A model generated the notes under the pieces. The model was not told where the DNA came from and searched no databases. It was given only the letters and a program-made list of their open reading frames with translations. Below, in pieces: positions 1-64,000 of a DNA stretch of 64,000 nt. Each line of letters opens with the position of its first letter. Positions within the stretch are counted from its first letter, which is position 1. The position numbers and the translations under genes are program-made. Origin of the DNA: Gracilariopsis chorda (taxonomy: Eukaryota > Rhodophyta > Florideophyceae > Gracilariales > Gracilariaceae); contig NBIV01000207.1 in the NCBI GenBank assembly GCA_003194525.1, positions 1 to 64,000 on the forward strand, written 5' to 3'.

Positions 1-299
1 TGCGTCACCAGAGCCTGGGCCACCGTGAGAGCGGTTATCCTCCGAAGAGGGACAGTCCGTACCAGCTTAGAAAAGCGGTCGGTAATGACAAGTAGAAACT
101 TGTTTCCACGTTTCGTGGTGAGTAATGGTCCGAGAATATCGATCGCAATAAACTCGAGCGGCGCCCTTGCGGGGAATAGTTTCATCTTCTTCGCATTTTT
201 TGCGGAGTTTGACGCGATTCTTCGCGCATTCGCTACAAAACCGCACAGTTGCGTAGCAATCCACCGCCATTGCGGGCCAATAGAAATCCCTTCGCAGGG
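1..299 (-). pseudogene. gypsy integrase, zinc-binding domain and start of catalytic core (partial)
   Basis: Translation of the minus strand gives the second half of the HHCC zinc domain (CSECAKN is the CX2C pair; the histidines lie in the preceding frame near 330-360) and then the start of the core, with the first catalytic Asp in IDILGPL and the following KFLLVITDRFSK typical of gypsy integrases. These pieces lie in more than one frame, with a stop after the GGNST segment at about 300, so the copy is broken. The remaining catalytic Asp and Glu would lie beyond base 1. Confidence 0.85.
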
Positions 300-1548
300 T
301 TAGGTAGAGTTTCCTCCCACCTGGGTGACCTCCAATGGGGCGTAGTGTGATATATGTAACACCCGCGATTGCAGGGAATGTGGTACCACAATCTGTGGGC
401 GGGCTTCGACCTTTCTTACGAGGTAGCCTTTGTCGTTTACCCCGAAAGGGAGATCTTCACCACCGTTGATACGGGCACGAATTCTCGTACAGAATGGGTC
501 GCCGAATTGTTCTCGGATCATTTCTTCCGGTGATACCGGTACAAAGTTTCCCGGTAACGGGTTCTCAGATTTATCTCGCGATGCGAGTAGTTCGTCAAAA
601 TCAGCATCCTCGTCCCAGGTTTCTGGCCTAGCCTCGACGGCATGTTCCGGATCATCCGGGTCTATAGCCATGAAGCATGGGACTTCATCATCCTCCGTTG
701 GGAGTGCTTCCCCACTTGTGGCTAACCGCGATAAAGCGTCGGCCTGAGTGTTCTGCGCACCCTTTTTATAAATGACTTGAAAGTCATATTCCGCGAGGCG
801 GAGTCTCCAGCGCATGAGGCGTCCCGACGGGTCGGAGATATTCATCAACCACCTCAATGAGGAATGATCCGTGTACACGGTGAAGTGAATTCCCATAAGG
901 TAGGGGCGCAGAGTGGTCATCGCCCATACGACGGCGAGGCACTCTTTCTCCGATACGGAGTAGTTCCGCTCATGAACATTGAGCGAACGTGACCAATAAC
1001 TAATTGGATGTCGTTCCCCCTCGGGGGTGGTTTGAAAAAGAGCACACCCGACTTGGTAGTCGCTCGAGTCCGTATCTACGGAGTATGGCAACCCAAGTTT
1101 TGGGAGATGTAGGATTGGTGCTGATGTGACAGCCTCCTTTAAGGAGTTAAAAGCTTCCGATTGCTCGGGCGTAAATGTTCCCAGTTTTGGGGGGTTCCCC
1201 TTTCGCAACAACGCGTTCAGGGGCGCTGCAGTATCCGAAAAGTTCGGGATAAACCGTCGATAGACGTTGACCAGCCCCAGAAAGGAGCGCAGTTCCGTTT
1301 GAGTACGGGGTTCTTTCGCCTCAACGAGGGATTTGACTCGAGCTTTCTCGATCGCTAACCGTCCAGGACGGATAATGTGACCCAGATACTTCACAGTATC
1401 TGTGAAAAACTCGCATTTCCTCAACTTGAGGGTAATTCCCGCATGACGGAGTACGGTCAGCACGTCTCGGACGTGAGTGAGATGGTCGTCCAACGAGTTG
1501 GAGAAGATGATAATATCATCAAGGTAGACCAGACAACTCCGCCACTTT
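300..1548 (-). CDS. gypsy reverse transcriptase thumb/connection and RNase H
   Basis: An open frame of about 400 codons. It begins with the catalytic YLDD box of reverse transcriptase (VYLDDIIIFS, read from about 1530), then the KLRKCEFF...LGH connection, the SFLGLVNVYRRFIPNFS thumb motif, RNase H with the acidic residues in DTDSSDYQVG, EKECLAVVWA and YTDHSSLRW, and the closing DALSR motif. It then runs into the integrase linker and LHISH. The frame differs from the upstream RT palm (1519-2052) by one base near 1545, so the two form one gene broken by an indel. The track-style start at 1493 is not a real start. Confidence 0.9.
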
Positions 1549-2052
1549 AAAGCGGTTGAGTAGAATATCTACTGCACGCTGAAAGGTGGCGGGGGCGTTG
1601 GTTAACCCAAATGGCATCCGCTTGAAGCGGTACGTTCCTGCATGGCAGGTGAATGCGGTTTTGTCGCGATCCTCCTGTCTGACAGGTACTTGCCAATATC
1701 CCCAATTGGCATCAAGGGCCGTGAACACGGTGGCGTCTCCAAGGGAGTCAATGCACTCGTCCATACGAGGGATGGGGTACGTGTCCCTAACAGTCACTGC
1801 ATTGAGCCGGCGGTAGTCGACACAGAACCTCCAGGTTCCGTCAGCCTTTAAAGCCAGTACAACTGGGGATGCCCAGGGCGATTGAGCGGGCTCAATCACA
1901 CCTGCGCGGAGCATCTTGTCCACCTGGGACTGCTCCTCTTCCCGAGCTTTCGGACCTGCCCTGTAAGGGGGTTGTGCAACCGGTCGCGCACCGGGGATTA
2001 AATCGATCCGGTGTTCCGTTGCATCAATCTCGCCAAGCGAGCCATCCCACAT
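1519..2052 (-). CDS. gypsy reverse transcriptase palm/fingers
   Basis: Contains the conserved RT series in order: EEEQSQVDKMLRAGVIEPAQSPWASPVV, FCVDYRRLNAVT, the first catalytic Asp in FTALDANWGYWQV, and MPFGLTNAPATFQ. It ends at a frameshift just before the YLDD box, which is found intact in the next frame. It joins the protease-RT linker to the right by another shift near 2050. Together with 300-1548 it forms one pol gene. The frameshift lies within the enzyme core, so it is inactivating (or a sequence error) rather than a programmed site. Confidence 0.9.
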   Translation of the reverse strand: MWDGSLGEIDATEHRIDLIPGARPVAQPPYRAGPKAREEEQSQVDKMLRAGVIEPAQSPWASPVVLALKADGTWRFCVDYRRLNAVTVRDTYPIPRMDECIDSLGDATVFTALDANWGYWQVPVRQEDRDKTAFTCHAGTYRFKRMPFGLTNAPATFQRAVDILLNRFKVAELSGLP

Positions 2053-2716
2053 TGTGGTGAATTCCGTAACATAGTACGGAGTTTGTCGCGGTGCGACTCT
2101 GGCACGTGGCTGAAGTCCAGCGCTTCAAGTGCTTTTTCCGGATCAATCCGGTCATTGCTCGATGGAGCATTGTCCTGTGGAACAGGTGTGGTTCGCAATT
2201 CCGAGTTACTCGGTATGTTCGACGCTGAAGTAGCGGTTTCCTCCCCCTCCTTAGACTTGACGTCTTCGGACGGCGGGGTGAACTCCTCAGAAGAGTTGGT
2301 AACTCCGAGTACATCGGCGGCTGTCATCTTCGTTGGCAGCATTCCCATAGGATGGGGGGTTACACTCCCAATTACTTGGTGTTTGACCAGATACTCGGGG
2401 TGCTTGCCAAGGTTGGCAACCAATATCCGGAAAGGAACATCCGGGGAAATGGAGACAATTCCATTAGCCAGCGCCAGCTGGGATTTCTCGTACAACGAGG
2501 CGAGGGGTTGTATAACCCGAAGACCGTGTTGACGGGAATTTACCTGTACCCAGACTTGGGACTCAGCCGGTATAGAAACCGAGGCAGCGACGCGGAGCTT
2601 GGTGGACTCGCGGGACGCGGGCGGTGGTTCCTGCGCAGCAGGGAGCGGAACTTGTTTCCGAGAGGACCGCTTTAGCGGGCGGCGAACAATCGGAACCGAC
2701 GATCCGTCGTCAAGTT
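2053..2716 (-). pseudogene. gypsy pol linker between protease and RT
   Basis: The stretch between the protease frame (ends 2717) and the RT frame is coding-like in two frames: the best piece is 2495-1998, 165 residues, rich in Ser, Pro and acidic residues, and it ends with DFSHVPESHRDKL, the usual helical segment before gypsy RT. Frames change near 2500 and 2050. No enzymatic motif is expected here. Moderately sure of the role from position alone. Confidence 0.7.
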
Positions 2717-3241
2717 CTACACGCCTGAGGCGGGCCTGATTGCGTCGACAAATCTGTCGCAGTAATCACATCCCAGTATGACTGGTGCTGCCAGTGAACG
2801 GCAAACGATGAAGTCCAACTTCACCACAGATGTACCAAGTCTCACGACGAGGTCCACTGTGCCCACCGTTTGTAACGGATTGTTGTTCGCATCCGAAATG
2901 TCGGGGACCGCGTCAGAGCGGATACGCGACCGCACAAGCGGGGGTAACAATGATTCCACGACAAAGTTGGGGCCTGCACCTGTATCCAGGACGGTGAGAA
3001 ACCTCACCATAAACTGGGGGTCAAGGCCAAGGTCGGCATAGACTTTATAATTGCGCTTGGCCAAGACCAAGACTCTACCGGGAATCCGGGGATTTTTACT
3101 CCGTATCCACGGGCGACGCAACACACCGAGGTGCGCAGAGTCCGCGTCAGCGGTGTCTTTCCTCGAGAGGACTTTCACCGGGGAGCGAGGCGAGGACGCC
3201 TCGGGCGCCAACAGCCTCTTGTCTGAGGACGCCTCTCCCAA
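2717..3241 (-). CDS. gypsy retropepsin (aspartic protease)
   Basis: A 174-residue frame with the retropepsin active site VLDTGAGPNFV and a flap/C-terminal segment VILGCDYCDRFVDAI. It processes the Gag-Pol polyprotein in the virus-like particle. It lies in a different frame from gag, whose stop is at 3259-3261, about 18 bases upstream, so Gag-Pol would need a shift or re-initiation, common in this superfamily. The listed start is a TTG and probably not real. A frame break at about 2717 separates it from the linker and RT. Confidence 0.88.
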   Translation of the reverse strand: MGEASSDKRLLAPEASSPRSPVKVLSRKDTADADSAHLGVLRRPWIRSKNPRIPGRVLVLAKRNYKVYADLGLDPQFMVRFLTVLDTGAGPNFVVESLLPPLVRSRIRSDAVPDISDANNNPLQTVGTVDLVVRLGTSVVKLDFIVCRSLAAPVILGCDYCDRFVDAIRPASGV

Positions 3242-3258
3242 AGGGGAGACTCCCTCAG

Positions 3259-5432
3259 TTAGTTTTCCGCCTTCGGCGGTGGGTTGGTTTCCTCGACAAC
3301 GAGTGCTTCATCCCGTTGACGGGGGTTTCTATCCGCATAAGCGGGGGTTGCAACGGATGGTTGCGTGATCTCCCGAATCGGGGTGTATGAAGCTTGCCGC
3401 GCACGCGGGGTCTGTGGTAGGGCGTGAGAAAAGTCCGTTTTAGCACGGAGGTAGGAAGCCGTCGGGACGGAACGTTTCTCCTCTGGAGTGAGGGCCTCAT
3501 AATTTGCCACCACCTTGGCCATATCCTTCAGTGAACAAATACACTGAGGAGAGGTATGGCCTTGGGCATAGCACAGGTGGCAAATGAGAGCCAGCACCGC
3601 GACACGCGGATTATTATTCCGAGTATCGGAGAAGCGAACCGCAGGGCGGGTGTCAGTCCATCCAGGCCGTTGATAACGGGATTGACCGTTTGAAAACGGG
3701 AGTCGTTGGGGTTGAACCCGACTGTTACCACCGTATAGAACGGGATCTTCTGTTCCCGTATCATGGGTCATCTCCGTCGTTGACGGTAACTCACTGGTGG
3801 GTATCGACACACCATCCCCCTGCGCTAAATGCACGGTATCAAATCCCTGTCCAGGGTTCCCATCCGCGGTGAGCGGGAGAGAGGAAGCTTCGCTTTCCAG
3901 CAACAACGCCTTGGCGGATTTAGACCGATTGTTCGGAGTTCTTGCACGAAGTGCATCCCCTTCCGCTCGAGCGTGTTGGACCAGCTCGAGGTAGGTGATC
4001 CTTCGCTTGTCCTCCCGATAACGGGTAACTAAACTCCGGATTGCCGGGTCAAGACCATCAATGAACATGGTACTGCGCTCCCCAGCGGGGTATACGTTAC
4101 CACATCTGTGGAAATCCTTGTTAAGGTGCACCGAGTAATCGGTCTCGGTCTCTCCAGCACGCTGGCGTGTATCTCGCAAAGCGAGGATAGCCTGCTGAAT
4201 AGCGGTGTTGGTGGCGTAGGAGCGCAGAAGACACTGCACAGCCTCCGGCCAGCAAGTAACTCCTCCCTCGGAGGCGCGAGAAGATCCTCGGACAGAGGTG
4301 TATTGGTCCTCGGCCACTCCCCGTAAGAAATACGGTAAAGCCAAATAGGCTTTTCCCTCATTCATACCGAGGATATCGGCCTCCGCTACAAAGCGGGATA
4401 GGAAATCCAGTACTAGGACTGGGTCCTCTCCAGTAAAATACTGGTTGCGGAGCGAGAGCTGCATTCGCTTAATGCATTCTCGCACCTTTCCCGTACCACG
4501 GGGCGTACGTCCAAGTGACGAATCTTCAAGCCGGTAGTACCGGTATGATAAAAGCTTCCGGTAATCCGGGTTTGTCGGTTTCAATTCCCGGAGACCGGGG
4601 TGTCTTCTCCCCTTCTGGCGGGTTCGGACCACACCTTCAGTGGCCGATGACCGCTTCGAGCGGGAGGAGTAGCCTCGCTTCTCGTCCTCCGAGTCGGAGT
4701 CCGAGGAGCTCGAGCTAACCGAATGGTTTCGGGGTGAGTCCGACGATGTCGAAGAATCGGAGTCCGAATATTTTCGGTGATGTTTCCGTCGGTGACGGCG
4801 TTTCTTCTTCCCAGCAAGCTGGTCGTTGTGCGATGCCTCGTTTACCGGATCACCCGGGGATGGTTTGTCCATGAGGACGAACTGCTCCAGCGTCTCCAGG
4901 CGAGCACTAATCCGATCAAATCGGGCTTCAACTCCTTCGATGAAGGCGGCGGGTTGTCCCAAACTCTCCAACACGGAGTTGACGTCAGACCGTAAAATAC
5001 GGAGCTCCTCGGCGACCTCCTTTACGGGGGTTGCCGAGACCACCTCTTGGAGGGATTTTAGTTCCCCTACAAGGGTGTCATGGGCGGTCCACAGAGCGCG
5101 GACCTGGGATTCCAGGGAAGTCCCCTGGGGGGTGTTATCACCCGTTCCACGGGGGCTTGAAGCCGCGACAGCGGGAGCAGGCCGGGGTGCCTGGGGCACT
5201 GCGGCAACAGCCGGAGTCGATGCTGCATTCCCCTGCGGGGTGATAACGAGGGCAAAAGGAGGTTCCGGGGTTCCCGGTCGGGGGTATCATTCCGTGATGA
5301 AGCTGCGCCAGCACGGCTGGAACTTGTCCGTATAGGGATACGGGGTGCGAACCGAACTTCGGAACAGTCCGCGTTGTCGCGGGAGCGACTACGCGTAACC
5401 ACTGGCTCCGCGTCGGAGGGATTTCTCGACAT
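3259..5432 (-). CDS. gypsy Gag with one CCHC zinc knuckle
   Basis: The long open frame runs 5199-3259 (646 residues). It has an Ala/Pro-rich start, a helical capsid-like middle, a Ser/Arg-rich stretch, and one perfect CX2CX4HX4C knuckle (CHLCYAQGHTSPQC) about 100 residues before the end. There is no ATG in this frame before an upstream stop at about 5292. The only good start is the ATG at 5432-5430 in another frame, whose RSRSRD-type product would join by a one-base shift near 5250-5290. I therefore place the original start at 5432 and infer a frameshift. Gag forms the particle and binds the RNA genome. Confidence 0.88.
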
Positions 5433-5512
5433 GAGAAAATACCGTTACGACGGGAAACGATCACGGAACTTCCGGTGAATGAAAACAAACCTCGTAAGAG
5501 GGAAAACAAAAA

Positions 5513-5534
5513 CCGATTCTAGGTCGGGAGACCA
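5513..5534 (-). promoter_or_regulatory. primer binding site matching a tRNA 3' end
   Basis: On the plus strand this reads CCGATT-CTAGG-TCGGGAG-A-CCA, exactly the layout of a tRNA 3' end: end of T loop, 3' T-stem half, 3' acceptor half, discriminator and CCA. On the element strand it therefore begins TGGTCTCCCGACC, as a primer binding site should, three bases from the LTR end TG/CA. The tRNA would have a 5' acceptor half CTCCCGA; which amino acid it carries I cannot say. Confidence 0.8.
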
Positions 5535-5537
5535 CTT

Positions 5538-6360
5538 TGTGGTGCAATGCCCCAAAGGGGAAAAACACCGAAAGACGTCCGGGATCTTCCTCTCACGAGG
5601 TGAACCCAGTTGGGTAGAGCCCTCCCAGAGGTGTCACGGCGAAGCCGGTTTGTAAGACCAGGGACACCTGTCGCGACTCGCGCAGGGAGGTGAAGGCGAA
5701 GAATCGGTATCCGCGTGAGCGGGGTGTGATCCTCAGTAGAGGTATGTTTCCACGTAAGTGGGGGTGTGTGAGCGGATGCGCACACGAGGGCCGCGGATAG
5801 CGGGAGGTGCTACCCTAAAAAGGGGAAAGAGGAAGGACGAGTGGGTCGCGAGAGCGACGAGTAGATACGGCAATGCCGGTGGACAGGACTCCCTATACAG
5901 GGCGAAACACCAATATGATTGGAACAATTAGTACTCCCAATGATGGGTCTCCTTTAGATGTGCAAGGGGGGTGAACTTCCGTACACTACGGTGCTTCCCT
6001 CCAAGGAGGAGTTGAGAACACGCGGAGGCGGTAAAGCTCAGAGCCAATTCCCCAGGTTGGGGTCCCTTGTTGGGGAAGGTTTACTGGTGCGACGGCAGTG
6101 CGCCGTCGCACTAAGTACTAGCTTCCCAGAAATGGGTGTGAAAATAATAAATAAAATTAACTAAAATACTCCACATTCCGTGGCAACATCCACTACTGTG
6201 GCCAACCGCCAATTGACCCAAAACCGTGTCCCACGTGTCTATACCCACCATTGTGGGGCGTAGTTCATATACACACTACACAACCGATAATATCGGGAAA
6301 GCGTTCAAGTACCCAGAATCCCTCCCTGAGGGCGTTGCACTTCAAACAGATGGAGCCATT
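5538..6360 (-). repeat. 5' LTR of the hairpin-rich gypsy element
   Basis: The inner end TG is three bases from the primer binding site. The sequence aligns along most of its length with 41834-42650; shared anchors are ACACCGAAAGACGT (5565 and 41861) and CCCTCCAAGGAGGAG (about 5997 and 42283). The homology begins at the same TG in both copies, which fixes this edge. The far end, somewhere in 6330-6400, is not fixed. It is packed with short hairpins, and a longer one at about 6090-6114 has a stem of about 10 bp. Confidence 0.82.
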
Positions 6361-7550
6361 ATCCAGGAATAAGTATAACCACAGTTGCTTCTATATGTAT
6401 GTGGCATCGATTCCCTAATTCAGAGCTCAAGGTAAGGACTCGTCTTACAATAGCACTTCAATCCCTAGATAGCCCAACGGTTCCATCGGCCACTTCACGG
6501 CTAAGTCAGGCACCTGACTTTCCCTTTCACTCCCGCTATAGGGGGAGCTTTGGAAGACATATGATCAACCGTATTCTCTATTCGGATTCACTTCAGAGGG
6601 CAGAAGAGCTTCTTTCGGTACATAAAGCTTGCGATGGGGTGATGATATGAAGCACGGCCGACGAACATGTGTGATGGAGAAGATTGTGCAGCTCATTGTC
6701 AGAGCTATTGTGTCAATTGATCCAGTAGCTTGCGACAACCATCTTAAGCAGCTACATCCGAGCCGTTGCTTTGCCTCTATGGAGCCCAGGCCGAATTCTC
6801 TTTTAGTAGCTGAGATGCTCAACCATCAACAAGAGCACAGATATAAGACTTGGTTCAGTTCTGCGCCGTATTGTGCAGAGAGCCACAGTTCGCATTGTCA
6901 ACGCTAATCAAATGTAATGATCCAGCTGTCTCGTGTACGCGCGCACTTCGCGGTTTCAAATAAGGTGAGGATGGAACCGATAGAGATATTAGTCCAACCT
7001 GTGACGCATCATGTACCATCTGGATCTCTATCGTAGTACCAAGGATACTCGCCGCAGGGTCATGACTGACATCACGATAAAGCTCCAAGCGGAAGGGCCG
7101 CCATTGCATTCCAACTAATGCGATGACGACGCGTCCCATACCCAAAATTTCAATTTGCATATCCCTAATGCCATTACTGTATTTATGGATCACTATAGTG
7201 ATCAGAATGTTCTGGAGGGCACTAGTTCGGCGCACGAAAACATTTCAAACTTTTAAAAACGAAGGAGCATGGGAGATGTTTCTACACGTCTCTGGACAAA
7301 GTTTTGCCGCCAGAGATGAAATAAAAACAGCGCAGGAAAGCTGCCTGTCACGTGCTTGCGGTGCACACGCGTTGTTTTAGATATGGCCTTTATTCTGCAC
7401 ATGTTGATTGGGCGCTGCCCAGCTTTCAGCATGGAAGCTGAGCATTTCGTCCACATAAATGCGCAACGCTTAGTCTCGCCGCTTTACAGCCTGAAAAAGA
7501 GGCAAAAAGCAACTCGCACACCAATAAATTCCAGGGTCCCTTCGTCCGCA
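6361..7550. other. unassigned stretch between two gypsy elements
   Basis: I see only short broken frames (for example plus-strand 6629-6907) and no recognisable domain. It may hold the 5' LTR and leader of the plus-strand gypsy that follows, but I could not find a matching copy downstream of 12.2 kb. Confidence 0.4.
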
Positions 7551-7559
7551 TCAACTCCA

Positions 7560-8810
7560 TTCCACAAAAACAACTCCCGTCCTTACCAGCTTCTCTTGCA
7601 CAACATGGTACTCTCAAGAAGGGCTGATGCTTCAATTAGTATGGCGACTAGACTTATGTTTGACGGTGAAGAAGTCGAGGTTTCAAAGTTCTTTTTCTAC
7701 TTCAAGAATTTGTTAATGAGAAGAAAGCCTGACAATAAAAAGCAACTGAGCTTATCTGTCATCTCGAGGAAAAATCATTTGAATACTACTATAATACCTA
7801 TGCCGCGGATGGCTTATTGATCCCCACATCAGATGAATACAAAGCTGTAAAGACCGGATTTGTCAAAGAGTTTGCAGAGAATGTCGAGTCCCAAGAATAC
7901 ATCCAAAGAGCAATGATGCATAGACTGCGCCCTGGTGATACATTAGTATCTCTGCAGGAGACGGATACCTGCTTCAAGAAGGTGGGGGTTCAACATGGAA
8001 GCCAAGTTTGGAGTGCTAAAGCATGCAGTGACCAAACGCCTGAATATGACACATTTCGTTCTTCTTCGTGTTACTGACTCTAAGTCTCTTACCGAAACGA
8101 TAAAAGCCTTTGTCGCCTGCGAAGAAACTCTGAACCCTTCTTTCTATACTAGAACGGCGCTCGGTGCTGAAATGTCTGAGAGGGAGGATTCTTCTCCTAC
8201 CAGAGCAGACGGTGCAGAGTCTAGAATCCAAAGTAGAAGACTTGAGGGATAAGCTTGCATATCTAACACTAAGCTTGCATATCTGACACTACTGGTACAA
8301 AAGAAGCAGAGTGATCAAATTGTTGACAGGAATGTTAGAACCTGTTCTTTCTGTCAAAAGCCAGGACACGGCGCCAGTAGATTCCCCTCAAACCCACACC
8401 GTGACACTAGATGCGGGCGTTCTCATATGCTGGAACACTCTGAGGCTACTTGTTGGTCTAGGGCTCTTATTGAGAAAGAAAAACATGTTCGAATCGTAGA
8501 AGCAAGTGTCGAATCTAAAGCAGAGGAACCTCTGAGAATGAGAATTCATATTCATGACGCAGATGCCACTGCTTTACAGGTCACTGTAGTCACCGATGAA
8601 CAAGAAGAGGATCCTGTGGTGGCAACGAAACGTGGCTCAGATGGCCAATTACTTCCTAAACAACCAAAAACCTCAAGGGTTGATATCGGTTCATGGCTGA
8701 ACCCGAAAGACCAACTTCCATCCACAAATTATAACAGTGTAATAGACCTAACCGGCCCACGGGAATACAGAAAACGTAGGAAGGCAGCTGTGCAAAAGAA
8801 AGGAGCGTGA
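7560..8810 (+). pseudogene. gypsy 2 Gag remnant with zinc knuckles
   Basis: Spread over several frames. Around 7740-7960 the frame reads LEEKSFEYYYNTYAADG then a helical segment (VKTGFVKEFAENVESQ), similar to gypsy capsid. At about 8335-8400 there is a knuckle, CSFCQKPGHGASRF, with the last Cys replaced by Phe, followed by a second Cys/His cluster at about 8413-8455. A charged tail follows to 8810. At least four frame breaks. Confidence 0.75.
8251..8290. repeat. 20-bp tandem duplication inside gag remnant
   Basis: AAGCTTGCATATCTAACACT at 8251-8270 is followed directly by the same 20 bases with one change at 8271-8290. The unit is not a multiple of three, so it shifts the frame of the gag remnant at this point. 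Confidence 0.95.
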
Positions 8811-8999
8811 AAGAAGACAGTTACAAGAGCTAAACAATCAATTCCAGAACAGGTTGAAAGGTACAATGTCTTAATCGAACTCGCAAATGCCTCTTGCGGG
8901 CTTAAATTTGGCCAGTTACTACGTGGAGACGCCGAGGAGGCCAGACGCAAAATTAGAAAGTGGTTCGTAAAAGAAACCACCACACGAAAGGTAGCAGCG

Positions 9000-9508
9000 G
9001 TGGAAACCGGGATCAGGCCGAGGAGACTAAAGGTAGTGAGCGTGAAGCTATACGGCACGACTGTACGCGCACTACTTGACTCCGGAGCCGTACCAAATCT
9101 TTCATCCACAAAAGTATGCGCACTGCAGTCCATCTCTCCTGAACCTAGCGTGAGGAAGTCACCGATGGGACTTCTTCCGCAGTTCGAAGGGTACTTTGCG
9201 ACATTCCTGTTGTCTTTGGAGATTCGAAAGTCACATTGACCTTTCTCGTTGTAGATAACCCCCCAGTTGATGTGATAGTCTTTTGTCAGGTGTTAGAGGA
9301 TATAATGGCTTGCATCGATCTTGGGAATCAAACCATTTCTGTTACTATCGATGGAGTAACATCTGTGTTAGAACTAGAGTATGACCAAAGAATTCATGAG
9401 TTATTAGAATCCGAGACTGATAGTGAAGATTTCACATCCGATTCGGAGCTTGTTCCGTCGTCATCGAGCTCGGAGGAAGAGAATGATGACCTAGTACTGT
9501 CAACGTGA
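9000..9508 (+). pseudogene. gypsy 2 protease remnant
   Basis: The first frame (9000-9239) has LYGTTVRALLDSGAVPNLSS, the retropepsin active site in its DSGA form. It continues after a shift at 9236 with FLVVDNPPVDVIV, the strand before the C-terminal half, and then an acidic Ser/Glu/Asp-rich linker to 9508. Frame break by overlap at 9236-9239. Followed by unconserved linker to the RT at 9795. Confidence 0.8.
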
Positions 9509-9794
9509 GACGTGGAACCGTTTGAACCGGACCTCTTAACCGCAGAAAAGGCTCAAGAACTTCCCGACCCCATCGGAGAAGACACAGGAGATGAAGGATG
9601 CGGTCCAGACAAGTAGATCATACCCATGCAAGACCACGATGATGATGATGAGAAGTCCGTTCTTCTGGCAACAAAATTGAAACATTTACCGACAGAGATT
9701 CAAAAAGAATTTATGACGATTTTAAGATATAAAAATCTCACGGACTAGGCCCTGAACGACTCGCGTGCTTCGGACGTGCCAGTGAAGCATTCTT

Positions 9795-10591
9795 TTGAGC
9801 TCACAGATAACAAACCAATCGATTACCGTGCAAGGCGCCTCTCACCACTTCATAACGACCTCGTCAAAGAAGAAATTGAGAACTTTTGAAGACAGGTATC
9901 ATACGCCCGCCACCGCAGCATGGTCTTTCCCTATTGTGATAGCCACTAAAAAAGATGGCAACCCACGATTCTGCGTGGACTACCGAACTCTCAATGCCAG
10001 GATTAAGGCTGATAGATGGGCTCTCCCGAAGATTGAAGAGATATTCGACGACCTAGCAGGAGCCAACATCCTCACAACACTAGAACTTTTCTCCGGATGT
10101 TGGCAGGTTCGGGTATCAGAGAACTGTAAGGACGCTGCTACCTTTGTTTGCAAATTTGGGACCTACAAATTCGAAGTAATGCCGTTCGGGCTAATGAACA
10201 CGCCAGCTACAATGGGTTGAAATTGAAAGTGGCAAAGTATAGTTTCCCCCAGTCCAGAGTCAAACTACTAGGACACATTGTGGACAAGTCAGGAGTTCAT
10301 GTAGACCTAGAGAAAATCGCAGCCATACAGAAGCCTCCAAGCCCTTCTTCTACAGCGGACCCTCGAAGCCTTCTTGGCTTAGTGGGGTACTACAGAAGAT
10401 TCATTCCAACCTTCGCTGAACTGTCAGGCATTATTCATGAAGCCACATCGTCAAAGAGGAAATTATGTTGGACACCGGAAATGCAGGATGCATTTGACCA
10501 TCTTAAATACAAAATGACATCACCTCCGGTGTTTGCATTCACAGACTTTAATCAACATTTCATAGTAGAGACCGATCCCTCATCGATATAA
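9795..10591 (+). pseudogene. gypsy 2 reverse transcriptase remnant lacking the YxDD box
   Basis: Palm motifs are clear: VIATKKDGNPRFCVDYRTLN, LEIFSG-type motif here LELFSGCWQV (the catalytic Asp is Glu), and VMPFGLMNTPAT. The frame then stops at 10217 and the next recognised segment is LKLKVAKYSFPQSRVKLLGH, followed by SLLGLVGYYRRFIPTFAEL. About 60 residues that should lie between, including the YxDD catalytic box, are absent, so this copy has an internal deletion besides point damage. Confidence 0.88.
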
Positions 10592-11159
10592 CTGGGCATC
10601 GTACTATCACAAAAGAAGGACGATGGGAAGATGCACCCTATTCAATATGCTAGCCGCACTATGAACGACGCTGAACGAAGGTACTCCGCATGTGAAAGGG
10701 AAGCTCTGGCGGTAGTCTTTGCTCTGAAGAGGCTAAGGATATATCTTGTCATCGATGCCCTTCAGGCTGATCATCGATCACCAAGCATTAAAGTATGCCT
10801 TTAAGAAGAAGGATATCCACGGTATACTAGCAAGGTGGATGGATCTTCTGGCCGAGTATGACTTTAAGATTCAATACCGACCCGGTAATAGTAATCAGGC
10901 GGCGGAATACCTTTCTAGGCTGGATATAACAGGAACGATGTCAAAAGAGGAACTAAGCCTATTCGTGCAAAATTCCAGTCTGGGAGATGACCTCGAAAGA
11001 GACCTAATAGGAACCACGGCTTTTCTTTCTGGCATGGATATGGAACTAGAAGACGTGCAGGAAAGACGCACCATTAAGAGAAATGCAAAAGGGTTTATAG
11101 TCTCGAATGGAAGCCTCATGAGGAAAACCCCGAAAGGACTGCGATCGATCCCCTTCTGA
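10592..11159 (+). pseudogene. gypsy 2 RNase H remnant and integrase linker
   Basis: After a stop at 10589-10591 the frame continues with LGIVLSQKKDDGKMHPIQYASR, ERRYSACEREALAVVFALKRLR, then after a shift near 10745 the RLIIDHQALKYAF and ARWMDLLAEYDFKIQYRPGN motifs and LSRLD. The first RNase H Asp pair lies just before the stop in VETDPSS. Linker to the integrase runs to 11159. Confidence 0.85.
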
Positions 11160-12205
11160 CATGACAGAAAAACGGTATTACGAGCTTGCCATGACTATAT
11201 CGGTCGTTGGGGAATAGACTCTACAAGGAACTTTTGTTGTGGAAAGGTACTGGTGGCCAAAGTTATATCGTGACGTCATGGACTATGTGAAGAGTTGTGA
11301 TGGGTGTCAGCGAGCAGTAGGCATTCCAGCCTATAAAAGTGGCCTTACGTTTCCATTGACTGGGCTCTTTCATGCGTTTTCCATGGCCTTTGCGGGACCA
11401 CTACCTAGGTCCAAAAAAGAAAACCGATTCATATTAGTATATGTGGAACACCTAACGAGATAGCCGACTGCTCAGGCCACTGTAACGGCTACGACCCAAG
11501 TAGTTATAAAATTCATACGCGAAGAGATCATACAGCCATTCGGTTTTCCCATGCTCATTTTATCTGATAATGCATCCTGCTTCTGGGCTAAAGCACTGCT
11601 CGAATTCATGAAATAAAAGGGTATCCTGTGGAAGATGGTGCTGTCTTATGCGCCTATGTCAAATGGGAGGACAGAAAGAATGTTCGGGACCTCGAAAGGG
11701 GCCGTGGCCAAAGAAGTTATCCAGAGAGGTGAAGAGTGGGTCTTCGTTTCACCAATAGTACTCTATGGATATGGGAGACGCCAGATAGTAGATGCCAAGT
11801 CCGCATTTGAGCTGCTATACGGAACAGCACCACGAATGAGCAACTACGAGCCCGAAGCACTTGTTGCCAACTACAGTGATAAGCACAGCAGACTAGAGCT
11901 GATGGACGCAGAAAGAGGTATAGAAACTCGTGCCCTACGCCAGGAAGAAGTTCAGCGTGACGAAAGGCGAGTAATTCGCTTCAAAGTACGTGACGAAATG
12001 CTCGTAGCAAAAAGGAAAAGCATTCAACTCCAAGAAGAAGTGGGCTCCATTTGAGTACACGTTCTACGGCCCCTGTCTAGGAATAAGAGCATCGCGCCCA
12101 CGCTATGTTCTAAGTACCCCACATCGAAGGGTGTCCAGGGAAACTATACATGCCAGACGGCTGGTGTTGTACTATCGACGACCTGCTCATCTGCAGAAAT
12201 AGAGT
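11160..12205 (+). pseudogene. gypsy 2 integrase remnant
   Basis: The zinc-binding half is in YWWPKLYRDVMDYVKSCDGCQ (CX2C); the core follows with FAGPLPRSKKENRFILVYVEHLTR where the first catalytic Asp is replaced (FAGP for the usual D-x-xGP). After a stop at 11461-11463 the core resumes with ILSDNASCFWAKA (second Asp) and SYAPMSNGRTERM (the Glu). The C-terminal domain, in another frame, has YTFYGPCLGI and IHARRLVLYY and ends at about 12201. Confidence 0.85.
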
Positions 12206-13313
12206 ACACAAGCAACTGTGGTAGGAACTACTGTGTACATCTTAGGATAATGTAATAGCTGCCAAGAAGAAGGATTGTTCGCAGTTACTTGTGTTTATTT
12301 ATGCGAATAGAATCCATGCTTAGTGTCAACTGAAAAGCTATTTCGGAACCAGATCATCAATTTCCGCTTTCAACCTCATCATGCAGCAAGTACTTGATGG
12401 AACTATCGCCTGGGTGTCTGCGATAAGCCCATAAATGACAACCATTCGAGAACTGAACCGGATGGAGAAACTCAGCAAGAGCTTGACCACCTACTTCAGT
12501 AGCAGAAGACATGAATTGATGAACCTTCTTCTGTCCGGCCAGTATGGGTACAACTACAGCATGAAATCGAGGGTGATCTTCTGTCCGCTCGACGAGGCGA
12601 GAACTACTACAACGTCTCAGAGGGCATTTGCCCGCTACAGTTGAACTGGAGCAGACTCGATTATCACACGAACCACGCCCAAAGTAGCCTGAAGAAGAGC
12701 AGCGTCGGCTCTGAAAAGTTCCGGCTCATGACGATAACCTGCTCGGGTAGTTCAGGTTTGGGAAGTCTGAGATGCACCATGACTCATCAGAGGACGATAT
12801 CAACCCCATATCCATTCTGTTTGACATGCATGCCTCTACCAACAGACGTGTAGAGATCCTGAACCCCCCAGAAACGATTATAACGTTCCCAAAACTCCGG
12901 ACAAAAGCAGTAGAAGCCAGTGACTTCTTCATGGGGTTGACTCATGATTGGAAGAACCAGTCTAAACGAGCGAACGGGGCCAATCAGGAAAAAAACTAAA
13001 GCAATCATCTCCTGACCAGCTCTTATATACACGACCAGAGAAGAGCGAGCGAAGAACTCTTCGTAGTTGTGTCTACGCCAGAGAGAAGCCTCACACAGAC
13101 GAGAGGTATACGCAAAAAGAAGAATCATTTATCGGGCTAGAAGAAACACCATACGCATAGGACCTATGAGGACAATTCACCTAGTCTTGGCCACTCTTGG
13201 GATAGGTGACGGACGTCAATGATCTTCGAATATCGGGGATGACCCACAGCGACTAGGACGAGAGAAGCCTTACAGATTCGCAAGGGATGGCGCTCTGCAC
13301 TATCCAGTATCAT
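12206..13313. other. unassigned stretch
   Basis: Several short plus-strand frames (12435-12999) contain charged, Ser/Thr-rich peptides but no motif I recognise. It may be 3' leader or LTR debris of gypsy 2. No repeat partner seen by eye. Confidence 0.35.
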
Positions 13314-13796
13314 TCAGCGACGTCCATAGACCGCGACAAAATGGTGAAAGTGGTATGAAGCATGACCGCCATCACACACGATACGCACTAGGTAGTAGCC
13401 AGAATTCATGTTATCCCAAGTGGAGAAGTTCCCAAGCTTGACCTTAAAAGAGAGGCTTGTCACGAAAGAGCTAATTTCCCGTAGACTCGCAAATGTAATT
13501 GGAGTCGTCTCGAAGTATTCACATAGCCTGTTCGCGTCTTCTTTGCCACATGGCGCATCCAAAATTCTTAGGAGAGCAGCTTGTATACATTCCCCATCGT
13601 TGCTGCGGGTGTAAACGCGACGCTCATCTCGTATGCTGAACTCCAGCAAATGAACATTCGACGGACGCGCATCTGAGCCTTGAGAGATGGAAACAGCGAA
13701 CCAGAGATTCACTTTAAACCATTCGATGAACAAGTTACGACAGTCTCCACCATGAATGCCACCGCCAGACCCCGGAGCAGTAGGCGCGCTGGGCAT
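13314..13796 (-). CDS. unidentified protein with papain-like Cys/His pattern
   Basis: An uninterrupted 160-residue frame in a region of debris. It has GECIQAALLRIL near the middle and, about 75 residues later, HFHHFVAVYGRR at the end, with GYYLVRIVCDGG before it. A helix starting at a Cys followed by a strand with His is the layout of papain-fold peptidases, and the W/GYYLV/HFVAV pattern is reminiscent of C39-like or OTU-like folds. No family is recognised with certainty and the frame may be a piece of a retroelement polyprotein. The start (listed near 13796) is not established. Confidence 0.45.
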   Translation of the reverse strand: MPSAPTAPGSGGGIHGGDCRNLFIEWFKVNLWFAVSISQGSDARPSNVHLLEFSIRDERRVYTRSNDGECIQAALLRILDAPCGKEDANRLCEYFETTPITFASLREISSFVTSLSFKVKLGNFSTWDNMNSGYYLVRIVCDGGHASYHFHHFVAVYGRR

Positions 13797-14390
13797 ATGC
13801 CAATCACCTGAAATCCGGAGAGTCCAAATTATCTTTCACTTGCTCCCCTGAACTGTCCTTCAAAGAAGAGTATACGGTCTTCTTCCCATCTAGAATGGGG
13901 TGAGCTGGATCTTGCAGAATTAGAGACAGAAGGCGTATCGTGAGCCTGTACCGAAGAAGTATCGGCTTGAGACTGAGCAGTCCTTGCTAGAGTGGATCAA
14001 TTTTTAGACGCATCAGAGTGATGCAACCCATCTCTTTGATCGGAGACGCGAGAAATTGGAGCTGGCACAAGGACGTAATCGTGGTGGCATCGGAAGGTTT
14101 GTCTTTCCACAGAACGATCTTCTTGGGGCTTTTTGTCCTTGAGGGCTTAGCCTGTTTCGAGTAAATCGCTTGGATATCGATTTGCTAGGGTGCTGTTGGC
14201 GCTGTTGCTTGCGTCGTGCGTTCCACTTTTTCCCATGGTTTCTCTTTCTACTGGAACACTTTTCCCTCTTCTACAACGTTCGTGTAAATCGATTATGGAA
14301 GAGTAAGTGCTGCAGAAACGTATTCCCAATGGGCGTTTCCTAGTCGTGTAGTTCACTTTCGGCTTGGTACCTAGTGTCTATCTGACCAGC
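13797..14390. other. unassigned stretch
   Basis: No convincing reading frame or repeat; a minus-strand frame at 14147-14356 (69 residues) has no recognisable motif. Confidence 0.35.
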
Positions 14391-15215
14391 GACCTCATAT
14401 GAGGTCAATTTTAATTACGCTAGAACTTTATCAAAACCTTAAAACTTTTCCAAAAACTTTTTCGCTTTGATCTTCTCATCATATCTTCTACGCCGGCAGC
14501 TCTGAACCATGTCCACAACACATCACCAACAGTCGTAGCTGTCACATCAAGAACTATCGTCAACAACATTCATACACAATGGCCCCGTCCACAGATCTTC
14601 GCAGAACTGCTGGAACAATTGTCAACAGCCGTGCTCGTCTGGTTACAAATGACGCTGAATGCAAACGTTACTATGGATCTCTATGGAATTCAACAACGGT
14701 ACAAGGTTCTGTCCTCAATGTTGACATTCGAAAGGTCAACAATCGAAATCTCACTTTTCTGACTGTGAAGCTTAGTCTACCGAACCAAGAACAAGAAGTA
14801 ACTTTACCTCTATCTAGTGTCAAACTAGGTACCGGTGTTGACGAAGCCGTTAATGCTGCAGAAGAGCCTATTACCGAGGTTGAATCCATTAATACGCAAA
14901 ATATCGAGGAAGATGCTCTTTTGACACCATCTCAGATGCAAGTTTTGCAGCCGCAAATAAGTTCATTAAGCGAAAATGCACCTGTCCAATCAACTGTGAT
15001 TCATGGTCGTGTGTGAGAAACCTGTACGACGTTGAGTCCTCTGCATGGTTGTATGCAAATGCATCAGTGGAAAGTGGTTGGCCCAGCCGGAGATTTTATC
15101 TCACCACGTCACGTTCCTCCAAGCATGAGTGCTTTAGATTTCTTCCTTTGGATGTTCTCTATGCAGCATTTGCAGTTCATAGTGAACAGAACAAATGTTC
15201 GGTTGGAAATATCCT
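14391..15215 (+). mobile_element. piggyBac-like element 3, 3'-truncated
   Basis: Begins with the perfect 16-bp palindrome GACCTCATATGAGGTC at 14391-14406, which also marks the 5' ends of the two other piggyBac-like copies (58767-58751 minus and, diverged, 36395-36381 minus). The ATG at 14579 lies 188 bases in, essentially the same distance as in copy 1 (187). The element ends abruptly at about 15205-15225 where an opposite-strand LINE begins. Confidence 0.75.
14579..15215 (+). pseudogene. piggyBac-like transposase, N-terminal part
   Basis: Frame 14579-15016 holds the family's N-terminal domain (RARLVTNDAECKRYYGS, VNNRNLTFLTVKLSL, PLSSVKLG), an acidic linker, then an in-frame TGA at 15014-15016; the same frame continues with QWKVVGPAGDFIS and LDFFLWMFSMQHLQFIVNRTN, the start of the DDE_Tnp_1_7 domain. 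All catalytic Asp residues would lie beyond the truncation. This is the least damaged N-terminus of the three copies. The N-terminal domain is a small beta-rich module, possibly tudor/SH3-like (inference), shared by all three. Confidence 0.82.
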
Positions 15216-15453
15216 CATGCCTCTTGAAGGCACCGTATTCCTTATAGAACACTGCGGCACCTCCACCAAGGCGTGAGCGATTGGGTCAAGACTAGGCATC
15301 TAATCAGTCGTAGAACAGCGACTCATCTTCGACGAACCTTCCAGCGGACCAAGTCTCTGTGATGCAGACAAGGTCTGAGATAATCAGCAGCTTCTTTATG
15401 CTGCCGAGTTTGGGCGTGGTGCACCCGTTGATGTTAAGCGGTGTGACAATCAT
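15215..15453 (-). pseudogene. LINE ORF2, start of apurinic-type endonuclease
   Basis: ATG at 15453-15451 overlaps the ORF1 stop as ATGA. The protein begins MIVTPLNINGC (the strand with the conserved Asn of this endonuclease family) and continues LVCITETWS (the catalytic Glu). After a frameshift near 15310 it resumes as RLGGGAAVFYKE and runs to about 15215, where the sequence changes to the opposite-strand piggyBac copy. The RT domain is absent. Confidence 0.8.
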
Positions 15454-16946
15454 TGGCTGGGGCCCCCAGAGCGTGCCGACGAGGTGTCCTTAGATGGTGA
15501 GTTTTCCTGGCTTCCGGGTTCAGGCTGAGGTGGCTTTGCTCCACGAGAAGTGTCATCAGCCTCGCTACGAACAGAGGGTGCCCGAGAGTCTAACGTGATG
15601 GACGGGTGAGAGTCCTTGAGCCCCTGAGCTTGCGTAGAGTACCAAGATTTTGCGGCGGGCGATGTAGAGCGCAGCGCACACCAGTTCCAGCGTCTATAGC
15701 ATGTATTTGAGTGCGCAACGTTGTTGGTGGCGTTTGTATTTGACCCAGTGGGGCCGTAGCTGTCGAGGTGGTGGCGGCGTAGAACTGCCATAGTGGAAAC
15801 CAGCCTGTTCACCAGCGGGCGGTGGCATAGCACTTCCAGTATGTTGTTTCCAATGAAGGAGAAACCAACAACAGTCCACTTGCAAAGTGAAAGGAGTAGA
15901 GCTTTCCTTAGGGTTCCAAGAGGGCCCCTAGGAACATTTCTAAAGTACACAGTGACGAGGCTGGGGCGGGGCTTCTGCTGGGGACGAGAGAACCCGGCAT
16001 CAATTAGAGCTTTCTTCGTCTGGGCAATCTTTGCCTTTGTCTGCTCGGGAATTGACTCCATTGCCGGCTCAGCGACGATTTGTGCCCAGGATAGCTTAGC
16101 AGAACTGAGTGTCTTAGGTGCATCGATCTTTCGCTTCGGTGCACCCTTCTTCGGATTCTTGCCGTGCACGGGTGGTTCCGAACCCTTCAAGGGCTCGAGC
16201 GGGAGTCTTGCTTCATGGCACCAGGGTGATTACATTACCAGTGAGGTTTTCAAAGGTCCAGTCTTCTCATCAGAGGAAATCTTCTCGGGCTTCTTCTTCT
16301 CGGGCTTTTTCTTCTTCGTAGAGGTGACTTGGGCTTTTAGGGCTTGGATCTCCTCTTGCAGATTGGATCTCGTGTCCATGAACTGAGCGCATTGCAAGTG
16401 CAAGGTCTCGTTCTCGGACTTGAGTTCAACATAGGACTCCTTGACCTTCACCACAGACTCAATCCGAAATGAGTCCGGAGTGGGAACACGCGTAGTTGAC
16501 GACTGCACCTTTGCTTCATTAGTTGGTAAGGCGGGCTTCTGTGGAGCATTAAGCTTCGGGGCATTTTCCGATGGATCCGAGAGTTTGAGTGAGGGGAAGC
16601 TCAAGGGCTTTCGCGCTTGACATGGGGTAGAAGTGCCCGCCAGAGGCAAAACTTTCGGAGGAGCATTCAAAGGCGCCTCTGAGTCAACGGGGCGAGCAGT
16701 CTCAGCAAGGACAGCCTCCAGCTTTCTGGCAGTGACTTTGTGCTGGCATATACGACAATTAGCCGCAAAGGGGCCTTGGGAGGATCCGTTGAGACCCAGT
16801 GAGTTCGGCTTCTTACAATGAAGGCCGCATAAGAGAGCCTTCTTCATCATGTACTCTTCCATAAATGCTCTCTTCCTTGTTTGGGGCGTTGGGGTCCCTG
16901 AGTCCTCCGAGCCATCAAAGACGATGTTTCGACCCCTCATATCCAT
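15450..16946 (-). pseudogene. LINE ORF1 protein (RNA-binding)
   Basis: One frame of about 499 codons with a single in-frame stop (TAA, near 16229). N-terminal part: a Cys/His cluster (CGLHC ... CRICQH). Middle: Pro/Ser-rich linker and a coiled coil (VKVKESYVELKSENETL) ending in a Lys-rich patch. C-terminal part after the stop: SWAQIVAE and VYFRNVPRGPLGTLRKAL, the conserved stretch of L1/Tad-type ORF1 proteins, then SFIGNNILEVL and LVNRLVSTM. The protein binds element RNA. Its stop overlaps the start of ORF2. Confidence 0.8.
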
Positions 16947-17463
16947 ACCTGGAAACGGAAAGGCGGCAGAATATCCCAGGAAGATACGAGACTGCGGGTT
17001 ACACGCTCAGTGGTTGGCTAGAGTGGTACAAGTGGCTGTCAGCTCGCTGGAATGCAACGGTGGCAACGAAGACGACGGAAAGGAACGCAGGTTTGAGGAA
17101 GACAGAGTGGATTCCACAGAGAAAACCACGAAAGCACCCAGCCAGGAATCGAAAGAATCGATGTACCACGGTAGAACGGTAAAGTATAGCGGTGCGCACC
17201 CAACAAGGTACTTGAAGGGAGACACGCACAAGGTTGAGGGGTATATCGGCGCCCGCGGAGGCGTGGAAACATGGGGTTTGCGTTGGTAGCAGAAACATGA
17301 AAATCGGTGTAGCGCACGCGCAAAACGTGCAATCCACGCGGAGGCAGTGCGAGCGGACGCGCCGGTAACAAGTTGTCCAGAACATGGCGACCAAATGGGA
17401 CCACCGCATAGGACAGATGTAGGAGGGGAGTTTGGCTAGGGCGGTACATCTTCTACAAGACAA
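16947..17463 (-). other. probable 5' leader of the LINE
   Basis: Lies upstream of ORF1. Long frames are open on both strands here (for example minus 17463-16999 and plus 16849-17289), a property of composition; none shows a domain. I take it as untranslated leader with the internal promoter that LINEs need. This is inference. Confidence 0.4.
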
Positions 17464-19223
17464 CGAAGGTGTCGTTTTGTCCTACGTAAACGTAACACAA
17501 ACGTGCGCACGCAATTGCGTCTGATCTAAGGTCAGAAAACCGAGTTTCATAGCACAACCAGGACCATATGAAGTAAAGAGAAGATCTACGTAAAGTTCAT
17601 GGATAGTGCTTTAGAGAGATGCTTTTGAGTGTGATTGTAAGTGTAGCAATTTATCCTAAGTCCATCTGTTCCGTTTTACACGAGCAAAGAGAGAACATAC
17701 TCCTCTAGCCGAATAGGGGAAGAGTTGCAACACCCACGGTACATCCCCAACACGCGGTAATCACTTGCTTACACTGATAGCATTTATCCTAATCTGGATT
17801 TAGATTCATATACTTGAAGTTTTGTCTACCAAAAGTGCCATGAACACAAAAATTCATAACGATAAGCACCTATGGGACAGCTGTACCTTCTAGACCGCTG
17901 TGACAGTACTCAATTGCAATGAGTACCCAATAATCATTCCTTGTATTTCTAGAATCTGTTCACACCACTTAGAAGTACTTTTGCACTACGTTTAACGATT
18001 GTTACAATCGATCTTACTGCAGTCAGTAATGACACCAGCTGTCAGCTCATCAAGTGTAGCAAATTGCGTTTGCATTAACGGGTTTTCCGAGCAGTCCCTA
18101 TAAGCTCTCAATACTATTTAATTTCAGAAAGCGCGATGGGCAGTCCATGACCGTTACATTTTTGTCACGAAGTCAAGTTTTTGTTACCTTGGAAGTGTAC
18201 ATAGCAAACTTCCCTTGTTGAGATTATGAAGCTCAGATCTTATGCTTTCTTCTTAAATGATAGCTAATAGTTCTCCATTGTCTCGATGTACTTTTTTGAG
18301 TCTGGATTGCTACGCACAATGGTTATTGAGCCAATATTTCTTCCTCAAAAAAACCCAAAATCATCATTCCACCATCCTTTTTTTATGCCGATACATACAG
18401 AAATTTATTTTCCTGACTTCGTAGCAATAACGCGCAAACCCATCTCACCCGTCCACATTTAAGGTCTGCTTACCTGAAAATATAATTACAGCTCATTGTG
18501 CTGTGGACCAAGCATGTGAATCTCAAGCCCAAAGAGCAGTGTGATGTTTGTGTACAGTTCCAGTAGTCTGGGATAGTTAGATCTCCTTCAACTGGAAAAG
18601 TTCTGTTGTACGCAGTACTTGTTGCACTCAACGTTTCTTTACTGGGATTTCTAGTGCGTGTTTTAGAATAGATGATTTGAATGCTTTTGGAGGCTTCGGG
18701 CTGTAAATGAATTTGCTCCCTACGTCATAGTTAAAATTTTCGTTTATTCGATTTTTAATTGTGTAAGAGTTGGGGTTGTTGTGATACCCCCTCACACCAT
18801 CTTTGCTGCGTTTTGTCTTATCTGATATTTGGAAAACAGACGTTTTGATCTTATCTGATATATGAACAACAGACGTTTTTGGTGGTGTAGAAGTTCTCTA
18901 TTTTTCCTATGTCCTTGTATGCAGGATTTCTCTCTCATGGAACGGCGGTAGAAGATCTTTGTCGATTCTAAGACGCGAAAGAAGATCTAGAAACTCCACC
19001 GAGTGCAGTATGAAACAGCTAAAACTTCACTACTGCACACGACAAGGGGTTCGATTAGACATATGGCTAGAAGATTCGGGGCTTGAAGTAATGGTTTTGT
19101 TTCTAGCTTGTTTTGTAATGGTTCTTTTTACTTAATAGTTCTCATGGTGGAACGCATGTAATAACAAACGACCTTTTTGGACTCAAGACTGTACTTCGTT
19201 ATCGCTCTGGTGATACAACGAGT
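17464..19223. other. AT-rich stretch without genes
   Basis: Stops in all frames and no ORF over 60 codons for about 1.7 kb. The only structure seen is a two-copy tandem repeat at 18809-18873. Confidence 0.6.
18809..18873. repeat. two-copy tandem repeat, 32-33 bp unit
   Basis: CGTTTTGTCTTATCTGATAT... (18809-18840) is followed directly by CGTTTTGATCTTATCTGATA... (18841-18873), both ending GAA/CAACAGA and followed by another CGTTTT. Confidence 0.85.
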
Positions 19224-19478
19224 TTGAGAGGCAGCGTACGTGCATTTGGGCAACTTTACATCGAGCTGAATGCGTTGTCAGTAGATGTGATCTCGTCTAC
19301 CCATCATGTCATCCATACCAGCTTTTTAATCCAATTGCTCGATATAAACAATGGATCTCTCGTGCACAGGCTAGGCTTAGAAGCACTTTTGGCTTATTTT
19401 TCCAATACCAGGGTAAAGCCGGCCAGAGTTTTACATCGAAGAAACACTGGTGTTTCTATCGGCTGCATGCGTGCATGA
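19224..19478 (+). other. unidentified short frame
   Basis: An 84-residue frame with no recognised motif, upstream of the gypsy integrase remnant. Could be pol debris or chance; not supported beyond openness. Confidence 0.25.
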
Positions 19479-19739
19479 AGCCGAAAGAGTCAGCTGGGAG
19501 TGGTCAGCAAAGGGAACAGCGTGCTCGTTTCATGCGTCCTTATATCGTTGTGGCGATAACGCAGGTGGTCCCAGAGAAGTACATGCATGTGGGTTGGATG
19601 GGCATGCAGACATATGAGTGATTTTGATCGTGCAGTATCACGCATGCTATGGTACGTATTACTACCACTCTATCCTCAGCTAATGAAATAAATATCCACA
19701 TTCACAATTGATTTTCGAATGGTACCAAAACATTCAGAT

Positions 19740-21060
19740 TATTGATTGCTGGTTTTTCGAAATCATTCGTACATGAAGCGTGGCCGTAGATGTACAAGTG
19801 GCACGCTGATGATAGACGGAAGCAAAGGTAAGCTGTTACTCGGCTTCGATTTTATCGCCTGTGCGAAGTACCTAAATCAATCTTGCGGTTTTACCCCGTT
19901 CGGTCTTGTTATACTCACTCGCACGGTGTCAACTAGAACTGCTGATCTTGCTTACCCCGTGGGTTTGTCCATTGCTCACTGTTCTTACCGTATTGGTTAC
20001 TCCTTTTGTGGGAGGAAATAGCCATTCGACTCAGTGTTGAGTTTTGCTGTGCTGACTGATAAGAAACATCTCCACCACCGGGTCTCTTTGGGGTTTCCGC
20101 TCGACCTTCCGGTTGTAACTCTTGCCTTGGGTCATTCCCACTTTTCCACTTTTGGACACCCCTTCCACAGATCTATGCACGACGTTGAATAGATGGTAAC
20201 CCGCTTCTCGGTAACAGCTCCATCGGTATACACGGAAGGCACGTCTTACACCCCAACATCGTGTGGTACAGAGGGCTTCGTTGCTGTGCCTCGCTTGCAA
20301 AAGAGCAAGGCTCCAAACACCTGGAAAGGATCCCTGGCATAAGAATATTCCTCCATACCCAGTTTACGTCAAAGTTCTTTCAAGACCTCCGTCATATTCT
20401 CGAGGTTCGAAACATGTTCGTCACAAAATATCACCCGCAGGGCAAATGACAAATGGAATGATTTAAGGGTACGATGCTGGACGCATTAGATTGCTAGATT
20501 GCATGTCATCCCAAAGAGTGGGGTCGGTATACTGATGTAATTACGTATGCCTATAATACACAGGTACAGTTACGTCGTTTCAACTCTTGAGTTGGTGCTG
20601 TTGCGACGCTCACCCCCAGTCGTCGCTCTTACTACTAGTGGTGCTCTGGTAAGGCATCACAGGCCTAGCAGGACTTGATGTCGACTGCTAGACAATTTGA
20701 TGGTAAGTTACAATAAAGATGATTTCCACTAGTTGCGTTTACTGAGAGCTAAGAGGGGCGCCACTTACAGGTCACCTACATTGACATGAAAGGTCATTAG
20801 TCCCTTTTCAAGGGTCGTATTCACTTAGCACGCGCATTTGCGTGTGTGCTGGCAAACTGAGCCCTTTCGACGGTCATGGAGTGCTGCCAAAGGCCAAGAC
20901 CATTGCTTCTCTTCATCACTCAATCGTCTCTGAAAAGATGAGGTGCGCAATAGGTAGATTGTTAAATAAGAAAGACTGGAACAGAGTGTATGAAAGGCCT
21001 AGACGTCAAACACGCCCTGCTTGTTACGAAAAACCCATTGATTGATCGGATGGCTCATTA
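19740..21060 (+). pseudogene. gypsy integrase remnant (copy A), core to C-terminal domain
   Basis: At 20363-20450 the frame reads FTSKFFQDLRHIL then VTKYHPQG, the integrase core around the second Asp and the Glu region (the usual SDRD before FTSKF is degraded to FLHT). It continues in other frames with QMEWFKGTMLDAL, WGRYTDVITYAYN, and at 20842-21045 with AGKLSPFDG and a basic tail YERPRRQTRP, the C-terminal domain of gypsy integrases. 19820-20340 upstream is degenerate and has a paralogue at 28.5-29.1 kb. No chromodomain was found here. Confidence 0.75.
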
Positions 21061-21500
21061 CACCAGTAGCTAGAAACCTTTTTAAAGCCGTGCAGGGTTT
21101 CGGGTTGCTCAACCCATCTGCTGGGTTCTATTCTCGGCTGATGCGTCAAATACCAGAAATGTCCAATCATTGGTATGCTTCTTGTGGGGCGTTATCGTCA
21201 GTCATGATTCGTTTTCTGTCATAATGGAGTTCTTGACGAGGGTATCAAAAGCGATTTGCTGTCAGTTAGCAAGCATAACTTAACCTTCCGCTTCACAATG
21301 TTCTGCAAGTCATAACGAATTACATATGCAGCATCCAAACCATTGGCTTACGCATATATCTACGCTTCTTCCACGCTGCGGACAACTCCTTTTGACGTGT
21401 ATGAGAGATATTGAAGAATATTACAACGGCTGTTATTGTCGCATAGCGTCACAATGTAGTGTAGTTGCGATGATAGATCTGATTGTTAGCCAAAGACGAA
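21061..21500. other. no recognisable feature
   Basis: Between the gypsy remnant and the copia element; short frames only. May contain the 3' LTR of either element. Confidence 0.4.
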
Positions 21501-21517
21501 TCTACGTAAACCAAAGT

Positions 21518-22420
21518 TTATATTGAGTTGATATCCAGCTTACATTGGAGAATGCCATGATCCTTTGAATCCTTCACATGTTCCACTGTTGAGCTGAGAT
21601 GTTTCAAGTGAAGATCGGTCCGTTGGTGAGATAAAAATTGGGCTAACTGAGAAACTCTGCGAGCGATGTCAAGTCGTGTGTGCGTAATCCATCCGAGAGT
21701 CATAAGCCTAGATTTGAGTTTTTAAAACTAAACCTTTTTGGAAAGTGGAAGCAATTTTGCGACTTAATTGCATTGGTGCAACTGGAAGTGATTATTCTTT
21801 TTGGTATTCTCGATACCTGCCACTGTAGAGTTGTCCAAAATCTTCTTCTTCAATCAAATCGGTTGGCAGTTTTTCCGTTAAACCCGCCAACTCATTGGTT
21901 CCTGTAAAAATGGAATCGTACACAAATTTATCGGCAAAACCCTACAAGCTCTCCTCTGATATGTGTGGCAGATAATGAGAAGTCCCCTACACACTGTGTC
22001 TTGTTCAGACCGTTCGTGATGTGATATGAGAACGTAAAATTCCAGTATCACCCGCTTCTGTGAGTCTATATAGAGGTCGTAATATTAGTTTTAGACCACC
22101 TCATCAGAGCCGAGTTCAAACTCTTTGGTTGAACGTACGTAGACCTCGCTCATCAACTAAGAAGGTCACTCTAAATATGCTTTCGTTGCATGCGTTGACC
22201 AGATTCTGAGACCGAACCACGCATCAATGCAAAGAATCATTCGTATAGATGATTACTGCAGTGTAGTCTTTTGATGAATCCACATGTCACTATCTTTATC
22301 CAAGTATCCTTGCGCAACAAAACGTGCCTTGTAAAGGGTTTTGTTGATCAGTCTATTCTATATCGTTAGAAACAAAAGACCGCCGATGATGTTCGCATTA
22401 CCCGTCACTTACTCGCGGCT
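21518..22420 (-). pseudogene. copia reverse transcriptase and RNase H remnant
   Basis: In several frames: LILRPLYRLTEAGDTG (about 22085-22040), NKTQCVGDFSLS, then a damaged YVDD box (FVYDSIFTGTNEL, about 21920-21880), and finally LGWITHTRLDIARRVSQLAQF at 21703-21640, the RT/RNase H junction motif typical of copia, followed by HLKHLSSTVEHVKDSKDHGIL. Confidence 0.78.
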
Positions 22421-22760
22421 GACTACCTTCCATGTTACCTTTCTTATGAGGCCCTCGATCTATTTCCTTTTACCAGGGAGCGCTACTGGGTCTGCATTGC
22501 GAGAGTCATTGAAAGTGATGAGTTCGGTAATGTGGATATCGGGGTAGAGAGGTGGGGTTCATGCGACTGGGGTACGAGGGAGAAGCACTGAACCGAAAGG
22601 GAGCCAGTTGATTTCGCAGTGCCCTAGTGGCATGGTTGTCACTAAACACGGGAAAAAAATGCAGCGAGAAATATTGTAATGGACTAGACGATCATCGTTC
22701 CCGACATAAATGTCCTTGTTAATCACACGGGGAACGGTGTTATTGCCAAAGAAGTCTTTA

Positions 22761-23779
22761 TCATCTCCATAATGGACATTGGCGGAGTCGCCAAGAGCGA
22801 AAGGTTAGAGATAGAAAGGGGGAACGTGGGTTCTCACTGCTCTTCAGAGCGTAGTTTAACCATGATGGAGGCATATTTCTGTCGTGCGACATGCAGAGCT
22901 CGAAGGGGAGCATCTTCGTTGGCAAAATCGGAGCTAACCGATGGGAAACCGGGCATGCATCCAAAAACAAGAAGCAACTTTACAGAGTCTTACAGGCCGA
23001 CGGTGTAATTAATTGCTTAAACGTCAAGCATGGGGAAAAGGGATGAAGATAGATCTGGGGATTCGGCACGGATACGCAGATAGAAATTGTGGAGGGGAGC
23101 ATGATAGCTTTCACCTAACCCAAGATAGTTGTTGGAATCGACGCCGGTGATGAAAAGGTCGATGCTGAGCTCAGATGTTAATTTGTGCCAACCGGTAGAA
23201 GTAAACATGGCACCGGAATCGGTACACATCGCATTGAGATGGCTGATGTAAGTGATGGACCAACACACGGTAAAAGCAGTCCAGAGGTCAGTAACTGACT
23301 AACGTTCGAGAACTATAGCATTCGGAAAACCAATACCGAAGTAGACAACGTGGAGGACAGGTTTACCGTCGAGCCAGAATAAGTGAAGTGCGACTTATTC
23401 ATGGAAAACCATCTTCCAGTCGGGGAAGGCAACGCAAAATCGAAGTGGTCTCGAAGAGAATCAGGTGCGCGTGGCACAAACTTTGGTAATGTCCTTAATT
23501 ATAGCAGAAAGGTCAGGTGATAATCGGTACGGTTGAGCATTACAAAGGAGATTACAAAGCTGACTAGCAGATGGATGGAAGAAATGTGAGTGCAGTTTGC
23601 GGGGGATCTTGAAGATTGAAGGAGACGTGAATGTGGCATATTCAATCGGAGAACGGGAACTGCGGAGGGCATTAAGGTGCGAGGTCCAAAATAGGTGGTG
23701 GTGCTGCGGGGGTAAGGGGCTGGGTCCATCCGTGTGGCATACTGCGACGAGTGTGAGCATAAGCATCAAGGATAAGCTG
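22761..23779 (-). pseudogene. copia integrase remnant
   Basis: The zinc-binding domain is KLHSHFFHPSASQLCNLL followed by ITKVCATRT (H2 and a damaged C2 pair), at about 23620-23462. The core follows at 23268-23017: TDSGAMFTSTGWHKL contains the second catalytic Asp and LGLGESYHAPLHNF the catalytic Glu. The first Asp region (23.4 kb) is degraded. A C-terminal segment continues to 22761 in other frames. Confidence 0.8.
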
Positions 23780-24040
23780 TTATTTGGTTAGGACGTCGGG
23801 TCCAAGAACAAGCGGAAAAGCAGTATGTACGACATGCATAGAAATGGTGATGGATTTGCCATTAGATCTAGAGAACGAAAGAAGAACGAATCTTAGACTC
23901 TGCTGAGCTCCATAATCGAATTCAAAACTCATAGATTCAGGCAGTATCATAGATTCCGTGTGCAAGGCTTTGGCTAACAGACCTAGTTAGTATTGGCCAA
24001 TGATACTCTAGAATGCGCCAGAGTCCATACATGCTTCTTT
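23780..24040 (-). pseudogene. copia protease remnant
   Basis: The active site reads ACMDSGAF at about 24028-24011, followed by an in-frame stop and SIIGQ. The remaining frame (23965-23780) has FEFDYGAQQSLRFVLL and TAFPLVLGPDVL, the second half of the retropepsin fold. Confidence 0.75.
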
Positions 24041-24756
24041 GAAAATGCGGCACGAGTCCGTCGTGGTAGTGATCAGATCGGTGGTTGCCATAAAAACAAT
24101 GAAGGGTTGAACACAATCTTGAAGAACGAAATGGAGCTAGATATTTGCGACGAAAATAGAGCTTGAGAGCTTCAAGCGGTCGTAGTTTCGACTGTTAATG
24201 CCTGATTATGTTGCAAAGCCATTGACGCAAGAAGCGGCAAACTAATGACAGTAATAGAGCCGTCTGAAGACCAGGAAGACCAGGGAAGCTCTGAGAAGAG
24301 AGGGAGGGTGCGATTTTTGCCAAACGCTTCGGAGGGTTCATGTGATAAGAAGATTCCGCGGGCATAGATGGGGGAGCCAATTGAGCAATTTGACTCCAAT
24401 TTAAAACTGTCAATTAGGTGCGTCGATCATGGGCTGTGTCTTAGTACTGGTAGCAGAGCGGTGGAGCTTGATCATTTGTAGAATCGGAAGACCGGATTCA
24501 GCGTCGAGAGTGGTGTCGAGCATCGGAGCCAAAGTGGCCTCAGTCAAGGGTTTGGGATTGTCCATGAGTGCTTGGAGGGGGCCTTCGTATGCTGGTGACG
24601 GGTCACCAAATTGGGGTGGTCTTCAATAATATCGCTCATTTGCAAAATCTCCATGGCATCCTGAATGAGGAAGGGAATGTTTTTTAGGCGATGTCCGGGA
24701 TACTCGCCATGGCTCGGTGGTTGATACAGTGATCGGAGAAAGTTGATGTTCTATTC

Positions 24757-25440
24757 TCAGAGTGAATAGTTCTTAGTAATATGATCCGTAGAGTCATATC
24801 TGTAGCAGCAATTGTTACTTGGACTGCGAGTGAGACTTCGGTCCATGAGCATGTCGGTGGTTATGGGCATGCGGAGGGCGCCATGTCTGGTAACCTTTGG
24901 ACGTGCCGTTTTGATTATGAGAAGAGGATTTGCGTCCGTATTTTGAGCTGGCCTATAAAGCATCTTGGATAGGGAGAGTGATAAATGCTAAACCCTTCTC
25001 ACGAGAAAGCTCGAGGTGTTTCTGCAGAATCGATGCAATGACAGATGCCGATGAGTGGTATTCGGGAGGCTCACTCTTTATTCAACACGATGTATGGATT
25101 ACCCATTGTTGTGAGTTGACAGCACGAGCAAGACCTCGACGTTTAGTGTAGTCGAGGTTAAGAGGAGCAGCGTTACGTGGAAACAAATCCTCAATACGAG
25201 AAGTGAGAGCGGAGAACGCATAATTGAGAGATTGTCCCGAAGTCATGAAATCTTCAAGCTGGAGAGAATCCAACTTTGATACGAATCGTTACTGGGTAGT
25301 CTCGTTATGAAAGCGGGTGGTGATAGCCGCAATGGCTTGGTCGAAATCGCCCACGGTCATGCACTGAGGATAAACCTCACGCGCACCATATCCGGTCGAT
25401 CTGCCTCCATGTGCTGGGACTGCAATACACGAGTATGTTC
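24757..25440 (-). pseudogene. copia Gag remnant with mutated zinc knuckle
   Basis: From the right: MTVGDFDQAIAAITTRFHNETTQ, stop, RFVSKLDSLQLEDFM, ALTSRIEDLFPRN, the helical arrangement of copia Gag; then after another stop a linker and a knuckle CYRYDSTDHITKNY where the second and fourth Cys of the CX2CX4HX4C pattern are both Tyr. Each is one base change (TGT to TAT). Several stops; one frame shift near 24960. Confidence 0.75.
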
Positions 25441-25766
25441 GTCAAACGGTAATCCCGACCCTTTGAGAAACAAACCAGATCTCTGACGCTACTGCTCGCC
25501 GATTATTGTCTCTTGGGAGCTCACGTGAGAGCTTATAGCCGAGAAACACGGGTTCTACCTTGGCATAACTTCAGTTTTACGATACGAGGCGTAAAACGGT
25601 AGTTACTGTTCGGCCGTTTCTACGAACCAACTGAAAGTAAATGCCAAATCCCTGGTGACAGTGAAGCAGAATACTGTGGCACTGGTTTGAAAGAGAGTCC
25701 CTCAGTACCCTTGAAGGGTTCGGTTTTACGGGAATCCGTCACGAGAGTATTTCCGAGAATTTGTCA

Positions 25767-26081
25767 TCAAATGCATCGAGCGTCACAAATATGACCCAAA
25801 AATGGTTGTTTATTATCATATCCGGTGGTGTGAATACCCACCGGAAGAGGACACGATGGAACCCATCGAACACCTTCCCAGATCAAAATTCCCGCAATAT
25901 CACCGAAGGACTCGGGCATCCATACACGTAACGGTGGATACAGCCCAACTAAGGTAGAACCGTACCCTGTCCCCGAAGTGCATGAAGTGAACACGAAGAA
26001 GAAAAGATCGAAGAAGAGAAGAAGAAGAGGATCCTCACCGATGCAACAAGAAGTTGATGAAAGGTAGCAAATAGAAGACAA
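25767..26081 (-). pseudogene. unidentified reading frame
   Basis: 104 residues; after a hydrophobic N-terminal stretch it reads PPLRVWMPESFGDIAGILIWEG and CPLPVGIHTTGYDN. No family recognised; lies in the same hairpin-bearing region as 26355-26945 and on the same strand, so both may come from one element. Confidence 0.3.
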
Positions 26082-26354
26082 CCAAATTAACGGTCATATC
26101 GGATTAACTGTTTCAAGAAGAGGAGTCATGATGATAAAGAACACTTCGAAGTGGAGAATGCAGAAGAAACATGAAGAAAGAAGTACGAAGAACCAAAAGT
26201 TTGGTGTAATCCAGAAAATATCGCAAGATTGATCACTGATAAGTTAAGGTCAGAGTACTGAGTACAAATCATCCCGACGCAAAGCCTGCACCAGAGTGAC
26301 TGGTGGAATGAAAATAGTTTGCTGCAGCGAGAGCCAAGAGCTGTCCAAAAACTA

Positions 26355-26945
26355 CTATTTCCGAAGATACCGGAACTCCAAGCTTTGGAGGTTCTCGCGC
26401 AACGAGATGACGTGAGAGTACATTACAATCAGAGGCGGTATGCTCGGCGGAGATTGGGGCTCACTCATCTGAGTTACGAAGCCCCATCTCTCTGAAGCAC
26501 CCCATTGGTTGTACGGCCCAGCTCCGCTCGGATCAACCGAATTCATGACCAGGTCTTAGTAAAGGCCGCCACTGTCGTCGGCCTCTTCATCCATCATCGG
26601 ATCATCGAAGTCGACCAACGGCTCGTAATCGTCATGGATTACGAATCCTGTCGGATGACCCGCTGGTATGGTCCGCCGAAGAAGACTGCGTTGCTCGAAG
26701 GCGTGAGCATGTGACACCGTTGCACACAAATAAGGATCGTAATAGATGACATCCCCATCACTTGCTTGCCCGTGACCAGGAGACTTGTCACGAGGATTTC
26801 TTGGACCCTGACCACGATTACCCCACGGACAGGTATCCCAGTTGACCTGGTCGATCACATCCACGATGTGTAAGACTTCATCCACGTTGCCGTGGCATCT
26901 GCATGGGATTAGCAGGTCGAGCTTTTTGATGATGTTCCTAACCAT
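26355..26945 (-). pseudogene. unidentified reading frame with one internal stop
   Basis: One frame of about 197 codons interrupted by a single TAA near 26553. The first part is rich in His, Asp and Gly (WDTCPWGNRGQG, HAHAFEQRSLL), followed by an acidic stretch (DDYEPLVDFDDPMMDEE) and, after the stop, an aromatic/Pro-rich end. No family recognised. Its openness over nearly 600 bp in a debris field suggests it was coding. Confidence 0.4.
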
Positions 26946-28509
26946 GGGCAGTATGAAGCAAAGACGGAAGTTCCCATACGATTCCCAGTGAAGGTAAACC
27001 CCTACGCGGGTAGGCCACTATACGGCAATAAGTGACCCATAACTGGATTTTGGATAATCGATGATAGGAAACCTTTAAACCGGGACGAATGTCCGGAAAA
27101 CACCATTAGGGTACCTCAACCTGACGCCACCACGGTGGTAACGCTGCGAAGCGACCCCTAGAAATTTATGAGAGATACCTTTCGGTTTATTTATGGTAGT
27201 AGAGAATCAGATACCTCTTCTAGGAACTTGCCTTGCGCTCAAACCGAATCTTCTTGGATAACGCCGTTTGCGTTTCAGAGCGTCTTCTGAACCGAAACTC
27301 CGCAGGGATGATTGATCTCCCCTGGCAGAGCATAGTGGATTTGATGGCTACCTGCGTTGTGGTTTCAAAGTGGCCGTGTCCAACTGGGCCTGGTTATCCT
27401 CAAAGGATACTTCTACATAGGCGCAATACCTTGATACGTCGAAGTCGTATTTGCTGGGAATCAGATGTCAGCTTGGAGCACCCATGCATCGTTTATAGGC
27501 AAGTCACGTTATTCCTTTTCGGGCCTTACCCAGGTTCTCTTCACGTCAGAGGTTCATTTTGAAGAGGTTAGAATTCAACGAAATGCGTCCTCGTCAATCA
27601 CGTGAAGTAACCGCTTCAAGTGGAAGCCCACCAGAGAAAGCACTTTCATGTGCGTACGATTTTATCAGTGGCAGGTTGAAAACCTCTATTGGGTGAAAAG
27701 AAAGAGCTCGGGCATAAATCGAAGGATTCTGTAACGGATATCGTGATTTCATGGTTACCCTGTGGACCAACACCATTTGGTTCATAACAACCGGAGTACC
27801 CTGAGAGAAGTGACACGCGTAGACGTGTACTGAAACATTTATTAGGGCGTTACCGTGTAGCAGTGGTGCCGTAGGAGACCGGCCTATTCCGTAAGACGAT
27901 GGAGTGATACTCCCAGACTCGGAAGTACCACCTCCGGGTTTGTATTAGTTGCAGTTTTCGGAGTTCATTAGCGGAGTTGAAGTGCTGGATTCCATGTCGT
28001 TAGTGTAAGCTCGTCACTTTATGTGTTGAGCAGGAGGAAGGTTGGCATTACTCATGAGCAGTTGAACTTTTTATACCCTTTTTTGCCTGCCCGTCTATTG
28101 CTTTCGTTGCGATGTTTCCTGGTCTAAGGAAGGGATGTAAATAGAAATTCGTATGCGTATATCTTCTAAGCAAGGCTAATCATGAATGATTCAGTACCGA
28201 TGTGGCATTGGTTCAACTCAGGTGTGTGTGTACCTTTGGAAAATTTGGGTGAAACTCCATATAAATTTCATTTCTTGTTTTTGGAACCATCGTTTATGAT
28301 TTCTATGATATCTGGAATTCATGAACGCTTAGTATGCATACCGACGTTATTCATGGCTGAAATGATACACACGTGTCGTGTTGCGTCATGGTCATCCATG
28401 CCACTCAGTGACACAAACGCTTGGAACACACGTGTGGCACACTACAGTAGCAGTATTCTTATTTAAATTATGTACCCATAATAGGTAACAGAGGACGGGC
28501 CAGCCCTTT

Positions 28510-29095
28510 CACCATGAAATAAAGTTAAGCTGTGACTCGGCTGTGAGTCTATCGCCTGCGCGAATTGACTACCATCCTGGAGTTTCCACGCGTCCGATTA
28601 TGCTATAATCACCCGTGATTTATCAACCAGGGCGGCTGATCGGTCTTACCCTGTGTGCGCCCAGTGTTTATTGTTTTTGCCGTAGTAGAACAGATAGACG
28701 TTGGAATCAGTATTGACTTTAGCCGTGCTGGCGAATAAGCAAAACTCCCATCGCCTGGTTTGTTTCGGCTTTCCGCATGAACTGCAATTTGTACCTTTTG
28801 TCTGTGTCCTTTACCTTCTTTTCCCTTTTTCCCTTTGGATTCTCTTTGGACTGGAATATCGCTTACAAGGATCCGTGCAATATGTTAAACAGATGGTATC
28901 CCGGTTCTTGGTAACAACTCCATCGATATATCCGGAAGCCACTTCGGTTTTACACCCGAACACCATGTGGAACGGAAAACCCTGTTCCTGTAAGTACCTT
29001 GCAATAGAGCAAGGCTGCGAACACCTTGAGAGGATCTCCCGCCTAGGGTTATTGCTCCACAGGAAGAGACATCTAAGCAAGTGAAAACTATGTAA
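28510..29095 (+). repeat. gypsy remnant, copy B (paralogue of 19820-20345)
   Basis: Aligns with 19.82-20.34 kb in the same orientation: shared segments include ACTCGGCT...ATCGCCTG, AGATGGTA(A/T)CCCG, CTCCATCG(G/A)TAT and AGAGCAAGGCT. It ends where copy A enters the recognisable integrase core, so here only the upstream part survives. Frames are broken. Confidence 0.65.
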
Positions 29096-32000
29096 GAAGA
29101 GAGGAAAGGGGATAGACAGTTTATGGAACGACTACTGCCACAGAGTGAAACATAGAACAGGAGGGGAAATAACTTCAAGCCCCTACCAAGAGTAGCAGAA
29201 GAAAGCCAGGAACGATCTGCTATTCTTTAAAGTTCATGGACACCAACTATCGTGGTACGACTGAGAACAATGGCAAGGACGCTGACCAGCACAATAAATC
29301 GCATGCAAACCTTTGGCGTGTTGCGCATCTACAGGGAATGATATCAAGCAAAGGTAGTACGGCATAGCAAAGACGAGAGCATGGAGAGAAAATCTCAGTG
29401 ATGATATTGGTGTTATCACCAGTATTACGTTTTCTGGAGTTGGTAGCTCGGCCTGATGCGCAAAAGAACCCTACAGGTAGGAGTGCCGCTGGCGAATGCA
29501 AAGTCTTGTAAGCTTCGTCGCTTCGGGAGAACAAGAATAGCACGTGTGAGCATGGATGAAACGAGTGCAGTAAGATGGTTGGGCCAACGCCGTGATCTGC
29601 AAGTTGTGCGCTAGTGTGGAGGTTCCAAAGACAAATATAAGACTAGCGGCTTCGGTTGTTGTGCGCCTATCCGTTCAGCTAATTGACACGCAAACACTGG
29701 CAGTGGCTACGTACTGCGGAATGCCGCGCTTACCTTCTGCACTACAGCAAAATATCTAGATACTCTCTGCGAATGCGTCGTGGTAAGCACGTAGTGTGTA
29801 AATCCAAAACTAGTGGTCAAACCACGTATGTATGGTGCAAACCTGTGCGAAGGCATTTATCTCATGATATATAATCTTGGGTCATCGAAATATTCGTAAC
29901 GCATAACTATCGTGAGCGACTTCCCGAAAAAAACTCGGTTGACCGAATACTGCAGATTTCAGAACATTACAATGGCGGGCAATGCCTGATAGAAGTCTGA
30001 GAGGCCTCCCTCTCATGCAAAAGGCGATTAATAGAGAATATTCTCATGCTAAGTCCATCTTTGAGCAGTCCCCGTACTTTTCTATCAACACTATGCATTC
30101 CAGATTGAACTACTCATACCGACGGTTTTGGATATGCTCTGAACTCAGCTTCTCATGCCCAATGTCCAAGATTGAAAACATTTATCTCACAAAGAGTGCT
30201 TCCCAATCGCCTTCTTCACACCTTCGTAGGGATGGTTAAGAATGCTCTCATGTTCTTCGATTCTCATTTGAGCTGGTTCGCTGTTCTCAACCTCGTTGTC
30301 ATGTAGCTTCGTAAATATATGCATGTCATCTTTCTCTTCATCCAAGTCCTGTGTAAACTAGCTCTTTTTCTGCATTGAAACAGTTTAATTGTTTGTTATC
30401 ATCGAGGTTTGCAATAGCATTACTATTTCGTTGTTAGGTTTAGTTACTATATTACCTTTGCTTGAGTATAGTTGGCTCCAGCATCAGTTCTAACGTGTTT
30501 AATTTTACCATTGGTAATCTACCTGACCTCTTGAAGAGATCGGTAACCTATTTGACATGTCTACCTGGCCTCAAAGCCGAGTTGACATCTTTTGTGACAT
30601 ACTGTCAATATGACACGACAACAGGCTTATTTCAGAAAAGCTCTGATCGACCACGTAGACAAAGTTTGCTCTGAAATACACGTTGCCTACTACCTACAAT
30701 GTTGCTCAACACCTCACATGGTACAGAAATGATCAAACGGTCATAGAAGGTTCCCGAGAGATCCGTGCCAAGTCATTATGAGCAATGTGGGGTTATCCCA
30801 GATCACCAAGACCCTGTCCGTTGCTGATCCTTGCCAATTCATAGAACAAATCATCAGCTGGGGGACTCGCCAAGTCATCAAACGGGTAGATCTGGCATTG
30901 AAACCGGTAAATCACCCACATATGGAGGCCAACGAAAAGACCATGCATAATGCCGTTAAACCCGGACGATTTCTTATTGAATAGTGGCACTAATAGAACT
31001 AAGCTACACCCTCTATATAAACCCCGATGGCGAACTTTAACTCGGATCATCACCCTCGAATTCCAACCATTCTCAATCATTGGACCTCTGTTCCTAACAT
31101 TTGTCAATGAACCACATCCGTATGACATCCTTTAGCACCTTGAAACGGGATTAGAGAACCCCGAAACGTTTCTCTATATCCTTTCTTGTGCTCTCCTGCT
31201 GCGTTTCGTATCAAAGCTCTTGAGCTGTTCACGGATGGTGAATAGGTGATGTCAATACTGGGCATTTTGCATAGATTGCATCTAATGGAGACTAGGGTAG
31301 GGTCCCTCGGCTCAGAAGATGAATTAATTTTGGAGGAGTAAATTGGAATGAACAGAAACCTGTTGAGAAAAACGTCGGTGAATAAGAGAGATGTTTTGAC
31401 AAACGTTATACCTTTGTTCGTATACGACCTTCCTGCCAACCAATGCCAGATATGGAGATCTCTATCACACCAGATTTGTATGAAAATCTTTGCCATTTTC
31501 TATTTTATGCTGCTCTGACACTGTGTTTAATGCCAAAGAAAATTATTCCAGGTACTCTTGCAGCATTGTACTGCTCTTACATACCCGTCGAAGCCATGCT
31601 TCTCATGCTTGTATGCCATATTATCAAGTTCTTTCTGGTTTTGTCTTATTTTCATATAGATAGTTCCATACGGCTTTAAGATACAGAAACAAAGCTGACG
31701 CAATTCGTTTCTTGTACATTCTTCAGATATTCTGGAATTGTAATTGAAGCCATGAAACCTGCGGTTAATATTCAAGAAGCGCAACAAAGTTGGTATTTTG
31801 ATATGTGAAGAGCGTCAGATTTTTCTGTAGCCCCAACGGCGCTCATCAAGTACTTGTGAAAATTTTTGAACAGGAAGTCCATTTGGGTGCCAGAAATAAA
31901 ACCTGGAGACACAAAAACATTTACGAAACTGTCTTGAGGTGTATATTCGGTCAGGTATCACGCAGTTTTGAAATCCAGATTTTGTCCCTTATAATTGTTC

Positions 32001-32390
32001 GGAATTGTTGTATTAATTCTTTCGTAACCTCTTTTGCGCAGGCACTTTTACTTCGTTTGTAATATTTCCAATGAAGGAAAGACCTTTCGGAGTGCTGTTG
32101 TTGAAGAGCACGGTCTATGAGAGCGGTATTTGGGGACATGGTTCTTTTCCCGGATCCTTTTCCCGGATCAATCCGGCTTGTCTCATCTATGAGTATGTAT
32201 GAGAAATGGTTAGGCGGAGCTACGGGTAATACACGTGGGTCACGGAGGTGTGTGTAATGCTGACCACCTAGGTGGGTAGATAGGAGCTGCCTATCTATAT
32301 ATTTTGTTATTTACTGTAGATATTTTTAATAGAGGCTATAGTACTTTAGTGTGCCAGCTTCGCTGCCACCGCATCAGTAATCTCCAAACC
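29096..32390. other. unassigned 3.3 kb
   Basis: Only short frames (for example plus 30778-30984, plus 31443-31679 with a hydrophobic stretch, minus 30793-31128). No domain, repeat array or RNA gene is recognised. Base composition is AT-rich like other debris stretches here. Confidence 0.45.
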
Positions 32391-33010
32391 AAGGACTTGG
32401 CTCTGAACTCTACACCTACGATGTTTGTCAACTCCTCCGTGAGGGATGCCCCCCATTGGTAGTTTATCCGCCTTGCTCATCCATAGGAACCCATTATGGG
32501 GAGTATTAATACCAGTAATTATCGCGTTGGACCTTGTATAAGGAAAACCGCTGGCTTTGTCGATATTATGCCTAGTTATTCTTGTGACTCGCCTCTATTC
32601 TTCCCCTTTTCCATTTTTCCCCCTTTGGGTGCTACATCCGCCACTCATGTGGATTGCACTGGCCCTTGGGCCGCACTCCCCAGTTCGTATGCGATCCACC
32701 TTTTACGAGGGTATACACCTGCACACATCGTGGGATCATTTCTTTGCACATCTCTGCCCACGTGGAGACGGGGTCGGCCTCGGTCTTACACCCGATCTTG
32801 TAGTGCTTTTTCCTTGAAAATGTCCTACTATTGGTACGCCTCTAAGAGAGGAAGAACCCTAACGTCTTCGCGGTATGTCCCTGCTCGCGGTTATTGCACT
32901 ACAGTTGTATGTAGATGCTGAGAAAAATGGGCATACATATTGTAGGTGGAATTGCCATCATTCTCTGTTCAGCGATGTGAACATAACTTCCGGACGTTGG
33001 ACGGGAAAGG
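32391..33010 (+). repeat. gypsy remnant, copy C, with hairpins
   Basis: Contains hairpins CCTCCGTGAGG, CCCATTATGGG, CCACTCATGTGG, GGCCCTTGGGCC and CCTCTAAGAGAGG between 32434 and 32870. The segment around 32785-32910 resembles copy B at about 28947-29060 (GGTCTTACACCCGA versus GGTTTTACACCCGA; GGTTATTGC(A/T)C). Fragment of the same retroelement family. Confidence 0.55.
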
Positions 33011-33205
33011 GGCACGAGGATGTCTCGCGGTTTTTACCTGTTGGACGTTCGACACTGGAATGAGCTGAGGTTGACGTGTCCTGGAAAGAAATTCTGTTGT
33101 ATGGTATTCTTATGATACATTTATACGTTGGGACGTGGTTGGCTAGTGTACATGCAGCTCCCGTAGTCTGGACCTGTCGCTAGTGTCTACAGGACCACCA
33201 AATAC

Positions 33206-36200
33206 ACTCATATGAGTAAGTGTAACGAAATAGTAGTCCATTACGTTACAAAAATTAGCTACAACCCATTCCTAGTTTAATACATGTATTTTAAAGTTAG
33301 TGCAGCGAGTGCACCACTTCTGGGGCTTCACAGCCACATACGAAATTGAAAATAAATTGTGATTTCTAATTGCTAGGCTCATCAAGACTGAAAATATTTC
33401 TGAAAAGTAGGTGGACGTTTCTGCAAAGTTATTGTTTGACTAAGGTAAACAGCGCCCATTAGAAAATGAGAAAGAAAAAGGTGAAATTTCATATAGAAGT
33501 ACTGCGCTTTAAACATTCAACTGATTCAGCAAGTCAATTGACGCGATTAAGAAACGTAGACGGCTATAGTTAACCACCACATACCTTATGCTTTTATCAC
33601 TGAAAATGTCAGAAAAAGTGACATCAGAGCATTTATATGCGATTGTACTATTTGAAATGCATGTCTACAAGATGGTTTTAAAAGCAGTCACGTCCAGTCG
33701 GACTGTGACACATCCATAATTCTCTACTAAGCTTTAACCATTCAGAAGATAGATATTTACACTTCTTATCCATACTAAATACTTTGCATCTCGCTTGATA
33801 GGTGACTTTAGGCATACACCCATTATAAACTTTCCCCTTTTGCTGGTTGCAAGCAAATGTATTCCAGTAGCAGTGACTATTGGAGCCACAGATTTTTCTT
33901 CCTCAGCATTGCTTGTATGTCTGGTACCAATCAAATCGTACGATTTGTCAATCAGCTGTTCTGCAAGTATGGAAGTAAACTATTTCTCTGCCAAACAATA
34001 TCCTGCCCCAATAGTTTCTTTGTAAAACAACCATTATTCAACAATACAAATTGAAAACAATGTAGTACTAAGCCTAAATGACCGATACCTAACCTCAATT
34101 TTCTTTTCAAGATTAAGATTGCCATGGCGGCATCGATTATGGCTATCAATTTGGGAACACGTCTGATAGCGGGTGTCGATAAGCTTTGTAATAGGTATTT
34201 CTATGGTAAAAAACTGAGCTTCATTTCCAGCTAATCTCCATCTGCACCTAACAATTGGCTGAGACGGCAGCGTTGTGCCACATGTGCTTACGGAGTGACC
34301 CCGTTCTCTGTCCATCCATCAAACGGTCATAACAGGTGGGCGGTTATTTGTACCTTCACTTACCATGACAACCTGACCCTCTCTCCGTGACAGCTCTTGC
34401 TCGGACAGGAACGTGGGTACTGTTTGAAAAATGTCTTAACGACTCCAATAAATCGTAACCCATACTTAGAAAAAGACGTAGCAGTCGTTACTGACGTAAA
34501 TATAGAGTCGGCGCATACAACCCTAGTTGTATGAAACCAAGGTTCTGTCAGACGGAACAAAATATCAGTACCATATACATGGTGCGATTCACAACGTATG
34601 TCAGATGTATGTTCTGAGAAAAGTACGAGTTCTATGCCAAGAAGCATTCCGCTAACACTGCAACAAACAATGTTTATCTCACAGCCATTTTCCGGCTTAC
34701 ATTATATTGCAACGTAATGCGGAATGCCTATCGAGGTCCCGTCTACGCCAAGTCCATACCAACGTGACATGCTTTCATCGATACATAATTTATGTGACGG
34801 TGTAACATGGGCACGTCGATGTCAATTGATGACATCGACAAACCCGCTCATATGTGACCATCGCTTGTCACAGTTTTCGCTTTCTGTGTACTCAATGAGA
34901 TTTAAGCAGGACAAAATAGCCTGAAGTCTGTTTCGGGACATTATTGTTCTAAATTTTGTCGTTGTAATGTATTTGGAAACGGATTGTCTGGACCACAGAG
35001 ACCGACGACTGGTGAACTCGAATCTTGACATCAGAATCAATATACCAAAAAGTCATAGCATCTCCCCACCGGTCATGGAAATGTGACCTACAGAATTCAG
35101 CTTTATCTTTGTACGCAGTGTTATGGTCTGTAGATATTCATGCCAAAACATTTACATGAAAACGTCGTATGGTTGCATGGCACATTGAGTAATTTTTTGT
35201 AGAATTATATCCCTAGTGTGATATAGCGAGCCTGCAAACAGGGTGCTTCCATAGGCTGGAGCATCCGCAGGCCAGGTGCATTGCTGGAGTGTGCCAGGTT
35301 GTGGCACACGTGTCCTTTGGCAGGACCCAGTGGTATTATAATTTCTAACTTCTAATATTTCTAACATAGGTAGTGTAGATAATACACGTGGTGCGCTGCT
35401 TGACAGTGCACCAAACCGGAGGTTGAGGCGCCTCACTGCCAATACTTGGGCTGCTCGAGGTGCGCCTCCCTCCACAGGTAAAGTCAAAGACCCTTTTGGC
35501 TCCTTCCACCCACTTTGGTAGAAGCGCCATCAACTTTAAGGTTTACCAGTCACTGTTACGCTGTTCGCTGTCTCCTGTAGGCATGGCATTTAACACCGCC
35601 CCAGTGCAACTTTGTACCAGTGGTCTCGCCGTTGGCCCCTTTTCTTTGGACCCTCTCCTCCGTTGTTAGTGCACCGTGCCACTATACTACAACTAGCTAG
35701 ACCAATCATCTTCTATAGTCGGTCCGGTATAGATCCATTTGAATACAGAGGAACGTTCTTATTGGTCCAAACACATTCATGAACATGAATGATCTCCCCT
35801 CCTACTCCAGTACCTGGTGCACTATAACTCGCGGAAAGAATGGCATTTCCATTTCGTTCACGGTTTTTGTAGCATTTGTAGGCGGAATGGAATTATCGTC
35901 TGTCACAGGCGGTATTACTTCTTTCTTAGGCGTACTCGGTTTGAAACTGCACAGTTTGATACAGAATCGCTTAGTAGGCGTTGGTAGTTTCCAATCAAAA
36001 CTCACTGAAGTTGGCCAAAGACTAATTGCAATGGACACCACAACATGGACGCCGTTTCCATTCAAGCACTTAGTCTTACAAGGAGAGCCCAACAAATGCT
36101 TACATTCTGCGTCAGAAATGACCAGAGTGGCCCGAGTATTTAAGACGTTACAAAAAGCCAGACGTGGATCTGACCGTCTCGGCAATATGTTGGGAATTTA

Positions 36201-36395
36201 GTGGATATGTAGCCACACTCTATAAATGTTGTACTCGTGTGTTGGAACAGACCTGTGGTATTCGCTTGCAGCTGAAAGCAAGGACTTTGCTCTGTAAACT
36301 AGGCTGAGAACGTTCTCATATTGATGAAGTATATTTCGTGAAATATTGTTTTATAGTTTGGATTCAACTGAGTAAATTTGGACTCAAATGAGTAC
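33206..36395 (-). mobile_element. piggyBac-like element 2, full length but decayed
   Basis: Bounded on the left by the palindrome ACTCATATGAGT (33206-33217) and on the right by the related GTACTCATTTGAGTC (minus strand, 36395-36381), matching the palindromic 5' ends of copies 1 and 3. Length about 3.19 kb. The transposase pseudogene lies between. Target TTAA duplications could not be confirmed by eye. Confidence 0.7.
33730..36189 (-). pseudogene. piggyBac-like transposase pseudogene
   Basis: Pieces in order: N-terminal domain at 36185-35802 (NTRATLVISDAECKHLLGS); DDE_Tnp_1_7 segments at 35040-34822 (MSRNRLQAIL, RWSHMSGFVDVIN); 34560-34400 with LTEPWFHTTRVVCADSIF, which holds the second catalytic Asp, and GLRFIGVVKTFFKQYP; then 34160-34035 with LNLEKKIEVRYRSFRL; and a C-terminal part to about 33740 with TGIHLLATSKRGK. 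Many stops and shifts. A cut-and-paste enzyme by family; inactive here. Confidence 0.85.
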
Positions 36396-36599
36396 AGTTG
36401 TCCTGTAGAAACTAGAGGCAACGACTATATGTCCAAGCCTTAATTTGGCAAAGAACGAATACTTTTGTGGAACGGCAAATCTGGCTCTATCTCTTAACGA
36501 ATTCGCCTAATTGGCCTCACCTTTCTTCAGAAACCAGAACAAACCATCTTCCATGCAGAGAAAAGGTGAAGATTTCGTACAAAACGCGAGCTACGCTGC

Positions 36600-38060
36600 C
36601 CACAAAAAACCTTACCATACGGCTCAAAATACGGGTTTACAAAAACTCGTCAGGAAAAATGCACCTTCCGGACCACGTGAACGTTTACAGTCTCTGCCCC
36701 TCCAAACTAAACCTCTTTCTACAGCATTAACACCCCACCACGAGCGAGTTTCTCCATGCGCGCTTTGGCTTGGCGCCTCTCCTTCAACACTTTGGGCGCT
36801 GCGCAAGGCGATAGCGCTTAATGTTGCCAGCCGGTGCAAGCAGTACTGAACGCCTGATGTCCGCTCTTGGGTTTTTACATGCCGCTGCGAGCTCACGCCT
36901 CTCAGCCTCTCAGCGCTTCTCTTCTTGAGCCGCCGCTCGCTGGTTCATAGCCTCCACAACTACTTCAGACGTTAAGTGAGTGCTCATGGTGTTGATGATG
37001 CGCAAATGGCCGTCTTCGTCAGCCACGGCATCTAAAAGCAGCGTACTATGCATTTTGTAAAGCTTGCCCAGAATTTATTCGATTGTAACCGGACGTAACA
37101 TCCTTCCGCTTTCCTACATCATCTTCTTTTTCAGGGGAGGAACATTTGGCTCCATTTACTCCACGTACCAAATACCAGGCTTTTGAAAGCCCGATCGGAT
37201 GCTAATGGCGGTATGAGAACTGTCATACTGGTTACTGATACAATGCGCGACGTCCAACGCGTTCACTTTCTGCTTTTACGTTGCTGCATTATGCAGTTCA
37301 TTCTGTAAGTGTGATTTGTACGAATTGAAAACCAAAACGTCTAGTGGCTGCGTTATGTGCAAGGTGTGCCCCGAAAGAACGATGAAAATGATATTGTTAT
37401 CTTTGAAAATTTTCAGTGTTTTGTACTGAACATAGGCTCTGTATCCATCCCTTAGAAGACACCAGCGCTGGTTGTTCTTTCGTTCTTCGTCTCTTCCAGA
37501 AATCTGTTTGCCGAATTGAGAACAATAGCTGTGTTGACGCCTGTCGGTTTGTGCTGAAAAAAGGTAACACAGAGGCCGTACCGAATGCAGCGATTGATTA
37601 CGTTCGTTAATTTTTGTATAGTGAGGAAGCTTTCCTGGAAAAACATTCGGCGGGTTGTAGTTATTTCCACTAGAGGATACATCTGACATGATGGATACCC
37701 TGTTAAGGTTGCATTTTGTCGTCAAGGCTTTTTGCATCAGTCGCGCATTGTTTGATCCATTTCTCTTTGGAAATCATTGCCCATTCATTGTTTCAAACGA
37801 AAGAGAGGACTGATGCGTATTGAAGATATAATTGTAATCTGTGCTTCCGTAGCGTTTTATTGTCTCTTGGAATCAGAATATGTGTTCAGTAAGGTAGTAT
37901 GGAGTGACAGCGTTAACTCGTTTGTCCTCCATCATTTGGATATACTCCACGTGCAAATCATGGTAATTTAAATATTCCGATACCCAGTGGTTAGGCAGAC
38001 GATTATAAAGAAGTTTTGTTTGATCTTTTATTTTTTTCGGTAACATTGAAACATGGTCTT
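36600..38060 (-). pseudogene. pogo-like (Tc1/mariner, DDE_1) transposase pseudogene
   Basis: From the right: LPNHWVSEYLNYHDLHVEYIQ and VNAVTPYYLTEHIF, the N-terminal DNA-binding and linker region; a degraded first catalytic segment at about 37.8 kb; then LLRDGYRAYVQYKTLKIFK, holding the second Asp in its DG context (usual form DGHxSH), and SGHTLHITQPLDVLVFNSYK (37390-37300), the hallmark of the pogo/Tigger group. The end has FQKPGIWYVE and a Glu/Arg-rich coil. Stops and shifts throughout. Confidence 0.8.
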
Positions 38061-38870
38061 GAAGAAGATCAAAAATTCCCTGTCGGATGAAAAGTGTGTT
38101 GTTATTAACATAGTACAGGAAACATTGAGCAATAAAGTTTTCTTCGTCGAAGCTCAGTACTGATGGTGTTCTTCTTGTGAGAAGTTTCAGATGAATAATT
38201 TTGGCCTGTGTTGGTCTTGATTCAGGGGACTTTCTCGCTCAAGAGATATACGCACGTCTCAAGACTCACACATGCACTTTCTATTTGCCTGATAAAGCTT
38301 ACCACGACACTTCTCTCTGGAAGCGTTCAAAGACAAATGATTGCAGTATCCTGTATTGAGGTTTCATCGCTTCCTGTTGAAACGGTGTTCATTGCGTTGT
38401 TCGCACATGCTGTAAGGCAGATGGCTGCAATATATAGTTTTCGAAAGAATAAATCGTGCGCTTTTTGAACATGTCTTTACTACGCCTAACCTAAGAATAG
38501 ATAGCTCACAGTATGAGATGAAATACTTCGATGTTGCCATCGTTTTCGCTCATGAGCAAAAATCGTGAAAACTGGAACAAGAAGCAGATTGTAAATTTTG
38601 GGATTTCTGTCGAAATAAGATGCAGACGGATAGGATTGCCGGTCTCTACGCTAAAATACCTGTCTCTATATCTAAACTTTGAAAGACAGGTTTCGTGAGA
38701 AACATTAGAGATGCTCTTACCAAGTAAATTCAATAGAGTTTTTTAATTAAGCAGAAACATAGCTAAATGAGCGAGATTCTAGTGAGTTGCAGTTGTACAT
38801 GTTTTAACTAGGAACGAAATGTTTTGTTAAAGTGTGCAGCTATTTTCAAATAGCTTAGGAACCTCTTAAT
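38061..38870. other. unassigned stretch
   Basis: AT-rich; a minus-strand frame at 38506-38733 (75 residues) has no recognised motif. May include the far end of the pogo-like element. Confidence 0.4.
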
Positions 38871-38899
38871 TTAGTCATCTGGATCAACGTCTTTCTACT

Positions 38900-41833
38900 A
38901 GTCCTAGGAGTTTGAAATTGCACGCCACAGAGAATTCCATCTACATCCATTATGTATTCCAACCTCGCTTGTGCATCCCACACACTTGAAGGCTCAAATG
39001 GTTTTGGCAGCACGTCTGGGCGTGCTTCTATGCTTCAAAACCTTAGATGAATTCCACAAACTCCAACAGCTCTTCTTCAGCCCCGGTTATGTTCTTATGC
39101 ACAACTGTAATTTGCAAAGAGGACCACAATAAGATGAGTGGGGCCCCGCCGTTTGCCCTTGTGATGGCCGCAAATAACGCAATGCAACATTTCACCTTGT
39201 GTTAGCACATGACCAGAGGTACCCAAAAGAACCTTCATGGCATCAGAACTATTAAAAACAGCATTCGTTTTCTCTTCCTCGCTTGCCCTATGGCAATTAG
39301 TCTTGCAGCTTTGGTTTCGGGGAGCGACTTGTTTTCTTCAACAGCATCTTGTCCTTCTTTAACTGTCAACGATTTAGCATAGCATAGAAGGGTTTTTCAC
39401 AGGTCGTGCATAAAATCTGAGGTGGCTTGAACCTTGTTTTAAGGATTTCTGTAGTTTTCAATAGGCGTAAAAGTTTTTTCACACTCCAATAATTCTTTTC
39501 GCTGAAACATTCGCCAGGAAAAGAAAGCGTTCATTGCAATCTTTTTGGGAGTCTGCGACACAATCGTTTGTTCCCACTTAAGCATTGACGTAGAGCTGCG
39601 CAGTATCGCTCTCTGCTGTATGGCTTCATCCGGTACCGCTTTGCTTTAGAATAATAAGATTGCGCAGCATGCTTAAGCAGTTTGAGCGGCAAAATTGCTC
39701 CGTTCTCCTTGATATGGTCATCAACAATGGGCCAAAAGTCCAGCTGCATCGTGGTCATAGATTCCAATGCTGTAGAAAAAAGAGAAGAGTAACTGCTTTT
39801 TCTCTGTAAGCCCCGGCAACAAGAGGTGCAGCGAGAGACTTAATAGTCTCATAACAACTCAATTGCACCTCGGTGGGACAAATAATTACAACGATGTTTC
39901 GGCGGTTGCAATGTAGACCAAACAGCTGAGACCAAGCACCAAATCTGGTGCACAATCTGAGCCATGTGCTCCCTGGGAACGTAAGTTTGAAACTGGGCAT
40001 TTCCACGTTCGCACTGTATAGACCCGGATGTAGATAACGTGATGCTCTGAACGAGCGATGACGCAGCCACAAGCGTTTTGATTTCGTCTGTGGCACAGAC
40101 GAGAGTACTGTCAGAACCATAGACTGCAGCTGCATCAAAACCCGCAGCGGAACTGAAGATTGGCAAGGTGGCTTTGTTGAGTAGCACTATGACGTCCGGA
40201 GAGCACGCAAGGTAGGAGGCGTCTTTCTGGGACAGCAATATGGCCTCGAAACCGTCTTCTAAAAATGGAAGAGCACGCAATGCCGCAAGCACAGCGTTCT
40301 AGTTTGCTGTCCCACGCATCATGGCCTCTGTAGACCTTTTCGATGAAAACCATCCGTCATACATGAGCTTGAACTACTCCCCTAATGTCTTCTTTTGACG
40401 AAAATCAACAATCCCCAGTGCAGATTGTGCCATTTCGCTGCAAAGCAGCATCAAGCCAGCGTTAATGCCAGTCACCCTAAACTGATGAAGCACAAACAAA
40501 TCTCCGCATCTTTTTCCAACGGTTACACGCACAAAAACGTTTGCAATCACCTGTTTCAAAATTTCTTTTGAGATCCGAAACTTGCTCTCCTTCAATATTT
40601 CGTCTAGTGTAAAAAACGTTGCTCAGTAAATAGTATGATTTGGCAACAGCTATCCAAGTGTTTTAACGTTTTTGTAAAGAAGTTGGAACAATGTACATAA
40701 ACCGTAGAACCTTTTCAAACTTCTCCGATTCTTGTTCACGAACAGCCACTGCACTTATGTTCTTCTGCCCGAAAACCGTTGCACCCGACGCTCCAACATT
40801 CTTCGCGGCTTAAAAAGCCTACGTTCTAAGCTGTGGGATATCACCGAAGCCTCGCCGTCGCTCCAAGTGAACGCTGGAAACAATGCCACTATCTCCGTTT
40901 TCGCAGCCCTCTGCAGCGAGGACATCCGCAGTCATCTCGTCCATCTCCTGCCCTTCCTCAAGATCACCCCTGCTGGGGTTGAGATACGAGAAGGCAACAA
41001 ATGGGTGAACGCAAAGTAGGTGGTTGGGCATTCCAAATACTGAGCTGAAGCCGAACTCAGTCAAAATTTCAATACAAGAACCCTTACCGTGACCTCTGTC
41101 CGCCGTAACTATGCAAGAGTTAGTCGCGCCTTCCCGGCTACCTTCTACTAGCGTCTCAAACAAGCGACGAACTGAATCAAGTTGTGATTCTTCTCGACGT
41201 CTGAGACTCAAGGCGAGCACAATTCGGGACAGTACATCAGCCAATGAGTCTGTAGAATGTCCCTTCTTGTCTGCTTTTATCACGCTTAGCACCTTAACTT
41301 GATTGTTTAATTGCCGTTGGCATGAATACCGTAAAGACCGTCATCCAAAGTAGCACGGAGATGAAGCGGGATAACAAACACTTTCTTCGTGTCCCTAAAT
41401 GATAGCAGCTCGAATTACCCCAGCTGTTGCGTTTCGTCTTGTTGCGAGTTCCATTCTATCTGCCCATCTTTTCCACGCCCCGTAGTGGAGAATGAAAGTA
41501 TTTTGCTTAAAATAAACCGAATCTTCTCGAGAGAGGGTGTGCCACTGCCAGATTGTCGGATTACATCAAGCTTGCAGAAACAAAACCCAGTTGTCTGAGA
41601 CAGCAGCAGTACAGCAACGTAGTGGTACTTTTCGGAAATCTTAATGGCGTCATTAGAGAGCTCCCGCAGCCTGATGAACTCATTAAGCATTTCTTTGAGC
41701 TGTAATAGGAAGAGATTCATGAACAAGATTACTAATCTACCCCTTGTCGGTGCAATGTCCCACACGACGCACTCTACCTTAATCTCGGCAACTGCTGTTT
41801 GGCCCAAAATTCTTGCGCGCTCATGTACAACTT
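38900..41833 (-). pseudogene. transposase fused to a YqaJ-type PD-(D/E)XK nuclease (pseudogene)
   Basis: Right to left: 41864-41415, charged N-terminal part; 41292-40819, a 157-residue frame with CIVTADRGHGKG and SSVFGMPNHLLCVHPFV, the pattern of a DDE transposase strand with catalytic Asp; 40595-40374, a segment with FVLHQFRVTGINAGLMLL; 40292-39849, ALPFLEDGFEAILLSQKD, ACSPDVIVLL and DEIKTLVAASS, i.e. Asp then Glu-x-Lys of a PD-(D/E)XK nuclease, then PREHMAQIVHQIWCL, as in lambda-exonuclease/YqaJ proteins; 39240-39100, HCVICGHH, a Cys/His tail. Frames are broken by stops. Related fusions probably exist in algae or oomycetes (memory, unverified). Confidence 0.7.
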
Positions 41834-42650
41834 TGTATTGCAATGCACGGAAGTGGGAGTACACCGAAAGACGTTCGGTACCTTTCCTCGTTAGAGGTGA
41901 GACCAGTTGGGTCGAGCTCTTCCAAGAGTGGCACGACTATGTCGGGTTGTAAGGCCGAGGCCACCCGTCTCGACTTGTGCACGGAGGTTGAAGCAAGAAT
42001 CGGGTATCCGCAGGAGCAGTATATGGGAGTGATCTTCCTCTAGAGAGGTGAGGTTTCCACGTTAGTGGCGCTCGCCAACACGAGCTGTGAGTAGCGGGAA
42101 AGCCACCATATCAAGGGAAAAATAAGGGGGAGCTGAGTCACGAGTGTCGTGACGACCACTAATGGCAGTGCCCGTAAATGAACCTCATACGACGAACACC
42201 AAGACAGTTCGAATAACAATCCGAATACTGAAGTCCTTTAGATAGGCAAGGGGGTTAGACATTACGTATGCGACAGTGCATCCCTCCAAGGAGGAGTAGA
42301 GAACACGCGAAGGCGGTGAGGTCTAGAGCCCACTCCCCAGAGTGGGGTGCCTTGTTGGGAACTTTTAACTGCTACGACGGCAAGTCGCCGGCGAGCTAAG
42401 TACTAACCATTTCCGGCAGGCGTAAAACGGTCCAACTTCCGAGAACACGGGAAGTGCCTTGCATCGGCCGTTTCGATGTCCAGCGTCCTCTGAGTGTTCT
42501 CAGTTAACTCTCCTGATAGTTTGCGGTCAATTACAGTGCCAGATCTTCACGAAAGAGTGGTTTTCCCACCAGTCCACCAGACGAGTACCGAGGTCAAAGC
42601 GGTATCCAACGCGTAACACATATAACTCCCGAACCAGCATAGTTAACACT
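41834..42650 (-). repeat. 3' LTR copy related to 5538-6360
   Basis: Aligns over at least 41840-42410 with 5544-6112 and more weakly beyond. Stems are often kept while loops differ: CCCCA-GAG-TGGGG at 42335-42347 versus CCCCA-GGT-TGGGG at 6050-6062. The hairpin at 42137-42153 has an A-T pair where the one at 5845-5858 has G-C. The right edge is uncertain. Confidence 0.78.
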
Positions 42651-43387
42651 TAAAAACCTCTTCTGCATGATACTGAGACCCAGGTCTATCGATCTAGCCC
42701 CTGCAAGTCAAGTACAGAATAAACGCCAAAAAGTGGGGGAAGCAAGACCCGCTCGGTAGGGCTTGGTCAAAACCAGTCGAACTGGAAAAGGGCCATAACT
42801 TTGGCATGAGCTAAGATAATCAAAATATATCTTCATGGAGCTACTGGGATAGACTTCAAAAGATTGTGTACGAAGTTGTTGTGAAAACGGAAAGCGGACG
42901 ACCGAGTTAGCCAATTTTCGGAAGAACCCGTTGATACGGTACTCTAGGGGTGAGATTTCCGATGTCGGGTAGGTGTGACCGTAGCGAAACGGAAAGAGCC
43001 ACGCTCCCACAGTACTGTACGGGTTGTGTGCCCAGCAGCAGAGTATGGAACCGTTCAATTCCGGATCGACATCCATCACAGATGGTCAGTGGTGTAGATC
43101 GAAAAACGCAATCCTTGAAAACGTGGTGCGCACGAAAACAGCACACCATCGTTGATGGGAAAAACCATACAAGCAAGGTGCCCGGATGGCAAACCAGCTT
43201 GCTGGATGAAAACTCATCGGTGGTTATATTCCGAAAATTGAATGCCTTGGCGGCAGCAGATCACGTCTGTGTAGCCGCAATCTGTGGGAGCTACCCAATT
43301 GAGAGCGATCCCAATCCTGATTTCTCTCATCCGTCACGACGGCCTATCCCACTTGGGCGTCACACAGCGTTGCTGGCGTAGCGGTTC

Positions 43388-43684
43388 CTACGCGGTAGGG
43401 ATATTGTACCACCTTCGAACAGGGGAGGTGTTCGATGGGTTCCATGGTGTCCCGGTTGGGTCATATCCGTACCAACGGACGCGGTAACTTAGAATACCTT
43501 CCTGATTCCAGGTATGCCCAATGATTCCGCGAATCAAAAACTTTTGTTTGTATAATTGCTGGCCTCGCTGTATTATGGTGACAAAGATTGTAAGAGTTTG
43601 CCCATGGGACGGGATATTTTCCATCAGGGGTGCGCCTGAATGCAACTTGACGGCTTCGCTCGGAGGATGCAGCGCAGAGTGCAA
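43388..43684 (-). pseudogene. chromodomain at the C-terminus of a gypsy integrase
   Basis: A 98-residue frame whose second half is KFLIRGIIGHTWNQEG then SYRVRWYGYDPTG and TPWNPSNTSPVRRWYN, the three-strand plus helix pattern of a chromodomain (usual form YLVKWKGY...TWEP..NL). In chromoviruses this domain follows integrase and steers insertion to particular chromatin. The integrase core itself is not found upstream (44.3 kb side). Two of the usual aromatic-cage positions appear to be kept (Y, W), but I could not align them rigorously. Confidence 0.75.
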
Positions 43685-43705
43685 ATAATATCCCTCCAGA
43701 GGGTG

Positions 43706-44992
43706 TCTTAGAGGAACCGTGCCAGGTACCGCGGTACTTGGGTCGTGCTGCTAGTTTGCAGGGGTCATCCGTCCCATCTTGACGGCCCTCTGGTCAAACC
43801 GCGAGCTTGCAGGCATCTTGCCGCTTTGGCGGAGTTGCGGAGGTGATCCCCTGGTGGGGCTTTCCGTGTAGCTTAGTGGTTGGTGCGGGGCACACAATCT
43901 CCGTGCATTCACGTGACTCCCACGACATGTGGTTCTGAACCACCTCCTTGCATTCCGCCTAGCTTGAATTGGGCCCTAGACTGTCCGGCTGAGCCGTGCA
44001 CTGCTGTGTTGGCACCCGGTCTCCGGCAGTTACTTCCGGTGCTCCGTTGTGTTTTCTCAAAATCCCTGATGAGGCATGGAAAGCTGGCGCCGTGGACACC
44101 CTGTACGAGGACTTTGCCTCTAATTGAGGTTTAATGTCTTCCTTAAGAGGTGCATCATCCGGTACTACTGGTTTAACCATGGCGACGATGCCGAAGTATT
44201 CCGAGACGATCGGTGTACTACCGCGATTGCACAGAGACTTCAGCACTTCGATCTCCGAAGTTCGGACAACATTCCAGTTATGAATTGTTCTCAAGGCCAG
44301 GGCTGTAGAGCCAGGAACGTGAGTTGCAAGAGGTGAATTCCTGCTTTCCTCCCTCGAGAGGCATCCACTTCTGTTTCATTAAGAAGGGTCCCGAAGGACA
44401 ACTCGCGCCGAAATGTAAGTATGGGTACCGAATTGCAGCAAGCATAAAACAGAACTTCAGTGATATGTATGCCAACGTGCAGACGTTCTTTATCTCACTC
44501 GGGAAAGTGCGCACTTGCAATCCCACTGTGGTTGGCGATGACGAAGTCGTTTTTATGGCAGTCGCCACTCACCTTGAGCACACAAACAGAATGGAATACG
44601 ACTGTGTGCAATAGGTTAGATGTGAACACTGCGGTAGAGTTGCGTTGCGATTCTAGTCCGGTAATTGTGCAGAGAATTAGAGCAATAGAAATATCCAATT
44701 AGCATTGAGCACTTGGTCAGAAACGTTTCATTAGAGAAGCGAATAGAGTCATCGGGTAGGGATGCTCTAAACCGGCACTGTTTCGAGCTGGCCGATTTTA
44801 AAAATGTGGTCCAGCTTGGGAGTTTGATTGTATCAGAGAAAAAGGGGATTTGTTGATGGTTTCATCATGTAGTGAGTTGTATTTGAATATGGTATCCCGA
44901 GCAGCGTCTTCCCAGTATGTCTCGTCGAGCCTCACTGTGTGCAACAATGCTCTGACTGATTCCATGATCGTGCAGTTTAGCTGCTTCGCGAT
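43706..44992. other. unassigned stretch
   Basis: Hairpins continue (GTACCGCGGTAC, a perfect 12-bp palindrome at 43726-43737; CCGCTTTGGCGG; CCCCTGGTGGGG) until about 43.9 kb. Frames at 43959-44294 (minus) and 44324-44614 (plus) are open but unrecognised. The plus frame has DPTVVGDDEVV-like acidic text and a following CEHCGR in another frame; no family assigned. Confidence 0.35.
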
Positions 44993-46866
44993 TCAATTCT
45001 CTGGGAGCTGATGTAGTGTACGGAGGTGCAGTTGGGTACAGTGTTTGTTATAGATCTGGAGCATGTTGGCTGAGAGGTATACCTTGGCATTGCCTCTGCC
45101 GAAATGTTGGAGGGGGTAGTGCATGCGGTGCCGTATGTGATGCAGCGTGCTGTCGATGTGTGCTGGGATCTGCTTGTGTGCCTTTAGAAAGCGTGCAAAC
45201 ACAAATTTGGTTGCTGCGCATACTATTTGTGGTCGTTTTCGTATGAAGAGGTTGGTTTCATAGGTCCGCATGTATCGGAGCTGATGTACACTCCCGGGTC
45301 GTTGCTATGGTATTTATTTCTATGGAGGTGATGGGACGAATTTGCGTGGTTGCATGCATTTCATGTGAGGGTGACATCTCTAGATAGGGGAGCGGGCATG
45401 GTGAGTAGAAAACGTTTGTTTGCAGTGAGCTGAAGTTTGATTGGGTAGGCATGATTGAGGTGCAGATTCAATGAATGAGCGAGGAGGTTCAGAGGCTTTA
45501 ATGTGTCACCCACCAGATTGGGGATGGCCGGGAGGGTTTTGGTGGTGTATAGGGATGGCCTTGGTGTTGCAATGGGGGGCAGGTTTCGTTGGCGTCTTAT
45601 TCTCTTGGGAATGCAGGGGTGGTCGGGGCGTGGGAGGAGCTTGGTGTTAGATGTCAAGAGTGGATTTGTTTACTTTGTGCGTGGGGGGATGAACGAGCTG
45701 TGTGCGCGTAAATGCTGCTGTGGATGGTTCCCTTGAGCTGGTATTGCTGTCTGGTCCACGGTACTGTGGCGAGGACAATGGGAGGAGAGCGTCAGGTATC
45801 GTGAGTAGTGCCATGATTAGCTATGACGCTTACCTTGCCGTAACTTATTGCGAGGTCTTGGACCGAAAGGAGGATTTGCTTTAGATTCTTGTTGCCTACT
45901 GCCTATGTGTTGAATTTGTTTTTCTTGCTGGTGCAAAGCCTGATGGTTCCATGGTGGGTGCATGTGGTCAGCTGATGCGTAGCAGAGTGAGCTAAGGGCT
46001 CTGTGGTGGTGGAGATCATGGAGAGTATGGGGTGTAAGAGGTGTGTGGGATGCGCGCCGCTGTATGAGGTGAACGTACCATTCGATTCGGTCTCTATCTT
46101 GGAGTTTACGTCGACTTCGTTCGGTGGCGGAGGCGAAGGCGGTTGAAGACCAGGGTATTGGAGAGAAGAGAGTAGCGCAGGATATTCTTGGTGTTGGGAA
46201 TGAGGAGAGTGGACCCTGGTGTGTTCGAAGTACGTGTGGGATTCTGGGTTACGGAATTTGGGATGATTGGGGTCTCGACACTCATTTTCGGTATGGTTGC
46301 ACTTGCATCCGAGCGCCTTGTGATAGGAGCAAAGTTGATTGCATGGGATTCGAGGACCCAAAAACCTTAGTCGTTGATAGTTTTTGAGTAGTTGGGTAGA
46401 AGGGTGACCGGGTGCCGTAGTCCTTGGTGATTCGATGTGGAGTGTGAGTGTTGTGTGGACCCCCTTAAATTGGGCGATAGAGTGCAGCTAGGGCAGTGTA
46501 GAATCTGGTGAAGCTTTTGATGGTGTTCGACTTGTTTGTCAGTAGAGGTCCAAGGATGGGAGTGATTGTGGGCGTTCTTTTTAGCCCTGATAGTATGAAG
46601 TCTAGTGTCGTTTGTACATCCTCCATACGCGGGTATTCAGTGGCTACCATTCGTTGGCGAACTTCAGTGTGGGCCGAAAGATACGTATCGATGGTGTTCT
46701 CGCTAGTGTACGGATTGTTTTCGGCTTCCGATGTCAAGAACTGGTGGCCTTCTTTGCTTGATGGGTTAATGTGGTGGATCACGTTGGTGATGAGGTCATT
46801 AGGCGTTGGTTCTTCTCCCGGTATGAGAAGTAATCCAAATATATCTATGGGTACGCTGCCTTTCAC
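44993..46866 (-). pseudogene. LTR-retrotransposon Gag-like remnant with zinc cluster, strand-skewed
   Basis: Minus strand from 46866: a helical segment (TIDTYLSAHTEVRQRM, LDFILSGLKRTP, FTRFYTALAALY) resembling the capsid region of copia/UBN2-type Gag, a stop, then at 46361-45903 CSYHKALGCKCNHTENEC and DPNHPKF, a Cys/His cluster, then Pro/Ser/Thr-rich text, and further open frames (45657-45361, 45452-45258, 45271-44993). The plus strand is strikingly rich in G and T here, so the coding strand almost lacks G and Gly/Val/Asp codons are scarce. No protease, RT or integrase was found next to it. Confidence 0.5.
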
Positions 46867-47508
46867 GGCTGCAAGCAGGCGATGTTTGTGATTCTGGAGT
46901 TTTTTAAGCGCCTGAAGATCTGTGGGAGAGGGGGGTTTTAGTGAATGTGTGGGAGAGCGTCTATAATTGCGGCATACGTTTTCAAAAGTAGGTACCCGAT
47001 AGCGTAGTGAGTGGTGTCTAACTCTGGGAGTTTTGGATTTTTGTCGGGCTCCATGGCTGTGATGGATGTTATACGGTAATGGAGGATTCTTTGGTCAAAT
47101 GAACCGTGCTTACGGGTTCTCAGGTTGAAAGCGTCAAGGAAACCTACAAACCATGAGATGTCACGGTGTGACGATGTAGACGTTATGGAAGCTTACAGTG
47201 CTACCAGTAAAGTAGACTCAGGTGGAGAGTCAAATATTGATAACTAGCAGAATTTGGACAAAATTTTTCAAAACAATCTTCATTTTTTGGGACAAAGCAC
47301 CACCGCAATGCAATCACAGGTCTTTTTTATAAATGAGGGCATTCGATTGTAAAAAAATGCAGTTAAAATCTTCAGGAGTAGTGAGAACTTTTTTCAATGA
47401 CACATGCCAATAAACAGTACAGTTCTCTTCCGAAGTTAATTGCAGGGTTTCAAATTATAAAGCTTGTAAGAACCGTTTTTTCGCTCTCTACATGCTGATA
47501 ACGGTTCT
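46867..47508. other. no recognisable feature
   Basis: Continuation of the G/T-rich composition to about 47.2 kb, then AT-rich sequence. No motif. Confidence 0.5.
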
Positions 47509-48895
47509 CGCATTCGTGTCACCGTCTTGCTCTGTATCAGAGCATAAAAGCTGGTTCGAACAGCTTTTGTGCTCTCGCCAAAGCTGACAGACCCCATAAA
47601 ACTCGGGTCGCCAAGTTATATGAGGGTGTTGCGCCAAGTGTGGCAGGTGGGACGAATGCTGGCTTGTCAAGCATTCTTGGCACCGTTCTGATCTGTGTAA
47701 GAGTACAAAAGCTGGCTTGACCAGTTTTTGTGCTCTAGACCAAGCGGGCGAGCCCCTCATATAACTCAGCTCGTCCAGTCACATGAGGCTTGTTGGCCCA
47801 ATGTAGCAGATGGCATGAATGCTGGCTTTTGCAGCATTCGTGTCACCTATTCGCTCTGTATCAGAGGACAAAACGTTCTCGACCAGCTTTTTTGCTCTGG
47901 CCAAGGCTGGCAAACCCCTCATATCTCTCGGCTCGCCCGATGATATGAGGGGTGTTCGCCATGTGTAGCGTGTACCACGAATGCTGGCTTGTCCAATACT
48001 CGTTCCACTTGGTCGCTATGCATAAGAGTATAAAAGCTGGCTCGAGAAGTTCGTCGAAGGGTAAAGAAGATCATGGTCGTGACACCTTTGCTATCATGGC
48101 TTCCGGAAAACTTGCACGGAATTATCACACAAAGAATGGCAGAAGTAGTTTTATCTCAGCTTAACGTAGGACATACGTCCATGCTACATCCGTTGGGATC
48201 CTACTTGCTGAAGAAAAGAATGGTCTGTCACTGTCGCCTGGATTCTTGAACGATGTGAACCACTATTTGCTAAGATCCCCGATGAGAACATTATCAAGAC
48301 CAATCAGCCTACCATCCTTAAGCAAGCGTCATGGTCTCGCTTTTAGTGAAATCATTTCCAAATGGCCAGAAAGAGTGTTGGCCTTTTTAGTGAGAGAGCG
48401 GTTCTTTCCGAAACGCTCCGCATGTAGTTGCAATTAAGCTAATGTGCCTATAAAGGAGAGGGATAGACCAGCTTTTGTGCTCTGGCCAAAACCGGCGAAC
48501 CCCTCATATCTCTCGGCTCGCCCGATGATATGAGGATTGTTTGCCATGTATGGCGTGTGGTACGAATGCTGGATTGCCCAGCATTCGTGCCACTGTACTG
48601 CTCTTGATAAGAGCACAAAAGCGGGCTCTACCAGCTTTTGTGCTCTACGTAAAAGCCGTCAAACCCCTCATATCTCTCGGCTCGCCCGCTGATATGAGGG
48701 GTGTCTGCCATGTGTGGCATATGGCACGAATGGTGGCTTGTCCAACACTCGTGCCACTTGGTCGCTCTGCATAAGAGTAAAAAAGCTGGCTCGACCAGCT
48801 TTTGTGCTCTACGCAAAGCCGGCAAACCCCTCGTATCTCTTGGCTCGCCCGATGATATGAGGGTTGTTCGCCAAGTGTGGCAAGTGGCACGAATT
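47509..48895. repeat. tandem array of about 160-166 bp units, three hairpins per unit
   Basis: The hairpin-1 arm starts at 47539, 47699, 47861, 48025, 48607 and 48773, giving spacings of 160, 162, 164 and 166 bp where uninterrupted. Each unit carries three inverted repeats: GAGCACAAAAGCTGG-CTCGA-CCAGCTTTTGTGCTC; CCCCTCATATC...GATATGAGGGG; and GTGGCACGAATGCTGG-CTTGT-CCAGCATTCGTGCCAC (each half under 20 bases; consensus by eye). The array starts and ends inside hairpin 3. It is interrupted once (48046-48463). Confidence 0.92.
48046..48463 (+). other. about 418-bp insertion inside the hairpin loop of one array unit
   Basis: Copy 4 reads AAAAGCTGGCTCGA, then unrelated sequence, then GACCAGCTTTTGTGCTC, so the two arms of hairpin 1 are split at the loop. 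The insert has broken plus-strand coding-like frames (GLSLSPGFLNDVNHYLL, FSEIISKWPERVLAFL). I recognise no family. No clear target duplication by eye, although CGA/GA repeats at the edges could mask a short one. Confidence 0.7.
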
Positions 48896-48949
48896 GTTGC
48901 AGCTCCCGCATTTATGCTACGTACCTTTGATAGAGTTTCGTTACTTGGA

Positions 48950-49189
48950 TAGTTTCTATTTTGGGCGGTTTGTGTAGCTGTGGAAGGGATGGTTTTCGTA
49001 AATCCTATAGTAGTTTGGAGTACTTGCGATTTTGGACTTTTGGCAGGGAATGTCATCAAGACATTGGTTTATTCTGATGTGTCTTGAATCGAAAGCTAAA
49101 ACTTTAGTACTATTCCAAAACTCCTCCATCATGCTCATGCTGGTTTTCCTCAAGCTTAATCGTTTCTGCATGTCGCAAGAAGTCCTGCA
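48950..49189. other. tail of the recombinase frame and spacer
   Basis: The recombinase frame stays readable to about 48956 (CDMQKRLSLRKTS..., 71 residues) and then enters the end of the tandem array, so the array may be the 3' end region of the Crypton. Inference. Confidence 0.4.
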
Positions 49190-50370
49190 CAGATGCGAAG
49201 CGTGGCAGATGGTTGGAGCGCAGTCATTGTATGCAGCGCATTAATTATGGTACGCGTTAGGTCCAGATATTTGAATCAATTGCATGATCATCTCGTTCCG
49301 TAAGCCCAACAAACGATATAGTTGTACACAACCGCGCTTCATTGAATGTCCGGAGTAACAGGAAAGATCTCCCTGTCCAACACCGACTTCGCTCAATCTC
49401 CGACGAAGATGATTGATAAAGTGTTTAACATGCCAAGGTTTGGATTGGTTAAGCACGGTAAAAGGATTATTTTCTCGAATATCGCAGAACAAATACCCGT
49501 GTGCTGCCCCACGTACTGCTAACCAAGCGAACAAAGCAAGGAATGGATCCAAGAGCACCGAATGTCTCAAGCCACTGTTACCATCCCATTCCCGTAGCAC
49601 GTAGTCCCGTTGGACGGTTGAGTTCTTGAATGACTCGCGCATTGTTAGCCGAACCCCACCAGATCCCACAGTAACGTTTTCAAGCTTCACTTTGGACACT
49701 TCATCATATCTCAGACCCAAATGTATTACTAAAACAAGAATTGCATGTAGCGCTATATCAAATGGAGCGGGTGTATTTCAGTTCCCATACCAAAAACGTT
49801 CCGCTATATCACATATGTTATTGATTGTAATCGTCGAGCTCTAATGGTGAAAGTCCCATTTCTCGCAAGATGCACGCGATGTGCATTACGAAGTCGCTCA
49901 ATATCTGGGTTGTTGATCAATGGATTTCCTTGTGCTCCTCCGTGTGTATTCACGTACCATGACTGATAGTGCCCATGCTTAGAGTATACAACCCTAAGTC
50001 CTTGAACTAGGGCTCCCATTGTATTGTTCTTCAAAGCATGTTTTGTTCCAAATCCACAGTAGTCTGCTAAGAGATTAATAATAAGATCGGAACTGCTGTT
50101 AGTCACCTTAGTAGAGTCTGGGGCATTCTTCAGGGTGGTGTACTGCTTCAGCACCTTCTCTTCCAACGCAACATTACCATATGTTGCTGGACTATGCGCG
50201 GATGATATGAGAGCATGTCTGCTGCGAAGAGCCGACCCAGAAAACGATTTAACAGATGGGACACGACCTCCTCTGCCTTTTCGAATTACTAATTTGCTTT
50301 GAGGATATTGCACTTCTATTGAGATGTTCACATGTTTTCTGTTGTTTTTGCAAGCCATGAAGATTTGCAA
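49190..50370 (-). pseudogene. Crypton-type tyrosine recombinase pseudogene
   Basis: 50370-49804: 188 residues, helical, likely core-binding N-terminal part. After a frameshift near 49830 and a TGA near 49765: HAILVLVIHLGLRYDEVSKV (catalytic Arg I in GLRYDE), beta strands, YSGHSMKRGCVQLYRLLGL (His box; the Arg II position is Lys, followed by Arg), and QISGPNAYHN, stop, CAAYNDC. In tyrosine recombinases the nucleophile lies about here, and the TAA (49241-49243) replaces the residue expected to be Tyr. Cryptons are DNA transposons of fungi, oomycetes and others using such enzymes. Confidence 0.78.
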
Positions 50371-50669
50371 AGAGGAATATAGATGGATTACATGGAGAAA
50401 GAGTGAGGTCGTTTCGATTTGAATGTAGTACGACCGTTTGAAACGATTGTATCCAGATCCAAATCGCGAATTATGTTATTACGAACAGGTTCAAAACTGA
50501 TTCCGATGTTTTATTTGAAAAGAACAAAAATACGTGTAGAGTTTAGCGACAAAACTTCCCCACTAACTATGCAATCGTTCGAAGCAAGATCATGGTAAGG
50601 CACCTAGCTCTGATCAGTCTGTGTGATATTTTGATTCTACTGCATTCGTAAGGTATAAGATGGAACGTC
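50371..50669. promoter_or_regulatory. divergent intergenic region
   Basis: 300 bp between the minus-strand recombinase and the plus-strand frame that follows. Would hold both promoters if the two belong to one element. No specific motif is recognised. Confidence 0.3.
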
Positions 50670-51530
50670 ATGGATATCATCGAGCTATTCAAGGCGGTGG
50701 GACTGGAAATGGATTTAAACAGCCGCATCAGATCTGTGAGTAAGAGCCTGTTGTGCTGGCGAAGCTGCAGTTGCAGCTTCTGGAATCATTTGATGTTGGA
50801 GACAACTACGAACTCGATGAAAACGAGAAAAACAAAAGATGGGTGTGGAAAAGGGAGGCTAAGGATCGTCTCAAAACGCTTCTGAAACGAAAGAGAGTTG
50901 TTCCAATGGACTGCTCTATGCCTCTGACCATGACTGCGCTGAATGTGAATGGGGTGGATGACAGATCAAAAGCTAGTGACAATCATAATTCTTTAGGCGA
51001 GGAGCGCACGTAGTTTTGGCACCGTCCGACAGCGATTATGAGAAAGAGAAGGCCTGTTTGTTAAAAGCAGAACACCTCAACGCCAGGAGCGTACCGAGGC
51101 CTACATGTATTCCTGATCTTCCTCGTACGATTGAAGACCTTATTAAGCTGTGGCGGGTTGGGTGCAAAGACATGGGGTTTAAGCCTGTGCAAATGTTTCT
51201 CAAGGCTTCCTCACGCAGAAGCATCATCAATAACTACAGTGATAAGTATTGAAATCGGAGCGGGCAAAATGCATCGTTCTACAGATTCAAAGATCTTGCT
51301 GAGTTTGTCTCGGATTATGGACCAGTGAATTTAAGGATCGGAAAGGAAGGGAAGGCTAATGCTTGGGAGTATGGAATTAGCAACGTGAAGAAGCTCAAGT
51401 TGTTTACAAAAGATTCAGTGTCTATGAGTGCATTGCTTCGATTTGTTCGTGATGAACGCAAGCTAGTCTAAAGGAAAGTCAGGAAGATAGTCCCACGTCA
51501 AGAGTTTGCTGTTTTCAATACTTCTGAATG
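50670..51530 (+). pseudogene. GCR1_C-like DNA-binding protein remnant, divergent from the recombinase
   Basis: Broken frames in order: a first part with LAKLQLQLLESFD and KRWVWKREAKDRLK, then at 51016-51252 IPDLPRTIEDLIKLWRVG and SSRRSIINNYSDKY, a stop, then NRSGQNASFYRFKDLAEFV. The TIEDLIKLW...G and RR-I...I pattern resembles the GCR1_C domain, a DNA-binding module known at the end of fungal Crypton recombinases. Here it would be a separate, divergent gene. No LysR or other match. Assignment is tentative. Confidence 0.5.
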
Positions 51531-51955
51531 GCTCTAGAACACGAGCAGTAAATAGGGATTCTTAGAGTTGTGATTCACGCGTGAGCCGGAATAAAGCAAG
51601 CCCCAATCGCATGAAGAAGGGTTTGGAAGCGTTAGCGTTCCGACAGAGAAAGGGGTTGTTGGATCAAGGTTGCCGCGGCCGTGCTGCTGACTCTGCAATA
51701 GTGACGGTGGCCAAAAAAAGTAGCTGCACCTTCGCACTCTATAACATGGAATAGTGTGGCACGAGATTCAATGCCTCAGAATATTAGATGACCATAGTAA
51801 CAGTGGAATGGTTCGACCAGTTGCAGAAATATTGTTTGCAAAGCGGAAGACGGTAAAGCACGGACCGAGTCAGATAAGGCATTCGTTTTCCAAGGTCTCA
51901 GGCATTGCGCAAGTCAGTTTCTTGCACGAGTACCCCTCAAACTGGCCCGCTTAAT
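51531..51955. other. unassigned stretch
   Basis: Short frames only; no motif. Follows the GCR1_C-like remnant. Confidence 0.4.
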
Positions 51956-51959
51956 GTGT

Positions 51960-52255
51960 CATCTGCAAATGCACACAAGCCCGTTCAGGTGGGCAAGCCA
52001 ACCTGAATGAACGAGGGCTTGCAAAGCCATGGGAGCAGAAGCGGACGAGCCAGATTCGTGCACGCCCATGAAATGCTGCAATTGTAGACAAAAAAGCTCG
52101 CCCGGTGCAAGTTTGCAGTTTGGCACACGATTAAAGAGGTGGGCGAGTCGACCTGAGTAACATTTTCGTGGCAGCACCATGGTGATAGAACGGACAAGCC
52201 AGATCAGAGCAAACTCATGGCCCTTTTTGCATAGCATCGCCACGGGCAAGCTGCG
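51960..52255. repeat. two-copy repeat of about 145 bp with hairpins
   Basis: On the minus strand a block AATCTGGCTCGTCCG...CCATGG...TCAGGTTGGCTTGCCCACCTG occurs twice (about 52215-52130 and about 52068-51985, diverged). The end of each block folds: CAGGTGGGCAAGCCAACCTG at about 51989-52008. A different sequence from the 47.5-48.9 kb array but a similar design, on the other side of the recombinase. Confidence 0.7.
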
Positions 52256-52369
52256 GCGGTAGGGAGGGTTTCAAGCGCCGCTGATGAAGGCATCGGTGAC
52301 TGATGAGAGGTGCTCCCTTAATTTTATATGTTTTGAGGCCAGAGGCGCAAGTGAGGTCGGGAAATTTTT

Positions 52370-52987
52370 TTGCGTCGAACATTGTTGCCATTTGGGCATT
52401 CTAAGTTCAGGCTCCACATTTTCTCTTGTAGAATATTGCCTTTACTTATCAATAGCTTACTGGGAAAACCGTCTTCGGGAAGTCTTCCCGTTTCTTTCCG
52501 CCAGATGGGCGGAGTTGGCTGTGCTAGCAATCCCCGTATAAGTCACCCACGGAAGTGCTCAATCTGTCTCGAGTACTTGGAAGGTTTTGTGGAAGTAACG
52601 AATTGTTCGCATGTGTTTCATAGTTCGTGCTTGACAAAGTGGAAGACCGTCAACGAGCGAAACACTGCGATGCCAAACCTCCCAGGGCTTTCCGAAGCAG
52701 AGTAGATAGACGCAATTGCAGAGCACGAGCGATTAAATGCAAGGAAACAAAGTGATAAGTGTCCAAGCTGGAGGAAAGTCTTGGTTGAAAAAGATTTCAA
52801 GTTATATGTTGACTACGAGAATAACTACAAGAAGATGGACACAGATAGAAAGTTGGAACTCGAGAAGAAGAAAATCACTAAGCGCTTGAAGAAGAACAAA
52901 AAGAGGTTGGAGTTGCGACAACGTCAACGAGTGAAACGATCCCGACTGAATGAAAGTCTTCAGTCAGACTTCAACACGACAGGCTAG
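52370..52987 (+). pseudogene. RING-H2 finger protein remnant with coiled coil
   Basis: One frame with a single in-frame TAG at 52706-52708. The RING is KCSICLEYLEGFVEV, NCSHVFHSSCLTKW (C3-H-H-C order) and, after the stop, DKCPSWRK where the last pair CPxC has Trp for the final Cys. The remaining 65 residues are a strongly basic coiled coil (KKKITKRLKKNKKRLEL). RING proteins act as E3 ubiquitin ligases through the zinc sites. The stop and the lost Cys suggest decay. The true start is unclear; an intron upstream of the RING cannot be excluded. Confidence 0.72.
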
Positions 52988-53239
52988 TCAGACGACTGTA
53001 GCGTAGAGATAAGGAGACCTTGGCGACACAACATTGAACTTCACCCACTCACGTTTCCCTCACGATGTCAAAATCACTTCTAGACGTACGTCTGCCGCAT
53101 CTTCGAGCACTTCGTCTTCTCGACAGCGCTAGAAGAAAGAAAATCGCTGCACACAAGTAAAATTGGCATGGCCTTGAGAAGCTAGTCACCTGTAAACGAC
53201 CTGATACCCTCTCCCAGCTCCTCGATTGTTGCTTTCTTG

Positions 53240-53968
53240 CGCACGCGTTCAACTTCATGGCTACTAGTCAAATTTGCCGGGCTTGCGGTTTCGGCTGTGG
53301 TTGCAGGCGCCTACTCAAGGACGCTTCGCTTGAGGGCGATATGTGGCCGAACGCCGCTTTTGTGCATGCTTCGCACTAGCTGAAAAGGATTTGTGCACCA
53401 TATAGTTCTTCGACGTAAGGCTGAAGCAGTTTTTACGGGGCTGGTGCTGATGTTGATTGGTTACGTTGCGCTTTTCTACTTCCATCCGTCATCAAAGACA
53501 TTTAACAAAATGCTTTTGAGCTTTACACCAAGACTTTGGCTCAGCAATTTGGTAGGTGGGCTTGTGCTTATCGTGATAGCAAGGTGCAAGGTAGATACGG
53601 ATGAAGCCGGTGACGCCAATAATGATAAGAGGAAACGTATTTTAGCTTCTAGATCACAACACCTGCTCGACAACCGCATAGTATCTTTCTGGAGTCGAAT
53701 TTTGTATACCATTCATCTATTGCACCTCAACTTTGTAAGGGCAGTAACATGGGTGGGTCCAAACGTCACTGATGCAAACTTCCCTCACGCAGTGGTCCTC
53801 GTGAAAGGGTTGATGCTCTATGCTTGTACTGTCGCTTTCTCTGCACCAGTGACCGCAGTGGAACAGATATTCCTAGAACTAAGATCTTACGTCAAAAGCA
53901 AAGTGGGAAAAACCTCGGAAAAGCCAGCGAAAAGGACCTACGATCCGGCCTCCGTTCTGCTTTTGTAA
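53240..53968 (+). pseudogene. membrane acyltransferase (acyltransferase 3 / NRF-6-like), C-terminal part
   Basis: An uninterrupted 191-residue frame (53393-53968) with hydrophobic segments GLVLMLIGYVALFYF, LVGGLVLIVIA, and SFWSRILYTIHLLHLNFVRAVTW, the last being the characteristic C-terminal motif of acyltransferase 3 proteins of the NRF-6 type, then a final membrane helix and a basic tail. Upstream, 53240-53390 continues in another frame with a further hydrophobic segment (FAGLAVSAVVAGAYS). The N-terminal two thirds, with the conserved His, are missing. It reads as a host gene fragment, whole in its last exon or truncated. Confidence 0.65.
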
Positions 53969-54008
53969 TCCTTTCTGAGACGTGGATAAGAAGATGGAGA
54001 TATATCTG

Positions 54009-54960
54009 TGACTAAGAGCTCTGTCGAAGCACGGTATTGCTTGAAATAGGGTTATTTGTTGATTCAGTTAGATCGGGGTCAATGCAAGGAAGATGGTACA
54101 ATGCTGCTAGGGTGTCTATTGTTCTGGGTGGAACACAAACGGTTGGTAAAGTTTGAGCAGAGTTTCGGTTCTTCCACAAATGAACCTGCGTCAATACCTG
54201 AAGCATGAAAGCTATACTTATGACGAGCCTGGGGTTAGCAGTTCTACATATTACGTTCAGTAACCTTCCTCCTGCTAGTATTGTTATTGAGTGTCCATCT
54301 TAAAACACCCAGCGATGAATGTGGGGCTTCACTGCAATGGGTGTGGTGCCTGGGTATTTTCGGAAGCTTTCCAAATCGATTTTCCGATTGAAATGACCCA
54401 TGTTTCCCACTACGGCATTGTTATTTATCTTCAGCATGTGCTCCACACGGATTACCCTGCAACTTCTAGTAGCGGTTATAAATATGTCTACTTCAGGTAA
54501 AACTGTTTCTATGGTAGCAACCTGATACCCTTCTATTCCTCCCATGAGTGCTCGAACGGGGTCAGTTTCCGCGGCGAGACATCGTGCTTTGACTGTCTTC
54601 ATAGCTATAGCACAACCCATGCCGACGTCACCGAATCCACAGAAGAGAACTGTATTACCAGCAAGCATGAAGCCAAGTGCGCAGAAAAGGCCGTTTAGAA
54701 TGGAGTACTTGATCTTTGATCTTACTCTTCATAATGCAGTCATCTATGCTCATTACCGGGAATACCAAACTTCCATGGCTCACCCTTTTCCAAAGCCGAT
54801 GAACTCCAGAAGGGGTCTGCTCCCATAAACCCTCTACAGTTTGAGTCAACTTACGCCAATGAGCATGGTTTTGAAGATATTGCTCTCGAAGCATACTCTG
54901 TTATACGCGGCTCTCTTCATCTGGTTCAAGTCCCAACAGATCGGGCGGAGTGCCTATTCG
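54009..54960 (-). pseudogene. ahcY-like: S-adenosylhomocysteine hydrolase pseudogene (C-terminal two thirds)
   Basis: Minus strand: EQTPSGVHRLWKR and LVFPVMSIDDCIMKSK (54820-54720), frameshift near 54660, then TVLFCGFGDVGMGCA, the NAD-binding GxGxxG turn, ETDPVRALMGGIEGYQV, VVGNMGHFNRKID; a TAA at 54297-54299; then in the same frame DGHSITILAGGRLLN and MLQVLTQVHLWK, ending at 54012. These follow the normal enzyme in order; the N-terminal third is absent. The enzyme removes S-adenosylhomocysteine and is usually essential, so this is surely an extra, dead copy. The C-terminal residues differ from the usual ending. Confidence 0.88.
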
Positions 54961-56340
54961 ATCATAGCTTGTAACAACCACAGCACCCATCACTACCATC
55001 ACCCATTTTGAGTCTCTGGAAGCGCGATGTCGCGTGTAAGTGTGAGGTGCTTCGCTCTTGCAAGCTCTGCATACAGTTACAAGCTCCTGACAATTTCTTA
55101 CGTATCTAAGCAGGAGTCACGCTTACAAAGAGGTTCTTTATTGTCGTGAGCTACCTACCCAATCTATAAGTAAATATTGCGGCTACATTGTCCTGTAGCA
55201 ATGCGTTACTAAATTTGACGGTTCTCATGGCAGGTAATGTGTGGTGTCTTTGGGTACGTGGGTATCGTTCAGTGTATTTATTGCGTAAGTGTACAGGATT
55301 TGAATGTAAGAGTCTCTGCGAAGGTCACAGCCTAAGCCTCTTGCTTGGTGGGCTGTAACGGGCTGTAATGGGATTCGCGGTGAGACGTGGAGAGTGAGGG
55401 GTAGTGAAATTTGGCGCAGATAGCGTTTGCCCGTAACATGTGAGTGAGAGGCTCTGGCTTGTGACTTTACTTTGCCGTCGTCGTCTCACGACTTAAATAC
55501 TGATATTTTCCTGTACTGTTCTTCGACAATAACCACCAAAATATATCTGTTGCACCAACAGCAGTGTCAACAGCCATCACCGTATCTCCAAATCATGTCG
55601 CCCTCGCAACAATCGTCACAAACGGTGCCAATACGGCCATCGGCATTGCACAGCTATCTCAGCCATTTCTACTACCGCCGTAAATAATAACGCCACAAGA
55701 ACCAACGATACCAATGCTGTAAATACCGTCGTCAACACTGTGCAGCAGCAATCGTAACCAGTTTTACAGCCCTCGCTAGTAATCGCTCCACTAATACCAT
55801 TCGTATTACCGCTTTCGACGCTGCGCATCTACGATCTCCAGCCTACATACCACGGGCGGTATTGATGACGCAGCTACAACCATCATCATCACCGCAGCCA
55901 AAAACGCTATCGACACTACCGCTGACTCTTCCCTCTATTGCTTCCATCGCCTTTGTTGGCGTTGAAATCTTAAATCACGCCAGAGCTACAATCCAATGTT
56001 GATACCGGACGTACTCCTCTCAATACCGAAGTATCTATCACCGCTTACAGCTTCGTCAAGCAGCAGCTCTTCACATCTGCGATACTAGCCCCACCGCTTG
56101 CATAGTCGTCAACAATGCAATCATCGTCATCGGTTTCACTGCTAGCATCCGAGCCAAGTACGACCCCCCAAAGTTTCGTGTAATGCCTTGAATACCACGG
56201 TTATAACATCCATCGCCCCCATCCCCTCTATCTACTTTATTGCTTCCATCACTTAAATCACACCCACTTGAACAACAGAAAGATTATGGTGGCATCTGTT
56301 GAGGTGGTTGTTTCGCCATAGAAGTAATTAAATCTTGCAA
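54961..56340. other. low-complexity CAN/ACC-type region
   Basis: From about 55480 to 56280 the plus strand is dominated by imperfect CAN and ACC triplets (CCATCACC, CAACAGCC, AATACC), like a decayed trinucleotide repeat. A segment near 55930 (TCTATTGCTTCCATC...CTTAAATCACGCC) recurs near 56230 (TTTATTGCTTCCATC...CTTAAATCACACC), so at least one internal duplication is present. No maintained frame. Confidence 0.6.
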
Positions 56341-56349
56341 CTTTCATAT

Positions 56350-58767
56350 TGGAGATTGAATCAGTAGGGGGCGTAAGGGATTTGAACGATTGCGTTTGTC
56401 AACAACACATAAAAGCTTTGATCTTAGCTCAATAAATGAAGTTGACGGATGGATTTACGTCTGTGTTTACTTGTTTCATATTATAATACCGTGAAAGTCA
56501 CGTGAATGCTCAGAAGAACATTCCCTACCAGTTCCACTATGACATATATAAATGGAATCATTCTTGAAAGCAAAACAATTGGAACAAGTAAACTTTGACT
56601 TCTTCGTTGATTTGCAGCCTTCGCGCCGTCCTTGTTAAAGTGCCATGTATCGGTACCTTTACTTCTCTTACGCTTGCGACTGCCTTGCATCAACTGAATG
56701 CCAGTACCAGCTCTTTCCGGACCTGACTCGATATCATCCAAAATTTTGGTTGGTTCTGTCTATGAGGCCAGTTCTATACCAGGTATTATCGATCACATCA
56801 TATGCCAATTTCGTATAGAATGTATTGAGGTTGAGGTTAAATCGTCTTTCCTTAGCTGACTCGTATATATTCCACGCGTCAATCATCCACATTGCCAAAA
56901 GCGAGCAATTAAGACTGAAAGACCATTCCTTAACTTCTAGTTTCTTCTCAAGTTTGAGGTCTACTTGGCCGCACCGATAGCTCTGATCAATCATCGATCA
57001 GCATTCAATTCTTTGCATACTTCACGAATAAGTGTTTAAATATCCACTGTCTTGGTGAGGTTGTTAACTTTCCTCCAACGTTCTCTTAAGATTGAATTAG
57101 CTAGATTTGTGGTTCCAAAAGTAGATATACCTTCGATCTCTGTCCACCCTTAAAACTGCCCTGAGATTCATGTTAACTGAGTTTCGCTTTGATAGAAGTG
57201 TAAACTGCTCTCCACTTTGAGCAAGTGTCAATTCTGACTAATGTTTCATAGGAAATTCTCTAATACCAGTGTTCACAACCCCAATAAACCTTAACCTCTT
57301 TTGCAATAGAGAAGTCGCAGTTTGGCCAGACGCAAAAAATGAATCGGCGCAAACAGCTCTTTCAGTTCCAAACTAAGGCTCAACCAGTCGTAGAAGAAAA
57401 GCAGGTCCATGCAGATGGTTCGCAGAGAACTAAGATTGTGAGTTGTTTTCTGAACCCATTTTGAGTACAAATTTCATCATAATACCACTTTCTCCGCAAC
57501 AATCGGATTTCATCTCACATCCGTTTTCTGGTTTGCGATCCACTTCTGTGTAATGCGGGAGGTCAACGTCAACCCAGTCCCCACCAAGCCTGTACCGACG
57601 TGACATGATTTCTTCACCACATAAAGAGTGAGACGGAGTGACGAATGTTCGGCGTTGGTCGTTTATTGCTTTCACAAAATCCATCACAAGATTCCAGCGA
57701 GCAGCTCCACCTTCTTCATGCTTTCCATCTCCGCTAAAGACAATGCATCTTCTAATAATCTCAAATCTGTTCCTGTTCATACTTTTTCTAAGGTCCAAAG
57801 ATGTTAAATACCGATACCGAGGCTTTTAACTCCACAAATCATGCCTGTCTGAGAACTCTAATTCAGTCATCAAAACGAGAATGCCGAAGGAGTATAGAAT
57901 CTCTCCTCCAGTAGTCCTAGAAGAACCTTTGCGGCTAAGAATATCATTAATTCTATTCACAATCGCTTTCAGATAGGTGTTTGGAAACACACACATAACG
58001 CAGTCCAAGGGCATGAGATTATTCGGAGCGTTACGGGCGGTGATGTAATATCCAGCCGAGCCGATGACTCTCTATTGATTTAATTGCACAAATCCATTCA
58101 ACGGTGTCGAAAAATAAGAAATCGTCCACTTCCGGCAATGGAAGTCCACTGATTCGTCGCCTGTAACTTGAAAAGCTGTGAAATTTCCGTTCTGTAAAGG
58201 TAGAGCAGCGTTACTTTCTGTTACGATCGAATCGCCATTGCTCGGGTCGTTGGCAGTGTTTTCTTCATTAAAATTCTAGTGCTGCCTCCCAGAAGTTCGG
58301 TTTGGTCCTTTAGGTTGGCAACAAAATTGCCCTCTTTAACTTTGCATAGAAGCAAAGTACACTGTTTTGTTTGGCCTGGTAACTCAAACAAACAAGTGAT
58401 CATTGACCGATTTCGGTTGTTTACCCTAACAGTTTCCACGTTTGTGACAGTAACATTGATCATAGTGGTCTTCCAAAGAGAACAGAAAAATCCTCTTCAG
58501 TTCGGAACTGAGGTCACAAATCGAGCATGTGTTTGGACACGGCTGCTGACCTTACGGCGCATATCAGATACAGTTGTCATTGTGCTGGTTTTCTGGAAAT
58601 TGACGACGTTGAAGTGGTTGAATGTAAACTTTATGAAAGTATGGACTGGAACTTGAGCTCTGCAGAAGTAGAAAAGACTTCAAATTACGTAGTGGACTAA
58701 GAATTTCGAAAGAATAACCTTGTTTACAAAATTTGTGAGGCAATCAATTTTGAGCCCATATGAGGTC
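56350..58767 (-). mobile_element. piggyBac-like element 1, decayed
   Basis: Its 5' end carries GACCTCATATGGGCTCA (minus strand, 58767-58751), matching the palindrome of copy 3 (14391) and lying 187 bases from the ATG. The 3' end is not certain; a degenerate CTTTCATATTGGAG at 56341-56354 could be the partner palindrome. Confidence 0.65.
56480..58580 (-). pseudogene. piggyBac-like transposase pseudogene, most complete of three
   Basis: ATG at 58580; MTTVSDMRRKVSSRV parallels MAPSTDLRRTAGTIV of copy 3. N-terminal domain continues with an in-frame TGA and VNNRNRSMITCLFELPGQ. The DDE_Tnp_1_7 domain includes MPLDCVMCVFPNTYL, EILYSFGILVLMTELEF, MNRNRFEIIRRCIVF, WNLVMDFVKAIN, PSHSLCGEEIMSRRY (Glu at the first catalytic Asp), RAVCADSFFASG (second Asp), VDLKLEKKLEVKEWSF. 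The C-terminus is a zinc cluster, CSNCFAFKNDSIYICHSGTG then CSSEH (56560-56490). Several frame shifts. Confidence 0.87.
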
Positions 58768-58779
58768 ATTGGTAGAATA

Positions 58780-60340
58780 CACACAAGCCTGTAATGTAGG
58801 CTAGGGCTGAATCTACATGTACTAACAAACGAAGGATCTTACGCAATGCGCGTGAGAAGTTCACGCTCGTTCAGCGAGTGGCGCTGCCCAGGGGACCGCC
58901 TCCAGAGCCCCACAAGGCCAGCTTTCAAGAAGCAAATCAAACGCGTGAGTTCATCCCCCCACGGCGCTCAGCGCACACCGTAGCCAACCAAACTGCACCA
59001 AGTACAACTCTGCAAACTTCGAAACGCGCGCGATTTTCTACGTTGAACATGACCATGGCGCACGACCGCCTCACTGCATCTGCTACACGCGCGCCGCAGC
59101 AAGCGCACCTCCGTCAGCCTGCGCAACGCTATCATCGTCGGCACCTTCTTCTTCGCGTCGTTTTGTGCTCCTCCTCAACAACCCTTGCAGTTTCTGACTT
59201 ACGAGTGTGGTTGATATCTGGCTTAAGTTGCGTACTTTGTCTGGTGGATCTCGAACGGCTTGCCGCCCACGCCAAAAATCAGCAACCGCCGCTCACAATA
59301 ACGGTTTTTTAAATACCTTTACTCTTTTTTCCTCCTGCACCGTATCCTTTGTAACGTAACGACCGTTTCCTGCCTGTTTCTGCTCTTTCTGTCACAGCAC
59401 TTTTGCTTGCACCCGCCTGCGCCGGTTGAAGAACCGCCCTTTGTTGTCTCCGCCTACGCCTTCGCATGCAGTCCACTGCGGTTTCCACCGACGCCCCTGC
59501 CCACAGCACTTACGTTACGGCTGCGCAAGCGCGTCTTGTTGTATAAACTGCGTGCCATGGAGGAGACTGCCCTTCACGTAGTCGCAGCATGTCCCCCACT
59601 GCGTTATCCGCCAAGCCATTGTTGAGGCCGAGAGTGTGCGCGGCACATTCCAAAGCGACAAGATTTTGTGAAGGTTGCAGGTGCGCTTGGAACAGGACAC
59701 ATCCAAGGCCTAAAAGAGCGGAGGTCACCTTCGTCTTAAGCCTCACTCGGCCGCAGTAAAACATTTCCGCCGTGACGCCTACTTTGAGGCGCCCAAATCT
59801 GGTCTCAAGAACATGGAACGCTCCTCTCGCACTTTCCTATACCACGTGAGTTTTGAGCAAGACGAAGGTGACCAAAACGGCGTCCCCACTGACACACCGT
59901 CTGTGACACAGATCTTTCTTCTATCGACGCAAACTATTGCGCCCATCAGCTTATCGTCCTGACCCTGCTCTTTCGGTCCGGTTCTTAATCTTTCTGTTCA
60001 ATATATTGCGCGTTTTGCTTGCTTTTCGTCTCCGTCTTACCGAGGAAGATTGTTTCAAGGAAGAAGAAAAGGGAGGAATTTTGAATGGGTCGCAAAGAAG
60101 ACGAAAGGGAATGGGCAAGTAGCAAAGAAGAGTTGGGTTTATTTATCGATGATTTTAAGGCCCTTGTCAATGGCCTGATATATGAGAGTCCTAAGACTTT
60201 GTGTATTGGTCATGGAGGTGCTGGTTTGTGAAATGGATGTTGTTAGGGGTTCAGATTTTTAAGAAAAAGGCAGTTGTTCTTGGGGAGGCGCAGAATGAGA
60301 ATGATTATGTTTCTTGGTTTCACTTGTTTCTATTGAACCT
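58780..60340. other. unassigned GC-richer stretch
   Basis: Locally GC-rich with fortuitously open frames on both strands (plus 58878-59312, minus 59764-59510). Residue composition is arbitrary (Ala/Pro/Arg) and no domain is seen. A run at about 60040-60120 is purine-rich. No gene is supported. Confidence 0.4.
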
Positions 60341-60344
60341 CGTT

Positions 60345-60870
60345 TTAGTTTTTGGTGCTTTGTGAGCCCAATGTTTGGGTTGTTAACTGTTTCCAGGCGG
60401 GCATCTTGGCTTCTATTTTGTCCATCAAGGATGTTTGTGACGTGGTGAAGTAGTTGGAAAACGCTTCAATATGAACGGACCAGCATATGACCTTTGGAGA
60501 GAACTTCAACGGCGTTTTGCAGCAGTTCATTCAGGCTTTTCATGGGAATGGGACCTAAAGAAGAAGCTGACCGATGCATTGTGTCGTGCATTGCTTTCCC
60601 GTCCGCCCACGACAGATATTTTTTGACCTCGGCATCAATTTCCTCTCAATGTCTGTTGGGTCAACAGCGAGGGTTTGTGAGGAGCGTTGATTTCCTGCTT
60701 TGACATTACGAATGAGGTTCTCCGCGTGGGTTCTGGCTATGGTTCTTCGCAATTGAGTGAGGTAGTTCGGTGATAATTCTTCCGGGTTATTCTTCCAGTA
60801 TGGTTTAAAGGAGAGTTCAAACGGCATACGAATGCCGATAATGTCGTTGAAAACGGGAGATCGAATGACT
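60345..60870 (-). pseudogene. unidentified protein remnant
   Basis: Coding-like text in three frames: MPFELSFKPYWKNNPEEL and YLTQLRRTIARTHAENLI (60827-60700), then IDAEVKKYLSWADGKAM, HRSASSLGPIPMKSLNELL and HHVTNILDGQNRSQDA to 60345. It is helical and charged; a Gag-like or host origin are both possible. No family recognised. Confidence 0.4.
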
Positions 60871-60893
60871 AGCTCTGGAAATACTACGGCACA

Positions 60894-61349
60894 TCAATTG
60901 ATATGGCGACAAGGAAATTCTTTTATAGGGTGCTGCAAACACGAATAGGCCTCGATGATAGTCTCTGAGCTCGTTGATGGGCTGCTCAGCTTTGCCACAT
61001 AAACTAAGGAATTTATATGGTAATTATCGTCTCCCTCCGAGACTCTTGGGTTCAAGTTCCTACCGCGCCAAATCACAATAAAAACTACTGCTTGTGGAAT
61101 ACTTTCTTCACTTTTTATCCTCATGTGAGACCACTCTGTCGCGTGCACTGCCTTTATCGTGACGTCAAAAACTGCAAAAGTTCTCGACGGCTTCACGCTT
61201 TTCTCAACGAATTTGAACAAACAAAAAGACGTGTAATCCGGAATTATATTATGCAGTACGTTTCTGGGTGCTGGCAACTGGCAGGTTGATATCTTCCGTA
61301 GAGTAGGGCTTTGGGGTTTCAGAGCTTTCCTTCGCACATTGCTTCGCAT
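60894..61349 (-). CDS. unidentified 151-residue frame
   Basis: Uninterrupted, basic N-terminus and mixed composition, with no motif recognised. It sits just 3' of the MULE remnant on the same strand and may be chance or the 3' region of that element. Confidence 0.25.
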   Translation of the reverse strand: MRSNVRRKALKPQSPTLRKISTCQLPAPRNVLHNIIPDYTSFCLFKFVEKSVKPSRTFAVFDVTIKAVHATEWSHMRIKSEESIPQAVVFIVIWRGRNLNPRVSEGDDNYHINSLVYVAKLSSPSTSSETIIEAYSCLQHPIKEFPCRHIN

Positions 61350-61366
61350 CTGGTTTCACCTCTAAG

Positions 61367-62841
61367 CTAATGCATATACCTCTGACGGTATCTTCTAGAG
61401 AGGAACCACACTACGTAGAATATGTTGACGGTAAACTGAGTTGGAGCTTTCTGTGTACCCAGATCCTTGGAAAAGGAACCAGTGGGGTCCGGATTCATTG
61501 CGGTATAAAGAAATGACCATTTACATGTGGTACAAGAACTTACACGAAGGAGGCGGACCATGCTGAAAGTTGTAAAAGTATTTCCGTGCAAGTTGCTCAC
61601 GTCGCGAAAGGAAGCTCTGCTAAGAACTAGACCTTCGAAGTTTGAATAGGTCATCAGAAACGTCCTTAGTCCATTGCTTTCGACCAATTTTTGTGCACCA
61701 GGAAGCACTGTTGCGAGCCTGATTTTGGTCTAAGTGCCATTCATCGAGAGCTATGTAAGAAAGAGGAAACACTTTCTTCGCAGCGTTTATACAAGCAACC
61801 CTCTGATTCAAGGCAATCATTGAAGGAGAAACAAGATGGCTGTCTGAAACTCTCTTAGTATCCGAATGAAACACTCCTCTGTCTCAAACGAAACGAATCC
61901 CATGAAAAACGTCATGACGTCTCCATCGTTTGATCTCCCATTAATTGTTAGGAGCGGGAAACCAAATCTGTTCGAGATAGCTTTGCAGTCAATGCCTATG
62001 CCTGGGACGAAACTTTATCTAACATAATCTTTGAGCCATTCTGCGTATGTCTAAGACGCGGAATCCATTCTTACTTTTGCATCAACGTTGAAGCAGACCC
62101 TATTGTCACTGTTCGCATCACGAATGGACATGAGAACTTTACAGATCAGCATACATTCGCGTTGCTTTGGTGCCTGAAAAGCAGATGTGTAGGCAAGCCT
62201 ATTACGCAAAGCTTTCGTGTTGATAGGGATTTGATATTTCTTTTCCAGGAAAACGACGATATCTCTGAGCTGTATATGTAGATCTGCTTTCATTTCAAGA
62301 GCTTTTTCCAGAAGCTTTGGTAACAAGTGAGTTACCATATTCTTCAAGTTTGGACCGTGATTATGACACCCATCTCTCATTTCGCACAGATAAACTTTCA
62401 CCATTTCGTCAGACCCACTTCGTCTCGAAACACCAATTCTTGTCCTTATGATGCTAAGAAAAGGACTCTTTGGGTCCCTTTTGTTCTCCACGCATCTCAG
62501 ATATGCCTTCTTCAAAATTCTCTCCCCCTCAACAACACAAACATCAATGCCATTATCGCATATACTTTTACGATGTATGGAGTGGCTATTCCGAAGAGTT
62601 GGGTTATCGTAATCAGAGTCTTAGGCAAGAATATCATAACCGAAACAGTCGCCGATAAACAAATCTCTTTCAACACGCGTAGACCTCCAGCGTTCTCCTG
62701 AACCGTAGATATAAACGACTGAACAGCCTCACAGAAGAGCGTTTCGGTGTCACCAGAATCTACAAAATCTTCCCACTCTGCTGTGCCGTCTTCTTTTACT
62801 GAATCATCTGAATGCTCTATTGTTCTGTCACTTTTTTCCAA
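61367..62841 (-). pseudogene. MULE (Mutator-like) transposase pseudogene
   Basis: From the right: acidic N-terminal text (62841-62700); LKKAYLRCVENKRDPKSPF and VYLCEMRDGCHNHGPNLKN (62515-62310), a FAR1/WRKY-GCM1-type zinc domain ending in HNH; helices to 62051; then in mixed frames LLTINGRSNDGDVMTFF and MGFVSFETEECF (about 61950-61870), and AAKKVFPLSYIALDEWHLDQNQARN-type text, the MULE domain motif with FP..(C)xWHL..N, at about 61790-61715; C-terminal text to 61367. Stops and shifts throughout; the catalytic Asp residues cannot all be placed. Confidence 0.72.
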
Positions 62842-64000
62842 ATTCTCTGTGCCAATCGTCCTGGTTTCTTCATTAACGGGGTATAATGTATTGGAAAGCT
62901 CTTTGAACTCTACAGAGACTTTCCGCTCTTCATTTGATTCCGTACTAAACCTGCCATCATTGAGATTGGCATTTTCCCACCCTCATTCTCTCCTTCAAGT
63001 GATATTTTGGTCTTCGCACTACTTGAAGCAAGTGAAGCTATCGTTCCCTTCTTTCTCATATTAAAAGGTATTAGTGTCCTTTCTAACATATGCCAAAGTT
63101 CAGAGAAGCCCTCCACATTCCTGTCCTGTTTTGATAAATTCAAATGGCTACGGATAGAGCCCAATACCGTATTGTACCTCTCAATGCTCAGATCATCACA
63201 TCTTGGTTCTATTTCATGGCTATGAGAACCAGAATACGACATAGACCACTGCTTCCCAGCTACCGGCAGCTTTGCGATAATACAGCTTCGACAAGACAGT
63301 TGAGGTTTGTGTCTTATGCATCGAAAGCGAGCCGTGACTAGTGTTGTCTATAGCACACAGCTCCAAGAGATTACACGAAATCGATGGACTCCATAATTCT
63401 GCCCAGCAGGGCTGAGCTTGTAAATGAAGTATGACAGATCTGAAACCCTGTTGCAGCGATGATCAACGCTGTTGTCAGTATTACAAGTTTACCTCAGTTA
63501 TGTGGATGATTTTATGTCAATTTGTCTGGCTGTTCGGCCATATTAGTTGAGATTTGCTACAGAACAATTGAGTTCTTGGATAAACTCCTTAGCAACAAAT
63601 TTAGTGTCAACAAACCTAATACGTCTGCTATGATGGAACGCGGACGAATCCTTCTTAGGTTCTTTGCTGTAACAAATACCTCACTTGTTCAAAACCCTTC
63701 TCAGTTTTTCCGCACGCTCTTGTCACTTACCCGCTGTTGCTAAAAGACTTCTTTCCATTCCATTAAATCCACTCAAAACCAAATCGTTCACCGTTAATTC
63801 TGCTTCTGGCTGAGAGAGTTTGAAGTCATTTCCTGAATCAGCTTTCATGAAGATACTCTGGTTCTGTTTTTTCAGCCTTTGCATAACACGATCTTTCTAG
63901 CTCTCATATTGAAGAATGACCATGTTTCCTTCAGAGACGTTGCCCCTACAGTTCTTCTCTGAGGCAAGGATTATTTTCAGCACGTAAGGCTTTGCAGACC
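62842..64000. other. unassigned right end, weak minus-strand coding signal
   Basis: Minus frame 63242-62910 (110 residues, charged, Ser/Lys-rich) may belong to the MULE N-terminus. Minus text at about 63860-63580 (DFKLSQPEAELTVNDLVL, GMERSLLATA) is coding-like but unrecognised and broken. Nothing else is seen. Confidence 0.35.

What the first reader, a model, noticed from the sequence alone, without database searches (positions are those of the whole stretch)
1..6360. Retrotransposon saturated with short hairpins at about 20-bp spacing, in coding and LTR alike
Seen directly. In the LTR, perfect hairpins lie at 5845-5858, 5868-5878, 5891-5902, 5910-5922, 5936-5947, 5979-5991 and 5998-6009; centres are 18-26 bp apart, with one gap of two periods. 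In gag they lie at 3292-3303, 3312-3323, 3333-3344, 3351-3363, 3372-3382, 3397-3408, 3434-3449 and 3459-3470. In RT they lie at 1618-1630, 1637-1649, 1674-1686, 1692-1710, 1719-1730, 1737-1747 and 1756-1769. Stems are 4-6 bp, loops 1-7 nt, sequences all different. Spacing near two helical turns, and presence in both protein-coding and non-coding parts, are not explained by codon use. Possibilities (inference): a genome-wide structured RNA for packaging or silencing escape, phased cruciform/protein sites, or a replication mechanism that makes quasi-palindromes. I know of no description of this.
Basis: seen in the sequence. Interest (0 to 1): 0.95.

Follow-up and report, generated by a model that had tools for sequence, protein, structure and literature searches.

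The report
Retrotransposons built from tiny hairpins
A family of jumping genes, probably from a red alga, carries hundreds of tiny perfect hairpins, often about 20 letters apart, along its whole length; related families share the trait and have kept it while their letters changed, which points to a function not yet known.

Summary
All 22 named hairpins are perfect inverted repeats. In window 1-6344 they follow a rule: C-G closing pair (usually CC...GG), 4-5 bp stem, 3-4 nt loop. There are 158, 24.9/kb against 2.9 in dinucleotide shuffles (z 38); the rest of the window, two related remnants apart, is near chance. Codon-preserving shuffles do not explain it. The element is a Ty3/gypsy LTR retrotransposon with a C-terminal chromodomain. 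Five of five sampled sister families share the trait; four of four sampled outgroup gypsy families do not. Hairpin positions are conserved between families, with compensatory changes, and substitutions between two lineages rebuild hairpins beyond chance. Recent private variants mostly destroy them, so selection, not a palindrome-making process, is the better account. G-U pairs are no better tolerated than other mismatches. Spacing of about 20-25 nt is preferred but only short-range. Best mechanism (inferred): a structure-read array of dispersed cis signals for packaging or replicating the element. Ten literature searches listed no description.

The parts
5540..6344 (-). LTR (5' LTR of the minus-strand element), with 23 rule hairpins (28.6/kb)
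   Evidence: LTR pairs of sister copies (e.g. L048 1096-1902 = L011 8759-9565, 99.6%) mapped to the window by 99% match to L011; hairpins
5445..5539 (-). leader between LTR and gag, 3 hairpins starting in it (the last ends at 5542)
   Evidence: position relative to LTR and gag
3262..5444 (-). gag, 57 hairpins (26.1/kb); the reading frame is interrupted near the N terminus in this copy
   Evidence: tblastn of sister-copy gag: residues 99-728 at 5151-3262 and 1-61 at 5444-5262; homologs in Agarophyton chilense; hairpins
1..3307 (-). pol (N-terminal part, RT, RNase H, start of integrase), cut by the contig start and split over several frames in this copy; 75 hairpins in 1-3261 (23.0/kb)
   Evidence: RVT_1, RT_RNaseH, RT_RNaseH_2; tblastn segments; sister copy L011 carries a 1875-aa pol with integrase and a C-terminal chromodomain; hairpins
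1..6344 (.). array of 158 hairpins: C-G closed, stem/loop 4/4 (60), 5/3 (52), 4/3 (30), 5/4 (16); 118 of 158 are CC...GG
   Evidence: 24.9/kb v 2.9 in 60 shuffles, z 38
41827..44186 (-). degraded relative: LTR fragments (75-80% DNA) and pol C-terminus with chromodomain; 41800-44200 has 10.8 hairpins/kb v 2.4
32161..32904 (.). about 745-bp dispersed repeat, probably a solo LTR of a hairpin-clade element; the 32100-32900 stretch has 13.7 hairpins/kb v 1.7
   Evidence: identity as solo LTR inferred

Best explanation
SHOWN: one clade of chromodomain Ty3/gypsy LTR retrotransposons carries, from LTR to LTR, an array of minimal perfect hairpins of fixed geometry (C-G closing pair, usually CC...GG; 4-5 Watson-Crick pairs; 3-4 nt loop) with a preferred neighbour spacing of 20-25 nt. 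The letters of stem and loop are largely free, geometry and many positions are conserved across families, and substitutions are compensated more than by chance, which points to natural selection on base pairing. INFERRED: each hairpin is a weak, sequence-independent recognition unit read structurally on the single-stranded element nucleic acid (genomic RNA, or the cDNA made from it) by an element-encoded protein, most simply Gag through its zinc knuckle and basic region. Many weak units act together so that the element's own nucleic acid is selected, condensed and packaged in the particle. The 20-25 nt repeat would be the footprint of one protein subunit: a 12-13 nt hairpin plus an 8-10 nt linker.
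For: Enrichment along a sister copy (LTR 28.5, gag 25.8, pol parts 22.8-27.5, 3' end 21.6 per kb v 2.6-3.8 by shuffle), ending at the LTR edge in the window. Same trait in five of five sampled sister families at 47-58% gag identity (10.2-16.7/kb v 2.5-3.2), their gag and pol pieces above the mean of codon-preserving shuffles (z 2.8-10.3). Positions conserved: e.g. in pol 14 hairpins of A coincide with one of L054's 21, v 2.7 for shifted registers. Homologous places are perfectly paired in 17.8% (242 of 1358) v 1.05% shifted. Both-sided changes keep Watson-Crick pairing in 350 of 846 (gag) and 150 of 344 (pol) v 0.26 and 0.25. Lineages A and B, 24.5% diverged: given the same changed sites and base spectrum, 32 and 38 hairpins observed v 21.6 (sd 1.8, max 28) and 22.2 (sd 1.9, max 28) in 500 permutations. 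Physical-hairpin signature: complementarity stops where the loop would fall under 3 nt (CC-N8-GG inner pairs 0.64, 0.60, 0.25; CC-N9-GG 0.48, 0.53, 0.51). Strand-specific flanks: in A, 3' flank A 0.40 v 5' flank T 0.21, and 5' C exceeds 3' G in 7 of 7 sequences (shuffles 0.279 v 0.246), so one strand is probably read. Gag has a conserved CX2CX4HX4C (below Pfam's cut-off). [quoted passage not shown]
Against: No protein-hairpin contact was tested. G-U pairs are as rare as other mismatches (55 v 55.1 expected; G-U 23 v A-C 27 at homologous places, p 0.67), which a simple RNA hairpin signal would not predict. Sense and antisense fold equally well (z -1.10 v -1.09), and context pairing probability is modest (0.44). 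There is no strong loop consensus. In the most diverged A/B block stems are hardly more conserved than spacers (0.224 and 0.209 v 0.244), and double changes are mixed there: 9 of 12 keep pairing in one direction, 2 of 10 in the other. A window remnant with a 56%-identical integrase fragment and a chromodomain (20360-25951) shows no array.
Confidence: 0.4

Rival explanations
1. The hairpins matter as DNA: in single-stranded cDNA during reverse transcription (or in both DNA strands), where only Watson-Crick pairs count and 3-4 nt loops are compact; they would organise cDNA, RT/NC or integrase binding.
For: No excess of G-U or any one-mismatch frame (G-U 55 v 55.1, A-C 63 v 59.6, other 237 v 227, perfect 425 v 53); G-U v A-C 23:27 at homologous places; no sense/antisense difference in fold energy.
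Against: Stems of 4-5 bp with A-T inner pairs are barely stable in DNA (general knowledge); flanks are strand-asymmetric, which needs a single strand rather than dsDNA.
Confidence: 0.22
2. Silencing or surveillance escape: hairpins in sense RNA and in antisense small RNAs hinder siRNA guides of about 21 nt from annealing; needing both strands folded makes G-U useless.
For: Spacing of 20-25 nt is close to a small-RNA length; the trait covers each transcribed part; Watson-Crick only.
Against: Many gaps exceed 47 nt (41 of 157 centre distances), leaving targets without a hairpin; strand-specific flanks and the CC...GG closing rule are not needed for this; a G-U hairpin should still help half as much; small RNAs of this host were not examined.
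Confidence: 0.15
3. A mutational process (fold-back or template-switching reverse transcription) keeps writing perfect inverted repeats into the element; there is no function.
For: Perfect-or-absent pattern with no near-misses; letters free; copies are mosaics of lineages, so template switching between genomes seems to occur.
Against: 148 single private variants: 4 gains, 34 losses (2.7% and 23.0% v 3.1% and 18.0% for random mutations); 26 clusters: 1 gain, 6 losses; by mutation alone a steady density needs gains to equal losses (5 v 40 seen). Fixed geometry and conserved positions are not expected. Sampled outgroup gypsy elements lack the hairpins.
Confidence: 0.06
4. Genome-scale RNA folding for stability or compactness, as in GORS viruses, without specific recognition.
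For: Mean folding z below zero in all seven clade sequences (-1.11 to -0.30 sense) and near zero in two of three outgroup sequences tested; the third, L059, has -0.54.
Against: Inner pairs are at background G+C and G-U is not enriched, loops over 4 nt are hardly enriched, context pairing little better than chance hairpins, antisense equal to sense.
Confidence: 0.1

Closest known systems
Dispersed RNA packaging signals of ssRNA viruses (MS2, STNV, parechovirus, HBV; Twarock and Stockley)
   Same: Many weak, degenerate stem-loops spread over a genome, proposed to work together in cis in assembly (PMC6281560, abstract and section 5 read; STNV, parechovirus and HBV from the listing only).
   Different: Those share a recognition motif in loop or bulge (section 5 of PMC6281560: (x)xYA loop motif in MS2). 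Here there are about 25 per kb, of one narrow geometry, with largely free loop letters, a C-G/CC-GG base, Watson-Crick only, in a retrotransposon.
Genome-scale ordered RNA structure (GORS)
   Same: Structure spread over a whole genome and present in coding sequence beyond codon use (recalled; only a search listing seen).
   Different: Folding energy bias is small and equal on both strands; the signal is a mini-hairpin geometry in which G-U is not favoured.
Ty3/gypsy retrotransposons with a C-terminal chromodomain (chromoviruses)
   Same: LTRs, gag with zinc-knuckle motif, RT, RNase H, integrase, chromodomain.
   Different: The hairpin array; a long region without Pfam match between integrase core and chromodomain. 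The SHAPE study of yeast Ty3 RNA (PMC11381356, passages read) reports a well-folded core of about 20% of the RNA; no hairpin array appears in the passages I read.

Membership tests
Ty3/gypsy LTR retrotransposon with chromodomain | RT, RNase H, integrase, chromodomain in that order | tested here: met
   Pfam hits in L011 pol at 488-646, 712-841, 975-1146, 1811-1852
Ty3/gypsy LTR retrotransposon with chromodomain | paired LTRs | tested here: met
   807-826 bp LTR pairs at 98.5-99.8% in four of six copies examined; in the other two (L009, L015) the fetched pieces cover the pair only in part
Ty3/gypsy LTR retrotransposon with chromodomain | placement in the chromovirus branch by RT tree | not tested
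   no tree was built
Dispersed packaging signals | multiple stem-loops across coding and non-coding genome, selected | tested here: met
Dispersed packaging signals | shared recognition motif in loop or bulge | tested here: not met
   tri- and tetraloop letters near background except A 0.43 and G 0.09 at tetraloop position 3 of lineage A; the shared part is the C-G/CC-GG base
Dispersed packaging signals | binding by the capsid protein promotes assembly | not testable with these tools
   needs CLIP or in vitro assembly
GORS | genome-wide folding energy clearly below shuffled controls | tested here: inconclusive
   mean z per 100 nt -1.10 (A), -0.30 to -1.11 in the other six, outgroups 0.09, -0.54, -0.06, window 50-58 kb 0.06
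GORS | G-U pairs part of the structure | tested here: not met
   G-U 55 v 55.1 expected; that G-U is usual in such structures is recalled
dsDNA dyad sites of a dimeric protein | constant half-site sequence | tested here: not met
   inner arm letters near background composition yet complementary; only the outer CC/GG is constant

The most novel reading that the evidence does not exclude
A whole class of retrotransposons writes a sequence-free structural code over its entire genome: hundreds of Watson-Crick-only mini-hairpins, read by an element-encoded protein as one repeating unit, that marks the element's nucleic acid as self during packaging or cDNA synthesis. This would be a new kind of genome-wide cis signal, distinct from local packaging elements and from global RNA folding.
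Probability: 0.4. Interest if true: 0.95.

Novelty: categorically new. Interest (0 to 1): 0.88.

Why it matters
How LTR retrotransposons tell their own RNA from host RNA is still open; for yeast Ty3 the packaging sequences are 'not precisely defined' but include both UTRs and POL (PMC11381356, passages read). An array visible to the eye, conserved across families while its letters change, makes that directly testable by synonymous recoding. Whatever reads it, this is a strong case of selection on base pairing across a whole mobile element, with a Watson-Crick strictness that ordinary RNA-structure models do not predict. It also gives a simple signature (C-G closed 4/4 and 5/3 hairpins per kb) for finding such elements in other genomes.

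Tried and rejected
Chance, composition and codon use: rejected. Property of the whole window: rejected; 54,456 other window bases have 2.31 v 2.07 per kb (z 1.5); the whole genome was not scanned. Property of all gypsy elements: rejected for four of four outgroup families sampled, L058-L061 (C-G rule z -0.8, 1.2, 0.2, 0.6); one of them, L060, is raised by the broad stem>=5 count (8.9 v 5.3, z 3.0), and one sister family, L055, is only weakly raised by it (6.0 v 3.9, z 2.5). L055 pol merely equals the highest of 60 codon shuffles. Palindrome-making mutation: disfavoured. Protein dyads in dsDNA: rejected because arms co-vary with free letters and pairing stops at the loop limit. Strict 21-nt lattice: not supported beyond neighbours. 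Wobble as pointer to the folded strand: uninformative, no clear wobble on either strand; one search shows inner A-C 29 v 13.8 in lineage A, not seen when pooled. One search shows a twofold excess of stable one-G-U frames on the antisense strand (230 v 113); I put it down to the outer pair and flank letters, not to inner wobble, but did not test that separately. Reading-frame phase of hairpins: near uniform, a slight excess of one frame in pol (40/24/23). Relatives in viral contigs: none. DNA of the Agarophyton and metagenome relatives could not be obtained, so the trait was tested in one genome only. A broken element at window 20360-25951 (integrase fragment 52-56%, chromodomain 44%) has no array (19501-26500: 2.7 v 2.2); it is either an outgroup or a decayed relative, I cannot tell which. 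Gag structure: job accepted, not finished in seven collecting calls, so there is no fold evidence.

Dropped or partial: full-length comparisons used 8 of the 40 listed near-identical copies; sister families 5 of 55 listed places; outgroups 4 of 150 listed places. A-v-B pairs were left out for gag and altogether, where B was also not used as query; B and A both count against the other families, and B overlaps A in part, so these counts are not independent. Loop-closing pairs were left out of the mismatch counts. One search used private variants only at columns with at most 8 gaps and at least 24 agreeing rows, and the stem>=5 count.

Full report
WHAT IS THERE. Window 1-6344 is the right-hand two thirds of an LTR retrotransposon on the minus strand, cut by the contig start (the window is C207:1-64000). 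LTR 5540-6344, gag 3262-5444, pol from 3307 leftwards. In this copy gag and pol are split over several frames. Sister copy L011 shows a 728-aa gag frame and a 1875-aa pol frame with RT, RNase H, integrase and a C-terminal chromodomain. LTR pairs of 807-826 bp at 98.5-99.8% identity were seen in four of six copies examined. The genome has 91.3 Mb in 1081 contigs; the RT search listed 150 matches (3508 candidates, 150 scored). The gag relatives that bear a name are all from the red alga Agarophyton chilense; the host is therefore probably a red alga (inference).

THE OBSERVATION. All 22 named hairpins are perfect inverted repeats. Stem>=5 hairpins are about three times as frequent as in dinucleotide shuffles in 1-6000 and remain so against codon-preserving shuffles (gag z 9.9, pol z 13.7). 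Sorting by stem and loop in a sister copy shows what is really enriched: 5-bp stem with 3-nt loop 69 v 6.5, 4/4 89 v 23.3, 5/4 29 v 6.7, 4/3 50 v 23.2, with little beyond 5-nt loops. The closing pairs are C-G: among perfect 5-bp hairpins 94 have outer CC...GG against 3.6 expected, and 2 have GG...CC against 3.8. With that rule (C-G closed, 4-5 bp, 3-4 nt) the window element has 158 hairpins, 24.9/kb v 2.9 (z 38), and the rest of the window, apart from two related remnants, 2.31 v 2.07 (z 1.5).

A REAL HAIRPIN, NOT JUST A PALINDROME. In CC-N8-GG the first two inner pairs are complementary in 64% and 60% of cases and the third in 25%, which is chance; in CC-N9-GG the three inner pairs are at 48%, 53% and 51%. 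Pairing thus stops where the loop would fall below 3 nt, as in a folded single strand. The inner letters are near background composition, so the coupling is between partners, not to a fixed sequence.

CONSERVED IN A CLADE. A search with a distant gag relative listed 55 places of other families; five were fetched (L053-L057; gag 47-58%, pol 59-70% amino-acid identity). All five carry the hairpins (10.2-16.7/kb v 2.5-3.2, z 10.2-16.6), and their gag and pol pieces lie above the mean of codon-preserving shuffles (z 2.8-10.3; L055 pol only equals the highest of 60 shuffles). A second window remnant, 20360-25951, has an integrase fragment at 52-56% and a chromodomain at 44% identity and yet no array (2.7 v 2.2 over 19501-26500); whether it is an outgroup or a decayed relative is open. 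On codon alignments hairpin centres coincide more than in shifted registers in most comparisons (A v L054 gag 18 v 5.1, pol 14 v 2.7; A v L056 gag 9 v 3.2, pol 9 v 2.6), with satellites about 18-24 nt away; comparisons with L055 and L057 are weaker and some are at chance (e.g. gag A v L057, 3 v 2.3). At homologous places pairing is perfect in 242 of 1358 (17.8%) v 1.05% in shifted controls. Both-sided changes keep pairing in 350 of 846 and 150 of 344 v 0.26 and 0.25. Of 183 pair-matched hairpins between families 145 have identical stems; the others hold 41 two-sided changes, 26 transitions and 15 transversions (comparisons overlap, so these are not independent).

SELECTION, NOT A MUTATIONAL MACHINE. 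The family is a mosaic of two lineages that differ by about 24.5% in the integrase region. Both have dense hairpins there (38 and 32 by the rule). Keeping the changed sites and base spectrum but permuting the new letters gives 21.6 (sd 1.8, max 28 of 500) and 22.2 (sd 1.9, max 28), against 32 and 38 observed. Against my reading, stems in that block are hardly more conserved than spacers (0.224 and 0.209 v 0.244), and double changes keep pairing in 9 of 12 cases one way but 2 of 10 the other: individual hairpins come and go while the density stays. Among variants private to one copy (37 sequences, RT region) 34 of 148 single changes destroy and 4 create a hairpin, like random mutations (18.0% and 3.1%); of 26 clusters 6 destroy and 1 creates. 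If mutation alone held the density steady, gains should equal losses.

WATSON-CRICK ONLY. Pooled over the clade sequences, perfect frames are 425 v 53 expected, but frames with one inner mismatch are at chance whatever the mismatch: G-U 55 v 55.1, A-C 63 v 59.6, other 237 v 227. At homologous places single G-U and A-C are 23 and 27 (p 0.67). In lineage A alone, CC-closed frames show A-C 29 v 13.8 and G-U 17 v 12.1, a hint of the opposite strand that does not survive pooling. Sense and antisense fold equally well, yet flanks are strand-specific: in A and B the 3 nt after the hairpin are A-rich (0.40, 0.45) while the 3 nt before are not T-rich (0.21, 0.22), and 5' C exceeds 3' G in 7 of 7 sequences, more than in shuffles (0.279 v 0.246). 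So one strand probably matters, and the partner rule is stricter than RNA thermodynamics. Vienna context probabilities are modest (0.44 sense, 0.39 antisense; chance hairpins 0.24-0.44).

SPACING. Neighbour distances favour 16-26 nt (67 of 157). The pooled pair correlation has 57 v 26 at 20-21 nt (z 6.3), a trough at 28-37 and small second and third peaks; the periodogram is not beyond the range of random placements. A repeating unit of hairpin plus linker of about 21 nt fits; a rigid helical lattice is not shown.

MECHANISM. Shown: selected, largely position-conserved, structure-not-sequence hairpins over the whole element. Inferred: a protein reads them on single-stranded element nucleic acid. 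The narrow span, closing pairs and sharp loop limit look like a binding geometry rather than stability. Gag is the natural candidate: it has a conserved CX2CX4HX4C (below Pfam's cut-off) and a serine-rich and basic stretch (sequence), and dispersed packaging signals are an established idea in RNA viruses (PMC6281560, abstract and section 5 read). [quoted passage not shown] The lack of any G-U tolerance is the main point against a plain RNA reading and the reason I keep a cDNA reading as the chief rival.

LITERATURE. Ten searches listed nothing that describes such an array by title or abstract start; only open-licence PubMed Central papers are covered and most listed papers were not opened, so this is no proof of absence in print.

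Holding the report against the calls changed one count (clusters that lose a hairpin: 6, not 5), added the controls and weak cases named above, and led.

Noticed in passing
window 41827-44186: Degraded relative of the element: LTR fragments at 75-80% DNA identity and a pol C-terminus with chromodomain; still hairpin-rich (41800-44200: 10.8/kb v 2.4).
   Followed up: partly
window 32161-32904: About 745-bp dispersed repeat with 12 listed matches in the genome including itself (the others 71-88%), hairpin-rich (13.7/kb v 1.7), probably a solo LTR of the same clade.
   Followed up: partly
window 20360-25951: Broken element with an integrase fragment at 52-56% and a chromodomain at 44% identity to the hairpin element, without the array; its place in the clade is open.
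   Followed up: partly
L009-L016, about 2500-4000: The family is a mosaic of two lineages that alternate in the 3' half of pol: blocks near 99% next to blocks 24-30% diverged, pointing to recombination between packaged genomes.
   Followed up: partly
L011 pol residues about 1150-1810: A long region without Pfam match between the integrase core and the C-terminal chromodomain; it could be looked at for a nucleic-acid-binding fold.
   Followed up: no
L048 1-1090: Sequence just outside the left LTR of this copy is also hairpin-rich (21.1/kb v 3.0), probably an adjoining element of the same kind.
   Followed up: no
G000 C183:74551-127225: Row of about eleven gag-like matches of an outgroup gypsy family, mostly about 4.8 kb apart, as in a tandem array.
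   Followed up: no
window 9906-11874: Another gypsy pol (37-46% identity over RT/RNase H, 24% over integrase), without the hairpin array.
   Followed up: partly
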